In this document: one piece after another, positions 1-52,080 of the stretch
Layout of the letters: every line of letters begins with the position of its first letter
How positions within the stretch are numbered: the stretch's first letter is position 1
Assembly (NCBI GenBank): GCA_017856985.1
Contig: JAFMEA010000011.1
Location: 1 to 52,080, forward strand
Direction: 5' to 3'
Origin: Planktomarina sp.
Lineage (GTDB): Bacteria; Pseudomonadota; Alphaproteobacteria; Rhodobacterales; Rhodobacteraceae
Length of the DNA: 52,080 nt
The notes under the pieces: generated by a model
Database searches by the model: none
Seen by the model: the letters and a program-made list of their open reading frames with translations, nothing else
What the model was told of the DNA's origin: nothing
Translations under genes and position numbers: made by a program

Positions 1-50
1 TTTCCAAAGCAGAATTTTTTATCGTTTGGTTGAGGCAAAAAAGGACAATT

Positions 51-974
51 ATGACCGATACACATATTTCTACGCATGACGCAGTATCTGATGACCGTAA
101 TGAAAATATAATTATCTACGTGGATGGTGAATTAGTTCATCGTGATGACGCCAAGGTCTCTGTTTATGACTCTGGTTTCATGCTTGGCGACGGTATTTGG
201 GAAGGTTTGCGCCTTTATGATGGATGGCTATCTTTTATAGATGAGCACCTTGATCGTCTTTATGAAGCAGCTCTTTATATCGACCTTGACGTTGGCCTGA
301 CCCGTGAACAGATGACTGCTGCAATTTGGCAGACATTGGAAGCTAACGAGATGGAGACCGACGTGCATCTCCGTGTCATGGTGACTCGAGGACGCAAAAA
401 GAAACCATTTCAGCATCCACACCTTAGTATTTTTGGTTCAACAATTGTAATTATCGCAGAACACTCAAAACCTGATAATAGTATCATTGATCGGGGTATC
501 AGGTTGCATACTGTGCCACACCACCGAGGGTTGCCGCTGACCCAGGATGCCAAACTTAATTCACACTCGAAACTGAACTGTATAATTGCACTGAACCACG
601 CCATTCGTGCCGGTGCTGATGAAGCTCTCATGCTCGATCCGTTTGGATTTGTTAACACAACAAATGCATGCAATTTTTTTATCGTTCGCAAAGGAGCTGT
701 TTGGACATCAACTGGTGATTACTGCATGAATGGAATTACACGACAAAAGGTGATTGATGTTTGCCGCGAAAGTGGCATTCCTATATTTGAGCGCAACTTC
801 TCTCTTGTTGATACTTATGGCGCAGATGAGGCCTTTCTAACTGGTACATTTGGCGCGCAATCTCCTGTATTTGAGATTGATGGCCGGGTAATAGGCGGCG
901 GCAAGGCGGGGCCTATTTTTCATCGGATCAGAGAGCTATATAAAGCAAAGATTAAACAAAATACTGCGACTTAA
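51..974 (+). CDS. Class IV PLP aminotransferase (branched-chain / D-amino acid type)
   Basis: Pyridoxal-phosphate transaminase of fold type IV (IlvE / D-alanine transaminase group), expected to be cytosolic and to move amino groups between an amino acid and a 2-oxo acid. Visible family signatures are the N-terminal YVDGELV start, the SGFMLGDGIWEGLR block, an HLDRL segment, and a central DAKLNSHSKLN stretch where the Schiff-base lysine should lie, followed by DEALMLD and a TTNACNFF phosphate-binding-like segment. At 307 residues it has normal family length. I chose the ATG at 51 over an upstream in-frame TTG at 30 because AAGGAC sits just before it. The substrate cannot be told from sequence; branched-chain and D-amino acid specificities are both possible. 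Confidence 0.85.
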   Translation: MTDTHISTHDAVSDDRNENIIIYVDGELVHRDDAKVSVYDSGFMLGDGIWEGLRLYDGWLSFIDEHLDRLYEAALYIDLDVGLTREQMTAAIWQTLEANEMETDVHLRVMVTRGRKKKPFQHPHLSIFGSTIVIIAEHSKPDNSIIDRGIRLHTVPHHRGLPLTQDAKLNSHSKLNCIIALNHAIRAGADEALMLDPFGFVNTTNACNFFIVRKGAVWTSTGDYCMNGITRQKVIDVCRESGIPIFERNFSLVDTYGADEAFLTGTFGAQSPVFEIDGRVIGGGKAGPIFHRIRELYKAKIKQNTAT

Positions 975-1083
975 AGAATTTTCACATTCACTATAATTTA
1001 AATCTTTTTAATATATATCAGGACAATACATTAATTAGCTAAATCAGTTTTATTCTACCATAAGCCAATCCGGTCTTGCATAT

Positions 1084-2202
1084 TTAGTGGTGTGATAAAA
1101 ACTTTGATACTCGTTCCAACCCAGCTTTTAATATCTCTGGATTATTGGCATAGCCTATGCGGATATAGCCCTCCATTCCGAGAGCTGATCCGGGGGTAAA
1201 CATTACACCAGTTTCTTTTATTAGATTTATGCAAAAGTCATAAGAATTCATTTTTAAATCATACTTAACCAATGCTGTTGTGCCAGATTTTGGTTTTATC
1301 CAAGAAAGTTTTGTTTCGTTTTCCATCCAAAAAGCAAGCTGTGCCAGGTTTCCTCTTGTTATGTCATGTGCACGTTTCAGTATTTTTTCGTATCCTTCCA
1401 AGGCAATAGTTGCGAAATGGTCGTCCAGCATTCCAACGCTTATTGTATCATAGTCTCGGTGGATCATAACGTCCTCAATGAATTCCTCTGGTGCGGCAAT
1501 CCAACCAAGCCTCAGGCCGGCTAGGCTGTAAGCCTTGGACATGCCGGCAGTGCTTATTCCTTTGTCGTAGATATCCGCCATAGCAGTTGTCATTCCGTTG
1601 CCATGCTGATCGGTACCACGGTAAACTTCATCACAAAGCACCCAAGCCCCAACCTCGCGAGCGATACTAACTATTTCCTCAAGCATTTCCTTTGGAATGA
1701 GTGCCCCTGTGGGATTATTTGGATTTGTGAGGGCTATAAGTTTTGTGTTTGGTTGTGCTAGTTTTTCTAATTCACGCAAATCAGGTAACCAATCTGTCTT
1801 CTCGGAAAGATGCAAAAGGCTAATATTAGCACCAATACTTTTGGGAATTGAATAATGCTGTTGATATGTGGGTACGATAGATATCACTTTATCGTCAGGC
1901 TCGACCAATGTTTTGTGCACCAACATATTGGCCCCAATCGTGCCGTGTGTGACAAGGATGTTTGTATTTTTTTGCCTGTGATAGAGGGCTGCGATCGCAT
2001 TTCGTAGACGATCAGACCCTTTAATGTCACCGTATGTCATTTTTAATGGTAATAAAGCTGAGAGATCCGTTTCATTTCTTCCAGTGATATTTAAAAGCTC
2101 TGTCAAAGTCAGGCTTTCAACACATGTTTCCGCTAAGTTGAATTCGCAGTTATTTTCCCACTCGTTCATCCACATTTCAACGCCAAATGTATCTATTTTC
2201 AT
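1084..2202 (-). CDS. Class I/II PLP aminotransferase
   Basis: Fold type I aminotransferase of 372 residues. Visible motifs are NPNNPTG (substrate-binding asparagine), CDEVYRG (cofactor-binding aspartate and tyrosine) and SKAYSLAGLRLGW, which contains the PLP lysine. The C-terminal IRIGYAN carries the arginine expected to bind the substrate carboxylate. A GAGGT Shine-Dalgarno precedes the ATG at 2202. It stands alone on the minus strand, convergent with the class IV aminotransferase; the 109-nt gap between them shows no clear hairpin. It resembles valine-pyruvate and capreomycidine-synthase-like aminotransferases; the substrate is unknown. Confidence 0.85.
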   Translation of the reverse strand: MKIDTFGVEMWMNEWENNCEFNLAETCVESLTLTELLNITGRNETDLSALLPLKMTYGDIKGSDRLRNAIAALYHRQKNTNILVTHGTIGANMLVHKTLVEPDDKVISIVPTYQQHYSIPKSIGANISLLHLSEKTDWLPDLRELEKLAQPNTKLIALTNPNNPTGALIPKEMLEEIVSIAREVGAWVLCDEVYRGTDQHGNGMTTAMADIYDKGISTAGMSKAYSLAGLRLGWIAAPEEFIEDVMIHRDYDTISVGMLDDHFATIALEGYEKILKRAHDITRGNLAQLAFWMENETKLSWIKPKSGTTALVKYDLKMNSYDFCINLIKETGVMFTPGSALGMEGYIRIGYANNPEILKAGLERVSKFLSHH

Positions 2203-2382
2203 ACCGTCTACCTCATTTTACTAATTCAGATTAAGCGTTGATGGTTAGAAAGACCATGCCGCCGTTCTAAGGTATATCTTCTACTACATACCTGTCTTCA
2301 TTTGTTGCAGGAACAAAAGAGAAACTTCAGCTTTACTGAAATGCTAAATAGCATTGTTCTGGATCATAGGTATAGTTTCTTG

Positions 2383-3897
2383 TTATCCATATCTGCTACC
2401 ACCTGCAAACCAGTCATCAAAGCCAGGTTCAGTCCGGACCACAATGGATTTTTTTGTTAAATAACCCCGTAGGGCGTCCCAGCCGTTTTCTTTGCCAAAG
2501 CCACTGTCTCTAACACCTCCCCAAACTGATCTTGGGTCGTTGCGGTGGTGGTCGTTAAGCCAAATGATGCCTCCACGAATTTTACGCGATAATCTGTGCC
2601 CACGTGCAATATCGCGCGACCAAATTGATACGCCTAGTCCAAAGTCGCCAACATTGGCGAGTTCAATCGCTTCTTCCTCAGTGTCGAAGGGAGTAATTGA
2701 GATGACTGGGCCAAAAACTTCATCTTTAAATAAACTATGATGTGGCTGAACGTCAGCAAAAATTGTTGGACGTATATAGTATCCTTTGGCAAACGGACCA
2801 CCTAGGTCTGGAGATTTCGTGCCTGCCACTTGTCGGCCGCCCTCAGAGAGGGCCATCTCCACAAAATGCTTACAACGTTCTAGTGCTGATTGCGATATTA
2901 CTGGACCCATTTGTGTACTAGGGTCCATGGGATCACCCAATTTTATTAAGTCTGCACGCTTTGCTAATTTTTCTACGAAGGCATCATAAATTTGGCTTTG
3001 GACTAGAATTCGAGAACCTGCAACGCATGTCTGACCTGATGCAACAAAAGCTGCAAATAAGACACCGGCTACCGCAGCATCTATCTCTGCGTCGTCACAA
3101 ACAATAACAGGCGTCTTACCACCCAGTTCCATCGTGCTACGGATAAGACGTTGGCCAGCTTGGCTGGCAACTTTACGGCCAGTTTCTGTACCACCAGTTA
3201 AGTCGATATAATGAATGTCATCTGCGGCGCACAATGCGGCACCTGTGGAGGGCCCGCCAGTCACAACATTTATTACTCCGTCTGGCAAACCAGCCACTTT
3301 GGCTAAAACAGCGATTGCTAGTGGAGATACGGGGGCAAGTTCAGAGGGCTTGATCACGCATGTATTTCCAGCTGCAAGTGCCGCCGCAAGTTTTTTCATT
3401 AAGATAAGTACTGGGTGGTTCCACGGTGTGAGAAGGGCAACTGGGCCTAGCGGCTCGTAATGGGTCAGCGTTACATAGCCGCCTTTGAGTTGATTAGACT
3501 CCCCCTCTAGACCTAAGGCAATACCGGCAAAATATTCCAACCATTCAGGAATGCGCCCCATTTGGGCATTCATTTCGCGCAGAGAACGTCCAGTAACAGT
3601 GGCCTCTAAAATAGCCAGAGAAGAAATGTTTTCACGTATTACTTCCGCAAATTTGAGAAGATGTTTACTGCGGTCAAAGGCATCTAAACTTGACCAGGCC
3701 GGAAAAGCGGCACTGGCAGCTGCAACTGCTTTTACTACATCTTCGGTGGTGGCATCGGGAACAGTAGTAAACCGTTTTCCAGTGGCAGGGTTCATCACAA
3801 TAATCTCATCAGATCGGGATGCCGGATGGAACGCCCCACCGTAAAATATACCTTTGTTAGTTTCAGGTATTAGCAGCTCTTCAATAATGGTTGGCAT
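2383..3897 (-). CDS. NAD(P)-dependent aldehyde dehydrogenase (betaine-aldehyde dehydrogenase type)
   Basis: Oxidises an aldehyde to the carboxylate. The 504-residue length is standard. The catalytic set is intact: asparagine in TPWNHP (about N160), general-base glutamate in MELGGKTP (about E257) and nucleophilic cysteine in SGQTCVAGSR (about C291). The late EVFGPV motif and a C-terminal domain are present. The family spans betaine-aldehyde, aminoaldehyde and aromatic aldehyde substrates. It diverges from the alcohol dehydrogenase/SDR cluster starting at 4241, so the two could convert an alcohol to an acid through an aldehyde; that pairing is inferred from proximity alone. Confidence 0.9.
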   Translation of the reverse strand: MPTIIEELLIPETNKGIFYGGAFHPASRSDEIIVMNPATGKRFTTVPDATTEDVVKAVAAASAAFPAWSSLDAFDRSKHLLKFAEVIRENISSLAILEATVTGRSLREMNAQMGRIPEWLEYFAGIALGLEGESNQLKGGYVTLTHYEPLGPVALLTPWNHPVLILMKKLAAALAAGNTCVIKPSELAPVSPLAIAVLAKVAGLPDGVINVVTGGPSTGAALCAADDIHYIDLTGGTETGRKVASQAGQRLIRSTMELGGKTPVIVCDDAEIDAAVAGVLFAAFVASGQTCVAGSRILVQSQIYDAFVEKLAKRADLIKLGDPMDPSTQMGPVISQSALERCKHFVEMALSEGGRQVAGTKSPDLGGPFAKGYYIRPTIFADVQPHHSLFKDEVFGPVISITPFDTEEEAIELANVGDFGLGVSIWSRDIARGHRLSRKIRGGIIWLNDHHRNDPRSVWGGVRDSGFGKENGWDALRGYLTKKSIVVRTEPGFDDWFAGGSRYG

Positions 3898-4240
3898 TCT
3901 TATTCTCTTTTTGATTAGTAGTGATCAGGATATAAGCCATTGATATCATGATGTAGGTATTAAAATTTGTTTAAAAGATAACATAGGTTTCTTTTAAAAA
4001 CTTAGTTTTTTGGCAAGGATAACAAATGTCCACTTCCATCACTTTTTCTGACAGTATACGATTGTCTGTAATAAATACAAATTGGTTATATTCTTACAAA
4101 AAAAGATTTTGCTCTTTATTTGTATGGTCTATGAAATAAATTTGACGGTGGTTGTTTTGTAGCGTTACCGTCTGTTATGAATTTGAGAGCTATAAAATTG
4201 ATCTTAAATATTTGGTTTGAGATGGAGATTGGGGAAACAA
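3898..4240. other. Divergent intergenic region between ALDH and alcohol dehydrogenase
   Basis: This 343-nt AT-rich stretch carries no convincing coding region. It should hold the divergent promoters of the aldehyde dehydrogenase (minus) and the alcohol dehydrogenase cluster (plus). Two operator-like features stand out: an ACAG...CTGT arrangement around 4051-4069 and a spaced inverted repeat at 4144-4172 listed separately. No transcription factor gene is adjacent. Confidence 0.4.
4144..4172. promoter_or_regulatory. Spaced inverted repeat upstream of alcohol dehydrogenase
   Basis: GACGGT and ACCGTC form a perfect 6-bp inverted repeat separated by 17 nt, about 70 nt before the alcohol dehydrogenase start. 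The geometry fits a dimeric repressor or activator site, but six-base arms can arise by chance. Confidence 0.25.
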
Positions 4241-5281
4241 ATGTCTACGGATAACAGTATGCCTAAACAAACAATGCTAGCGGCTTTGCTAACGGAATAT
4301 CGTATGCCATTGGAGATTAAAACTGTACCCCGCCCAGTCCCAAAACATGATGAAGTTTTAGTTAAAATAGAGGCGAGTGGTGTATGTTTTACCGATGTAC
4401 ATATTTGGCGTGGGGATCATGCTGCGCCAGACCCATTACCGCTGATAATGGGTCATGAAGGGGTTGGCACAGTTGTGGCGCTAGGTTCGGCTAGCGGCCG
4501 CTTAAAAATTGGTGATCGGGTAGGGATTGGCTATGTATTTGGAGCCTGTGGGCATTGTAAAGAATGTTTGACAGGTGGGGAGAATTACTGTGGTGAATTT
4601 GATGCAACTGGTTTTAATGTAAGTGGTTGCTTTGCAGAATATGTATGCATGCGGCATGAATGGGCTAACCCAATACCTGACGGAATTGATGCAATCGAAG
4701 CAGCACCGTTAATGTGTGCGGGAGCAGCGGCCTACTCGTCTTTTAAAAAGACATCAGTCCAACCAGGAGAGACTTTAGCAATTTTTGGACTTGGTGGATT
4801 GGGGCAGTATGCCGTTCAAATTGCCAAGCTTTGCGGTGTACGTGTTATCGCCGTAGACATTAGCCCAGACAAACTAAATACCGCAAAGGAATTGGGTGCT
4901 GATGAAGTGGTTCATGCCGATGAGCAGGCTGGAGCCGCAATCAAGGCTTTGGGCGGTGCAGATGGCTGTGTAAATTTTGCACCTGTCGGCGCAACCTGGC
5001 CACTCATGCTGGCGGCGTGTAACCCACGTGCAAAAATTGTGCTCACTGCAGTCCCTGCTGACCAGATGGCTTTTTATGCACATGAAGTAATTGAGCGTGG
5101 ATTGCAGGTAATTGGTAGTTCCGCATCAAACCGCCAGGAAATGAATGAAATTCTGGCATTGGCTGATGGCGGTAAGGTGAAGGGGATCATTAATCCTCGC
5201 CCGTTTAACAAAATTAATGATGCCCTCTCTGATTTAATAGATGGGACTGTGGAAGGGCGGAGCGTTTTAACGTTTGACTAA
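4241..5281 (+). CDS. Zinc-dependent alcohol dehydrogenase (MDR superfamily)
   Basis: NAD(P)-dependent oxidation of an alcohol, or the reverse. Visible are the catalytic zinc ligands in SGVCFTD and GHEG, the structural zinc site (four cysteines in the GACGHCKECLTGGENYC stretch), and the Rossmann motif GLGGLG. Length is 346 residues from the ATG at 4241, chosen because GGGGA precedes it; an in-frame TTG at 4217 would add eight poorly conserved residues. It is followed 38 nt later by an SDR and then an Asp/Glu racemase-family enzyme on the same strand, probably one transcription unit. Confidence 0.9.
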   Translation: MSTDNSMPKQTMLAALLTEYRMPLEIKTVPRPVPKHDEVLVKIEASGVCFTDVHIWRGDHAAPDPLPLIMGHEGVGTVVALGSASGRLKIGDRVGIGYVFGACGHCKECLTGGENYCGEFDATGFNVSGCFAEYVCMRHEWANPIPDGIDAIEAAPLMCAGAAAYSSFKKTSVQPGETLAIFGLGGLGQYAVQIAKLCGVRVIAVDISPDKLNTAKELGADEVVHADEQAGAAIKALGGADGCVNFAPVGATWPLMLAACNPRAKIVLTAVPADQMAFYAHEVIERGLQVIGSSASNRQEMNEILALADGGKVKGIINPRPFNKINDALSDLIDGTVEGRSVLTFD

Positions 5282-5319
5282 CTATCGTGTTGGGAAAGCC
5301 AAAAATTAAGGAACTTTAG

Positions 5320-6102
5320 ATGGATCTTCAACTGAGCGGAAAACGCATCCTGATAACTGGTGCCTCTATGGGCATTGGCGCACATCTTGCCGAAACCTTT
5401 GCGGCAGAAAATGCCCACCTGCACCTCACAGCGCGCAGTACTGATAAGCTTGAGGAGTTAAAGGCGCGGATTACAGTCAGCCATGACGTGGAGGTTACTC
5501 TCCACTCAAGTGATCTCGCCCAGAGTGGCGCTTGTGAGTTACTGTCTGAGGCAGTCGGTTCTGTTGACGTTCTTGTAAACAATGCCGGAGCTATTCCAAG
5601 TGGTAGTCTATGGGACGTTGATGAGGAAGCTTGGCGTAAAGGTTGGGATCTGAAGGTAATGGGGTACATTAATCTTTGCAGATTGTTTTATAAAAAAATG
5701 CAAACCCAAGGTGAGGGTGTCATAATCAATAATATTGGAAATGGTGGTGAAGTATTTGATGCAAAATATATTGCTGGTACGACTGGGAATGCGAGCTTGA
5801 TGGCCTTTACCCGCGCGCTGGGTGGTAACAGCCTAGCTGATAATATTCGAGTTGTCGGGGTTAACCCAGGACCAGTTGATACTGATCGCATCTATAATAT
5901 GTTAAAAAAGCGGGCAGCATCACAGTTAGGCGATGAGAATAAATACAAAGAATTAGAAGCTACTTATCCGCTTGGTCGACCTGCCCATAAGCATGAGATA
6001 TCTGATTTGATTGCATTTCTTGCGTCTTTTCGATCAGGTTATACTTCAGGAACAATATTTACCGTTGATGGCGGCATAGCTTCACGCCGTTCTATCATCT
6101 GA
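5320..6102 (+). CDS. Atypical short-chain dehydrogenase/reductase
   Basis: Rossmann-fold SDR of 260 residues with an intact cofactor motif TGASMGIGAH (residues 14-22) and NNAGA (about 87-91). The active site is unusual: Tyr150 is present but the residue four positions later, normally the catalytic lysine of YxxxK, is Thr154 (YIAGTTGN), and the region of the catalytic serine reads NNIGNGG. The C-terminal SGTIFTVDGG is typical. It may bind cofactor and act through a different residue, or act non-classically. It sits between alcohol dehydrogenase and the Asp/Glu racemase-family gene, 15 nt from the latter. Confidence 0.85.
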   Translation: MDLQLSGKRILITGASMGIGAHLAETFAAENAHLHLTARSTDKLEELKARITVSHDVEVTLHSSDLAQSGACELLSEAVGSVDVLVNNAGAIPSGSLWDVDEEAWRKGWDLKVMGYINLCRLFYKKMQTQGEGVIINNIGNGGEVFDAKYIAGTTGNASLMAFTRALGGNSLADNIRVVGVNPGPVDTDRIYNMLKKRAASQLGDENKYKELEATYPLGRPAHKHEISDLIAFLASFRSGYTSGTIFTVDGGIASRRSII

Positions 6103-6117
6103 TATCGGATTTTAGTC

Positions 6118-6807
6118 ATGGCAGCGGACATTAAAGCAAAACGAATTGGTATTTTGTTGCCATCTTCCAATTCAGTGTTGGAACCACTCGCGGCAAAAAC
6201 CATAACAGAACCTGATACCACATTTCATTTCTCGCGTTTAGGGGTGATTGATATTACTCTCACTCCAAAATCCCTTGATCAATTTACTTTAGAAACTCAG
6301 TGTAGTGCTGGAAAACTACTATGTGACGCTGATGTCGATTGCGTAGTTTGGGGTGGTACATCTGCCAGCTGGCTTGGCATACAACATGACATTAATTTTT
6401 GTGCATCTTTCACCAAAGAAACTGGTGTTCTTGCTGGTAGCTGTGTTCTTGAAATGAACCGTATTATGGCTAGTGAGCAGGTAAAAACTTTTGGTCTTGT
6501 GACCCCTTATACCCCTGATGTTCAACATAAAATTATTGAAAACTATAAAGAGCTTGGGTTTTCTTGTGTGAGTGAACAACACTATGGAGGGGCGATCAGT
6601 AATGATTATGCCTCGATCACAGCCAATCAAACGGAGGAAATGGTTCGTGTAGTTGCTGAGAAGGGCCCAGACATTATTTTAATTATGTGTACGAATATGC
6701 GTGCTGCAGGGGTTGCTGCGTCTTTAGAAACTGAAACAGGCATTCCAATAATGGATAGTGCGACTATCGCGCTGCAAGCTGGTATACGGTTAGCTAGTGA
6801 GGACTGA
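6118..6807 (+). CDS. Asp/Glu racemase-superfamily enzyme (maleate isomerase / arylmalonate decarboxylase-like)
   Basis: A 229-residue cytosolic protein with the two-domain Asp/Glu racemase fold. The N-terminus GILLPSSNSVLEP matches the maleate isomerase group, and the second catalytic thiol is present in MCTNMRAAG (Cys191). The first cysteine, expected before a TS pair, is replaced by glycine (WGGTSASW, about residue 80). This one-cysteine arrangement is that of arylmalonate decarboxylase rather than of racemases or maleate isomerase, which need two thiols. It is the last gene of the ADH-SDR unit and a hairpin overlaps its stop codon. Candidate roles are decarboxylation or isomerisation of a malonate- or maleate-type acid. 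Confidence 0.8.
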   Translation: MAADIKAKRIGILLPSSNSVLEPLAAKTITEPDTTFHFSRLGVIDITLTPKSLDQFTLETQCSAGKLLCDADVDCVVWGGTSASWLGIQHDINFCASFTKETGVLAGSCVLEMNRIMASEQVKTFGLVTPYTPDVQHKIIENYKELGFSCVSEQHYGGAISNDYASITANQTEEMVRVVAEKGPDIILIMCTNMRAAGVAASLETETGIPIMDSATIALQAGIRLASED

Positions 6808-6833
6808 GCTCCAATTCACATCAAAGCTCAGTC
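6802..6833 (+). terminator. Hairpin at convergent gene ends
   Basis: A perfect 9-bp stem, GACTGAGCT with AGCTCAGTC and a 14-nt loop, overlaps the stop codon of the upstream plus-strand gene. It is followed by a moderately T-rich stretch and lies before the convergent nitroreductase gene. It probably ends transcription of the ADH-SDR unit. Confidence 0.6.
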
Positions 6834-6882
6834 TCTGTATTTAAAAATCAAAAGCAGTTTAACGCAATGCTCCAGTTGGTAG

Positions 6883-7467
6883 TTAAACTATTTCACAAGC
6901 CTCATCGAATGTTAGCCTGTAGGATCGGTCGCGGATCTTATCTCCACCAACCCCGTGGCCAATATTTATGAGCATGCTGGCACGCCAACTGCTGTTCGCA
7001 TAAAAAGTCTCATTTATCTTATTAGCATTGAAACCGATCATGGGTCCGCAATCTAGTCCAAGTGATCGAGCTGCTACAATTAAAAACCCCGCTTGAAGCC
7101 ATGTGTTGAGCGATGCTTTGTTAGCCGAGGTCTCAGCGGGTTGATTGGCCACAGCCTCAGCGTCTAATTGTGGTGAAAGTTTTGAAATATGGCGATAAAA
7201 CTCTAGATCGTGAGCTACTATGGCGACCACTGGTGAAGACAGAATTTTTGCTTTATTGCCCTCTCCTGCAGCATCAATCACTTTTTGTTGTGACTCTGAT
7301 GATGTGACAAAGGTAAGCCGCATTGGACAAAAATTTGACTCTGTAGGGCCTAGTTTCACGATTTCATAAAGCTGGCGCAAAACATCGTCACTAACAGGCT
7401 TATCGGTGTAAAAACGATGGGTTCTGGCCGAAATGAAGAGTTCGTTTAGGTAGTCAGGATGTGTCAT
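6883..7467 (-). CDS. Nitroreductase-family NAD(P)H:FMN oxidoreductase, malonic-semialdehyde reductase-like
   Basis: A 194-residue member of the nitroreductase fold closest to RutE, which reduces malonic semialdehyde to 3-hydroxypropionate. Supporting segments are ARTHRFYTDKPVSD near the N-terminus (FMN phosphate binding), LGPTESNFCPMRLTFV, and the C-terminal GLDCGPMIGFN and NIGHGVGGD. It has 194 residues, as RutE-type proteins do. No other pyrimidine-degradation (rut) gene is present, so it may detoxify reactive semialdehydes made by neighbouring pathways. The glutathione transferase lies 41 nt upstream on the same strand. Confidence 0.8.
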   Translation of the reverse strand: MTHPDYLNELFISARTHRFYTDKPVSDDVLRQLYEIVKLGPTESNFCPMRLTFVTSSESQQKVIDAAGEGNKAKILSSPVVAIVAHDLEFYRHISKLSPQLDAEAVANQPAETSANKASLNTWLQAGFLIVAARSLGLDCGPMIGFNANKINETFYANSSWRASMLINIGHGVGGDKIRDRSYRLTFDEACEIV

Positions 7468-7508
7468 TTTATTTCTCTTTACTAATAATGAGTTTTTGGT
7501 TGAGTGGC

Positions 7509-8300
7509 CTACAAAAAATCTATGAACTTACTATGATCTAAAAAAGTCTCTTTGCCAACTTTACTAATTTTTCTGACTGCCTCTTCATCCAACCAGGGCG
7601 CTGTTGCTGTTGAAAATGATTCACGTGCTTTTACCCGGCTATACCAGCTGGTAGTTTTGGGATATCGACGCTCCCATAGTAAAGACAGACCAAGGCATTC
7701 AATTCTATAAAAATATGCTGTTAGTAGCGCATCTGCCAGTGAGTAATTGTTTGTGACGGCCCATTGATTAGTTTCGAGGGCCAGCTCAAGATCACGACAC
7801 ATTCTAGATAAACGCTCAAGAGCCACATAAACATAATGAGATTCGGCGCCCAATTTGACCAAATCTTTTAGTTTATGGGCACGGATTTTGTTTGGCATTG
7901 CTGCCCAACGTGCTTCCAGTTCTTCAGGTGTTTTTTCTAGTAGCATCTGGCGCTGATAACTACCGAAGGTGAGTGTGTTGACGCTGTCGTGATACTCAAG
8001 TGTGTATATGCCCCAGATGTGTGTTTTAGCTTTTTCATAAACGGATTTTGGTTGTAATGGGTTGGTTTCGCTTAAACTATCAAGATATTCGCATATGACA
8101 GTGGACTCATTTATGATGAGGCCGTCATGGTCGAGGACTGGTACGATTGCACGTGGATTTATTGCCAAATAGCTGGGTGAGAATTGCTCACCTTTTGGCA
8201 GATCAATATGCCTACTTTCCCAATCCAAATTTTTTTCTGCCAGTACAATTCTGACTTTGATTGAGCAAACTGAGTTTGCTCCATGATGTAGGGCCAGCAT
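7509..8300 (-). CDS. Glutathione S-transferase family protein
   Basis: A cytosolic GST of 263 residues. The N-terminal thioredoxin-like domain (about 1-80) shows NSVCSIKVRIVLAEK, the cis-proline stretch AIVPVLDHDG and NESTVICEYL, which binds the glutathione gamma-glutamyl end. The helical C-terminal domain contains the N-capping motif SLADALLTAYFYRIE. It is longer than a minimal GST (about 200-220 residues) because of extra length in the helical domain. It is upstream of, and probably cotranscribed with, the nitroreductase, suggesting conjugation or detoxification of an electrophilic intermediate. Confidence 0.85.
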   Translation of the reverse strand: MLALHHGANSVCSIKVRIVLAEKNLDWESRHIDLPKGEQFSPSYLAINPRAIVPVLDHDGLIINESTVICEYLDSLSETNPLQPKSVYEKAKTHIWGIYTLEYHDSVNTLTFGSYQRQMLLEKTPEELEARWAAMPNKIRAHKLKDLVKLGAESHYVYVALERLSRMCRDLELALETNQWAVTNNYSLADALLTAYFYRIECLGLSLLWERRYPKTTSWYSRVKARESFSTATAPWLDEEAVRKISKVGKETFLDHSKFIDFL

Positions 8301-8747
8301 TATATCGCCTCGTTCAATTATTTATTGAGACTTTATCTGTTGCTAACGGCCAAAAGCAATATTTTGTCTAAAAAAGATTAATTCGTTGTGAATTAGATAT
8401 AATATTAATGGATTAATTGATCTTAATAATAGCGAGTACAAAAGCCATGAGCTTAGTTTTGTTCTAATTAATCACGATACGATACAGCAATACTGCAATA
8501 TGGTTTTTTAGTTGACGTTCACTAGTTCCCCATGCACCTATGTGCACATAGGGGACGGTATTTAGCTGTGATTTATGACTAAGATTTTTAAAATTTGAGA
8601 TATTTTAATTTTATTATCTAATCAAAAGATTAGGATATATTTTAGTATTTAATTTGTTGGTTAAAGTTTCGTCAAAATAAATGAAACCGCCATGTCAATC
8701 GACCGGGGCATGGGCACTAAATTTTTAAGGTCAATTAGGAGGAACTA
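8301..8747. other. 447-nt regulatory region between GST and TAXI-TRAP genes
   Basis: No coding region is evident. It contains the putative TAXI promoter/operator at about 8479-8552, a perfect 16-bp palindrome inside it, and then an AT-rich leader of about 195 nt before the receptor gene. The leader has a small hairpin (8615-8637, CTAATC-AAAA-GATTAG with a bulge) and ends with a strong AGGAGG ribosome site at 8737-8742. The length of the leader leaves room for RNA-level control, but I recognise no known riboswitch. Confidence 0.5.
8479..8552 (+). promoter_or_regulatory. TAXI-TRAP promoter/operator, shared with the 20 kb operon promoter
   Basis: A block at 8479-8518 (ACGATACAGCAATACTGCA, then GGTTTTTT and GTTGACGT) matches 19942-19980 upstream of the cyclase operon in order and nearly in spacing. 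TTGACG at 8512-8517 is a good -35 box; 17 nt downstream both loci read CACC(T/A)A. A perfect 16-bp palindrome, CCTATGTGCACATAGG, covers 8537-8552 near the expected start of transcription and is absent from the other locus. The divergent IclR gene at 19.1-19.9 kb is the natural candidate to bind the shared part. Confidence 0.55.
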
Positions 8748-9797
8748 ATGTTAAATAAATTTACGATATCTGTTTTTGGTGTTGTTGCGTTGCTGTCCGC
8801 ACCCGCTGTGCTGGCACAGGCGAACCTAACTGCAGAAACAGCATCACCTGGAAGCGCTCCAGGGGTGTCAATTATTGCTTTATCGGAAGTAGCGGCAAAA
8901 TATAATGTTGCAAATATGCAGGTGAGCACAGGACAGACGCTGACCAATTCTGTTCAAAACGTTGCTGAAGGTAAAAGTGACATTGCAGCAGCACCTTTTG
9001 TTTTACCATTTTTAATGTCAAAAGCTGTGGGCCCTTATGCTAAGCTCGGTAAGGAAACTGGAGCAGAACTTACGTCAAAACTAGCTGTGCTCTATACATA
9101 TAGAATAGCCTGCCAGGGGCTTTATGCCTATGACAGTGCTAATTTTCCTGGTTATGATGGAATAAAAGGTGCAACACTCTTTAACGGCCCACCTCGTGGC
9201 GCTGCGTTAACAAATGCGCGTGATTTGGTTAGAATTGTAACTGGCCTTGAAGAAAAGAAAGATTATACAGCTATACAGGTTAACTGGGGCCAAGCAGTGA
9301 AAACTATCCAGGATGGTTCTGGGGATGCAAATGTTTTGCCCATGAGTTTTCCGGATGGACGGATGACTGCGGCCCTCTCATCAGGAGACATGACTGTTTT
9401 CTCGATGCCTATTGCGGCTTACGAGAGTGACACTTTTCAGAAGTTTACCAAGAGGCCTGGTACAGTCGCTGTGACTCTTCCAATAACTGAAATGGGATTT
9501 TCTGGTGGAGTAACCGTTAAATCGGAGGACGATAATTTCCGTTGTCCGGGAACAGTTGGTGGCGACATTGTAAACGTATCGATGGATTTTGATTTGGCAA
9601 AAGGCTTAACTAAAGCATTCCTCGATGGGTTAGACAGCGTTTACATGAAAAAAGCTCCATTTATGCCGAATTCATGGCATGGTGAGACAGACATCGCTGT
9701 GACTGATATGTGTGGGCTTAACCCGTTAAAATATCACCCAGGTTCAGTTGCTGCATGGGAAGAAGCTGGCTATACCATTCCTGACTGTGCCAAATAA
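8748..9797 (+). CDS. TAXI-family TRAP transporter solute-binding protein
   Basis: Periplasmic receptor of a TRAP-TAXI importer, 349 residues. A Sec signal peptide spans residues 1 to about 24 (hydrophobic core, cleavage near VLA-QA). Mature-protein features of the TAXI family include the early APGVSIIALSEVAAKYN and the GKSDIAAAPFVLPF segment. The downstream fused permease confirms the family. AGGAGG lies 5 nt before the ATG, the best ribosome site in the window, consistent with high expression of a receptor. The ligand is unknown; characterised TAXI receptors bind dicarboxylates or amino acids such as glutamate. Confidence 0.85.
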   Translation: MLNKFTISVFGVVALLSAPAVLAQANLTAETASPGSAPGVSIIALSEVAAKYNVANMQVSTGQTLTNSVQNVAEGKSDIAAAPFVLPFLMSKAVGPYAKLGKETGAELTSKLAVLYTYRIACQGLYAYDSANFPGYDGIKGATLFNGPPRGAALTNARDLVRIVTGLEEKKDYTAIQVNWGQAVKTIQDGSGDANVLPMSFPDGRMTAALSSGDMTVFSMPIAAYESDTFQKFTKRPGTVAVTLPITEMGFSGGVTVKSEDDNFRCPGTVGGDIVNVSMDFDLAKGLTKAFLDGLDSVYMKKAPFMPNSWHGETDIAVTDMCGLNPLKYHPGSVAAWEEAGYTIPDCAK

Positions 9798-9813
9798 TTT
9801 ATATTGAAATAAT

Positions 9814-9841
9814 GGCGCCTGCGCGAAATTGCGTGGGCGCT
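9814..9841 (+). terminator. Intercistronic hairpin between TAXI receptor and permease
   Basis: GGCGCCTGCGC pairs with GCGTGGGCGCT across a GAAATT loop, an 11-bp stem with three G-U pairs, followed by a T-rich stretch. It sits in the 81-nt gap after the receptor gene. Such hairpins usually stabilise the receptor message or reduce read-through so that receptor exceeds permease. Confidence 0.6.
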
Positions 9842-9878
9842 TTAACTTTAAGTTTCTAGAAAATCTGAAAGTTTAATA

Positions 9879-12230
9879 ATGGTTGATACGAGAAAAGCAG
9901 GTCAAGCAACCAGTGACTTGGGCTTGAAAATCGTTTATTTTCTTACTGTGTCTATGGTTATTATAGGCTTAATTAATGCAACCCCGGGGATCCCAGGTTA
10001 TGACGATCTTATTGCTCGAATAACTGGGATTGATGGCGCAACTTTCAGAAAATTCCCTTTCGAATGGTTTTATCCCTCTTTTTTTGCACTAATGATGTTG
10101 ATCGTAGCATTGAAGCATTCGATGTGGCGGGCTTGGGCAGGTAAAGCACTTATACAACGCCAGTTTGGACTTTTTATGGACATCGCACTGGTTGTGATGG
10201 CTGCCACAATTTCAGTGACCTATTTCATTGAAATAGAAGCAATATGTCTTATTGACCAATTTACAGGTGACCGCGCTCGCCTAATTGCTGAGAGCCTAAA
10301 CTCAGAAAAAGAAATGGCTGAGCTTCTTGGAATGACGCCACCAACGACCGTTGATGACCCACAATGTGTAAATACAACTGGTGGATGGTTGGTTTTGATA
10401 GTTGGTTTGGCAATAACAGTTTTCCTTTCTTATAATGTCAAAGTATGGGGGTTTCCACTCGTTTTGGTAGCTATACTGATTGCAAGTTATACTATCATCA
10501 CGGTTTTAGTTTGGTATTTCCACGGTCCGGATGACATTAATAAATACCTGATGACTAAGCTTGCAGGTGAACCGCGCATATTGAGCGATGGGCGACCACG
10601 CATTCATGATATTTTAATAAATAATTCATCCGGCATGCTTGGTCGGTTTATGGACATCGTTCTCAATACAATTTTTCCATATTTAGTTTTGGGCTCTTTA
10701 TTCGGCAGCTCAGCTGGGGGGCGCTCATTAATTAAAGTTGCGTTTAGGCTGACACGTAATCTTCGTGGTGGGCCTGCACATGCCGCAGTTGTTTCTTCGG
10801 CTATGTTTGGAACCATCTCAGGCGGTCCAATTGTTAATGTTTTGTCTACTGGAGTTTTGACTATTCCAATGATGATCAAGCGTGGTTTTTCCAAGACCTT
10901 TGCCGGTGGGGTGGAAGCGGCTGCTTCATCAGGTGGCTCCATTATGCCGCCTGTTATGGGAGTTGCTGCCTTCGTCTTGGCTGCATTAACAGCAGTGCCT
11001 TATTCCAGCGTAATTATCGCTGCAGTGATCCCGGCGCTTTGTTATTTTTTCTGCCTTTTTCTCTCGGTAGTTTTCCAGTCGCGAAAGCAAAAAATTGAGG
11101 CTATTGGTGAATTGACAGAAGACATGCACCTTGGTTTTCAAGACTTGTTAAATCTCATCATGATTTTAGCCCCAATATTACTGATCCTTTTATTACTTCT
11201 AACTGATAAGGGTTCAGTGGGGTGTGGTTTCTTTAGTGGGATGATGGGTGCAGAGCGTATTATCACCGTGGATGGCTGTAATGTGATCAGCCTTTCTTGG
11301 GGCCAGCAATTAATACAAAACGCTGCTGGCGATGCAGGAAGTGCTGGCTGGATGGCCGTACTACTGCTTATGGCGTTATTGTTCGTAGATCCAGAAGTTC
11401 GTGCTAAACCTAAAAAAATAGTTGATGGTTTGTCTCAGGCGGGTGTATTGATCTCCACACTCTATTTAATGTTCCTTGCGGTTTCTATTATTGATTTTTG
11501 TTTGAACTTTACAGGTCTTCCAACTTTTCTGTCTCTTGATGTTTTACAGTGGCTACAAAGCTTGAACCTTGGGAATGGTGGGCCAGTGGTATTTCAATTG
11601 GTTGCTCTTCTTCTTACCATGTTTATTGCTATTTTGTTGGGGATGGGGATGCCAGCAGTGCCTGCTTATATCAATGTGGCTCTTTTGATGGGTCCAGTTT
11701 TGGCGGGTCTTGGAATTTCAACTTTTACCGCGCATATGTTTATCTTCTACTTTGCGGTAGCAAGTGCGATTACTCCGCCCGTAGCACTTGCTGCTTTTGC
11801 AGCCGCCACTATTACAAATGCTGGTCCTATGGGAACTGCCTTCTCGGCGGTTAAATCTGGAATTGTTATGTTTATAATTCCATTTGTATTTGCATTTTAT
11901 CCTGAAATTTTATTGATAGAAGACGCGGTGATTGATGCTAGATCAAATAGTGGCGGGGCAATAAAATATTTAGCAGACTATACAGGCACGCTTGATTTGG
12001 GCGTACTGGCTATGTTGCTGTTCAGGCTGGCGATTGCGCTATACCTAATTTCAAGCTCTCTATCTAGATTTGATTCAGGGCCACTCGGACCTGTGGAAGT
12101 AGTTTTACGTATCGGCTTAGCCATGCTGCTTCTATTCAAATCTCCATTAATTTTTAGTTTTGCTATAGTCGGTGCAGTTTTGGTAGTAGGAGTTCACCAA
12201 CTGCGTCATCGTGGGATAATACGATACTAA
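9879..12230 (+). CDS. TRAP transporter fused permease (DctQ-DctM), TAXI type
   Basis: A 783-residue inner-membrane protein combining small and large TRAP permease subunits, the usual arrangement for TAXI systems. The first third has several transmembrane helices with a soluble insertion around residues 125-165. The DctM-like part shows the conserved stretches AMFGTISGGPIVNV, EAAASSGGSIMPPVMGVAAFV and GMGMPAVPAYI and is strongly hydrophobic. It imports the ligand with Na+ or H+. It follows the receptor gene after an intercistronic hairpin. The C-terminal 120 residues contain further hydrophobic helices, a common extension in fused permeases. Confidence 0.92.
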   Translation: MVDTRKAGQATSDLGLKIVYFLTVSMVIIGLINATPGIPGYDDLIARITGIDGATFRKFPFEWFYPSFFALMMLIVALKHSMWRAWAGKALIQRQFGLFMDIALVVMAATISVTYFIEIEAICLIDQFTGDRARLIAESLNSEKEMAELLGMTPPTTVDDPQCVNTTGGWLVLIVGLAITVFLSYNVKVWGFPLVLVAILIASYTIITVLVWYFHGPDDINKYLMTKLAGEPRILSDGRPRIHDILINNSSGMLGRFMDIVLNTIFPYLVLGSLFGSSAGGRSLIKVAFRLTRNLRGGPAHAAVVSSAMFGTISGGPIVNVLSTGVLTIPMMIKRGFSKTFAGGVEAAASSGGSIMPPVMGVAAFVLAALTAVPYSSVIIAAVIPALCYFFCLFLSVVFQSRKQKIEAIGELTEDMHLGFQDLLNLIMILAPILLILLLLLTDKGSVGCGFFSGMMGAERIITVDGCNVISLSWGQQLIQNAAGDAGSAGWMAVLLLMALLFVDPEVRAKPKKIVDGLSQAGVLISTLYLMFLAVSIIDFCLNFTGLPTFLSLDVLQWLQSLNLGNGGPVVFQLVALLLTMFIAILLGMGMPAVPAYINVALLMGPVLAGLGISTFTAHMFIFYFAVASAITPPVALAAFAAATITNAGPMGTAFSAVKSGIVMFIIPFVFAFYPEILLIEDAVIDARSNSGGAIKYLADYTGTLDLGVLAMLLFRLAIALYLISSSLSRFDSGPLGPVEVVLRIGLAMLLLFKSPLIFSFAIVGAVLVVGVHQLRHRGIIRY

Positions 12231-12266
12231 AAGCCGTAGGCGCTGGGCGCATCAACGACGATTACG

Positions 12267-13466
12267 TTAGACGCAACGGTTGCATCTAATTAAAAAGTGG
12301 GCGCTGAAAGCGCCGCAAGCGGCAAAAATAAGTATGCTTATAATCATTGCGTAAGGTGTACCGTCAAAAAACTGTCCTGCAAAACCTGCGATAGCAACTG
12401 AGCCCAATGTTGAGAGGGCACTGGTAACACTGGCGCCTGTACCGGCTATATGACCTAAAGGTTCCATGGCTAAGGCCGTTAGGTTGCCAAATGTTAACCC
12501 AGCTTGAAAAAATATTCCAAAGATCCAGAAAACAAAGATTGCGAAGCCAAAATCCCCTGACAGTAGATTACCGTTGTAAAAAAATAGCATAGCAATGCTC
12601 CAAATTACCTGCACATACATAGATATGCTAACAATTCGACGCATTCCGACCTTCATAACTATCATTGAATTTAAAAAACTGGCTGACGCGGAAAGAACGG
12701 CAATCATGGCAAACCATAATGGAAAACTGCTAGCACTTCCGTAAAATTGATCAAAAACTTGCTGAACAAGTAAAATTGCAACGAATAAAATACCACCTCC
12801 AAAAATTAATGTGATAATTGCAAGGCGGACAATTTTTAGTGATATGATTTCTATGATCGCTATTTTAAAAGGTTGCAGACGAAAAGGGATCCTCATTTCC
12901 ACTTTTAATGGTTCGGTAACGCGTACTGCGGTCCAAACTGTGCTAATAAGCGCAAATAAAATGAAAAGACCAAAAATTGAACGCCAGTTTGATATTAAAA
13001 TTATACCTGCTCCTAACAGTGGGGCTACCGCAGGCACGATTGCAAATATTACCATTATAAAAGATGAAATACGTGCCATTTCCCGTCCAGAATATAGGTC
13101 ACGTACCAAGGCTTGGGATACTACCCTAGGTGCTGCTGCTCCAATCCCCTGCAACACTCGAGCAATAACAAGTGTTTCTAAGTTAGTAGAAAATATACAT
13201 AGAGCAGAAGAAAGGATATAAATCACTGCTCCAAAATAGATTATTTTTTTGCGCCCAAAACTGTCTGAAAGTGGGCCCGTTATAAAGGTTCCGAACGCCA
13301 TACCTATAATAAAAGCTGATAAAACTAGTTGTGCCTTATTAGGGTTATTGGAAGTGAGCTGTTGTGAAATGTCAGGTAGTGCGGGCAACAGTGCGTCAAT
13401 CGATAGTGCAACAGTAGCAACTAACATCGCCATGAGCGCTATGAATTCAGTAGTTGAAATACGCAT
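12267..13466 (-). CDS. MFS exporter, Bcr/CflA-type drug resistance family
   Basis: A 399-residue major facilitator protein with about 12 hydrophobic helices. The N-terminus LSIDALLPALPDISQQL and the loop 2-3 signature GPLSDSFGRKKII (MFS motif A) are characteristic of Bcr/CflA exporters; GRVLQGIGAAAPRVVSQALVRD-like residues (about 110-132) follow. These proteins expel sulfonamides, bicyclomycin or small metabolites by proton antiport. It converges on the TAXI permease with a 36-nt gap. Its link to its neighbours is unclear. Confidence 0.88.
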   Translation of the reverse strand: MRISTTEFIALMAMLVATVALSIDALLPALPDISQQLTSNNPNKAQLVLSAFIIGMAFGTFITGPLSDSFGRKKIIYFGAVIYILSSALCIFSTNLETLVIARVLQGIGAAAPRVVSQALVRDLYSGREMARISSFIMVIFAIVPAVAPLLGAGIILISNWRSIFGLFILFALISTVWTAVRVTEPLKVEMRIPFRLQPFKIAIIEIISLKIVRLAIITLIFGGGILFVAILLVQQVFDQFYGSASSFPLWFAMIAVLSASASFLNSMIVMKVGMRRIVSISMYVQVIWSIAMLFFYNGNLLSGDFGFAIFVFWIFGIFFQAGLTFGNLTALAMEPLGHIAGTGASVTSALSTLGSVAIAGFAGQFFDGTPYAMIISILIFAACGAFSAHFLIRCNRCV

Positions 13467-13677
13467 TTAAAACCCAACATAAAAAAGTCCTGAGTCAACT
13501 CGCTGTATTTTTGGTGAAAGTAAACATTCAACACATCAAAGATTCTGAATTAGCAACCTGTTTGATAGGCGAGCTCTAATTGTCTTTGAGTTGTCCAATG
13601 TAATAAAACTCAATTATTGCTCTTGGCAAAATACTTTGGGAACCCTAACAGTTTTTTACTAGCAAACGGAATTCATT

Positions 13678-14823
13678 ATGGAACTCGATATTAGTTCATT
13701 GATTGCCCTTAGACGTAATCTACACCAGTTTCCAGAACTAGGGTTTTATGAAAAACTTACCAAGCAAAAGATTATAAACTTTCTGTCAGACCTTAATGTT
13801 GAGGTGCACGAAGGATCTGGTGTTATTGGCGTACTTCGTGCTGGAAAAGGTAATCGTGCGATTGGTTTGCGTGCCGATATGGATGCGCTCCCCATCGGCG
13901 AAACCAGCAAACATGGCTATAGATCAAAAATAGATGGAGTTATGCATGCATGTGGCCATGATGGCCACATGGCAATGCTTTTGGGTGCGGTCGAAACATT
14001 AGTAAAAAAGCCAGACTTTGATGGGACGGTTGTTTTTATTTTTCAGCCTAATGAAGAACATGGGCTGGGCGCTAAAAAAATGATAGAAGAAGGGTTTCTT
14101 GAAAAGTTTCCGCTAGAAGAAGTTTATGCCATTCACAATCTACCTGGGGCTCCAGCTGGCCAGGTATCGACACGGGCTGGGTTGATTTGTTCAAGTGAGA
14201 GCCTTTTTGAAATAAATGTTAGTGGTCAAGGTGGACATGCATCGATGCCCCATTTGGGTCAAGATACCATAACTATTGGTGCTGAAATCGTACAAGCATT
14301 GCAGACTGTGGTATCACGAAAACTAGCACCGGGCTCTGGTGCTGTGTTGTCTATAACTGAATTTCTCACTGATGGGCAACGCAATGTGCTGCCTGGTCAT
14401 GCAACATTAAAAGGAGATGTGCGGACTAGATCAACAGAGGATCGTGATCAGGTTAAAAGTTTTATGAAGCAAATTTGTAAGGGAATTGAAATATCACATT
14501 CTGCGAGTGTTGAATTGAGTTTTGATACTCAGTTCATTGAGACAGTTAATGCATTTGAGCCAACAAGTGCTGCCGTTCGTGTGTCTGAGCAACTTGGGTT
14601 TGAAACTATTTCAAATAGAGAGCCAATGAGTTTTTCGGAGGACTTTGCGCATTTTAGCAAAGCTATTCCTGGTTGCTTTATACTTTTGGGTAATGGTGTA
14701 GAAGCTAAGAATGCTCGTCCATTACACTCCAGTGACTATGATTTTAACGATCAATTACTACCGATCGGTGCAGAATTCTGGGCTGCGTTAGTACGCGATC
14801 GATTACCAAAGTCTTATACTTAA
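13678..14823 (+). CDS. M20 family amidohydrolase (hippurate hydrolase / N-acyl amino acid deacylase type)
   Basis: A 381-residue dinuclear metal hydrolase that cleaves N-acyl or N-carbamoyl amino acids. Metal and catalytic motifs are visible: RADMDALP, HACGHDGHMAML, and FQPNEEHGLGAKKMIEEG with its catalytic glutamate pair. A lid domain (about 185-295) contains GQGGHASMPH, with the histidine that reaches across the dimer. The first residues have no signal peptide, so it is cytosolic. The creatinase-fold M24 gene begins 11 nt after its stop, so the two are almost certainly cotranscribed and should act on related amide or guanidine-type compounds. Confidence 0.9.
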   Translation: MELDISSLIALRRNLHQFPELGFYEKLTKQKIINFLSDLNVEVHEGSGVIGVLRAGKGNRAIGLRADMDALPIGETSKHGYRSKIDGVMHACGHDGHMAMLLGAVETLVKKPDFDGTVVFIFQPNEEHGLGAKKMIEEGFLEKFPLEEVYAIHNLPGAPAGQVSTRAGLICSSESLFEINVSGQGGHASMPHLGQDTITIGAEIVQALQTVVSRKLAPGSGAVLSITEFLTDGQRNVLPGHATLKGDVRTRSTEDRDQVKSFMKQICKGIEISHSASVELSFDTQFIETVNAFEPTSAAVRVSEQLGFETISNREPMSFSEDFAHFSKAIPGCFILLGNGVEAKNARPLHSSDYDFNDQLLPIGAEFWAALVRDRLPKSYT

Positions 14824-14834
14824 GAGGATAGCAT

Positions 14835-15980
14835 ATGTTTGAAAAGCGTATGAAGGAATTTCGTGAACGCCTATTAACAACTGGTATAAAAGTTGCCCTT
14901 ATTACCGATGAAGATAGTGTCTACTACCTGTCAGGTTACTACGACTATTTGCATATGGCATTTGGGCGACCGACCGTTTTAGTTGTACCAGCGGATGGTG
15001 ATACGCTTCTAATCACACCTACGATTGACTTAAATACAGCCACGGAACACGCGAAAGTTGATCGAATATCAGCTTGGAATGATGGTATGGGAAGTGAATG
15101 GCGCAAGGAATTATCAAACATTGCTAATGGTGTAGGTAGAGTTGGAATTGAGGTTGAGCATATGCCGCAGTTAGTTCGATCCTATGTGGACGAACTTGTA
15201 GACGGGAACGATGTAACGACAGTTACTCCAATTCTTAGTAAAATGCGGATGATCAAGTCTGAACAGGAATTACAGTTGGCGCGGCATGCTGGGCAGGTGG
15301 CAAATGCTATGATGAAGGCGGGCCGTGATGCTATAGCTGCAAATATCCCTGAATTTGAAGTGGCCATTGCAACATCTGAGGCAGGGACAAGGAAGGCTGC
15401 TCAGCTATTGTCAACTTATTATGATGATCAGGATATGTCGCCAAATACGCATTTCCTTCAAATTATGGCATCTGGTGACAAAATAACACAAACGCATCAC
15501 CGTGCTTCAACCCGAATAATGAAATGTGGTGAACCTGTTTTTCTCTGTTTTTGTGGTATGACTAATTTCCACCGATTTAAACTTGGATTTGACAGAACAT
15601 TTTGGATTGGTGACGTTGGTGATAAATCACAATTAGCAGTTTACGAGGTTGCAGTCGCCAGTCAGAAAGCTGCGTTGGAAGTACTTCGTGCGGGGGTTAC
15701 TGCAGAAAGTGTACATGCAGAATATGCCGAAGTTATTCAGAGTGCTGGTTATGAGTTCCCCTTTCGATGTGGCCGCGCGACGGGCTTTAGTTTCCTTGAG
15801 GGACCAGAATTAATTACTGGTGATAAGACTATACTTCGCCCAGGAATGGTGTTGGCTGTTGATGGCTCGGTGTCGGTAGAAACTTTTAGGGCCCAAGTAG
15901 GTGACAGTGTCATTGTTACTGAAGACGGTTTTGAAACTTTAACTCATCATTCGAAAGCGCTTGAGGACATTATTCTTTAG
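14835..15980 (+). CDS. M24 (creatinase / aminopeptidase P-fold) hydrolase without the metal-binding set
   Basis: A 381-residue protein with the two-domain architecture of creatinase and Xaa-Pro dipeptidase: a creatinase N-domain (about 1-130) and a pita-bread catalytic domain. Of the five metal ligands of true M24 peptidases, only one aspartate position survives (GFDRTFWIG, Asp253); the usual first Asp, the His of the HG motif (here CGRATG, Arg314) and both Glu positions (Asp343 and Gly357 regions) are changed. Creatinase itself uses no metal and keeps a histidine plus acidic residues at similar places; His221/222 in QTHHRAS and Asp253/Asp343 fit that pattern. It is likely a metal-independent C-N hydrolase rather than a peptidase. 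Confidence 0.8.
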   Translation: MFEKRMKEFRERLLTTGIKVALITDEDSVYYLSGYYDYLHMAFGRPTVLVVPADGDTLLITPTIDLNTATEHAKVDRISAWNDGMGSEWRKELSNIANGVGRVGIEVEHMPQLVRSYVDELVDGNDVTTVTPILSKMRMIKSEQELQLARHAGQVANAMMKAGRDAIAANIPEFEVAIATSEAGTRKAAQLLSTYYDDQDMSPNTHFLQIMASGDKITQTHHRASTRIMKCGEPVFLCFCGMTNFHRFKLGFDRTFWIGDVGDKSQLAVYEVAVASQKAALEVLRAGVTAESVHAEYAEVIQSAGYEFPFRCGRATGFSFLEGPELITGDKTILRPGMVLAVDGSVSVETFRAQVGDSVIVTEDGFETLTHHSKALEDIIL

Positions 15981-16080
15981 ATATTCGCAATCTAGAATGA
16001 TATTTCAGTCAGTTAATTGGTTCATGTTGACGCCACATTTTATATATCTTGATTTTTATAAGTGTCGTAATTTTCTTAAG

Positions 16081-16962
16081 TTAAATCTGAAGTGAGTTTG
16101 ATGCAGGTTTGGTACTAAACAATGCAAATACAACTACGGAGCCAAGAACCAGTGCTCCGCCAAAAATTTCAGATAGTGTCATTGCCTCATTAAGAAAAAC
16201 CCATGGCCAGACAGGCCCTAATACACTTTCTATAAGTACTAAAATACTTACTTCAGCTGCCGGAACGTGACTAGCACCCCAAGTAACTAAAGCGATACCA
16301 ATCCCTATTCCAAAAGCGCCCATCCCTAGAATGATGACCAGATCCAAGGTTAAAACTCTTAAACCAGTTCCGATTAGAAACGCCATACTGGCGCCGATCA
16401 CAACGCAGATCACGCCACCAATGAATGTACCACCTAAAATATCATCCTTTCGGCTTCTTCGAGCCATCACTAACATTAGAGCAAACCAGAAACCTGATAG
16501 GAGGGCCAGTAGATTGCCGATGCTATTTCCTAATTGATATCCAGATTTGACCATAAAATAGATCCCAGCAATGGCGAAGGCCATTGCAAGCCAAGTAATT
16601 GGTCTAGGCCGCTCATTGATCCATAGCCACCCGATTGTAGCAGCCATGAAAGGTGTGGCGGATAAAATAAGTAGGGTTGACGCAACCGTGGTGTAAAGCA
16701 TCGCAAAAACATAAGAGGCAAAGGCTAAAGATAGAACTATGCCGATAATAAAGTCGTTTCTGTCGATACTCTTAAGAAAATTAAAAGGTGTAACCTTTCT
16801 TCTTAAACAACACACTAGTCCTACCATAAAGCATAGACTTAAGGACCTATAAAAAAGAATTTGAAACCCATCTGCATGTGATAATAATCTCATATACAAG
16901 CCGACAAAGCTCATAAAAGTACCACCCGTTAGGATTAATAAAACAGCGTGCTTCTTCAACAT
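16081..16962 (-). CDS. EamA/DMT-superfamily transporter
   Basis: An inner-membrane protein of 293 residues with about ten hydrophobic helices arranged as two EamA repeats. Each repeat ends with a sequence of the type found at helix 3-4 boundaries (LLILSATPFMAATIGWLWINERPRP-like residues about 95-120, and VLGPVWPWVFLNEAMTLSE near 245-265). DMT proteins usually export amino acids or metabolites. Its start faces the FKBP-rhodanese gene, with a 159-nt divergent promoter region between them. Confidence 0.88.
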   Translation of the reverse strand: MLKKHAVLLILTGGTFMSFVGLYMRLLSHADGFQILFYRSLSLCFMVGLVCCLRRKVTPFNFLKSIDRNDFIIGIVLSLAFASYVFAMLYTTVASTLLILSATPFMAATIGWLWINERPRPITWLAMAFAIAGIYFMVKSGYQLGNSIGNLLALLSGFWFALMLVMARRSRKDDILGGTFIGGVICVVIGASMAFLIGTGLRVLTLDLVIILGMGAFGIGIGIALVTWGASHVPAAEVSILVLIESVLGPVWPWVFLNEAMTLSEIFGGALVLGSVVVFALFSTKPASNSLQI

Positions 16963-17121
16963 TACGGGGTCTTTCGATCGCTTTTCAAATTGTAAGCTTT
17001 ATCTAGTAATTAATTGCACTATGTTACCGTAAAATAACGAAGTCTATTCTATATAACTTTTAGGTGATAATTATTCATCAAATTATATTGAAAAGACCAT
17101 CAACAATAACGGAAATAATTT

Positions 17122-17889
17122 ATGTCACGAATAAATTCACAAATGATTACGTTTTGTATCTTTATACTGGTTGGCTTCGGCTATGGTAAATCAATTAGTG
17201 CCTCAGAATTAGAAATAACAACAATTTCAGTCGGTACTGGAGCAGTTGCAGAACTAGGAATGAAGGTAAAAGTACATTACACCGGAACCCTATTGGACGG
17301 GACAGTTTTTGATAGCTCTATTCCCCGGAATAAACCTTTCGAATTTATATTAGGAACAGGTCAAGTAATTAGAGGATGGGAGCAAGGTATTCTTGGAATG
17401 AAAGTGGGAGAGAAGCGGAAGCTCTTTATTCCACCTGAGCTTGCTTATGGTGCAAATGGTGCTGGAGCTAGTATTCCTCCAAATTCAGAGTTAATTTTTG
17501 ATGTAGAATTGCTAGATGTTGGGTTTCCGCCAAAGCTAACTGGTGTTAATTCTGAACAACTAATACAGGCCCAAAAAAATAATGTATTGATTGTCGATAT
17601 TCGGGCCAAGGAAGAGTGGCTGGAAACTGGTATAATTGATGGTTCCAAAACAATTACAGCATTCACAGAAGAGGGTAATTTGCACCCTCAATTTAGGGAA
17701 ATCTTTTTCCCTTTGGTTAAAGGACTAGATGAGAATATTTTACTATATTGTCGGAGTGGGAACCGCTCGGCAATGATAGGAAACGCCCTTGTGGATCAAT
17801 TGGGCTTCACGAATGTTATGCATTTATCTGGTGGCATTGTCGAATGGAAGAACCAAGGATTTAAAACGGTTGTATACAAAAATCCATGA
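17122..17889 (+). CDS. Exported FKBP-type peptidyl-prolyl isomerase fused to a rhodanese domain
   Basis: A 255-residue protein with an N-terminal hydrophobic signal (about 8-28), an FKBP domain (about 33-133: [53 protein letters not shown]) and a rhodanese domain (about 140-252). The rhodanese loop [12 protein letters not shown] has its catalytic cysteine, Cys210, and [12 protein letters not shown] closes the fold. It should act in the periplasm on protein folding, with a sulfur-transfer or redox function added. Each domain is common, but the pairing on one chain is not. The gene stands alone between divergent EamA and the flavin monooxygenase 33 nt downstream. Confidence 0.9.
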
Positions 17890-17922
17890 ACAATATTTGT
17901 GTAAAGCCTTTAGGGATAAGAC

Positions 17923-19134
17923 GTGACTGAAATTGCAATCTCTGGCGCAGGTATCGGTGGATTGGTTACGGCGCTGTGCCTCAAATACCGGGGTTTTGAT
18001 GTAACAGTTTTTGAGGCAGATACTGAGATAAGGGCACTTGGCGTCGGTATTAATATAATGCCACATGCGTCAAAGTTATTAATAGAACTTGGGCTTGGCA
18101 GGCAACTTGATGAGCTTGGGATCCGAACTCGGTGCATTGAATACCGCACAAAGTTTGGTCATTTAATACAATCTGATCCTCGTAGCGTAGAGGCTGGTTT
18201 TGAAGCTCCACAATATTCGATCCATCGTGGTGAATTGCAAGCTATGTTGGCGAGTGAGGTCGAGAAACAGCTTGGTAATAGTTCTATTAGATTAGGTAAA
18301 CCTGTAGTTGGTTTTCGCCAAGGTCGTGGCTTTGTAACTATATTATTTAAGGATGGCTCCAAGCTGGATGCTAATCTGTTCGTTGATGCATCGGGCCTCC
18401 ACTCAAAGATAAGAAAGCAAATGAATCCATTTGAGGGGCCATTATGTTACGAGGGAACAATGATGTTCCGGGGTGCCACTGAAACGAATTTGATTGGCGA
18501 TGGCAAAACAATGGTCATAGCCGGCGATCATGATGTTAAGTTTGTGACTTACCCCATAAGCGAGCGCGCGCGTCAAAGTGGTCGCGCTCTGACTAATTGG
18601 GTGGCAGAGATACGCCACAGCGAGCCAAGGCATATTAATGATGCAGATTGGGGTAGGGGTGCTACAATAGATTTCATAAAACCGTTTGAAGACTTTTTTA
18701 TGCATGACATGAATTTGATTGAAATTATGAAAAAAACTGAAGTTGTTACCGAATATCCTATGGTAGACAGAAATCCTTTATTCTCTTGGGTTGAAGGTAA
18801 TGTCGCGTTGCTGGGCGATGCAGCACATCCAATGTATCCAATTGGAGCTAACGGTGCGAGCCAGGCAATACTTGACGCTTGGGCTATTGCTCATTGTCTT
18901 TCAGAAGAACCTAATACAGGTGGTTTGAAGGCTTACGAATTTGCGCGCCTGCCGATAACTACCGATGTTGTAGAAAGTAATAGGGAAGGTGGCCCAGAAA
19001 AGGTCCTCGATATAGCAGCTGCAAGGGTGAGTGGGCCCAATGACCGAATTGAAGACTTAATTTCTTCAACTGAGTTAAAACAGGTAGCAAGTTCTTACAA
19101 AAAAATTGCTGGGTTTGAAAAAAATAGAGTTTAA
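17923..19134 (+). CDS. FAD-dependent aromatic-ring hydroxylase-type monooxygenase
   Basis: Class A flavoprotein monooxygenase of 403 residues. The FAD ADP-binding motif GAGIGGLVTALCL is at the N-terminus and the second FAD motif LLGDAAHPMYPIGANG near residue 305. A DG-like segment lies between them. The family hydroxylates phenolic or heteroaromatic acids with NAD(P)H and O2; PhzS-like and 3-hydroxybenzoate hydroxylase-like enzymes are nearest by eye. The start is GTG at 17923. It converges on the IclR gene with only 4 nt between stop codons, so any shared terminator must lie within coding sequence. Confidence 0.88.
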   Translation: MTEIAISGAGIGGLVTALCLKYRGFDVTVFEADTEIRALGVGINIMPHASKLLIELGLGRQLDELGIRTRCIEYRTKFGHLIQSDPRSVEAGFEAPQYSIHRGELQAMLASEVEKQLGNSSIRLGKPVVGFRQGRGFVTILFKDGSKLDANLFVDASGLHSKIRKQMNPFEGPLCYEGTMMFRGATETNLIGDGKTMVIAGDHDVKFVTYPISERARQSGRALTNWVAEIRHSEPRHINDADWGRGATIDFIKPFEDFFMHDMNLIEIMKKTEVVTEYPMVDRNPLFSWVEGNVALLGDAAHPMYPIGANGASQAILDAWAIAHCLSEEPNTGGLKAYEFARLPITTDVVESNREGGPEKVLDIAAARVSGPNDRIEDLISSTELKQVASSYKKIAGFEKNRV

Positions 19135-19138
19135 CCTA

Positions 19139-19885
19139 CTAATTCTCCATTAATTTATCAATGTGGAAGGCCGTTTTGCGCAGGGCCGTTTCAATTAGTT
19201 TGCGCTTTTCCAAAAACCGGCTGCTGGGAACTGGAATCGATATTGCAACCACATCTCCCGAAAGGTCATTAAAAGCAAAGCCGATAGCAGAAATACCCAT
19301 TGTGTGAGCATCTTCGTCATAGGCGAGACGGTTATGTCTTATTTCTGAGAGCTTTTGCTCCATCTTTTTTATATCACTAATTATACCCCGTCGATCCCAC
19401 TCATCAGTAACAAGTGAATGCGCGGCTTTTGGTAAAATACGGGACAAACATGCCATTCCATTCGCCGTAGTAGTCAACGGAAAAACTTCACCGACAGATG
19501 AAATAGTTCGTAACCGTTGAGTGCCTGGCACCTGATCCAAAAATATCACTCCAGCACCTCGGAGAACAGACAAATCGGCTGTCTCCCCTGTGACTTCCGT
19601 TAACTCGGTCAAAAACAAACGACAAGTTTCTACTATGTTGTAATTTGTTGCTTGAGCCAATGCATTAACTTCTGGTCCAAGCCGGAGACTACCACCAGAT
19701 GCGTTTGAGATGACTAAGCGCTCAGCTTGCAGAGCATTTGCTATTCTTTGAACTGTGGAACGAGGCAGGTTTACCTGTTTGGAAATTTGGCCAAGGCTGA
19801 GCCCTGATTGGTTGTCTTTTAGTACTCTTAAGATACTTGCAGCACGTTCAATTACCTGAATACCTTTTTTTTGTTTTTGAGACAT
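19139..19885 (-). CDS. IclR-family transcriptional regulator
   Basis: A 248-residue regulator with an N-terminal winged helix-turn-helix (about 8-70; SLGQISKQVNLPRSTVQRIANAL is the recognition region) and a C-terminal IclR effector domain (about 80-245; RTISSVGEVFPLTTTANGMA and the late FNDLSGDVVAISIPVP are characteristic). It diverges from the 11-gene cyclase-BKACE-sulfatase operon with 183 nt between, and a palindromic operator candidate lies in that gap. Local repression or activation of that operon in response to its substrate or an intermediate is the simplest model, with the TAXI-TRAP promoter as a second target. Confidence 0.92.
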   Translation of the reverse strand: MSQKQKKGIQVIERAASILRVLKDNQSGLSLGQISKQVNLPRSTVQRIANALQAERLVISNASGGSLRLGPEVNALAQATNYNIVETCRLFLTELTEVTGETADLSVLRGAGVIFLDQVPGTQRLRTISSVGEVFPLTTTANGMACLSRILPKAAHSLVTDEWDRRGIISDIKKMEQKLSEIRHNRLAYDEDAHTMGISAIGFAFNDLSGDVVAISIPVPSSRFLEKRKLIETALRKTAFHIDKLMEN

Positions 19886-19934
19886 TTAAACTCTTTTAAC
19901 CCAAATATTTATCTTGTTTCAGACTTAACGTAAA

Positions 19935-20002
19935 CCGCCATACGATACAAGTATACTGCATAGCGGTTTTTGGTTGACGTCTTGGTGGTGAATATGCACC
20001 AA
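19935..20002 (+). promoter_or_regulatory. IclR-operon promoter/operator
   Basis: A 32-bp imperfect palindrome spans 19935-19966, with outer arms CCGC/GCGG and inner matches ATxC and TAxA (10 of 16 position pairs complementary). It is followed by GGTTTTTGGTTGACGT with -35 box TTGACG at 19974-19979. A second inverted repeat, TTGGTG-9 nt-CACCAA (19982-20002), covers the expected -10 region. Most of this arrangement recurs at 8479-8540. The position between the divergent IclR gene and its likely target operon fits an IclR operator. Confidence 0.6.
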
Positions 20003-20068
20003 TAGTAGGGACAAGAATCTAAAATCAAAGATTTCCAGCCTGATAAAGATCAAATAGGAGAAGAATAT

Positions 20069-20905
20069 ATGCAAGAAATTCGTGGTATAGAATTCCAAGA
20101 AAACCTTAACAACGACATGGGTTTGGAGTTCGTTAACTTAAGTCATCGATTTGGGTATCAATGCCCAAACTGGCCATATTTTAAAGATGTCGCAATCGAA
20201 CGAAAACACTATATGGCAAAATCTGGTGTTTTAAGTCAGACAATTACCACAACAATGCATGTCACGACGCACATTGATGCTCCAGCACATGTGGTCCAAG
20301 GAACCCCTTTTATTGACGAAGTTCCGCTACCTCACTTTTTTGGTAGTGGCCTTGTTGTCTCTATTCCCAAAAAGAAATGGGAAAGCATTACCAGGGAAGA
20401 TCTTGAGAAGGCCTGCGGACATGCAATTCGCAAGGGAGACGTTCTGATAATAAATACTGGTTGGCATAAGGTTTATGAAGATGGTGACTATTTTCCTTAT
20501 TGCCCTGGCCTAGTTCCATCGGCGGCAGATTGGATGGTAGAAAAAGGGATCAAGGTTGTAGGACATGACACCCAGGCAAATGATCACCCGTTAGCGACGG
20601 CAATTGGGCCGCAAAGAAATGGACCAATTCTGCCTCATCTTGAGGCAGAGTATAAAGAATGGTCTGGTGGAAATGACTGGAAAGATGATTTTCCGGTGTG
20701 GGAGCCGGTTCACAATAAATTATTTTCAAACGGTATTTTGGGAATAGAGAATGTTGGTGGGGATCTGGATTCTGTAACAGGTAAACGTGTAACTTTTGCA
20801 TTCTTTCCTTGGAACTGGGACCGAGGTGATGGTTGTATTATTCGTTTGGTTGCGATGACTGATAAAAAACAGGCGTATCGCATAGAATCTGGTGAGGCGT
20901 TCTAA
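20069..20905 (+). CDS. Cyclase-family metal-dependent hydrolase (kynurenine formamidase-like)
   Basis: A 278-residue member of the cyclase family, which contains bacterial arylformamidase KynB, isatin hydrolase and related amide/lactone hydrolases. The metal-binding motif is intact: HVTTHIDAPAH (residues 64-74), matching HxGTHxDxPxH except for Thr instead of Gly. GHDTQAND and the late AFFPWNW segment also fit. It is longer than KynB (about 210 residues) because of an N-terminal extension and an insertion. First gene of the 11-gene operon, with AGGAG 8 nt before the ATG, it overlaps the next gene by one base (TAATG). Its substrate is presumably an amide, formamide or lactone intermediate of the operon's pathway. 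Confidence 0.85.
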   Translation: MQEIRGIEFQENLNNDMGLEFVNLSHRFGYQCPNWPYFKDVAIERKHYMAKSGVLSQTITTTMHVTTHIDAPAHVVQGTPFIDEVPLPHFFGSGLVVSIPKKKWESITREDLEKACGHAIRKGDVLIINTGWHKVYEDGDYFPYCPGLVPSAADWMVEKGIKVVGHDTQANDHPLATAIGPQRNGPILPHLEAEYKEWSGGNDWKDDFPVWEPVHNKLFSNGILGIENVGGDLDSVTGKRVTFAFFPWNWDRGDGCIIRLVAMTDKKQAYRIESGEAF

Positions 20906-21252
20906 TGCAAGTTAAACGTTTTGAGGCAGCTGAAACCTATGACGCACCTAATCACCACGGGGTGGTTGGACTCCGGTTGCAGGGATTTGAAGAAGGTGGT
21001 CCTGAAAATCAGTGGATGGGGCTAAGCCAATTTTTGCCTGGTGGTGGCGCTGGTCCTGATTCAACTCCAATTGAAAAGGTTTATTTTATTGTTGAGGGTG
21101 AAATGACCGTAACCATTGATAATGTTGAGACAGTGCTTTCAAAATATGATAGCTGCACAATCCCTGCTGGCGAAACTCGAAAGATTGAAAATCGCACAAA
21201 CAATACGTGCACAATGTTAGTTGTCATGCCCTATCCGCCCGGAGTAAAATAA
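20905..21252 (+). CDS. Small cupin-domain protein
   Basis: A 115-residue single-domain cupin. The conserved barrel motifs are recognisable in degenerate form: GLSQFLPGGGAGPDSTPIEKVYFIVEGEMTV-like residues (about 41-70; the usual metal histidines are mostly missing) and the second motif DSCTIPAGETRKIENRTN (about 86-103). Its small size and weak metal motif suggest an isomerase, lactonase-like or accessory role rather than a dioxygenase. It overlaps the cyclase gene before it and the SDR after it by one base each, so it is translationally coupled to both. Confidence 0.8.
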   Translation: MQVKRFEAAETYDAPNHHGVVGLRLQGFEEGGPENQWMGLSQFLPGGGAGPDSTPIEKVYFIVEGEMTVTIDNVETVLSKYDSCTIPAGETRKIENRTNNTCTMLVVMPYPPGVK

Positions 21253-22037
21253 TGAATTCAATGCAGATGTTTGACGTGCAGGGTAAAACGGCCCTTATAA
21301 CAGGCGCGTCAGGTGCCTTTGGTATGGTCGCGGCCCGTGTTTTAGCAGAAGCTGGCTGCAGATTAGTTTTGGCTGCTGGCAATGTAGATGCCTTAGAGAC
21401 AATCTCGGAAGAATGCATCGCACTGGGTTCAGAAGTCATTAAGGTACATGGCCGTCCAACTGATGAAACTGCATGCCAATCGATGGTGGATGCAGCTGTA
21501 TCAGGCATGGGCAGCCTGGATATTTTAGTCGTGGCCTCAGGTATGAATAAAGTTGCGCCAATTAATGATATGGAACCTAAAACCTTTACTGATGTCATGG
21601 ACGCTAATGTTACGCAAACGTGGCTCCTTGCGCGCGCCGCATCAGCGCAAATGAAAGTGCAAGGCCATGGTGGTAAAATTGTGTTAGTTTCGTCTGCTCG
21701 TGGCTTGCTGGGACATCCTGCCGGATATACTGCTTATTGTGCATCAAAAGCTGCAGTGGATGGGATGACTAAAGCTCTTGGGTGTGAACTTGGACCAACT
21801 GGGATCACTGTCAATGCGATAGCGCCCACAGTATTTAGGTCACCGCTGACTTCATGGATGTTTGAAGATAATGAAAAGGCTAATGCGGTCCGCGCGGGTT
21901 TTTTAGCTAGGGTGCCCAAAGGTAGATTGGGTGAACCTGAAGACCTTGCTGGCCCACTTTTATTCTTAGCTTCAAGAGCTTCTGACTTTTATACTGGGCA
22001 CATTCTTTATGCTGATGGAGGTTATACGGCTGGATGA
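21252..22037 (+). CDS. Short-chain dehydrogenase/reductase (classical SDR)
   Basis: A 261-residue SDR with the cofactor motif TGASGAFGMVAA near residue 18 and the complete active site: serine in VSSARG and YCASK (Tyr and Lys). The C-terminus FYTGHILYADGGYTAG is typical. I chose the ATG at 21252, which overlaps the cupin stop (TAATG) and has GGAG upstream; an in-frame ATG at 21207 would add 15 residues that simply overlap the cupin gene. It probably oxidises a hydroxy group of the operon's substrate. It overlaps the following dehydrogenase gene by 4 nt (ATGA). Confidence 0.9.
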   Translation: MNSMQMFDVQGKTALITGASGAFGMVAARVLAEAGCRLVLAAGNVDALETISEECIALGSEVIKVHGRPTDETACQSMVDAAVSGMGSLDILVVASGMNKVAPINDMEPKTFTDVMDANVTQTWLLARAASAQMKVQGHGGKIVLVSSARGLLGHPAGYTAYCASKAAVDGMTKALGCELGPTGITVNAIAPTVFRSPLTSWMFEDNEKANAVRAGFLARVPKGRLGEPEDLAGPLLFLASRASDFYTGHILYADGGYTAG

Positions 22038-22963
22038 AACAAGTCTCGTTAATATCGGTTATAGGTGGTGGTTTGATGGGCCATGGAATAGCTTTGACCC
22101 TTGCGCGAGCTGGCCATCAGGTGCGTGTAACGGATCCTTCAGATAAGGCTCGCCTTTCGCTTAAAACACGCGTGACTGAAAGTTTAAGGCTCTTAGAAGT
22201 TGATGCTAATAAGATAGAGGCGGTTCTGAACAATATTGTGGTTTGTGACACAATAAAGGAGTCTGTCACAGACACAGAAATAGTATTTGAGGCTGGTCCA
22301 GAAAAACTAGAGGTTAAGCAGCAGATTTTTTCAGATTTAGAGAATTATGCCCCAAAAAACTCAATATTAGCATCTAATACATCTGTAATACCAATAACCA
22401 AAATTATGCAAAACTTAAATGGCAAACATCGTGCTCTAGGAACGCATTGGTGGAACCCAGCGCACATGATACCCTTAGTTGAGGTGATTAAAACCCAATG
22501 GACTGAGGGGAAATATGCGCAGGCTATGTTTGACCTTCTTGCAGCTTCAGGAAAAACTCCAGTTATGGTCGAAAAAGACGTAGCTGGATTTATAGGTAAC
22601 CGTTTGCAACACGCATTGTGGCGGGAAGCAATTAGCCTTGTTGAAAATGGGATATGCGATGCTGAAGCGGTTGATACAGTAGTTAAGTCTAGTTTTGGCC
22701 GCCGCTTAGCAGTACTTGGACCACTTGAGAATGCTGATCTGGTTGGTACAGATTTAACTTTGGACATCCACCAAAATGTTTTATTTGACTTGGAAAGTGG
22801 TGGTGGCACATCGCCATACTTGCAAAACATGGTCAAGAGAGGCGAATTTGGTATGAAATCAGGAAAAGGTTTTCATGTGTGGACTGATAAATCTGCTTCG
22901 AAAATACGCGAAAGGGTCAGTAAACATCTTCAAAAGCTGGAAGAAATTTTGAAAAATCCATAA
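22034..22963 (+). CDS. 3-hydroxyacyl-CoA dehydrogenase-family oxidoreductase
   Basis: A 309-residue NAD-dependent dehydrogenase with Rossmann motif GGGLMGHGIALTLARAGH and the catalytic region GTHWWNPAHMIPLVEVI, whose histidine matches the catalytic His of 3-hydroxyacyl-CoA dehydrogenases. The SNTSVIPI segment holds the conserved serine and asparagine. The C-terminal helical domain is present. Its length matches stand-alone members such as L-carnitine dehydrogenase rather than multifunctional beta-oxidation enzymes. With BKACE in the same operon, the expected product is a beta-keto acid, as in carnitine degradation, where dehydrocarnitine is cleaved by BKACE. Confidence 0.88.
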   Translation: MKQVSLISVIGGGLMGHGIALTLARAGHQVRVTDPSDKARLSLKTRVTESLRLLEVDANKIEAVLNNIVVCDTIKESVTDTEIVFEAGPEKLEVKQQIFSDLENYAPKNSILASNTSVIPITKIMQNLNGKHRALGTHWWNPAHMIPLVEVIKTQWTEGKYAQAMFDLLAASGKTPVMVEKDVAGFIGNRLQHALWREAISLVENGICDAEAVDTVVKSSFGRRLAVLGPLENADLVGTDLTLDIHQNVLFDLESGGGTSPYLQNMVKRGEFGMKSGKGFHVWTDKSASKIRERVSKHLQKLEEILKNP

Positions 22964-23002
22964 TTGCATCGCCCGCAAATGGGCAGTTTCTAGGAGGAAA
23001 AA

Positions 23003-24283
23003 ATGAAACGAAATATTTTAAAAACACCGAATAGGCGCACATTTTTGGCTGGATCAGGAGCGTTGATTGCTACCCCTGCTATACTAACTAGCACACGTGC
23101 TTACGCTGCTAATAAGATACTTAAAGTAGGGTATGTACACCCAAAAACTGGCCCTTTAGCGGGGTTTGCTGAAGCTGATGACTTCATAATAGAAGGTATC
23201 AAAAAAATCTTTGCTGGAGGTTTGCAAAACAACGGTAGTTCTTGGGATATCGAAATCATTACCCGAGACAGTCAATCCAACCCTAATCGTGGAGCGGAAG
23301 TTGCTGCGGATCTAATACTGCGTGATGAAGTAGATATAATCATGGCAGCAGGTACGCCTGATACAACTAATCCGGTCGCAGACCAGGCTGAAATAAACGA
23401 AGTTCCTTGTATTACTACAGATGCACCCTGGCAGCCGTATTTCTTTGGGCGAGGTGGCAACCCAGTGGAAGGCTTTCAAAGTACCTACCACTTCTTTTGG
23501 GGTCTAGAAGACGTAATTGGAGTTTTCCTTGACCTCTGGGGACAGAGTGGTGCTGCGAAGAAGGTTGGTGGACTATTTCCGAATGATGCTGATGGAAATG
23601 CATGGGGAGATGCAAAACTTGGACTACCGCCGGCGCTTTCCGGTGCTGGGTTTGATCTAACTGATCCTGGCCGTTATCAGCCATTATCAGATGACTTCTC
23701 CAACCAAATAGCAGCATTTCGCGATGCAGAATGTGAAATAGTAACTGGGGTGATGATACCACCAGATTTTGCGACTTTCTGGGCGCAGGCGGCACAGCAG
23801 GGCTTTAATCCCAAAGTAGCGACTATTGGTAAAGCTATTTTGTTTCCATCGGTAGTAGAGTCCTTAGGTGCTCGTGGAGACGGTCTTACTTCGGAAGTCT
23901 GGTGGTCTCCAAATCATCCCTTTAATTCATCCTTAACGGGAGATTCCGCTCAGGATTTAGTTGATGGATATACGGCAGCCACTGGCCGTCCATGGACACA
24001 ACCTATTGGCTTTAGACACGCTTTGTTTGAGGTGGTAGCTGACGTTGTGAAGCGTGCTGAAGATCTGGATAACCCTGAGGCGATTACTGCTTCTATTGCA
24101 GCGACGCAATTAGAGACAATTGTTGGACGCATTGATTGGTCAAATGGACCTGTTAAGAATGTTTCTAAGACCCCACTTGTTGGTGGGCAATGGCAGAAGA
24201 ATGGCGATACGTTAGACTTAAAAATAGTTGGTAATTCTGATCACCCAAGTATTCCAAAAACTGGTATGCTGAAAACGCTTTAA
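23003..24283 (+). CDS. ABC transporter substrate-binding protein, branched-chain amino acid (HAAT) type, Tat-exported
   Basis: Periplasmic receptor of a Liv-type importer, 426 residues. The N-terminus carries a twin-arginine signal (NRRTFLAGSGALIATPAIL) ending near AYAAN. The mature part starts KILKVGYVHPKTGPLAGF, the usual periplasmic type I opening, and has the DLILRDEVDIIMAAGTPDT segment. Tat export implies folding before translocation. AGGAGG precedes the ATG. It follows the dehydrogenase by 39 nt, a gap with a weak GCCC/GGGC hairpin, and is followed by a strong hairpin. The ligand need not be an amino acid; HAAT receptors also bind aromatic acids, amides and polyols. Confidence 0.9.
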   Translation: MKRNILKTPNRRTFLAGSGALIATPAILTSTRAYAANKILKVGYVHPKTGPLAGFAEADDFIIEGIKKIFAGGLQNNGSSWDIEIITRDSQSNPNRGAEVAADLILRDEVDIIMAAGTPDTTNPVADQAEINEVPCITTDAPWQPYFFGRGGNPVEGFQSTYHFFWGLEDVIGVFLDLWGQSGAAKKVGGLFPNDADGNAWGDAKLGLPPALSGAGFDLTDPGRYQPLSDDFSNQIAAFRDAECEIVTGVMIPPDFATFWAQAAQQGFNPKVATIGKAILFPSVVESLGARGDGLTSEVWWSPNHPFNSSLTGDSAQDLVDGYTAATGRPWTQPIGFRHALFEVVADVVKRAEDLDNPEAITASIAATQLETIVGRIDWSNGPVKNVSKTPLVGGQWQKNGDTLDLKIVGNSDHPSIPKTGMLKTL

Positions 24284-24290
24284 CGTAATT

Positions 24291-24316
24291 GGCAGTGCTG
24301 AGTAATCAGCGCTGCC
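24291..24316 (+). terminator. Intercistronic hairpin with GUAA tetraloop after the receptor gene
   Basis: GGCAGTGCTGA pairs with TCAGCGCTGCC (11 bp, one G-U) around a GTAA loop, a stable GNRA tetraloop. It lies in the 51-nt gap between receptor and ATPase genes. No long T-tract follows, so partial attenuation or 3'-end protection of the receptor message is more likely than full termination. Confidence 0.65.
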
Positions 24317-24334
24317 TCCTTTGACTGGAATAGA

Positions 24335-25063
24335 ATGTCGCCTATCTTGAAGTTGCGTGGCTTATCTAAATCGTTTGGTGCGGTCGTCGTAGCAGATGAA
24401 TTAAGCTATGAAATGCAATCTGGTGAAGCACTTGGAATTATTGGGCCGAATGGTGCTGGTAAAACCACAATGTTTAACCTCATTACTGGCACACTATTTC
24501 CTGATAGGGGTAATGTAAGTTTTCTTGGTAAGGACGTGACCAAGTACTCGGCGGCTCGACGGTGTCGATTGGGGATGGCCCGAAGTTTTCAGGTGCCGCA
24601 ACCATTTTCTGGTATGACAGTCTTTGAAAATGCAATGATTGCTGCAACACAGGCTGCTGGATTGTCGGGCCGTAAAGCAGAAAATAGTTGCCTTTCAGTT
24701 TTGGAACAGACGGATTTGTTAGATAAAGCAAATGTTTTGGCAGGAAGTCTCAATTTACTTGATCGAAAGAGGTTAGAGTTGACTAGGGCACTCTGTGCAA
24801 AGCCTAAACTTCTGATGTTAGATGAAATAGCTGGCGGTTTGACCGAAGGTGAATGTATTAGCTTAGTACAAACAATCAAAGACATTCGTTCGACTGGTGT
24901 TTCTATTATTTGGATTGAACACGTTGTGCATGCATTAATGGCTGTTGTAGATAGATTGATCGTGATCGACTTTGGGAAGAAGATTGCGGAGGGTATGCCA
25001 AAAGACATTATGGCGAGTTCAGAGGTACAGGAAGTTTACTTAGGAATCGAAGTGGATGGCTGA
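24335..25063 (+). CDS. Liv-type ABC transporter ATPase, LivG-like
   Basis: A 242-residue cytoplasmic ATPase. The Walker A motif is GPNGAGKTT and Walker B is LLMLDEI. The signature region reads [15 protein letters not shown], not the canonical LSGGQ, which is normal for LivG proteins, though the usual proline after DE is isoleucine. The early [18 protein letters not shown] is a LivG hallmark. It overlaps the second ATPase gene by 8 nt and works with it as a heterodimer driving the LivH/LivM permease. Confidence 0.93.
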
Positions 25064-25763
25064 CCCTCTGCTTCAAATTTCTAAACTTGATGCGTATTAC
25101 AATGATTTCCAAGCTTTGTATCAATTAGATATGAGCTTGGGAGAAGGAGAAGTCTTAGCAATTATTGGTTCTAATGGTGCTGGTAAAACTACACTGATGC
25201 GTTCAATTTCTGGGCTAATAAGTAATAATTCCTCACAAATGAGGTATCGGGGTAATCCTATTGGTGCATTGAGGGCTGATCAAGTAGCTGCACTAGGTAT
25301 AGCCTTAGTTCCTGAAGGGAGACAGCTGTTCCCATCTCTTTCGGTCGAGGAAAATCTATTGATTGGTGGGCGACTGGGTCGTAAAGGACCTTGGTCGCTT
25401 AGAACTGTTTTTAATCTGTTCCCAATACTTAAAGAGCGCCGAACACTTCCATCTACCTCTCTATCAGGAGGTCAACAACAAATGGTGGCAATAGGCCGTG
25501 CTTTAATGTCAAATCCTGATTTGATTTTATTTGATGAGATTAGTCTTGGACTTGCCCCTGTTATCATAAAATCAATTTATGATGCTTTACCTAATATTGT
25601 TGGAGAAGGCATTTCAGCGATGATTGTTGAACAGGATATTAGCAAAGCTATCTCAGTATCCAACCGGGTGTACTGTTTACAAGAAGGACGCATTTCTCTG
25701 GAAGGTGCATCTAAAAGTATTTCGCGCGAAGAGATTAGTCACGCGTATTTTGGAATTACCTGA
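25056..25763 (+). CDS. Liv-type ABC transporter ATPase, LivF-like
   Basis: A 235-residue ATPase with Walker A GSNGAGKTT, signature LSGGQQQMVAIGRAL and Walker B LILFDEISLGLAP; VPEGRQLFPSLSVEENLLIG is characteristic of LivF. It overlaps the LivG-like gene by 8 nt and the LivH-like gene by one base (TGATG). It pairs with LivG to energise import of the ligand delivered by the Tat-exported receptor. Confidence 0.93.
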   Translation: MADPLLQISKLDAYYNDFQALYQLDMSLGEGEVLAIIGSNGAGKTTLMRSISGLISNNSSQMRYRGNPIGALRADQVAALGIALVPEGRQLFPSLSVEENLLIGGRLGRKGPWSLRTVFNLFPILKERRTLPSTSLSGGQQQMVAIGRALMSNPDLILFDEISLGLAPVIIKSIYDALPNIVGEGISAMIVEQDISKAISVSNRVYCLQEGRISLEGASKSISREEISHAYFGIT

Positions 25764-26626
25764 TGGATTGGGTTAACGTGATAGTTCAGGGTACATTATT
25801 GGGAGGGCTGTATGCTTTATTTGCAGCTGGGCTCTCTTTAATATTCGGTGTGATGCGTTTGGTTAATATTGCACATGGCGATTTAATAATTTTTGCAGCT
25901 TATCTGGGTCTTACTGTAGTTATGACAACTGGACTTCATCCAATTTTGGCATTGGTTTTTGTTATACCGGCCATGGCTTTAATTGGTTATGCACTTCAAG
26001 TAGGTATACTTAATCACACTCTTGGTGATGACTTATTGCCTCCTCTGCTGGTCACGTTTGGACTGTCTGTTATTATACAAAATAGTTTATTGGAAATTTA
26101 TACTGCTGACCCGCAAAAAATGGACGCTGGAGTACTTGAAACCGCAAGCTTTTCGTTAGGCGACCTTCAGCTTGGTGTTTTACCCGTGCTCACATTTGGG
26201 ATTGCTGTTGTTGTGATTGCAAGTTTGCAATGGCTTTTCTATCGAACTGCCTTGGGTCGTGCCTTTCGGGCTGTTTCTGATGATCAAGATATAGCTCAAT
26301 TGATGGGATTAAATCGCCGCCATATATTTGGACTAGCGATGGCCTTGGCTTTAGCTGTTACCGCCATAGCCGGAATTTTGTTGGGCATTCGAACAAGTTT
26401 TGATCCTTCGGTAGGTGGTGGGCGTTTGATATTTGGCTTTGAGGCCGTGATCATTGGTGGGTTAGGAAACCTTTGGGGTACACTTGCTGGTGGGGTAATA
26501 CTGGGAGTCGCTCAGACTATTGGAGCCAAGATTGATCCGGGATGGCAGATTTTGGCAGGACATGTAGCATTTTTATTAGTGCTTGCCATTCGTCCGCAAG
26601 GACTTTTCCCAAGGATCAGTGGATGA
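25763..26626 (+). CDS. Liv-type ABC transporter permease, LivH-like
   Basis: A 287-residue inner-membrane permease with about eight helices. The N-terminus GTLLGGLYALFAAGLSLIFGVMRLVNIAHGD is the family hallmark (residues about 10-40), and AFRAVSDDQDIAQLMG is the cytoplasmic coupling segment that contacts the ATPases. The C-terminal GGLGNLWGTLAGG is also conserved. It overlaps the next permease gene by 4 nt (ATGA). Confidence 0.93.
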   Translation: MDWVNVIVQGTLLGGLYALFAAGLSLIFGVMRLVNIAHGDLIIFAAYLGLTVVMTTGLHPILALVFVIPAMALIGYALQVGILNHTLGDDLLPPLLVTFGLSVIIQNSLLEIYTADPQKMDAGVLETASFSLGDLQLGVLPVLTFGIAVVVIASLQWLFYRTALGRAFRAVSDDQDIAQLMGLNRRHIFGLAMALALAVTAIAGILLGIRTSFDPSVGGGRLIFGFEAVIIGGLGNLWGTLAGGVILGVAQTIGAKIDPGWQILAGHVAFLLVLAIRPQGLFPRISG

Positions 26627-27633
26627 GAGTTATTCGTACATCTAAGGCAGCAAAAATTTCGATAATGTTAGCAACTTTGGTCTTACTGGTACTTATTTTA
26701 GCTCCCTGGTGGGCTGGACGCGCGGACATTCGACTAATGGGTGAATTATTTCTTTATCTGGCTTTAGCTAGCCTATGGAATTTAATGGCTGGATACGCCG
26801 GCTTGGTTTCTGTTGGTCAGCAGGCCTACGTTGGGTTTGGTGGCTATATGTTATTTGCTCTTACAATTTTTGCTGGATTTCCACCAGTTGTAGCAATTGT
26901 TGGTGCTGGCGCGTTAGGTGCTCTGGTATCTGTTCCGGTGGCACTTTTAATTTTTCGTTTACGTGGAGCTTACTTCGCAATTGGAACGTGGGTCATTGCA
27001 GAGGTATTTAGACTATCTTTCGCACAAGTGTCTGCTTTGGGTGGTGGTTCTGGATCTTCTTTACCGGTTAAGATTGTGCGTTCTATGGCGGATGGTCGGT
27101 CAGAGAGAGAGGCATTAAGCTATTGGCTGGCACTTGGCATTGCTTTTTGTGTTATTGCGGCCGTTTATATGTTTCTACGGTCACGGCAAGGCCTCGCTCT
27201 TACAGCAATACGAGATAATGAATTGGCGGCGTCTTCTCTTGGAATAGATATTTGGCGAACAAAATTTGTGGTTTATGTCGTAGCATCAGCTCTCACAGCT
27301 ATGGTTGGAGCTTTGATCTTTCTGCAAAAACTACGCATATCACCGGATGCAGCATTCTCTGTAAATGATTGGACCGCATTTGTTATTTTCATTGTTGTAA
27401 TTGGCGGTATTGGAACAATAGAAGGCCCGATCATTGGGACCCTTATTTTCTTTGCGTTGCGTGAAACGCTTGCAGATCTTGGCACTGTATATTTGATGGT
27501 CCTAGGTGTGGTTGCTATATTGATAATGCTAAGAGCGCCAAAAGGGTTGTGGGGGCTTGTTCGTGCTCGATTTGATTTAGAACTCTTTCCATTGGGGTAC
27601 AGAGTTATTTCTGATAAAGTGAAAAAGGAATAA
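26623..27633 (+). CDS. Liv-type ABC transporter permease, LivM-like
   Basis: A 336-residue inner-membrane permease partner of LivH. The SLWNLMAGYAGLVSVGQQAYVG-type segment (about 48-68) and the coupling segment LTAIRDNELAASSLGID are family hallmarks, as is GGIGTIEGPIIGT. I chose the ATG at 26623, overlapping the LivH stop codon; a longer reading from 26542 would only overlap LivH and encode a non-family N-terminus. BKACE begins 2 nt after its stop. Confidence 0.92.
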   Translation: MRVIRTSKAAKISIMLATLVLLVLILAPWWAGRADIRLMGELFLYLALASLWNLMAGYAGLVSVGQQAYVGFGGYMLFALTIFAGFPPVVAIVGAGALGALVSVPVALLIFRLRGAYFAIGTWVIAEVFRLSFAQVSALGGGSGSSLPVKIVRSMADGRSEREALSYWLALGIAFCVIAAVYMFLRSRQGLALTAIRDNELAASSLGIDIWRTKFVVYVVASALTAMVGALIFLQKLRISPDAAFSVNDWTAFVIFIVVIGGIGTIEGPIIGTLIFFALRETLADLGTVYLMVLGVVAILIMLRAPKGLWGLVRARFDLELFPLGYRVISDKVKKE

Positions 27634-27635
27634 AC

Positions 27636-28568
27636 ATGGCTAAGCAACGAAAAACAATTATAACTTGCGCGATAACTGGTGCGATCCATACTCCCACTAT
27701 GTCTGATGCGCTTCCCTATACGGCTGACGATATTACTTCTCAAGCTATTGCCGCGTCAGAAGCAGGAGCTTCGATATTACACTTACATGCCAGACGTGAG
27801 AATGATGGTGGTGTTTCAGTTGAACCTTCTGATTTTGCGAGATTTTTACCTAGAATTAAACAAGCCACTGATGCGATTGTTAATATATCAACCGGTGGAA
27901 GCCTCACTTTATCAATTAAAGATCGGGTTAAGCCCGCAACTACTTTCTCTCCAGAAATGTGCAGTTTGAATATGGGTTCAATGAATTTTTCATTTCATCC
28001 ACTTGCTGAGCGATACGATCAATGGAAATTTGATTGGGAGAAAGATTATGTAAAAGGTTCAGAAGGGAATATATTTAGAAATACGTTTCGTGATATTCGG
28101 GAGGCGGCAGAAACGTTGGCCCCACATGACATTAAGTTTGAGCATGAGTGCTATGATGTTGGTCATTTGTATAATTTGAAATTTTGTATGGATACTGGTT
28201 TGTTTAAGGCTCCAGTATTTATCCAGTTTATATTTGGCATTCTCGGAGGAATTGGTGCTGATATTGACAATCTAATATTTATGAAACGCACTGCTGACCG
28301 CTTGTTTGGTGATGATTACAGATGGTCTGTACTTGGGGCAGGTGGATCACAAATTCCGTTTGCGACTACGGCTAGCCAGATGGGTGGAAATGTGAGAGTT
28401 GGACTTGAAGATAGTTTGCTTATTTCTCGAGGGAAGTTGGCAGATAACAATGCCCAACAAGTTGGAAAAATTCGTAGAATAATTGAAGATTTAGGTAGTG
28501 AGGTAGCTAGCCCAGATGAGGCTAGAGAGATCCTTGCGCTTAAAGGTGGTGATAGGGTGAATTTCTAA
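27636..28568 (+). CDS. Beta-keto acid cleavage enzyme (BKACE, former DUF849)
   Basis: A 310-residue zinc enzyme that condenses a beta-keto acid with acetyl-CoA and splits it into acetoacetate plus a new CoA ester. Hallmarks are the N-terminus KTIITCAITGAIHTP, the metal-binding HLHAR (His49 and His51) and the NISTGGS strand. Known family substrates include 3-keto-5-aminohexanoate, dehydrocarnitine and other polar beta-keto acids. Position between a dedicated importer and a sulfatase, in an operon with two dehydrogenases, suggests it cleaves the oxidised form of the imported compound. Spacing is 2 nt from LivM and 1 nt to the sulfatase. Confidence 0.92.
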   Translation: MAKQRKTIITCAITGAIHTPTMSDALPYTADDITSQAIAASEAGASILHLHARRENDGGVSVEPSDFARFLPRIKQATDAIVNISTGGSLTLSIKDRVKPATTFSPEMCSLNMGSMNFSFHPLAERYDQWKFDWEKDYVKGSEGNIFRNTFRDIREAAETLAPHDIKFEHECYDVGHLYNLKFCMDTGLFKAPVFIQFIFGILGGIGADIDNLIFMKRTADRLFGDDYRWSVLGAGGSQIPFATTASQMGGNVRVGLEDSLLISRGKLADNNAQQVGKIRRIIEDLGSEVASPDEAREILALKGGDRVNF

Positions 28569-28569
28569 A

Positions 28570-30186
28570 ATGAATGCTTTATGGATAATGGTAGATCAGC
28601 TTCGTTGGGATTATCTGAGTTGCTATGGTGCCAAACACATTGATACGCCGAACATAGACTGGCTAGCATCCCGTGGTATGACCTTTAACAAAGCTTACGT
28701 GCAGTCGCCAATTTGTGGGCCTGCTCGAATGAGCTTTTACACTGGTAGATATACACGAAGCCATGGAGCGACGTGGAATGGTTTTCCTTTACGTGTTGGT
28801 GAGCCTACTTTGGGTGATCATTTGCGAGAGCAAGGGGTTAGCTGTACACTGGTAGGTAAAACTCACATGGCGCCTGATAAAGATGGCATGGCGCGGCTTG
28901 GTATAGATCCAAAAAGCACTGTTGGAAAAAGAGTTAGTGAAGGTGGGTTCGACGTTTTCATTAGGGATGATGGAAACAACAATTCTGATTGTTTAGTCCG
29001 TCATTCGGAAGATTATGATAAATATTTAAGGTCGCATGGCATGGATGGAGATAATCCATGGGAAGAATGGGCTAATACCGCTCAGCTTCCGGACGGCTCA
29101 TTGTGTTCGGGTTGGATGCTAGAAAACTCAAAATATGCGGCACGTGTCCCGAAAGAACATTCTGAAACTGCCTGGTTAACAACCCGTGGCATTGATTTTA
29201 TAGAAGCTCAAGGGGCTGACCCTTGGCTTTGCCACCTAAGTTATATTAAACCTCATTGGCCATATTTAGCTCCGGCTCCCTATAATGACATGTATTCTGC
29301 ATCAGATCTTCCACCGGTAAACCGTTCCAATGCCGAATTAGTATCTGATCATCCATTAATGCAGGCTTGGACAAACATGCGCGTAAGCCAAAGCTTTTCC
29401 CGTGATGACGTTCGCGATATTGTTGGGCCAGCCTACATGGGATTAATTAAAGAATTGGATGACCAACTTGGGCGACTTTTCGACTATCTCAGAGAAAATG
29501 GTCGGATGGAGGATACTATGATCGTATTTTGTTCAGATCATGGTGATAATCTCGGTGATCATTGGCTTGGTGAAAAAGATTTATTTTATGATTGCTCCGC
29601 ACGAATTCCCTTGATCGTGTACGATCCGCGCAGCGATGCAGATAGTACAAGGGGCATGGTCACAGATAAGTTAGTTGAAGGTATCGATTTGTTGCCAACG
29701 TTTATTGATGCATTTGGTGGGAATGCCATTCCTCATATCTTGGAAGGTAGATCATTAGAACCTCTTTTGCATGGAATTGAATGTGAATGGCGCAGTTTTT
29801 GTGTTAGTGAATATGACTACTCTACCCGTGATGCTCGCCGTGCAGTTGGTGTTGATCAAATGGATGCCCGGTTGGTTATGATTTTTGACGGTCGTTGGAA
29901 ATTGACTCATGTTGAAAATATGCGGCCAATGCTGTTTGATCTTGATATTGATCCAAATGAATTAAATGATCTTGGCAATAATCCGGATTTTAAGGGTCAA
30001 ATATCTCGTTTGCGGGAACTTCATTTTGAGTGGGCCCGGAGACATCATAATAGAATTACGCGACCAGCCGCGATCGTTGAAAAGATGACTGATGCTAAAG
30101 AACCACCAGGGGTTATGATAGGTTACTGGAACCAAAAAGAACTTAAGCCTTCAGGGCGTAGACTGCCTAACCATGTTGATAAATAA
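28570..30186 (+). CDS. Cytoplasmic type I sulfatase (alkaline phosphatase superfamily)
   Basis: A 538-residue member of the sulfatase / phosphonate monoester hydrolase branch. The formylglycine motif is complete: CGPAR (Cys49 to Arg53) followed by the TGR anchor (CxPxRxxxxTGR). Metal ligands are visible at the N-terminus (WIMVDQLR) and in SDHGDNLGDH (about 322-331); KPHW and EKDLFYD segments also fit. There is no signal peptide, so it acts in the cytoplasm on an imported sulfate ester (or phospho-/phosphonate diester, a known alternative in this branch). Last gene of the operon. Its formylglycine-generating partner is not in the window. Confidence 0.9.
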   Translation: MNALWIMVDQLRWDYLSCYGAKHIDTPNIDWLASRGMTFNKAYVQSPICGPARMSFYTGRYTRSHGATWNGFPLRVGEPTLGDHLREQGVSCTLVGKTHMAPDKDGMARLGIDPKSTVGKRVSEGGFDVFIRDDGNNNSDCLVRHSEDYDKYLRSHGMDGDNPWEEWANTAQLPDGSLCSGWMLENSKYAARVPKEHSETAWLTTRGIDFIEAQGADPWLCHLSYIKPHWPYLAPAPYNDMYSASDLPPVNRSNAELVSDHPLMQAWTNMRVSQSFSRDDVRDIVGPAYMGLIKELDDQLGRLFDYLRENGRMEDTMIVFCSDHGDNLGDHWLGEKDLFYDCSARIPLIVYDPRSDADSTRGMVTDKLVEGIDLLPTFIDAFGGNAIPHILEGRSLEPLLHGIECEWRSFCVSEYDYSTRDARRAVGVDQMDARLVMIFDGRWKLTHVENMRPMLFDLDIDPNELNDLGNNPDFKGQISRLRELHFEWARRHHNRITRPAAIVEKMTDAKEPPGVMIGYWNQKELKPSGRRLPNHVDK

Positions 30187-30217
30187 TAGGTGAGGCTACC
30201 CGATATATAATTAAAAG

Positions 30218-30706
30218 TTAAAGTCCGTCCATTGCTATTACGTTTTGTTCGTAAATATCTAGTAGCCAATCAATTCCTTGCTCTTCTCTTAAGTTCCAAC
30301 CCTCGGGCGCATTATATTTATCATTAGATCGAAGCTGGAAAACAAAATTCTTAAATCTTCTTACACTAGCCTGATGAGTCGTAGCCTGTTCTTTAGCATC
30401 TAAAGCAGAGCCAAACAGAGTTTTGATCTTCCGCTTTCTACCCCTCTTGGTGAAATTTAAGCTATTAAACATATAAGATTCTACGACACCCATATGGTTG
30501 GAGCTTTCAAAAGTTGCCAGAAAATATAGCATATCCTGAGAAATACCCATCAGTTTTTTACTGGAGGCATCAACGTATTTTTCGGATAGCGATTTGGAAT
30601 ATTTGTTAGCGAATGCCTCTAATGGAATAGTGCTATTTACAAAGCGTATAGTTATGTGGGCACAGGTACATCCAAGAACCCAATCTGGCATAAATCTTGT
30701 GACCAT
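30218..30706 (-). CDS. Hypothetical protein, duplicated copy A
   Basis: A 162-residue protein of unknown function, about 80-85% identical by eye to copy B at 30989-31492. It is rich in Lys/Arg (TKRGRKRKIKTLFGSAL) and begins with a mildly hydrophobic stretch that I would not call a signal peptide. Identity with copy B is best in the middle (SSKKLMGISQDMLYFLATFESS). AAGGAAG precedes the ATG. Upstream of it is a decayed CBS-domain gene, mirroring copy B, which follows an intact CBS gene. Differences between copies are mostly conservative, which suggests both are still under selection. Confidence 0.7.
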   Translation of the reverse strand: MVTRFMPDWVLGCTCAHITIRFVNSTIPLEAFANKYSKSLSEKYVDASSKKLMGISQDMLYFLATFESSNHMGVVESYMFNSLNFTKRGRKRKIKTLFGSALDAKEQATTHQASVRRFKNFVFQLRSNDKYNAPEGWNLREEQGIDWLLDIYEQNVIAMDGL

Positions 30707-30763
30707 TTTTAAGCTTCCTTCGATTAGATAGCTTTGTTTAACTACTAAGTGGCCCCATTAGTT

Positions 30764-30964
30764 TTATGAAACCGTTAAGGCCGGTCTATCTGGAGTCTGA
30801 ATTATAGCACAAGTCGTTTCTATACCAGATCTAACAGGGCCGGATAACATTATAGTTTTTTTTGCATGTTCGAGAACACTTGGACCAAATTTCTCTAAAG
30901 CCAATATCATATGTTTCCCCATGGCTATGGTGACAACGCCTTCATTTTGGACCTTAATTACCAC
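30764..30964 (-). pseudogene. Remnant of a CBS-domain protein gene (copy of 31507-32163)
   Basis: A 66-codon open stretch that matches the middle of the intact CBS protein (ILALEKFGPSVLEHA, PVRSGIETTC) and then jumps directly to its C-terminal AIIQTPDRPA. About 240 bp corresponding to 31608-31850 in the intact gene is missing, and the junction lies at a short repeat, CACAAGTC/CACAGGTC, present at both ends of the deleted segment in the parent. The 5' part of the gene is also absent. It is therefore a decaying copy within a tandem duplication. Confidence 0.75.
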
Positions 30965-30988
30965 GGCATATTAAAAAATAGATTTATT

Positions 30989-31492
30989 TTAAGTTTTTAA
31001 GGCTAAAAAACCGTCCATTGTGCGTACATTCTGCTCATAAATATTTAGAAGCCAATCAATTCCTTGCTCTTCTTTTAAGTTCCAACCTCCAGGAGCATTA
31101 TATCTACTGTCAGCTCGAAGTTGGAAAACAAAATTCTTAAATCTCCTTATGCTAGCCTCTTGAGGCGTAGCTTGTTTTTGAGCATCTAAAGCAGAACCAA
31201 ACAGAGTTTTGATCTTCCGCTTTCTACCCTTCTTGGTAAAATTTAAACTATTAAACATATAAGATTCTACGATCGCCATGTGGTTAGAACTTTCAAAAGT
31301 TGCCAGAAAATATAGCATATCCTGAGAAATACCCATCAGTTTTTTACTGGAGGCATCAGCGTATTTTTCTGATAACGGCTTTGAATATTTATTAGCGAAT
31401 GCCTGCAGTGGAATAGTGCCATTTACAAAACGTAAAGATATGTAGGCGCAGGTAAATCCAAGAACCCATTCAGGCATAAATCTTGTTGCCAT
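30989..31492 (-). CDS. Hypothetical protein, duplicated copy B
   Basis: A 167-residue protein of unknown function, paralogous to copy A. It has the same basic cluster (TKKGRKRKIKTLFG) and a C-terminus NLKEEQGIDWLLNIYEQN predicted to be helical. It begins 14 nt after the intact CBS gene and is probably cotranscribed with it; a GAGGG sequence near the CBS stop may serve as its ribosome site. The pairing with a CBS sensor suggests a response or effector role, but no known domain is recognisable. Confidence 0.7.
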   Translation of the reverse strand: MATRFMPEWVLGFTCAYISLRFVNGTIPLQAFANKYSKPLSEKYADASSKKLMGISQDMLYFLATFESSNHMAIVESYMFNSLNFTKKGRKRKIKTLFGSALDAQKQATPQEASIRRFKNFVFQLRADSRYNAPGGWNLKEEQGIDWLLNIYEQNVRTMDGFLALKT

Positions 31493-31506
31493 TTTCTAAT
31501 TATCCC

Positions 31507-32163
31507 TCAATTAGATGGATTATCTGAATTAGCTGATTGACCCATCAGGTGCAGGAAGTCACTAAGATCAATTATATCAGCAGGCCGATCTGGGTTTTGA
31601 ATTAAAGCACAGGTCATATTGTTTTCCACCATGCTATCGTGGACTTTGTTCACATCATCGGTTGATTGAAAATAAAAATTTCTTGGGAGATGCTGTACTA
31701 TAAGTTCTTTCAGCTTACGATTTTCCTCAAGAATTTCGACGGTTTTACCCTCGGCAATTTCTAGAGCTTGGACAATACCTTTAAATTTTTCATTCTCAAA
31801 AACGGGTATGTTTCGAAAATTCCCGTCTATCATTTGCTGTAGGGCGGTTTCACAAGTCGTTTCCATATCAGATCTAACAGGGTTAGATGTCATTATAGTC
31901 TCTATTGCATGGTCGAGAATACTTGGACCAAATTTTTCTAAAGCCAATATCACATCTTTTTCAGTAGCTATGCCCACAATATCACCATTTTCGACTGTAA
32001 TTACCACGGCACTATTAGGATCTTTAGCCATCAATGATAACGCTTCAGTGATTGTAGATTTTCTGTCGATTGAGGAGCCTTCTTCAGTATCGACCATTAC
32101 ATGTTTTATTTTAAGGTCTTTAAGAAGTTGAAGTTCTGAAATTTGCATATCCGGTTCTCTCAT
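31507..32163 (-). CDS. CBS-domain pair protein
   Basis: A 218-residue cytosolic protein with two CBS domains (about 12-70 and 78-135). The first contains DRKSTITEALSLMAKD and AVVITVENGDIVGIATEKDVILAL; the second PVRSDMETTCETALQQM and RNIPVFENEKFKGIV. A helical linker and a further conserved C-terminal segment (ALIQNPDRPADIIDL) follow. CBS pairs bind adenine nucleotides and act as energy or ionic sensors. The start could be the ATG at 32163 or the one at 32148; neither has a strong ribosome site. Cotranscribed with hypothetical copy B. Confidence 0.8.
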   Translation of the reverse strand: MREPDMQISELQLLKDLKIKHVMVDTEEGSSIDRKSTITEALSLMAKDPNSAVVITVENGDIVGIATEKDVILALEKFGPSILDHAIETIMTSNPVRSDMETTCETALQQMIDGNFRNIPVFENEKFKGIVQALEIAEGKTVEILEENRKLKELIVQHLPRNFYFQSTDDVNKVHDSMVENNMTCALIQNPDRPADIIDLSDFLHLMGQSANSDNPSN

Positions 32164-32328
32164 TTGGTGGCGCAGAGGACTTTTGATTTTAATTAATTTA
32201 AAACAATAACTGAAGTTTGTAACATTAGTTGAGTCTTAGCAATAATTTTACATATTGCTTAACCTCGGGAAAAAAATGTTATTGTATTAATTTCTCAATG
32301 AGCAACTATCGAAAGTATAACAACAATT

Positions 32329-32850
32329 TTATTTTTCAAAAGTAATTAAAACTTCTCCAATGTTAACTCCATATTTTGATAAATAAGCTCGATTGAACAA
32401 ACGTTTCTCATCTAATAGCCACATCCAATCATCAAAAGTTACGAGTAATGTCGTCTTTCCAAATGGCACTAGAAGCCTATATCGAAAATTAAAGGCATCG
32501 CCTTTTTCCTCTCCTATGGCGTCTCCAACAACCCCTGGCGCTGTTCCAATCCATAAATTCTCACCTGTTTTCTTAAGTTTCCATATGCGGATTTCAGTGC
32601 TTTGATCTGCATAATTGAAATTCTCAACAAGCGTTAAAACTTCTCCATCCCAAGTTCCCTCAATATCTACTTTAAATCTACTTCTAATTGTTCCAAACCT
32701 ATCTTGAAATTGGCCATAAGCAGTTGTTTTTCCAGCAAAAAAATCTTCAATATTAAGCTCTAATTTTGATAGATTTGTATCGTTTATTGAAGGTCCTTGG
32801 GAACAAGCTGTGACAAAAAACAATAATGATACAAGGGTTAGTCTAAACAT
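32329..32850 (-). CDS. DUF3833 family lipoprotein
   Basis: A 173-residue protein with a lipoprotein signal (MFRLTLVSLLFFVTAC; lipobox VTAC) that would be lipidated on the cysteine and anchored in the inner or outer membrane. The body matches DUF3833 proteins: IEDFFAGKTTAYGQFQDRFG, FKVDIEGTWDGEVLTLVE and VTFDDWMWLLDE. The function of the family is unknown. I chose the ATG at 32850 (AAGGA upstream) over one ten codons earlier, because it places the signal peptide at the true N-terminus. Confidence 0.8.
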   Translation of the reverse strand: MFRLTLVSLLFFVTACSQGPSINDTNLSKLELNIEDFFAGKTTAYGQFQDRFGTIRSRFKVDIEGTWDGEVLTLVENFNYADQSTEIRIWKLKKTGENLWIGTAPGVVGDAIGEEKGDAFNFRYRLLVPFGKTTLLVTFDDWMWLLDEKRLFNRAYLSKYGVNIGEVLITFEK

Positions 32851-33039
32851 GGATAAGTTTCCTTTGAAAGAATGTAACACAATTTCACTTTTTGGGCCGT
32901 GACTGCCCCTTATTACTGGACAAAATGAAGAGCGTTTTACTAAAGTTGCCCATGACGAGAGTTATACTCATATTAAAGATATTTTTCTATTGATTTAGTA
33001 AAATGGTATTTTGGATTGAAAATAAATGGGGATAACAGT

Positions 33040-34287
33040 GTGAATTCTAAAACAGTTATTGTTGTAGGAGCTGGTATTTGTGGAGTATCAACTGCTATCT
33101 GGCTAATTCGAATGGGCTATCACGTTTCAATAATTGATAAAGGGAAGCCTGGAATGGGCGCTTCTTTTGGCAACTCAGGGCTTTTAGCGCAATGGGCTGT
33201 TGATCCGGTAGCATCGCCTGACCTTTGGCGCATAGGTCCAAAATATCTGGCCAATAAAAATAGCCCACTTTTCATAAAGTGGGGGTATATGCCGCAGATG
33301 TTTCCTTGGTTGGTTAGGTTTTTGAAAAATGCGACTGATAAAGGGGCGCGTCATGTGGTAAACGCTTTGGGTCCGCTTTTGTCTGATGCTGTAGATCAAC
33401 ACAAAAGCCTAGTCCAGAATACCCCACTCGATGGCTGGGTACGTGATAGCAAAATAAGTTTTGTATACCGAGATAAAAAACATTTTGAGTCTGATTCATA
33501 TAGCTGGAAGATGAAAAAGACAGTTGGGCTTATACCTAAAGTTATCACTGGTGAATCTGTTCAAGAAGAAGAGCCAATTCTGGCAACAAATTACAGTTGT
33601 TTGGCGGTTCTTGAGGGACAAGGTCACATAAGTGATCCTGGTCAATATGTGGCTAAACTAGCAGAACATTTTATAAGTCTTGGTGGTCGGATAATTACTG
33701 CAGAGGTTCATGATCTGCAAAAAAATACAGAAGGAAAAGTCTTTGGTATAAGTACTGATAAAGGCACGTTTGCATGCGACTTTGCAGTGATTACTGCGGG
33801 TATTTGGTCTAAGGAATTAACTGTCAGGCTTGGCTTAAAAATTCCCCTAGAGGCTGAGCGTGGTTATCATGTAATCTTTGAAAAGCCATCCGTGGTGCCG
33901 CGAAATCCTCTGCTGATGGTTGATGGAAAGTTTGGTGTAAATGCTATGGATATGGGACTACGCTGTGCTGGTACTGTAGAGTTAGGTGATCATAAGTCTG
34001 GACCAAGCGTGGCTCCAATAAAACTAATAAGAAAACATGCGGGTAGGGCGTTTCCAAATTTGACCTTTTCAGGAACTCAGGAGTGGATGGGTTTTAGACC
34101 ATCTACTCCTGATAGTTTGCCCGTCATTGGCGAATTGGACGGCAGTGGCATTTTTGTAGGCTTTGGCCATCAGCATGTTGGGTTAACAGCAGGGCCCAAA
34201 ACAGGATACTTGCTTTCACGGATGGTTGCGGGTCAAAATCCAAATATGGACCTGACAGCATTTGATCCTGCTCGTTTTTCATTATAG
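33040..34287 (+). CDS. FAD-dependent D-amino acid dehydrogenase-like oxidoreductase (DadA family)
   Basis: A 415-residue flavoprotein of the DAO superfamily. The FAD-binding motif is VVGAGICGVSTAIWLIRMG near the N-terminus, followed by DKGKPGMGASFGNSG, as in DadA. The C-terminal FRPSTPDSLPVIGELDGSGIFVGFGHQHVGLTAGP is the second FAD contact region. Such enzymes oxidise D-amino acids or secondary amines to imino acids and pass electrons to the respiratory chain. I prefer the GTG at 33040, with GGGGA upstream, over an in-frame TTG at 33016. It converges on kynA. Confidence 0.88.
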   Translation: MNSKTVIVVGAGICGVSTAIWLIRMGYHVSIIDKGKPGMGASFGNSGLLAQWAVDPVASPDLWRIGPKYLANKNSPLFIKWGYMPQMFPWLVRFLKNATDKGARHVVNALGPLLSDAVDQHKSLVQNTPLDGWVRDSKISFVYRDKKHFESDSYSWKMKKTVGLIPKVITGESVQEEEPILATNYSCLAVLEGQGHISDPGQYVAKLAEHFISLGGRIITAEVHDLQKNTEGKVFGISTDKGTFACDFAVITAGIWSKELTVRLGLKIPLEAERGYHVIFEKPSVVPRNPLLMVDGKFGVNAMDMGLRCAGTVELGDHKSGPSVAPIKLIRKHAGRAFPNLTFSGTQEWMGFRPSTPDSLPVIGELDGSGIFVGFGHQHVGLTAGPKTGYLLSRMVAGQNPNMDLTAFDPARFSL

Positions 34288-34308
34288 AATTATTTTAAGT
34301 CCTATTTA

Positions 34309-35148
34309 CTATAGTTCTCCACGTAGGTGCCAAAGTTCAGGGAATAACTCAACGTCCAGCATTTTTCGTAAATACTTCACCCCGGACGTTCCACCTGTGC
34401 CGCGCTTGAACCCAATTACGCGTTCAACAGTAGTTACGTGATTGAAGCGCCATCTACGGAAATAATCTTCGAGGTCTACTAGTTTTTCGGCCAGTTCATA
34501 AAGGTTCCAATGGCTTTCTACGTCTTGGTAAACAATTTTCCACCGTTCTTGGACAGCGGGTCGAGCTTCATGCGGGGTGTCTAGTTGGGGGGCTGGCATA
34601 TCTTTAGTTGTCCCGTCCAAAGTGTTAAACAAGAACTTTATTACTTCATCGTAAAAGCTGGTTCTCGATAACTCCAATTGAAGCATTTTCTCAACTTCTG
34701 GAACATGAGCATGGGGTTTTAACATAGCTGGATTACGATTACCTAAAATAAATTCGACCATCCTGTATTGGTAAGATTGAAAACCGGAAGATGGCCCCAG
34801 GGCATCTCTGAAATGTGTATAATCTGCTGGTGTCATTGTTCGCAGCACATCCCATTGATTATTCAGCTGTTCAAAAATACGGCTTACGCGTGATAGCATT
34901 TTCAGCATATTAGGCATGTTACCGGTTTCGAGCGCCATCCTAGCTGCCAGCATTTCATGCAATATTTGTTTCAACCAAAGTTCTGAGGTCTGATGTTGGA
35001 CTATAAATAACATTTCGTCATGTGCGTCTGTTATGCAATTTTGTTGATCGAGGACGGTATCAATATTAAGATAATCGCCATAGGACATGACAGTTTTAAA
35101 ATCAGTTTTGGCGCCGTCTGTGCTCGGATCAAATGGTTTTTTGTTCAT
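34309..35148 (-). CDS. kynA: Tryptophan 2,3-dioxygenase
   Basis: A 279-residue haem dioxygenase that opens the indole ring of L-tryptophan to N-formylkynurenine, the first step of the kynurenine pathway. Family signatures are clear: SYGDYLNIDTVLDQQ, DEMLFIVQHQTSELWLKQILHEM, DFRDALGPSSGFQS-type residues around 120 and the late FRRWRFNHVTTVERVIGFKRGTGGTSG, which contains the haem-ligand histidine. Length is normal for bacterial enzymes. No kynureninase gene is present; the only cyclase-family hydrolase is 14 kb away in an unrelated-looking operon. Confidence 0.95.
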   Translation of the reverse strand: MNKKPFDPSTDGAKTDFKTVMSYGDYLNIDTVLDQQNCITDAHDEMLFIVQHQTSELWLKQILHEMLAARMALETGNMPNMLKMLSRVSRIFEQLNNQWDVLRTMTPADYTHFRDALGPSSGFQSYQYRMVEFILGNRNPAMLKPHAHVPEVEKMLQLELSRTSFYDEVIKFLFNTLDGTTKDMPAPQLDTPHEARPAVQERWKIVYQDVESHWNLYELAEKLVDLEDYFRRWRFNHVTTVERVIGFKRGTGGTSGVKYLRKMLDVELFPELWHLRGEL

Positions 35149-35283
35149 AAGCTCTTTTTCAGTTTGATATGCTAAATGGTTTCACTTTAGTTTTTGTGAA
35201 GGAATAGCATTTTTTGTAATGGGACACTCAACGATTAAAATGTTTTTTTTGCAACGCTTTAAATAACAATTATTGGTTTGGAG

Positions 35284-36228
35284 TTAATTAGCTATGTTCG
35301 TACTTTTAAATTTCTCCATAAGATATGGGCCCGATACGACACTTTCCTTTTTCTCTGAATCTTTAATCGGTGTGATTTTTGCATCCCAGTCTGGCTGATG
35401 AAAATATGCGAGGCTCTGACGAGCTGGTTGATTGGGCTCAGCCACTACCCGGTGTAAAGTGGACACCCAACGATTAGATGTCCAAAGTGCCATAAGGTCC
35501 CCTATATTAATAACAAAACAGTCTTTTATTGTAGGGACTGTAATCCACTTGTTTTTATTAAATATCTGAAGTCCAGTGGAACCTGGTTGTGGAAGAAGTA
35601 TTGTCAAAGATCCATAATCTGTATGGGCGCCAGCGCGTTGCTGACCGACTTCTGCAGCAGCAATAGTTGCGGGATAAAATAATGCCCGCAGTGCGGAAAT
35701 AGGGTGACTTAGATATGGTTTGAAAAAAGTACTTTCCAGACCTAATGCTTCAGCAAATGCTGCCATTAAGCGTTCCGCTAGACGCTCCATTTCTGCGTAA
35801 TATGCTCGCCAAGATTCCTGAAAACCTTCAATTTCTGGCCAGAGCGTAGGTTGATAGCAAAATTCGTAAGCTCTCGGGTCTGATATTCCCTTTGGTACAC
35901 TTGGAGGGCCACCATTAAAACTTTCTTTCAAATCTGGCGGTGTTTTTTTGCCCTTAGATGCAGCAAGAGATTCCTGATTTGGACCAATCCAGCCATATGG
36001 GTATCCCGAATAAGGGACCTTAACCTCTTTTTTAGTTTTATCATCACTTGCAAAGAACGAAGAAACTGCATTCCATTGTGCATCTATTAATATTGTGGAG
36101 ACTTCATGTCCGGATAATAAAAGAAAACCGGAACTCTGACATATGGCGTCTAATTCCTGCGCTTTTAGTTCACGTGTTGGACCACTTGATTGTTCGAACT
36201 CTTTTAAATTGAAACTTTTAAATTCCAT
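35284..36228 (-). CDS. 2-oxoglutarate/Fe(II)-dependent oxygenase, isopenicillin N synthase family
   Basis: A 314-residue double-stranded beta-helix oxygenase. Iron ligands are visible as HTDYGSLT (His and Asp) and the distal His in STLHRVV; the 2-oxoglutarate-binding arginine is in ARQSLAYF. The N-terminal half has the family's DIOX_N-type helix region (SGFLLLSGHEVS). I chose the ATG at 36228, preceded by an AGGTG ribosome site, over a GTG at 36237 inside that site. It could hydroxylate an amino acid or a small metabolite; it shares the strand with kynA 135 nt downstream, but cotranscription is not certain. Confidence 0.85.
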   Translation of the reverse strand: MEFKSFNLKEFEQSSGPTRELKAQELDAICQSSGFLLLSGHEVSTILIDAQWNAVSSFFASDDKTKKEVKVPYSGYPYGWIGPNQESLAASKGKKTPPDLKESFNGGPPSVPKGISDPRAYEFCYQPTLWPEIEGFQESWRAYYAEMERLAERLMAAFAEALGLESTFFKPYLSHPISALRALFYPATIAAAEVGQQRAGAHTDYGSLTILLPQPGSTGLQIFNKNKWITVPTIKDCFVINIGDLMALWTSNRWVSTLHRVVAEPNQPARQSLAYFHQPDWDAKITPIKDSEKKESVVSGPYLMEKFKSTNIAN

Positions 36229-36312
36229 ATCAAACACCTAGCTTAAGATCTTTAGTCGCCATTTTCAAAATATGACTTTATTCATTTTAAGAAATTTTAT
36301 AATTTTTTGCTA

Positions 36313-36345
36313 CCCCAACCCATCAGGATGGGGTTTTATTTTTTT
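36313..36345 (+). terminator. Orphan intrinsic terminator upstream of ytoQ
   Basis: CCCCAACCCAT-CAGG-ATGGGGTT forms a short GC stem followed by TTTTATTTTTTT, a classical intrinsic terminator on the plus strand. No plus-strand gene ends before it; the nearest upstream gene is on the minus strand and starts at 36228. It could end a small RNA from 36240-36312 or act as an attenuator in the ytoQ leader. Confidence 0.6.
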
Positions 36346-36492
36346 AGGTTTTATATTTATTGTCTAGCAGCTGCTAACACTTCTGTAGTTTGGTGGACCT
36401 TTAATAAACCTTATTGCCGTGACTAAAATTTAAGATTAAATAATTTTAACGCGGTTAATGTACTCGGATATTTCAAGGATAGGATTAAATCA

Positions 36493-36942
36493 ATGAATGT
36501 TTACCTTTCAGGGGAAATTCATACCGATTGGCGAGAACAAATTATTGAAAAATGTTCTGATTTAGCCATTACCTTTGTTGGTCCAGTCACTGATCATGCT
36601 GCAAGTGACGACTGTGGTGTTGAAATTTTGGGAGAAGAAAATTCTAAATTTTGGCATGATCATAAGAGTGCAAAATTAAATGCAGTCAGAACACGGAATG
36701 CGATAGGGAAATCGGATGTTGTTGTTGTAAGGTTTGGGGATAAGTACAAACAGTGGAATGCTGCATTTGATGCGGGGTTTGCCTGTGCATTGGGAAAATC
36801 ATTAATTACTTTGCATACTGTGGACCATCAACATGCTTTAAAAGAAATTGACGCTGCCGCACTTGTAGTTGCTAAGAGCCCTGAAGAGGTTTCAGATGCT
36901 TTAAGATATGTGGCCACTGGAAAGTTGCCACAGAGCAGTTAA
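36493..36942 (+). CDS. ytoQ: YtoQ family protein
   Basis: A 149-residue cytosolic protein matching the YtoQ family of unknown function. Its start MNVYLSGEIHTDWREQI, the EILGEENSKFWHDHKSAKLNAVRTRNAI segment (residues about 48-75) and VVVRFGDKYKQWNAAFDAGFA are characteristic. The fold is of the nucleoside 2-deoxyribosyltransferase type, like the gene at 47.1 kb. AGGATAGGA precedes the ATG. It converges on the flavin monooxygenase with 17 nt between. Confidence 0.88.
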   Translation: MNVYLSGEIHTDWREQIIEKCSDLAITFVGPVTDHAASDDCGVEILGEENSKFWHDHKSAKLNAVRTRNAIGKSDVVVVRFGDKYKQWNAAFDAGFACALGKSLITLHTVDHQHALKEIDAAALVVAKSPEEVSDALRYVATGKLPQSS

Positions 36943-36959
36943 ATAAAACCCACGTAAAG

Positions 36960-38174
36960 TTAATTTAGAGATGTAGGATCTAATGGACCAAACTCTTTAC
37001 CATAAAGCCAATCATAGCGCTTTTGAATTAAAATTGGTGTAAAGTGTCCTGCAAACCAAATTGGTGCGTAGTGAATAAACTGCGTCCAAGCATTTTTTTT
37101 GTGAAATAAGTTCAAGTTTTTCATTGAAACTTTTTGAACTTTAGTTGTTCGCCTGATGCGTTTTTGAAAATAGTCGTTGCATGCTGATGGAATATGACTA
37201 GAGCTCGAACTCGCTACTGACTGCGCCAAGATATAAGCATCTTCCATTGATTGAACAGCACCTTGTGCCATCGAAGGAAGCATCGGGTGGGCAGCGTCGC
37301 CCAATAGTGCCACATGACCTGTGTGCCAGTGGGGTAGTGGCGCACGGTCAAATAAAGCCCACTTATGTAGGCTCTCGGCTTTTTTTATTAGATTGGTAAT
37401 TGTTGGATTCCAGTCTTTGAAATCAGCTAATGCATCGGCCCTCTGTCCTTCAATTTTCCAGCCTTCAATTTTCCAGTCTGAATGCTCAACTATACCCACA
37501 AAATTTACTGTCTGACCGCTACGAATGCGCGTAGTTACAGCGTGTCTCTGTTTGCCTGCCCATATGCAGCCTGTGGGAGGCGGCACAAGACCTCCAAGGC
37601 GTTCTACTGGGATAACAGCCCTCCAAGCAACATTCCCAGTGAAGCGGGCTTTCTCAGCTCCAAACATTTGTTTTCTTATAGTTGAGTGAATACCGTCAGC
37701 TCCAACTACTAAATCTGCCTCATGCGTTTTACCATTTTGTAATTTAATTATAGCAGTATTTGCTCTGTCATCGAATGATATTACTTCACTACCAGTTTCT
37801 ACGGAGTTTGGTGATAATTGGGCTAGCCTGTTATTTAGTCCAACAATTAAGTCTGAACGATGGATTTGAACATATCTTGCGCCCCACCTGTCTGCAGCGA
37901 CATCTTTCATTGGAAGCTGCACTAGCTTCTTGCCAGATTTCCCCAGACGAATTTCAATGCTGTCTGGCTCAAATAAGCTTTCTTCAAGTAGGCGCATTAC
38001 ACCAATTTCTTGAAGAATCTTTACTCCGTTAGGACTAATTTGAATCCCCGCACCAATCTCTGTACTTAAAGGTGCCGTCTCAAAAACCTTAACATCCCAA
38101 CCAATTTGACGCAAACAAATAGCCGCGGTTAAACCACCTACACCGCCACCGACGATTATAGCTTTGCGGTTCAT
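36960..38174 (-). CDS. FAD-dependent monooxygenase (salicylate hydroxylase-like)
   Basis: Class A flavin monooxygenase of 404 residues. The FAD motif VGGGVGGLTAAICLRQIGW is at the N-terminus, the DG motif is LVVGADGIHSTIRKQMFG (about residues 156-174), and the second FAD motif is LLGDAAHPMLPSMAQGAVQSMEDA. The family hydroxylates aromatic acids with NAD(P)H and O2 (salicylate, 6-hydroxynicotinate and others). AAGGA precedes the ATG. It is a second, distinct monooxygenase from the one at 17.9 kb. Confidence 0.9.
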   Translation of the reverse strand: MNRKAIIVGGGVGGLTAAICLRQIGWDVKVFETAPLSTEIGAGIQISPNGVKILQEIGVMRLLEESLFEPDSIEIRLGKSGKKLVQLPMKDVAADRWGARYVQIHRSDLIVGLNNRLAQLSPNSVETGSEVISFDDRANTAIIKLQNGKTHEADLVVGADGIHSTIRKQMFGAEKARFTGNVAWRAVIPVERLGGLVPPPTGCIWAGKQRHAVTTRIRSGQTVNFVGIVEHSDWKIEGWKIEGQRADALADFKDWNPTITNLIKKAESLHKWALFDRAPLPHWHTGHVALLGDAAHPMLPSMAQGAVQSMEDAYILAQSVASSSSSHIPSACNDYFQKRIRRTTKVQKVSMKNLNLFHKKNAWTQFIHYAPIWFAGHFTPILIQKRYDWLYGKEFGPLDPTSLN

Positions 38175-38310
38175 GGGATCATTCCTTAGATTTTTGCGTT
38201 TAACATTGAAGACATTATTTCAATTTCATGAGGATGTAATATCTTTTATTATCAGAATGGCATGGGGCCGGTTCTACAGCAGGTCCATAAATAATCGACC
38301 CAAGTTTCTA

Positions 38311-39207
38311 TTAAGCTTTCATACTTTGTAATCTTTTAAATAAAGACGATGTATCCCACCGTCCACCACCCATATTTTGAATGTCCTTATAAAATTGATC
38401 AACAATTGCTGTAATTGGAAGGCTGGCGCCATTTTCATTAGCTGCCTGAAGACAAATACCTAAATCTTTACGCATCCAATCGACAGCAAAACCATGTTCA
38501 AAATGATCTTCTAACATTGTTTTGTTTCGGTTTGACATTTGCCAACTACCAGCTGCACCCTGGCTTATCACCTCAATCACGGAGGCACCATCTAGCCCTG
38601 CGTGGTCGGCAAAGTGGAGTGCTTCAGAAAGTCCCTGAACCAGCCCGGCAATTGCAATTTGATTACACATTTTGGTCAGCTGGCCCGCTCCACTTGGTCC
38701 AATTCTTCGGCATAATTTAGAGTACACACCCATTACTGGCTCAACCCAATCATACACCGCATCATCGCCACCACACATAATAGATAATGCGCCATTTTCT
38801 GCGCCGGCTTGCCCGCCAGATACAGGTGCATCTACAAAAGCGATACCTTGTGATTTTGCAATCTCATATAACTCGTGCGTTACTGCTGCCGAAACAGTCG
38901 TGTGATCTACAAATTTGCTGCCGTGAGACATCCCGCTAAATGCGCCGTCTGACCCTAAGCAGACGGACCTAAGGTCATCATCGTTTCCAACGCAGGCCAT
39001 GACCAAGTCTGCGCCAGTTGCGGCTTCGGCTGGGGTTTCGCCTAAAGAGCCGCCATATTGATTTACCCAGGCTACAGATTTTGAATTTGTTCGATTGTAT
39101 ACTGTTACGTGATAGCCAGCTGTTTTAAGGTGACCTGCCATTGGGTAGCCCATTACGCCCAAGCCTAAAAAAGCAATGCGCGTGGTTTTTTCATGTGGAG
39201 GTGTCAT
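38311..39207 (-). CDS. 3-hydroxyisobutyrate dehydrogenase-family oxidoreductase
   Basis: A 298-residue beta-hydroxyacid dehydrogenase (tartronate semialdehyde reductase, 3-hydroxyisobutyrate and related enzymes). The Rossmann motif is FLGLGVMGYPMAGHLKTAGY; the substrate-binding motif is FVDAPVSGGQAGAENGALSIMCGG, and the catalytic lysine is in GAGQLTKMCNQI. The C-terminal all-helical domain is complete. I chose the ATG at 39207, which puts the Rossmann fold at the N-terminus; an upstream start at 39270 would add 21 non-conserved residues. It lies on the same strand as the flavin monooxygenase 136 nt downstream. Confidence 0.88.
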   Translation of the reverse strand: MTPPHEKTTRIAFLGLGVMGYPMAGHLKTAGYHVTVYNRTNSKSVAWVNQYGGSLGETPAEAATGADLVMACVGNDDDLRSVCLGSDGAFSGMSHGSKFVDHTTVSAAVTHELYEIAKSQGIAFVDAPVSGGQAGAENGALSIMCGGDDAVYDWVEPVMGVYSKLCRRIGPSGAGQLTKMCNQIAIAGLVQGLSEALHFADHAGLDGASVIEVISQGAAGSWQMSNRNKTMLEDHFEHGFAVDWMRKDLGICLQAANENGASLPITAIVDQFYKDIQNMGGGRWDTSSLFKRLQSMKA

Positions 39208-39589
39208 TTCAATTAGCCTTATTTTTCGCCCTAAAAAAGGCATCATAATTAAAAAGTAACGAGGTCTCATCTACTACCTCTAATGTGTGGTGGTTCAGTA
39301 TTTAAGTCACATTAGTTATGTTTATCGTGCCTTATCTATATTTTCTACTACGAAACAAAAATGTATAAGCTTCGACAGTTCACGGCTCAAAGATAAAATA
39401 AAGAATGCAAACCTCTGTGTAGTGCGCTCTGGCTCATAGGTAAGTATGTTTTTATACGCTTCTCACCAGTTAAAAGTTCCTCTAGTAGTTTCACTTTTGG
39501 CGAGTGATTGGTTGACGTGCCATAAATGACCACTATCTCTTTATTACATCAAAAAAGACTATTTGGGAAATACTACAAGAGGATTTAAT
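39208..39589. other. 382-nt divergent region between HIBADH-type gene and msrB
   Basis: No convincing gene is seen. A candidate msrB promoter has TTGACG at 39512-39517 and TATCTC at 39534-39539 (16-nt spacer). The -35 context GGTTGACGT matches that of the operon promoter at 19972, but no palindrome is associated with it here. The rest is AT-rich without strong inverted repeats. Confidence 0.35.
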
Positions 39590-40033
39590 ATGGCAGGTTA
39601 TACTAAAAACCCAGACATCATTGCCAGTCTCTCACCAGAAGAATTTTATGTTACGCAAGAGAGTGGCACAGAGCGTCCCGGTACTGGAAAGTTGCTAGAT
39701 AATAAAGAGCCCGGGTTATATGTCGATATTGTTTCAGGCGAGCCATTGTTTGCTTCGTCGGACAAATATGAAAGTGGTTGCGGCTGGCCAAGTTTCACAA
39801 AGCCTATTGATAATCAAAATGTTAGTGAATTTACTGATAAATCGTTAGGAATGGCTAGAACAGAGGTGCGTTCAACGCATGGTGACAGTCATCTTGGGCA
39901 TGTCTTTCCGGATGGACCGCGGGATACTGGTGGATTACGCTATTGTATTAATTCAGCATCACTTCGGTTTATACATCGTGATAATATGGATGCAGAGGGT
40001 TATGGCGCATTTCATGACCAAATAAAACTTTAG
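39590..40033 (+). CDS. msrB: Peptide-methionine (R)-S-oxide reductase
   Basis: A 147-residue cytosolic repair enzyme that reduces R-methionine sulfoxide in proteins. Signatures are [28 protein letters not shown] and the catalytic [12 protein letters not shown], whose cysteine attacks the sulfoxide. The two CxxC zinc pairs of many MsrB proteins are absent (the corresponding places read DIVSGEPL and EVRSTHGD), as in zinc-free MsrB forms. I chose the ATG at 39590 with AGAGGA upstream rather than an in-frame TTG at 39563. It is monocistronic. Confidence 0.95.
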
Positions 40034-40107
40034 CCAGTAGGTTTATTTTAAAAAGTTCATAATTAGGTCTGTATCTTAGATACCTCCAACAACTAATTGA
40101 TTTTAAG

Positions 40108-40248
40108 TCAGCTGTTTTGTGAACGACGGGTGTCATATAGTTTAAGTAATTGGAGTTCTGCGGAGGTTAATCCATAGGGATTTTGCTCAAATTTCTTTTT
40201 GAGAGCTAATATCAGCCAAATAGTTTTTATGTTATCCTTCTCCGTCAT
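40108..40248 (-). CDS. Small hypothetical protein (46 residues)
   Basis: An ORF of 46 codons plus stop, starting at an ATG at 40248. It would encode a soluble, helix-prone peptide, beginning MTEKDNIKTIWLILALKKKF and ending in a basic tail. The composition (alternating charged and hydrophobic residues, an NPYGLTSAELQLLKLYD segment) looks coding rather than random, and the ORF fills the otherwise empty 355-nt gap between msrB and the Sel1 gene. No strong ribosome site is visible. No family is recognised; function unknown. Confidence 0.4.
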   Translation of the reverse strand: MTEKDNIKTIWLILALKKKFEQNPYGLTSAELQLLKLYDTRRSQNS

Positions 40249-40388
40249 ACTAATGTAAACGTCCGGGAACCATATATTATTAGCTATACTGTTTGGTTTG
40301 GTAGGATTTGATTGCGTATATTTTTTCTTTATGACGGTAATTTAATTGATAATCTTTTATTTCAAGTAGTTAAGTGTGTAATTTAAAA

Positions 40389-40772
40389 TTAAAAGCTGCA
40401 ATCTTTATAGCCACTGGCAAGGCATGTTTTAGTCAACTCTTCGGCCATCTTTATTTCAAGTGGTGTCATCCTAGTTTCTAAATATTCTTTACTTTTTTTT
40501 GCAGAGTTACTGCCATTCATGGCACCAAGACTATACCACTGATAGGCTAAAACATTATCTTTTAATACACCATTTCCGGCTTCATACAAATCACCAATAT
40601 TAGTTTGGGCGGTAGCATTGCCGAGTTCAGCTTTCTTCCTCCACTCGATGAGCGCCGTAGTGAAGTCATTGATCATGTATGCTAAAAACCCTTTATCAAA
40701 AGCATGCGCCTCAGTTGCTAATGAAGTTAATGGGATGATAATCATTAATTTAAAAAAAGACGCTTTATTCAC
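40389..40772 (-). CDS. Sel1-repeat (TPR-like) small exported protein
   Basis: A 127-residue protein with an N-terminal hydrophobic signal (SFFKLMIIIPLTSLATEAHA, cleavage near AHA-F) and one to two Sel1-like repeats: DFTTALIEWRKKAELGNATAQTNIGDLYEAGNGV-type sequence (about 37-70) and LAYQWYSLGAMNGS. Sel1 repeats mediate protein interactions. The start is GTG at 40772, overlapping the RidA stop codon (GTGA), so translation is coupled. Periplasmic location is inferred from the signal; partner unknown. Confidence 0.8.
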   Translation of the reverse strand: MNKASFFKLMIIIPLTSLATEAHAFDKGFLAYMINDFTTALIEWRKKAELGNATAQTNIGDLYEAGNGVLKDNVLAYQWYSLGAMNGSNSAKKSKEYLETRMTPLEIKMAEELTKTCLASGYKDCSF

Positions 40773-41251
40773 TTAATTTCTAACTCTGCTTCTATTTCAA
40801 TGGCAAAGTTCATTGGAAGGCCTTTAACGCCAATAGCTGACCGAGAATGACGTCCTATATCTTCACCAAATAATTTGATGATCAAGTCACTGAAACCATT
40901 TAAAACTAAATGTTGTTCAGTGTATTCAGTATCGGAATTAACCATACCGAACACGCGGCTCCAACCAATAACATTGGAAAGATCACCAATTTCTTGTTTG
41001 AGGTTGGCAAGTACTGATAACGCTATGTCCTCTGCAGCACTTTTAGCCTCCCTAGTTGTTAGATCCTTGCCAACAACGCCATAAGGGCCATCAATTTTAC
41101 CTTGTTTTGATTGCCTAGGATGACCAGATATAAATACTCTGCTTCCTCTCACGTTCACAAAGGCAAATGGTAGATGTAAATTTTGTGGAATTTTGATGGG
41201 CTCTGGAAGTAAAAGCCCTAAATCACTCAATCGGGCTTCAGGAGTTTTCAT
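40769..41251 (-). CDS. RidA/YjgF family protein
   Basis: A 160-residue member of the Rid family, whose archetype hydrolyses reactive enamine/imine intermediates. Recognisable segments are INVRGSRVFISGHPR-like residues (about 31-45), AAEDIALSVLANLKQEIGDLSNVIGWSRVFGMVN (about 70-105) and the C-terminal RSAIGVKGLPMNFAIEIEAELEIK. This is the YjgF-like subgroup that lacks the canonical active-site arginine motif RxC-type context, so enzymatic activity is uncertain. Overlaps the Sel1 gene by 4 nt. Confidence 0.85.
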   Translation of the reverse strand: MKTPEARLSDLGLLLPEPIKIPQNLHLPFAFVNVRGSRVFISGHPRQSKQGKIDGPYGVVGKDLTTREAKSAAEDIALSVLANLKQEIGDLSNVIGWSRVFGMVNSDTEYTEQHLVLNGFSDLIIKLFGEDIGRHSRSAIGVKGLPMNFAIEIEAELEIK

Positions 41252-41349
41252 TTTAGGGGCCCCACTAAATTGATTAGTGTAAATTTTAACTGGTATAAAG
41301 ATTTAAGCAATGAGTTTAGTGCCAAAGTAACCAAGAATACGCTTTTACA

Positions 41350-41763
41350 CTAAACTTCTTGATGTACTTCAATAATATTCCCTTCAGGATCATGAAAAAA
41401 AATTTGATGCCAATCCTTGGCGAATGCAGTTCCATAATCAGAATAGGGAATGTCCTTTTTATCAAGCATGGCTTTGAAACATTCTATGTCATCGGTTCTA
41501 AAAGCTATATGGCCTTTTTCAACTGGGTTTATGAATTGTCCATTCTTTGAAGCCACTGATAAGTCTCGTTCAGCCAGGTGCATCTGCATTTGACCATCTG
41601 TAGCAAACCTAATTTGCCCGCCGTATCCACTTTTCATAGTGGCTGTTGGTCGAGGAAATGACTGTATTGGAATATCAGATAGACCAAGGACATTTTGGTA
41701 AAATTCGTGAAGTTGATCTACATCGTCAGCGACGAAATTAATATGATGAAAATCAAGTTTCAC
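41350..41763 (-). CDS. VOC-superfamily (glyoxalase/dioxygenase) protein
   Basis: A 137-residue single VOC module pair. The N-terminal DFHHINFVADDVDQLHEFY and C-terminal FFHDPEGNIIEVHQ are standard VOC strand motifs, with the early histidine and the late glutamate in place for a metal site. The start is GTG, overlapping the preceding TauD-like gene by 4 nt (GTGA). It probably acts on the product of that dioxygenase or as an isomerase in the same pathway. Confidence 0.85.
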   Translation of the reverse strand: MKLDFHHINFVADDVDQLHEFYQNVLGLSDIPIQSFPRPTATMKSGYGGQIRFATDGQMQMHLAERDLSVASKNGQFINPVEKGHIAFRTDDIECFKAMLDKKDIPYSDYGTAFAKDWHQIFFHDPEGNIIEVHQEV

Positions 41764-42776
41764 TTTTTTGTCAGCTCGCTAATTTTTTTCCGACGGTTGA
41801 ACGTTGGAGCCCATTCTCGGGTGTGTTTATATTCGTCAGGCAGTGGGCGGCCATCATGAAGTGTAAGCCATAATCTCAGCATACAGCGTCGTTTATTAAT
41901 ATCATCAAAATCCTGGTAGTTCTCACGTGAATGGAAAGTTGTAGCATTATTTGCAATTTCCATATCGCCAGGTTTTAATTTGATATCAAAACAGAACTCT
42001 TTACTGTTGCAAAGTCGATCCACCATATCCAGTGCCTCAACTTGCTTCATTGTCAATTTGGGCACTTCTGAAAATCTTTGCGCAGTTTCAATGTACTGCC
42101 TTTTGTGGAGTGCTGAGACTAAACCGTCATGTTTAATAAAAACTGGGACACTTTGAATTTTGCGATCATTAGGGTTTTGTGAACGAGTATCGAAATGAAA
42201 GTTTTGTTGTAATTCAGCAGCTAAATCTGGGCGCTGCCTTTCGATCTCTTTAAAAATTGCCACAGAGGACACTAGTTTTGAAAGTCCTCCTTTCTTTGCT
42301 GCACGGACGCATAACAGTCCAAAAGCATCGCCACCATCTGTGTGGAACTGTAATTCCTGATTGGTTTGGAAACCTCTTACATTATCCGAAGTTTTCACCT
42401 CAGCGCCTGTATCCGTAACTACATGCAGCAGAGAACCGGCTTTGTCTTGGGGTTCTGGAAAGCCAAGATATTGCCCAATACCCCAGAACATTATCTTGAT
42501 ATTGTTATCACTAAACTGTTCAACAGGTAAGTTCCTTAACAAAACAAAACCTAAACCATGCTTCAACTGAAGTTTGGCTTTCTCTAATTTTTCCTTAAAC
42601 TTGTTCAAAGGAAAATCTGAAACTTTAAGATCAAATAAAGATTTTTTAGATTTTATAGAAAAATTTGTTGCATCGATAATTTCTTTTTGATCACGCTCCC
42701 CCAATTCAAGAACCCAATCTTTATTCGTAGTAAGATCTGATAATCTCCACTCACCTGTCAAAGTATTTTGGTTCAT
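41760..42776 (-). CDS. TauD/TfdA-family Fe(II)/2-oxoglutarate dioxygenase
   Basis: A 338-residue oxygenase. Iron ligands are visible in LQFHTDGGDAFG (His and Asp) and ATTFHSRENYQD (distal His), and the 2-oxoglutarate arginine is in RRCMLRLWLTLHDGRPLP. The family hydroxylates taurine, sulfonates, 2,4-D, gamma-butyrobetaine and related small acids. AGGAGA precedes the ATG. It lies directly downstream of a DctPQM importer on the same strand (84-nt gap) and overlaps the VOC gene, so it probably acts on the imported compound. Confidence 0.88.
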   Translation of the reverse strand: MNQNTLTGEWRLSDLTTNKDWVLELGERDQKEIIDATNFSIKSKKSLFDLKVSDFPLNKFKEKLEKAKLQLKHGLGFVLLRNLPVEQFSDNNIKIMFWGIGQYLGFPEPQDKAGSLLHVVTDTGAEVKTSDNVRGFQTNQELQFHTDGGDAFGLLCVRAAKKGGLSKLVSSVAIFKEIERQRPDLAAELQQNFHFDTRSQNPNDRKIQSVPVFIKHDGLVSALHKRQYIETAQRFSEVPKLTMKQVEALDMVDRLCNSKEFCFDIKLKPGDMEIANNATTFHSRENYQDFDDINKRRCMLRLWLTLHDGRPLPDEYKHTREWAPTFNRRKKISELTKK

Positions 42777-42860
42777 AGGTTTCTCCTAAAACTCTGCACA
42801 AAACTTCAAAAAACTAGTCTGATTATTGTATTTTAATTATAATTATATTTTGACCAATTT

Positions 42861-44129
42861 TTACCGAAGTACGGTAGGCAGCCAAGTAGACGCAGCTGGA
42901 AAAATGATCATTAATATTCCATAAAGTATTCCAACAAAAACGAATAGTGGCACCTCCTTGAATGCATTTCCTGGATTTTCCCTTATAACGCCAGCTGATG
43001 TATAAATTCCGACGCATACGGGTGGTGTGATCATACCTATCCCCGCAAATGCAACAAATACCACGTAGAGATGTAACAAGTTTTGGTTAAGAGAAATAAT
43101 CAGTGCCGCAAAAATAGGAACTGTTAAATAGAAAACTGGGACAATTTCTATAAAAGTGCCTAATATCAAACAAATTATAGCTAGCGACAGCCAAAAAAAC
43201 CAGATCCCAGCTCCCAGTTCAGTAAAGTACAAAATTAATTTTTGTGGAACTTGTGTATAAGTCAAAACTACACTTAAGAAAGTTGCGGTGGCTATTATAG
43301 AAAAAATTACGGCTGTAATAGAAGCTGTCTCCTTGAGGCACAGAATTAGAGAACTTATGGTCAATTCTCTATAGATTAATGCACCCATGAAAATAGCCCA
43401 AACTCCGGCAACTGCGGCTGATTCTGCCGGGGTAAGCAGGCCTGCATATATTCCACCGAGAATAATAATTGGCGTGAAGAGCGCTGGAAACGCCTTCACA
43501 CCAGCAATTAACTTTTCACGGTTAGGCACTCTCTCGGGGCTTTTAATATTCCTGCACTTTATGAGCACTAGAGCAATCATTAACACCAACAGAATTAGGC
43601 CTGGTATAATACCAGCGGCAAATGTTTGGGAGACTGGTACGTTTGTTAACGCGCTAAATAGTATTGCGGCATTTGAGGGAGGGATAAGGGCCTCTAGGAG
43701 AGCAGCAGAGGCTGCTAGAACCACAACGAAAGGCTTGGGATAACCTTGCTCAATCATTTTGGGCATCATGATAGTGCCCACCGCGGTTATAGCTGCCAGT
43801 ATGGATCCACAAAATGCTGCAAAAAACCCCATTGCGATTACCATTGCTATTCCCAAGCCACCGGGCCAATGCCCAACCAAAGCGGTCGCGAATGACACTA
43901 GTCTTGAGGCAGCACCGCCCCTCAACATTGCCATTCCCGCAAAAATAAACAACGGCACTGCAATCAATACGTGCTTTGCCAGAGCTTGAAATGAGATTTG
44001 AATAAGTGTCGACCAGGGAAGATTAAGCCCCCAAATAGCCGCAACAGAACTGCCTAGGGCAAAGACTAAAAATATCGGTAGCGAAATTGCGAGTAAAAAA
44101 GTAGATAAGGCCAGAGAAAATATATACAT
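42861..44129 (-). CDS. TRAP transporter large permease (DctM family)
   Basis: A 422-residue inner-membrane protein with about twelve helices. The hallmark stretches PLFIFAGMAMLRGG, AAFCGSILAAITAVGTIMMPKM and LIPPSNAAILFSA match DctM, and PPVCVGIYTSAGV near the C-terminus is also conserved. It forms the transport pathway with the DctQ-like protein, whose gene ends 3 nt before it. Together with DctP it imports an organic acid driven by Na+. Confidence 0.93.
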   Translation of the reverse strand: MYIFSLALSTFLLAISLPIFLVFALGSSVAAIWGLNLPWSTLIQISFQALAKHVLIAVPLFIFAGMAMLRGGAASRLVSFATALVGHWPGGLGIAMVIAMGFFAAFCGSILAAITAVGTIMMPKMIEQGYPKPFVVVLAASAALLEALIPPSNAAILFSALTNVPVSQTFAAGIIPGLILLVLMIALVLIKCRNIKSPERVPNREKLIAGVKAFPALFTPIIILGGIYAGLLTPAESAAVAGVWAIFMGALIYRELTISSLILCLKETASITAVIFSIIATATFLSVVLTYTQVPQKLILYFTELGAGIWFFWLSLAIICLILGTFIEIVPVFYLTVPIFAALIISLNQNLLHLYVVFVAFAGIGMITPPVCVGIYTSAGVIRENPGNAFKEVPLFVFVGILYGILMIIFPAASTWLPTVLR

Positions 44130-44132
44130 TTT

Positions 44133-44654
44133 TTAAGATTTTCCAGTATTTTTTGCAAAAAATATTTTAAGATCTAAGAGTATAAGTTCTAACGAAATTA
44201 AGCCTAAAATAATAAAACCAACAGGAAATGCTAGATAGATCCACCAAACAGGGATCTCTATTTCCAATTCCATTAATTCGCCTAATTGTATGTAGAGTTG
44301 AGTAGCTTCAATCCCCGCTTGGGTAAATATTACTGCGGCTATTAATGTCACAACATGTGTCAAAAATTTTAAAAAGGCTACCTGTGGACTACTCAAGAAA
44401 ACAGTTACAAAATCTACGGATATATGTTGCCCAGATTTGAATAAAGGTCCTAATAAAGGAAAGACCATCCAAGTCACCATAGCGGGCGGCAGTTCAATGA
44501 ACCAATCGTAACCGTTCCCCGAGACGTATCTCGTTACAGCGCTCATAGTTAAAGCTAATACTATCAGACCTATAAGGGCCGTAGCTAAAGCAAAAACAAT
44601 TTGAGAAATTACTTTGTTAAATTGCCCTAATGGGCTTAAAAATAAATCAATCAT
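44133..44654 (-). CDS. TRAP transporter small permease (DctQ family)
   Basis: A 173-residue membrane protein with four predicted helices, the normal DctQ topology. The N-terminal helix spans about 20-45, and PPAMVTWMVFPLLGPLFKSGQHISVDFV (about 55-82) is the conserved central segment. It follows the DctP gene by 47 nt and precedes DctM by 3 nt in the same operon. Confidence 0.9.
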   Translation of the reverse strand: MIDLFLSPLGQFNKVISQIVFALATALIGLIVLALTMSAVTRYVSGNGYDWFIELPPAMVTWMVFPLLGPLFKSGQHISVDFVTVFLSSPQVAFLKFLTHVVTLIAAVIFTQAGIEATQLYIQLGELMELEIEIPVWWIYLAFPVGFIILGLISLELILLDLKIFFAKNTGKS

Positions 44655-44701
44655 ATCTAATAAAGTGGCCCCCCTAAGGTAGAGAGACCACCTGTCGTAT
44701 T

Positions 44702-45703
44702 TTACTGGTTAGCTACAAAAGCTTGAGCAGCTTTTAGAGCGCTTGCATCAAACTGATCAGCCATATCTGGCAAAACTACTTCATTCATCAGCTTGTCGAA
44801 CTTAGCTTTTTCTGCACCGCTCAATGTAGTAACAATTCCACCCATTTCCTGGAATTTCTTTATCGAGCTTTCGCCGGCATCAAAGATTGTATTTGTAGCT
44901 TGGGCACCAATTTCGGCGCCTACGGTCATGATAAGATCTTGGAGATCTTTTGGTAAGCTATCAAACCAAGTTGCGTTCGCCATTATGTATGCATCAGCAT
45001 AATACTGATACGGTTTTTGAGCATACTTTAGATGCTCCCACCAGCTGTACGCTTCAACGCTCCCAGGAGGGGTGTTGATTGTATCAATCATGCCAGTCTG
45101 CAGAGCTGTATACACTTCACCAGTCTTCAATGAGACAATAGATGCTTCCAGTGCTTTCCACATTGGCCTTTCACTTTTTAAAAGCGCGCGTGCTTTTAGG
45201 CCTTTCATAACATCTATTCCCGTTAACTCTCTTGCTCCACTAAATGTCATAATGGGGCCAACAGGGTTATACATTATTAATTTTGTATTAGTTTTTTTAG
45301 TAATGTCGTTCCAAATCTCACTGCCAGTAGGATCCTCTAAGAAAAATTTCCTTTGTTCATCATAAGACCCAAACAATCCAGGAAAGGATGCGACACTAAA
45401 ATTTTTGTTAATTTTTGGAAAACTGACAACACCAACAATACCGCCCATCTCAACGGCTCCTGAGGTAACACCACCCATTACAGTCCGGATATCGAACAAT
45501 TGCTTAGAGGGATAGAATTCAACCTTTAATCGTCCATTTGATCTTTTTGTCACCTCGTCAGCAAAAAGTTGCGAATGTATCGCGCTCTGGTGTTTTGGCG
45601 ACCAATGACCTGATATTCGAGCCAAATATTCTTCTGCGGCTAACGCAGGTGAGACCAACAAACTAATCAATAACGCTAGTTTGACATGTATAAATTTAAT
45701 CAT
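44702..45703 (-). CDS. TRAP transporter solute-binding protein (DctP family)
   Basis: A 333-residue periplasmic receptor with a Sec signal peptide (KFIHVKLALLISLLVSPALA; cleavage near ALA-AEE). The mature protein has the DctP pattern: GRLKVEFYPSKQLFD, the arginine-containing LKARALLKSERP that clamps carboxylates, and GMIDTINTPPGSV. GGGAGGA stands before the ATG at 45703, which is preferred over an in-frame TTG inside that ribosome site. The ligand is probably a carboxylic acid, given the arginine; identity unknown. Confidence 0.92.
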   Translation of the reverse strand: MIKFIHVKLALLISLLVSPALAAEEYLARISGHWSPKHQSAIHSQLFADEVTKRSNGRLKVEFYPSKQLFDIRTVMGGVTSGAVEMGGIVGVVSFPKINKNFSVASFPGLFGSYDEQRKFFLEDPTGSEIWNDITKKTNTKLIMYNPVGPIMTFSGARELTGIDVMKGLKARALLKSERPMWKALEASIVSLKTGEVYTALQTGMIDTINTPPGSVEAYSWWEHLKYAQKPYQYYADAYIMANATWFDSLPKDLQDLIMTVGAEIGAQATNTIFDAGESSIKKFQEMGGIVTTLSGAEKAKFDKLMNEVVLPDMADQFDASALKAAQAFVANQ

Positions 45704-45995
45704 ACCTAAATTTCCTCCCAAAAATAAATAGTACTTTTAGCGCGTCAGTCCTTTGCCAACGCCGTGCTCGTTTATGTTTCACTTACTGATGAGACTTTAC
45801 AAGTATTTTTTTAAACCAGCTGACGAATCCATTGGATGGAATTTATAATTTTCGTAGTAAAAGGGCGTTAAAATAAAGCCCAAGTTTTCTTTGTCGTTAT
45901 TTATAACAAGGGTAGGTGGCCTTAAAAAAAGACTTTGTTGTTTTACTGAGCGCTCAAAGCGCTTAACATTTTTGTTAGCGCCGTTGGCGAAAACC
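45704..45995. other. 292-nt gap between DctP and proline-racemase-family genes
   Basis: It contains the DctPQM promoter region but no clear -35/-10 pair that I trust. A 10-bp palindrome TGAGCGCTCA (45947-45956) next to a second AGCGCT (45958-45963) could form a small hairpin on the minus strand after the racemase-family gene, but the T-run comes about 15 nt later, so I do not call a terminator. Confidence 0.35.
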
Positions 45996-47033
45996 TTAAG
46001 TGCCCTTCGTTTCAGGCCATGTGTCCCCGAGTCGGTAACCTTCAGGCCAGGGATCATTTGGATCAAGCATATATTGGTGTGTACCTGTTATCCAAGCGCG
46101 CCCGGTGATTTCGGGGATAATGGCTTTAATTCCACCTATAGTAGTGATCTCTGCAATCCGTCCGTGAAACTTTGAGTTAATGATTGAACGGACTGTCAAA
46201 GTTTCGCCTAGCTGCATCTCACCTCGCGAATGTAGCAGAGCCATGCGGGCAGAAGCTGCTGTGCCAGTTGGTGAGCGGTCAACCTTGCCTGGTTGAATTG
46301 ACACGGCTGCAGAAGTAGAAATGTGGTTACCTCTGCGCATTATAGGCCCGGCAAAAAGACAAAATGAAAAGTGATCCCAATCGACATTAGTTGGGTGCCT
46401 GAAAGTTAGTTGTTTGTTGGCGGCGTTGGTAATAACTACGCCCAGATCGGCCAGCGCCTTAGCCTCAGACGCCACTAGATCAAATCCAAGGGCTGCGGCA
46501 TCCACAACGACAAAACTATCACCGCCAAAGGCTATATCAACTATGACTTGTCCTATTTCGGGGACGTCTAGCGGTACGTATGTATCACCCACAAAAGAGG
46601 GAAGGTTGCGTATAGTTATTCGTTGTGCTTTTCCATCCCGACATTCAGCAACCACTTTTATCAACCCACCAGGAGCCTCAAGCGTCATTTCCGTGAAGGG
46701 CTCAATCATTGGAATAATGCCAGTGTCCAAGAGCACCGTTGCTACGCAAATTGCGTTAGAACCAGACATGGGTGGTGTGTCTTCTGGTTCCATTATAATC
46801 CAGCCCATTTGCGCGTCAGAATGTATTGGTGGCACAAGCAAGTTTACATGCCTAAATACTCCACCTCGTGGCTCGTTAAGCATAAAATTGCGTAAGGTCT
46901 CATTCTTGGAAATCCAAGTTCTTTGTTCCCACAAGGTCGTTCCAGGTGGTGGTGCCACCCCACCTACTATTACGTCGCCAACTTCACCTTCAGCATGACA
47001 GGATACGACATGAATGGTTTTGCTGCTTCGCAT
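45996..47033 (-). CDS. Proline racemase-family protein with Ser/Thr in place of both catalytic cysteines
   Basis: A 345-residue protein of the proline racemase / hydroxyproline epimerase / trans-3-hydroxyproline dehydratase family. Fold segments are clear ([43 protein letters not shown]). The first catalytic thiol, normally in MCGH, is Ser90 in PPMSGSN, and the second, normally in SPCGT, is Thr256 in DRSPTGT. Cys/Thr pairs are known for trans-3-hydroxy-L-proline dehydratase and Ser/Cys pairs for some epimerases; Ser/Thr excludes two-thiol racemisation and suggests a dehydratase-like or different lyase reaction. It precedes the TRAP-dioxygenase cluster. Confidence 0.88.
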
Positions 47034-47066
47034 GGTATTTTCCGTTAAAAGGGGTTTTAAGAACTA

Positions 47067-47492
47067 TTAAAAAGTGAGTTTTTTTATTGTTGGAACAATT
47101 TCATCAACATCATTGACTGTTTTAATTATCATCCCTTCGACAAATAAATTTCTATATCGTCTTTCACAGGCACTAATAGCAATGATGGGTTTTCCGTTTG
47201 CGTAAGTGTAACCTATCTCTGCGGATGTTCCAGAATCGATATCTTGCCCTGTAATTAAAGCTATTACTAAGTCTGCTTCTTTAAGAGCATCTAAGTCATT
47301 ATTGAAAATTTTCTTTTTTGTAATGTCAGTCATATCGGTTCCTTCTAATTCAGACTCGTCGATTCCTGACTGATCCCTGTGTGGCAGAAAGCATTCATAT
47401 CCGTTTTTCTCTAACTCAAAGACAATATCCTCGAGGTAGTTTCTTTCATGAGTATTAAATAATGGACCTGCCACATATATGTTTTTAATCAT
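47067..47492 (-). CDS. Nucleoside 2-deoxyribosyltransferase family protein
   Basis: A 141-residue protein of the NDT fold. The N-terminus KNIYVAGPLFNTHERNYLED and the central ADLVIALITGQDIDSGTSAEIGYTYANGKPIIAI (residues about 74-107) match the family, with the nucleophile glutamate in SGTSAEIG. It transfers deoxyribose between bases or hydrolyses modified nucleotides. It lies 33 nt upstream of the proline racemase-family gene on the same strand; the functional link is unclear. Confidence 0.85.
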   Translation of the reverse strand: MIKNIYVAGPLFNTHERNYLEDIVFELEKNGYECFLPHRDQSGIDESELEGTDMTDITKKKIFNNDLDALKEADLVIALITGQDIDSGTSAEIGYTYANGKPIIAISACERRYRNLFVEGMIIKTVNDVDEIVPTIKKLTF

Positions 47493-47605
47493 AAAATTAA
47501 GTTAAAATCTCTTTATTGTAATATCAACTTTTTATTTAATTTCTGTAAAACAAAGTCTTACTATAGGGTGAGATCGTCTTTTGTATTTTATTGCTTTAGC
47601 GCGAC

Positions 47606-47615
47606 ACCTGCAGGT
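47606..47615. promoter_or_regulatory. Short palindrome upstream of EamA gene
   Basis: ACCTGCAGGT is a perfect 10-bp palindrome, flanked by CGAC and CGTG, in the 192-nt gap between the divergent deoxyribosyltransferase and EamA genes. It may be a regulator site for either gene; evidence is only its symmetry and position. Confidence 0.2.
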
Positions 47616-47684
47616 CGTGAACGGTAGGTCCTGATTAAATTTTATTTAATAATGAACAAAAGAATATTTTACTAAGGCTTCAAA

Positions 47685-48587
47685 ATGTCTGTCATCTCAT
47701 CTAACGCAGGTCATGAAAACAGCTACCGCAGAGGGTTGGCCTTTGTCTTTGCTGCAGGTGTTTTGTGGTCAACGGTTGGCCTAGGTATACGCCTCATAGA
47801 AGACGCCAGTGTTTGGCAGATACTGCTCTACCGCTCAGTAGCTTTAAGTACTTTTCTTTATCTAGTAATTCGCTTTCGTAGTCGGGAAAGTCCGTTTACC
47901 CAAGCCGTTCGGTCAGGCTTTCCAGCAGTTTTAGCCGGCTTGGCTTTAGTTGCGGCCTATTCAGGCGGAATTTATTCTATTCAAGTTATCCCAGTCGCAA
48001 ACGCGCTTCTACTTTTTGCAACTGCGCCCTTTATGACGGCTATTTTAGGTTGGGTCTTTTTACAGGAACGCGTCCGCTCAGCTACATGGTTAGCAATCTT
48101 TGTGGCAATTATTGCTATTGCGATCATGGTCTCAGGACAAACCTCTAAAGCAACGCTTGGTGGAACTATGGCTGCACTCGGTTCTGCCTTTGGATTTTCG
48201 GTATTTACTGTTGCGCTTCGCTGGGGAAGATCTGGTGAAATGCTTCCTGCGGTATTTTTATCTGGTCTGTTTGCCATCATCATTACGACTGCCCTTTGCT
48301 TCTGGCTTGGGCTTTCTTTCATCCTATCTCCAAGAGATGGAGGGATTGCTACTAGTATGGGCATTTTCCAGGTGGGATCTGGGCTGGTCCTGTATACCCT
48401 CGGCTCAAGAGCGCTCCCAGCGGCTGAACTGGCGTTGCTGTCTCTTGCTGAGGTATTGCTCGGGCCGCTCTGGGTATGGCTATTTCTTGGAGATGAAGCC
48501 TCTTCTAGAACCTTGATTGGCGGCGCATTGCTGTTAGCTGCAATAGCCGGAAATGCATTGACTTTTAGGCCGCCAAGGGTCCGTTAG
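47685..48587 (+). CDS. EamA/DMT-superfamily transporter
   Basis: A 300-residue inner-membrane permease with about ten helices in two EamA repeats. Recognisable segments are FAAGVLWSTVGLGIRL (start of repeat 1), FATAPFMTAILGWVFLQERV (about 125-145) and LAEVLLGPLWVWLFLGDEAS (repeat 2 counterpart). It is a distinct paralogue of the EamA gene at 16.1 kb. Probably exports a metabolite. The P450 gene follows 83 nt downstream. Confidence 0.9.
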   Translation: MSVISSNAGHENSYRRGLAFVFAAGVLWSTVGLGIRLIEDASVWQILLYRSVALSTFLYLVIRFRSRESPFTQAVRSGFPAVLAGLALVAAYSGGIYSIQVIPVANALLLFATAPFMTAILGWVFLQERVRSATWLAIFVAIIAIAIMVSGQTSKATLGGTMAALGSAFGFSVFTVALRWGRSGEMLPAVFLSGLFAIIITTALCFWLGLSFILSPRDGGIATSMGIFQVGSGLVLYTLGSRALPAAELALLSLAEVLLGPLWVWLFLGDEASSRTLIGGALLLAAIAGNALTFRPPRVR

Positions 48588-48637
48588 AATAACTTTTTAC
48601 GCAATGCATAATCGTTTATTTTAAAAGATTACCGACT

Positions 48638-48674
48638 GGAGGTTTAAAAAATGATTAGGTTTGGCAAAAGATGA
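48638..48674 (+). promoter_or_regulatory. Ribosome site and 7-codon mini-ORF coupled to the P450 start
   Basis: A strong GGAGG (48638-48642) lies 8 nt before an ATG at 48651 that opens a mini-ORF, MIRFGKR, ending in TGA at 48672-48674. That stop overlaps the P450 ATG at 48671 (ATGA). The P450 start itself has no good ribosome site, so its translation probably depends on ribosomes terminating on the mini-ORF. Confidence 0.5.
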
Positions 48675-49846
48675 ACCGGCGTCCAACATATGATGTGGAT
48701 TTGTACAGCAATGAAGTGGTGGTCAATCCTTACCCGCACTATCGAGCCATTAGGGACCTTGGTGAAGCTGTTTGGCTTGAGCAACATAGTATGTGGGCAA
48801 TTGGACGTCATTTAGATGCCAGGAATGCGCTTTCTGCACATAATATTTTTATTTCTGGTAAGGGTGTAGCCGCAAATAATTTATCGAATGGCAATAGCCC
48901 TGGAAACCTGCTCGCTTCAGATCCCCCTTTGCACACTCATCTACGTAAAGTCGTATCAAAACCTCTTCACCCAAAAGCTCTTGCGCGGATAAAGCCGCGC
49001 ATTGAGGCCTCAGCCGGTAGCCTTATTGATAGGCTCCTTGCGAGGAAGAGCTTTGACGGAATATTGGATTTAGCTCAGTTTCTTCCAATTTCGATCGTTT
49101 CGGAAATGGTTGGACTTCCAGATGCTGGACGCAGAAATATGTTGGAATATGCCGCGGCTGTTTTTGATTTGTTTGGAGTAGACAATACGAGAACTGAGGC
49201 GGCTCTACCAATTGTTATAAAAATGCGAAAATATCTTAGTGAGCAGGCTACTCGAGACAAAGTTTTACCTGAAGGATGGATTGCGGGTCTTTACGATGCT
49301 GTTGATCTGGGATTGATAAAACAAGAGCAAGTGCAAACATTAATGCGCGATTACCTTGGTCCAAGCCTCGATACGACAATTTTTGCAATCGGGCATTTAT
49401 TGCACCTTTTTGGACAGTATCCTGATCAATGGAAGTTGCTGCGCCAAGAACCAAACCGTGTTGGAAATGCAATAAATGAGGCAATCAGACTTGAGTCTCC
49501 AATACGAGGTTTTACGCGCGTTTTAAGCCAAGACTATACGATCGGTGGGATCAAACTCTTTACTGGTGACCGAGTATTAATATTATACGCATCTGCCAAT
49601 CGTGACGAACGTCGTTGGGATGAGCCTGAAAAATTTGATATTTGCCGTGTTTTGACAGATCATGTTGGGTTTGGTTATGGCATACACCAGTGCGTTGGAA
49701 TGCAATTGGCTAGACTTGAAATGCGTTCAGTTTTGACCGCAATGATTGCTAGGGTTTCCAAAATTAAAATTTTGGGGGCTCCAGTCTATGCAAAAAATAA
49801 TGTTCTTCGTGGCCTTGAAACTTTACCGATAAAGTTCTCACGATGA
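48671..49846 (+). CDS. Cytochrome P450
   Basis: A soluble bacterial P450 of 391 residues. The haem-ligand loop is FGYGIHQCVG with Cys341, the ExxR motif is EAIR (about 270-273), and the oxygen-activating I-helix region is DYLGPSLDTTIF, where the acid/alcohol pair is Asp-Thr. There is no membrane anchor. It needs ferredoxin and reductase partners, which are not in the window. The start overlaps a 7-codon mini-ORF. Substrate unknown; bacterial P450s of this length hydroxylate terpenoids, fatty acids or aromatics. Confidence 0.93.
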   Translation: MNRRPTYDVDLYSNEVVVNPYPHYRAIRDLGEAVWLEQHSMWAIGRHLDARNALSAHNIFISGKGVAANNLSNGNSPGNLLASDPPLHTHLRKVVSKPLHPKALARIKPRIEASAGSLIDRLLARKSFDGILDLAQFLPISIVSEMVGLPDAGRRNMLEYAAAVFDLFGVDNTRTEAALPIVIKMRKYLSEQATRDKVLPEGWIAGLYDAVDLGLIKQEQVQTLMRDYLGPSLDTTIFAIGHLLHLFGQYPDQWKLLRQEPNRVGNAINEAIRLESPIRGFTRVLSQDYTIGGIKLFTGDRVLILYASANRDERRWDEPEKFDICRVLTDHVGFGYGIHQCVGMQLARLEMRSVLTAMIARVSKIKILGAPVYAKNNVLRGLETLPIKFSR

Positions 49847-49976
49847 GCGGAGTGTAAATCGGTAGTAACAACCATAATTTAAGTTGTTTCTCTTATATTT
49901 TTGAAACTTTTTATATGCTTTCACAAAGCAACCAGACCCATTAAGCAGGCCTATCTTCTCTTTTCAAGGACAAGCC

Positions 49977-50522
49977 ATGGCGCAAAAAGCCACTATTTAT
50001 AAAGTTGAACTTTCCGTTTCTGATATGGACCGTCACTATTATGAAACTCATAATCTGACCGTTGCTAAGCATCCTTCAGAGACGGATGAACGCCTAATGG
50101 TTCGTATCCTTTCCTTTGCACTGAATGCGCATGAAAACTTGGAGTTTTCTAGGGGTATTTCGTCAGATGATGAACCAGATATTTGGCAAAAAAGTCTGAG
50201 TGGAGAACTTGATCTTTGGGTTACGTTGGGGCTTCCTAGTGAAAAGATTGTCCGCCAATCCTGTGGCAAATCCAACAAGGTAATTATCTATTGTTACGGT
50301 GGCAGGACGGCTGAGATGTGGTGGGAGAAAATCAAAAACAGTACTACTCGATTTAAAAACCTTCAGGTTATAATTTTTTCAGAAAAAGATACTAGCGAAC
50401 TCGAAAAACAAGCAAGTCGTTCGATGAGGCTACAGGTTAACATTCAGGATGGTGATATTATGGTTAGCGTTGATGATAAGATCGTTTATATTACCCCAAT
50501 CAAATTAAAAACTGATGTTTAA
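49977..50522 (+). CDS. YaeQ family protein
   Basis: A 181-residue cytosolic protein of the YaeQ family, a PD-(D/E)XK nuclease-like fold of unsettled function. Hallmarks are ATIYKVELSVSDMDRHYYETHNLTVAKHPSETDERLMVRIL (about 4-45), the acidic DEPDIWQKSLSGELDLWVTLGLPSEK stretch (about 65-92) that holds the nuclease-like Asp and Glu, and CGKSNKVIIYCYGG. It is monocistronic on the plus strand. Confidence 0.9.
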   Translation: MAQKATIYKVELSVSDMDRHYYETHNLTVAKHPSETDERLMVRILSFALNAHENLEFSRGISSDDEPDIWQKSLSGELDLWVTLGLPSEKIVRQSCGKSNKVIIYCYGGRTAEMWWEKIKNSTTRFKNLQVIIFSEKDTSELEKQASRSMRLQVNIQDGDIMVSVDDKIVYITPIKLKTDV

Positions 50523-50541
50523 TAAAGGAAATATCAATTTT

Positions 50542-50622
50542 ATGGTGAATGTTTACTGGATATTTCTTGGCCTTGGCTCAGGTGTGGTATGTTTTGCAAA
50601 CTTTACTGACATAGTTGGATAA
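50542..50622 (+). CDS. Candidate 26-residue membrane micro-protein
   Basis: An ORF of 26 codons plus stop with an AAAGGA about 11 nt before the ATG. It would encode a single hydrophobic helix (VYWIFLGLGSGVVCFANF). It lies between yaeQ and the 3' end of the NDH-2 gene, where short hydrophobic ORFs can arise by chance. Kept at low confidence because of the plausible ribosome site and amphipathic end. Confidence 0.25.
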   Translation: MVNVYWIFLGLGSGVVCFANFTDIVG

Positions 50623-52080
50623 TTAGTGATTGTCTTCACTATTTAGTACGACTTGCCCGAGGCCGGAAGCTTCCAGATGTTTTTCGAAATAGTCATTAAA
50701 GAAGGGTAATCCCTCCGCAAGTTTTAAAAACTCCTCTCGAGTTAGACCCAAAACTTTTGTGTCGCCTACAGCAACTGCAGTAGCTATCCTGCGGGTTGCA
50801 CCTATCAATAATCGCTCGCCAAAGTGCTCACCAGCTCCAAGAATACGAGACGTTTCCTTTCCTGTGTTCTCGTCAATGCCTGTTATCTGAACGCTTCCCG
50901 ATATAATTGTATAGAATCCATCCGCACGAGCGTCTTTTTCGTAAATTCGATCGCCTGCGCGATAAAGCACATAGCGCGCACCTTGTTGCTTTTCAGAATT
51001 GATTTGCACAACTGAGCGGCGTGAAAAGAAATCCATCAGCCAGTTCCAAAGAACAGAGATTCGTGTCTGCATGCCAGGCAAAAATGAAATATAATAAACC
51101 CGCCAAAGCAGCCAAGCAGTTCGACCAGTTAATTTTATACCAAAAACTTCAGCCACACCCCTGCCGGCTCCAAGTGAAGCCAAGGACCCTTTAGAGTTAT
51201 ATTTAAAGGCCTTTAAAGGTTGATTGCTGATTGTGGCTTTGATGTTCAGGGCAATTTGCTTTGCTTCGCGCACAGCAAACTGTGCCGTAGGTGGGGCAAA
51301 ATCATCCCGATGGCTGGCGTCTTCTTTCATTGGGATCAGGGCGCAATCGCCGATAGACCAAATATTTTGATGCCCGTGTGCAAGGAAGTCACGTCCAACT
51401 AAAATACGCCCATTTTGAAAAGCTAACGGCATTTTTGACACGGCTAAGGATGGGGCATTTCCTATTGTTGCTACAATAGTTCGAGTATCAATAATCTCAT
51501 TTTTTGTTGTAACAAGTTGCGTACCGGTACATTCCGCGACACCGACGCCTAACTGGATTTCAATTCCTCGTTCATTAAGTTTTTTTTGTGCGTACCCAGC
51601 CAAACTCTCTGGCATTTCATTCAAGATTCGATCGGCAAATTCCAAGACAACAACCCGTATTTCTGAAGATTGTATATTAGGGTAATAACGCAGCGAACGG
51701 TCAATCAGCTCCTTGATTTCGCCAACAGTCTCGATACCCGAAAAACCTCCACCGATAACAGTGAATGTGAGGGCACCTTTTTTAACTTCTGGTAAGCGGG
51801 TGATATCGGCATGTTCTAACCGCTCAATCACATGCGCGCGCAAACGCTGCGCATCACTGAGGGTTTTCATTGTAAATGAGTGTTCGTTCAACCCTGGCGT
51901 ACGTGATAAATCGCTTCCAGATCCTAAAGCGATTATTAAGTGGTCATAACTTAATATTGTTGGGCGTCGCTGAACCCCTTGAAAAACAGTGACTGTCTGT
52001 GCAGCTGGATCAATACTGTCGATCTCGGCCTTACGCACTGAGATCCCACGGGTAAGGAAACGTAGAGGCGAAACAGCACT
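50623..52080 (-). CDS. Type II NADH dehydrogenase-like protein fused to a cyclic-nucleotide-binding domain (5' end outside window)
   Basis: The reading frame continues without stop to the right edge, so the N-terminal FAD motif lies beyond the window; a GTG at 52038 is internal. The visible part has NDH-2 features: HLIIALGSGSDLSRTPGL-like FAD/NAD spacer, the NAD-binding FTVIGGGFSGIETVGEI, the late FAD contact NIWSIGDCALIP, and the membrane-associating AWLLWRVYYISFLPGMQTRI segment. The last about 110 residues form a cyclic-nucleotide-binding module (YEKDARADGFYTIISGSVQI, GAGEHFGERLLIG). It probably oxidises NADH at the inner membrane face, with the added domain as a regulatory sensor. Confidence 0.88.
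   Translation of the reverse strand, partial: SAVSPLRFLTRGISVRKAEIDSIDPAAQTVTVFQGVQRRPTILSYDHLIIALGSGSDLSRTPGLNEHSFTMKTLSDAQRLRAHVIERLEHADITRLPEVKKGALTFTVIGGGFSGIETVGEIKELIDRSLRYYPNIQSSEIRVVVLEFADRILNEMPESLAGYAQKKLNERGIEIQLGVGVAECTGTQLVTTKNEIIDTRTIVATIGNAPSLAVSKMPLAFQNGRILVGRDFLAHGHQNIWSIGDCALIPMKEDASHRDDFAPPTAQFAVREAKQIALNIKATISNQPLKAFKYNSKGSLASLGAGRGVAEVFGIKLTGRTAWLLWRVYYISFLPGMQTRISVLWNWLMDFFSRRSVVQINSEKQQGARYVLYRAGDRIYEKDARADGFYTIISGSVQITGIDENTGKETSRILGAGEHFGERLLIGATRRIATAVAVGDTKVLGLTREEFLKLAEGLPFFNDYFEKHLEASGLGQVVLNSEDNH

Follow-up and report, generated by a model that had tools for sequence, protein, structure and literature searches.

The closest described system is the phloroglucinol set PGR, DPGC, TfD, and TAL, which is clustered in Clostridium scatologenes and was reconstituted in 2023; the same study already listed a phloroglucinol cluster in marine alphaproteobacteria (PMC10470551). 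For the C. scatologenes enzymes, Trp20 and Tyr22 were named as substrate-site residues of the DPGC, and the TfD has lost the CoA-binding Lys56 and Asn221 (PMC10470551). BKACE15 of Paracoccus denitrificans (8RIO/8RIP/9HNF) reportedly takes 3,5-dioxohexanoate as a substrate; a part in aromatic degradation was inferred by the authors, who describe the physiological role as unknown (PMC11961710). TAXI-TRAP transporters have been described as widespread but poorly understood.

We analyzed a window of 52,080 nucleotides from Planktomarina sp. (contig JAFMEA010000011.1), this term denoting the whole stretch of DNA studied. What is added here to the known phloroglucinol enzyme set is an arylsulfatase behind the operon, in one clade with one exception. 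The open reading frames and family profiles bore out the predicted arrangement at 19139-30186: eleven genes lie on the plus strand at 20069-30186, and an IclR gene diverges from them at 19139-19885. The products belong, in order, to the Cyclase, Cupin_2, SDR, 3HCDH, Peripla_BP_6 receptor, ABC ATPase (two), BPD_transp_2 permease (two), BKACE, and Sulfatase families (Table 1). At seven of the ten junctions, neighboring genes either overlap by 1-4 nt or lie 1-4 nt apart, and the remaining three are an 8-nt overlap, a 39-nt gap, and a 51-nt gap. For these figures, the LivM start was placed at ATG 26623, which gives a 4-nt overlap with LivH.

Table 1. Features of the window and the evidence for their assignment.
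Feature	Coordinates	Strand	Evidence
Probable TAXI-type TRAP substrate-binding protein, proposed sulfatase partner	8748..9797	+	Homologues beside same sulfatase
Fused TRAP permease, proposed sulfatase partner	9879..12230	+	TIGR02123, 331.6 bits (cut-off 320.65)
FAD monooxygenase, tail to tail with IclR	17923..19134	+	PF01494; PRK07538, 448.5 bits (cut-off 400)
IclR-type regulator, probable operon regulator	19139..19885	-	PF01614, 101.7 bits; PF09339
Cyclase-family enzyme, probable dihydrophloroglucinol cyclohydrolase (DPGC)	20069..20905	+	PF04199; Trp35-Pro36-Tyr37
Small cupin, constant companion of pathway	20905..21252	+	PF07883
SDR, probable phloroglucinol reductase	21252..22037	+	PDB match 5g4k/5g4l; sister clade; PTVFRS-LT-WMF motif
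3-Hydroxyacyl-CoA-dehydrogenase-like, probable (S)-3-hydroxy-5-oxohexanoate dehydrogenase	22034..22963	+	PF02737/PF00725; conserved cluster position
HAAT-type substrate-binding protein, twin-arginine leader	23003..24283	+	PF13458
ABC ATPase, LivG-like	24335..25063	+	PF00005; LivG top in NCBIfam, under cut-off
ABC ATPase, LivF-like	25056..25763	+	PF00005; UrtE and LivF top in NCBIfam, under cut-off
ABC permease, LivH-like	25763..26626	+	PF02653
ABC permease, LivM-like	26623..27633	+	PF02653
BKACE, probable 3,5-dioxohexanoate (triacetate) cleavage enzyme	27636..28568	+	NF053538; PF05853
Arylsulfatase, SpAS type, without apparent signal peptide	28570..30186	+	PF00884; 4upi/4upl; CGPAR and GKTH motifs

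Gene order was compared in 17 family loci, each of at least 18 kb and picked because the cyclase was present; L091, the other end of the split cyclase gene of L095, was excluded, and the congeners L096 and L097 were tallied separately. All ten core genes were present in the order of the window in 14 of the 17 loci. The grouping goes beyond chance, and the genes most likely form one catabolic operon with an order conserved in relatives, as had been proposed. The cupin, the SDR, and the 3HCDH-like gene each occurred in 17/17 loci and the BKACE in 15/17, while a full-length cyclase was found in 16, L095 beginning within this gene at a contig edge. G017 retains the sulfatase and the BKACE and is missing most HAAT genes, and G033 is without a BKACE at the operon position. 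Of 39 genome-scan loci of at least 15 kb, 25 also carried the cupin at 38% identity or more in the same orientation as the cyclase. The divergent IclR gene adjoins the cyclase in most relatives compared, and its product probably regulates the operon. The FAD monooxygenase gene adjoins IclR in the congeners L096, L097, and L194 and was not seen there in the other family loci compared; its tie to the pathway is uncertain.

The core pathway is very probably phloroglucinol degradation. In the cyclase, Trp35-Pro36-Tyr37 aligns with Trp20 and Tyr22 of the C. scatologenes DPGC, and among 116 aligned cyclases (the window's included) the Trp was kept in 113, the Pro in 115, the Tyr in 109, and the metal-site His in 115. 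In a fold search, the cyclase model matched cyclase-family structures, including isatin hydrolase and kynurenine formamidase. Rather than the amide/lactone hydrolysis of the original prediction, its most probable activity is C-C (retro-Claisen) hydrolysis of a reduced aromatic ring.

By sequence, the top PDB match of the SDR was phloroglucinol reductase (PGR, 5g4k/5g4l; 177.8 bits, with the next different protein at 154.1). The fold search also ranked 5g4l first, at 40% identity, with a narrow lead over other SDRs (2.2e-27 vs 4.1e-27). In the tree, the SDR clade of the window is sister to the PGR clade (support 100/99) and separate from the clostridial reductases; the motif PTVFRS-LT-WMF is common to the window SDR and PGR. 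The alignment did not recover the PGR NADPH motif TR(S/N) in the window SDR, which reads AGN vs TGRN in 5g4k, Gly taking the place of the Arg in this SDR and its clade. For this reason, we call the SDR PGR-like without naming a cofactor, and on these comparisons it is a probable phloroglucinol reductase. The cyclase, a PGR-type SDR (46-88% identical to crystallized PGR), the dehydrogenase, and a BKACE co-cluster in clostridia and others, and mycobacterial clusters carry a window-type SDR (50-55%) in place of the PGR type.

The catalytic residues of the dehydrogenase are conserved (His in 90 and Asn in 91 of 91 aligned), a pattern general to 3HCDHs that does not discriminate it from ordinary ones. 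The BKACE exceeded the cut-off of the 3,5-dioxohexanoate equivalog NF053538 (527.4 bits vs 430), scored 341 bits against PF05853, and had BKACE15 (8rio/8rip) as its top PDB match at 377 bits. Going by its family score, it is a probable triacetate-cleaving enzyme. The alignment placed Ile17 of the window BKACE where the C. scatologenes TAL has Trp16; of the 85 BKACEs of the loci, 45 have Trp and 38 have Ile at this position. The carnitine dehydrogenase expected for a carnitine-type BKACE pathway stayed under its profile cut-offs (148.5 bits vs 592 and 120.5 bits vs 414). In a profile search of the genome, AacS, one way of activating acetoacetate, was below its cut-off.

The sulfatase gene begins right at the conserved core, and its product has no apparent signal peptide when read by eye, in keeping with the intracellular location that had been predicted. 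The FGly motif C-x-P-S/A-R is present as CGPAR, and an FGE is encoded elsewhere in the genome (PF03781, 232 bits, at G000:C84). The top PDB matches were the arylsulfatases SpAS1/SpAS2 (4upi/4upl; 642 and 613 bits), with phosphonate hydrolases at 232 bits or less. According to PMC5488252, Lys and His (K101/H103 of SpAS1) mark arylsulfatases, as against Tyr and Thr/Asp of PMH; the window sulfatase has GKTH at the aligned place.

Among family genomes, the sulfatase was present in 6 of the 22 that carry the cyclase vs 3 of the 176 that lack it (p 6.5e-5). In the operon tree, the sulfatase-linked operons, from five genera, belong to a single set of 8 rows (98/95), apart from one exception, a pattern explained by one gain and one loss or by two gains. 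More distant sulfatases lie a few kb off or adjoin the cyclase in L077, L079, L081, and L090. These observations speak against the strongest alternative, in which free phloroglucinol is degraded and the sulfatase is a general aryl-sulfate scavenger, for sulfur or other phenols, cotranscribed by chance. On its side, 11 of the 17 family loci are without an SpAS-type sulfatase (three have a close one and three a distant one, 52-53%), none was found in the 80 genome-scan loci, and the SpAS enzymes are promiscuous. Furthermore, close copies of the sulfatase are encoded in genomes that lack the cyclase and are interspersed with the operon-linked ones in the tree, where a separate clade of the latter was rejected (p-AU 7.4e-5); a range of aryl sulfates may therefore be substrates of the enzyme. 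We regard chance cotranscription as unlikely, and it is fairly likely that the sulfatase serves sulfated phloroglucinol.

For uptake, the original prediction had assigned import to the HAAT importer, whose receptor carries the twin-arginine stretch RRTFLAG at its N-terminus (read by eye). The receptor has only weak PDB relatives, and across the family its gene is retained alongside the core operon. The importer accompanies the core pathway with or without an adjacent sulfatase, whereas relatives of the sulfatase are often near TRAP genes (beside them at 13 of 18 loci), so the sulfate ester may bypass HAAT. Relatives of the window's TRAP permease have an SpAS-type sulfatase within 15 kb at 23 of 37 places; within the window, the two are separated by 16.3 kb. 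The probable TAXI-type binding protein gave no Pfam or NCBIfam match and is 71-77% identical to proteins adjoining the same sulfatase in L085, L103, L104, and L106. Of these homologues, those of L085 and L103 match NMT1_3 above the cut-off, and one in L106 matches TRAP_TAXI below it.

Taken together, we consider it likely that this is a phloroglucinol-catabolism operon extended for sulfated phloroglucinol in a member of the Rhodobacteraceae. An aryl sulfate, most likely brown-algal phloroglucinol sulfate, would be imported, probably by the TAXI-TRAP system at 8748-12230, and the HAAT importer would probably bring in phloroglucinol as such or in some other form. After maturation by the FGE, the cytoplasmic arylsulfatase would release phloroglucinol and sulfate. 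The steps from SDR to BKACE are transferred by homology from the reconstituted C. scatologenes pathway: the SDR would reduce phloroglucinol to dihydrophloroglucinol, the cyclase-family enzyme would open the ring hydrolytically to 3-hydroxy-5-oxohexanoate, the 3HCDH-like enzyme would oxidize this to 3,5-dioxohexanoate (triacetate), and the BKACE would convert triacetate and acetyl-CoA to acetoacetyl-CoA and acetoacetate. Desulfation first and BKACE cleavage with acetyl-CoA following oxidation are thus retained from the original prediction, and its direct oxidation gives way to a likely sequence of reduction, ring opening, oxidation, and cleavage. More tentatively, the locus may be a marine pathway devoted to sulfated phenolics of brown algae: a TAXI-TRAP aryl-sulfate importer and a cytoplasmic arylsulfatase would channel phloroglucinol sulfate into reductive, oxygen-independent ring opening, the cupin would be a fifth component of phloroglucinol degradation that has been overlooked, and the TAXI-TRAP/sulfatase pair would serve the family as its general aryl-sulfate uptake module.

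A near relative of phloroglucinol, also sulfated and processed by the same chemistry (for example, a substituted phloroglucinol, another 1,3-dihydroxy aromatic, or a cyclic 1,3-diketone), would suit the SDR clade lacking the NADPH Arg and the BKACE of another subgroup, BKACE15 accepting several beta-keto acids. However, the cyclase and SDR motifs are conserved and the NCBIfam equivalog indicates 3,5-dioxohexanoate, to which phloroglucinol breakdown is expected to lead; such a relative is quite improbable as the substrate. Very improbable is the scheme first proposed, in which a sulfate-esterified hydroxy compound is brought in via HAAT and is desulfated, oxidized to a beta-keto acid, and cleaved: the gene inventory fits, but the SDR and the cyclase are left with no clear role, which the phloroglucinol pathway gives to both, and activity of SpAS1 and SpAS2 toward choline-O-sulfate, an alkyl sulfate, was not detectable. 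A phosphonate monoester or phosphodiester hydrolase is scarcely credible, since PehA of the same superfamily, the top NCBIfam match, reached 327 of its 900-bit cut-off and both the GKTH residues and the PDB scores point to arylsulfatases.

If the favored reading is true, the operon genes would be markers for bacteria using sulfated phloroglucinol, and polyphenol carbon would be tied to organic sulfur turnover. Phloroglucinol is a building block of brown-algal polyphenols, and brown algae produce phlorotannins that are partly sulfated; to our knowledge, little is known of their mineralization by marine bacteria. Phloroglucinol sulfate has been annotated in brown seaweeds and phlorotannin sulfates in seaweeds (PMC12432060). 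The pairing of TRAP and sulfatase suggests aryl sulfates as the ligand class for one group of TAXI-TRAP transporters, and the conserved cupin is a puzzling companion of a pathway that has otherwise been reconstituted in vitro.

Compared with known systems, the pathway is not undescribed, as had been supposed, since its four enzymes correspond to the phloroglucinol set of C. scatologenes (PMC10470551). The original prediction had named two outcomes that would count against it, a gene order not conserved in relatives, or a BKACE and sulfatase grouping tightly with enzymes of known unrelated substrates; the order is conserved, the BKACE falls in a characterized subgroup, and the nearest solved relatives of the sulfatase are characterized arylsulfatases, so that half of this was seen. 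The words "cupin" and "sulfatase" do not occur in the main text of PMC10470551. The probable TAXI-type binding protein would belong to a TRAP system, as in the glutamate-specific TAXI-TRAP of Vibrio cholerae (PMC11574862); unlike that system, the window's fused permease type accompanies arylsulfatases, and an aryl-sulfate ligand is our proposal. BKACE15 is the closest solved BKACE, and SpAS1/SpAS2 of Silicibacter pomeroyi (4UPI/4UPL) are the closest solved sulfatases, sharing the FGly cysteine motif and the Lys/His signature. Like the C. scatologenes cluster, the locus brings the same four enzyme families together and keeps the key cyclase residues, and its SDR is the sister of the reductases found in clusters of this kind. 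It is set apart by the HAAT ABC importer, the IclR gene, the arylsulfatase, a different BKACE subgroup, and the absence of the NADPH Arg from the SDR.

The window holds the eleven plus-strand genes and the divergent IclR gene of the original prediction, and a domain search found the domains that had been named for the operon genes. At seven of the ten gene junctions the overlap or gap is 1-4 nt, with the LivM start set at ATG 26623. No clear promoter emerged from the promoter scan (18 promoter-like sites against 24.9 expected), and the terminator scan resulted in 19 terminator-like sites against 10.7 expected. The FAD monooxygenase gene also stands beside the IclR gene in the congener loci L096, L097, and L194 and was seen there in none of the other family loci compared; this linkage holds within the genus only, and the enzyme was kept out of the mechanism. 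The two similar proteins encoded behind the operon (162 and 167 aa) had no Pfam match, and both genes are kept in L096 and L097.

Features of the window and of related loci, with positions in each sequence
Feature	Sequence	Position	Strand	Remark
TAXI-like protein and fused TRAP permease	window	8748-12230		matches transporters beside related sulfatases
FAD monooxygenase	window	17923-19134		end 4 nt from the IclR gene
IclR gene	window	19139-19885		divergent from the operon
Eleven-gene operon	window	20069-30186	+	
Small cupin	window	20905-21252	+	companion of phloroglucinol enzymes; relatives among the scan loci L111-L190
162-aa protein gene	window	30218-30706	-	directly behind the operon
167-aa protein gene	window	30989-31492	-	adjacent to the 162-aa protein gene
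MBL-fold hydrolase	L037 (Pacificitalea)	12912-13895		inserted in the phloroglucinol operon
MBL-fold hydrolase	L038 (Aminobacter)	15394-16362		inserted in the phloroglucinol operon
End of cyclase match beside an IS5 transposase	L043 (Rhodobacteraceae bacterium SC52)	12001-12336		
Cyclase and following genes	L077 (G180)	1125-8690		another arylsulfatase (59%), AAA, CoxE, XdhC, and MobA-like genes; differently arranged
Gap between 3HCDH-like gene and BKACE	L096 (G017)	12393-12494		SBP, LivGFH, and most of LivM missing
LivM fragment, BKACE, sulfatase	L106 (G090)	9973-13733		shown by tblastn

The BKACE, at 527 bits, clears the 430-bit cut-off of the NCBIfam entry '3,5-dioxohexanoate:acetyl-CoA acetone transferase'. 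Another name for 3,5-dioxohexanoate is triacetate, and phloroglucinol degradation passes through it. The phloroglucinol cluster of C. scatologenes, reconstituted in vitro, encodes the SDR PGR, the 'cyclase' DPGC, which opens the ring by a retro-Claisen reaction, TfD, which resembles 3-hydroxyacyl-CoA dehydrogenases, and TAL, a member of the BKACE family (PMC10470551). The BKACE family name also prompted a reading as triacetic acid lactone catabolism, with the cyclase as a lactonase feeding 3,5-dioxohexanoate; none of the open-licence papers listed was about a pathway of this kind by title or abstract start, the phloroglucinol pathway accounts for the SDR and the dehydrogenase too, and the reading was dropped. 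A carnitine-type BKACE pathway and lysine-fermentation Kce were rejected, the former by a dehydrogenase far under the carnitine cut-offs and the latter by a score under the cut-off. AacS, one candidate for activating acetoacetate, also scored under its cut-off in the window's genome.

The phloroglucinol reading was examined enzyme by enzyme. The best PDB sequence match of the SDR was 5g4k/5g4l (177.8 bits; next different protein, 154.1). The entry 5g4l, entitled 'Phloroglucinol reductase from Clostridium sp. with bound NADPH', was also the first Foldseek match of the AlphaFold model (pLDDT 89.9; 40% identity, 2.2e-27), with a gluconate-type SDR narrowly behind (4.1e-27). A tree of 109 SDRs groups the 37 window-type sequences in one clade and sets them, together with 51 of the PGR type, apart at 100/99 from ten that belong to a third cluster type and from 11 others. 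The stretch PTVFRS-LT-WMF is common to the window SDR and the crystallised PGR; however, window-type SDRs have Gly in place of the Arg in the NADPH motif, which speaks against full identity of function. The Acetoanaerobium cluster (L044) alone is too little as a bridge to PGR because PGR is not the best match of its SDR. Clusters with PGR-type SDRs were supplied by the wide genome scan, where these SDRs share 46-88% identity with the crystallised reductase among the best 80 of at least 513 relatives.

As C. scatologenes was absent from the best 80 of at least 513 loci, its proteins were compared via published residue numbers only. The residues Trp20 and Tyr22 named for DPGC (PMC10470551) correspond to Trp and Tyr in the window cyclase, and among 116 aligned cyclases the Trp is found in 113, the Tyr in 109, and the metal-site His in 115. 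The cyclase model, of middling quality (pLDDT 77), matched the cyclase family in general: a Ruegeria cyclase-phosphotriesterase ranked first, and isatin hydrolases and kynurenine formamidases were among the structural matches; the nearest characterised relative of DPGC is isatin hydrolase (PMC10470551). The dehydrogenase alignment (n = 91) showed the catalytic His in 90 sequences and the Asn in all 91. Both residues are kept in 3HCDHs generally, so the dehydrogenase assignment rests on the cluster.

The closest solved BKACE was BKACE15 of P. denitrificans; 3,5-dioxohexanoate is among its confirmed substrates, and in its authors' view its context suggests aromatic degradation (PMC11961710). The position of Trp16 in C. 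scatologenes TAL is Ile in the window BKACE, and among the cluster BKACEs it is Trp in 45/85 and Ile in 38/85. Since both kinds occur in these clusters, the two subgroups seem to stand in for each other. Four more BKACE genes lie in the window's genome, on contigs C168, C53, C149, and C110.

Within the family, 22 of the 198 genomes sampled had a match to the cyclase (E up to 1e-40). Of the family's loci, 17 span at least 18 kb; all of these contain the cupin, SDR, and 3HCDH-like genes, 15 the BKACE, and 16 a full cyclase; in 14, the order is cyclase-cupin-SDR-3HCDH-SBP-LivGFHM-BKACE. The operon is also plasmid-borne in Pacificitalea, Sinorhizobium, and Aminobacter, with no SBP homologue found in the Aminobacter plasmid operon, and the Novosphingobium and Rhizorhabdus operons have an MFS transporter or no transporter. 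The MBL-fold hydrolases of L037 and L038 are possibly front-end hydrolases. The gap in L096, from a close relative, leaves a LivM tail of 26 residues; either a deletion or a faulty assembly could explain it. No operon gene past IclR was found in the L043 stretch.

Additionally, scanning bacterial and archaeal genomes gave at least 513 relatives; the neighbourhood counts cover the best 80, within the stretch around each. Among these 80, an SDR matching one of the three cluster types at 45% or more was found in 66, the 3HCDH-like enzyme (at least 33%) in 60, and the BKACE (at least 36%) in 53; none had a sulfatase in the stretch examined. The cupin is constant in the family operons and common in other clusters, across several phyla. 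The strict count (at least 38% identity, on the cyclase's strand) gave 42/80 and, for loci of 15 kb or more, 25/39, again for the best 80 of at least 513 relatives, and the looser count of 51/80 and 28/39 included weak and opposite-strand matches. The cupin presumably lacks the usual His-x-His metal ligands. The word 'cupin' is absent from the main text of PMC10470551, the source of the pathway.

The best PDB matches of the sulfatase were 4upi (642 bits) and 4upl (613 bits), the arylsulfatases SpAS1 and SpAS2 of S. pomeroyi (PMC5870055, PMC12421950). Phosphonate hydrolases reached at most 232 bits. Lys and His at positions 101 and 103 tell these arylsulfatases from phosphonate hydrolases (PMC5488252); the window sulfatase carries both (GKTH), and a phosphonate hydrolase reading was rejected on these residues. 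An FGE gene was found in the window's genome.

Of the 22 family genomes that carry the cyclase, 6 have a close sulfatase (at least 65%), as do 3 of the 176 that lack it (p = 6.5e-5; p = 4e-4 without the window's genome). The threshold was picked after viewing the list, in a gap between 69% (66% for a fragment) and 59%. The sulfatase lies directly behind the BKACE in the window, in L096 and L097, and in genomes G169 and G144, whereas in G033 it lies 0.75 kb behind LivM with no BKACE there. In G090, it follows a LivM fragment and the BKACE, with no other operon gene found and no Pfam match for six of eight frames in the flank; this locus is likely a decayed remnant of a window-type operon. In the cyclase, SDR, and dehydrogenase tree, seven sulfatase-linked operons fall in one set of eight rows (98/95) with one member unlinked, a pattern of one gain and one loss or of two gains. 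Here, G176 was scored as linked although its operon (L094) and sulfatase (L193) are on separate contigs, L079 and L081, whose sulfatases are distant, were scored as having none, and G090, having no cyclase, was left out. Contig L193 carries the end of a BKACE and a TRAP transporter, with a partial sulfatase 2.9 kb further along. In the sulfatase tree, linked copies are interspersed with unlinked ones, and a linked-only clade was rejected (p-AU 7.4e-5). Taken together, the two trees suggest that the operon of this clade acquired the sulfatase once or twice, the enzyme's kin serving elsewhere too. Sulfatases of lower identity (52-59%), which do not resolve into a single lineage, occur close to the operon in L077, L079, L081, and L090 and point the same way.

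The HAAT system accompanies the core operon in the family with or without the sulfatase, and its receptor had weak PDB matches only. A TRAP gene lies within 2.1 kb of the sulfatase in 13 of 18 sulfatase loci, the window included among the 18 and the 13 including L074 (truncated binding protein only) and L107 (binding protein only). The remaining five are the window and L097, with the TRAP gene about 16 kb off, L096, with none in its stretch, L077, with none on its contig, and L192, a short contig. The window's TAXI-like protein and permease are 71-77% identical to those adjoining the sulfatase in L085, L103, and L104, and their neighbours are the same in G015 and G005. Across the sampled genomes of the genus and the family (E limits 1e-100 and 1e-200), permease relatives occur at 37 places; an SpAS-type sulfatase lies within 15 kb of 23 and within 6 kb of 21, in 19 of 33 genomes. 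These are lower bounds, with at most five or seven candidates scored per family genome and the window's own pair, 16.3 kb apart, counted as a miss in the 23/37. The chance figure of 9e-32 takes no account of relatedness, and the counting began only after the pairing had been spotted. We infer that the window's probable TAXI-TRAP is an aryl-sulfate importer, and TAXI-TRAP with SpAS-type arylsulfatase is likely a general aryl-sulfate uptake pair.

From relatives such as Pacificitalea manganoxidans, we infer a marine host. An arylsulfatase inside the phloroglucinol operon of such a bacterium would make phloroglucinol sulfate its most economical substrate. Phloroglucinol sulfate and diphloroethol sulfates have been annotated in seaweeds at confidence level 2, phlorotannin sulfates being typical of brown species other than wakame (PMC12432060). 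In the open-licence literature, no paper was found that combines BKACE with a sulfatase, and by title or abstract start none paired TRAP with arylsulfatase or was on the topic of phloroglucinol with sulfatase or sulfate esters in bacteria; among the matches listed for phlorotannin degradation by marine bacteria, none was on such genes by title or abstract start. These literature results rest mostly on titles and abstract starts and do not imply absence from print.

The operon had been proposed as a candidate undescribed pathway. Its core is not new, because PMC10470551 already places the phloroglucinol cluster in marine alpha- and gammaproteobacteria, and the window operon unites the same four enzyme families as the cluster of C. 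scatologenes.
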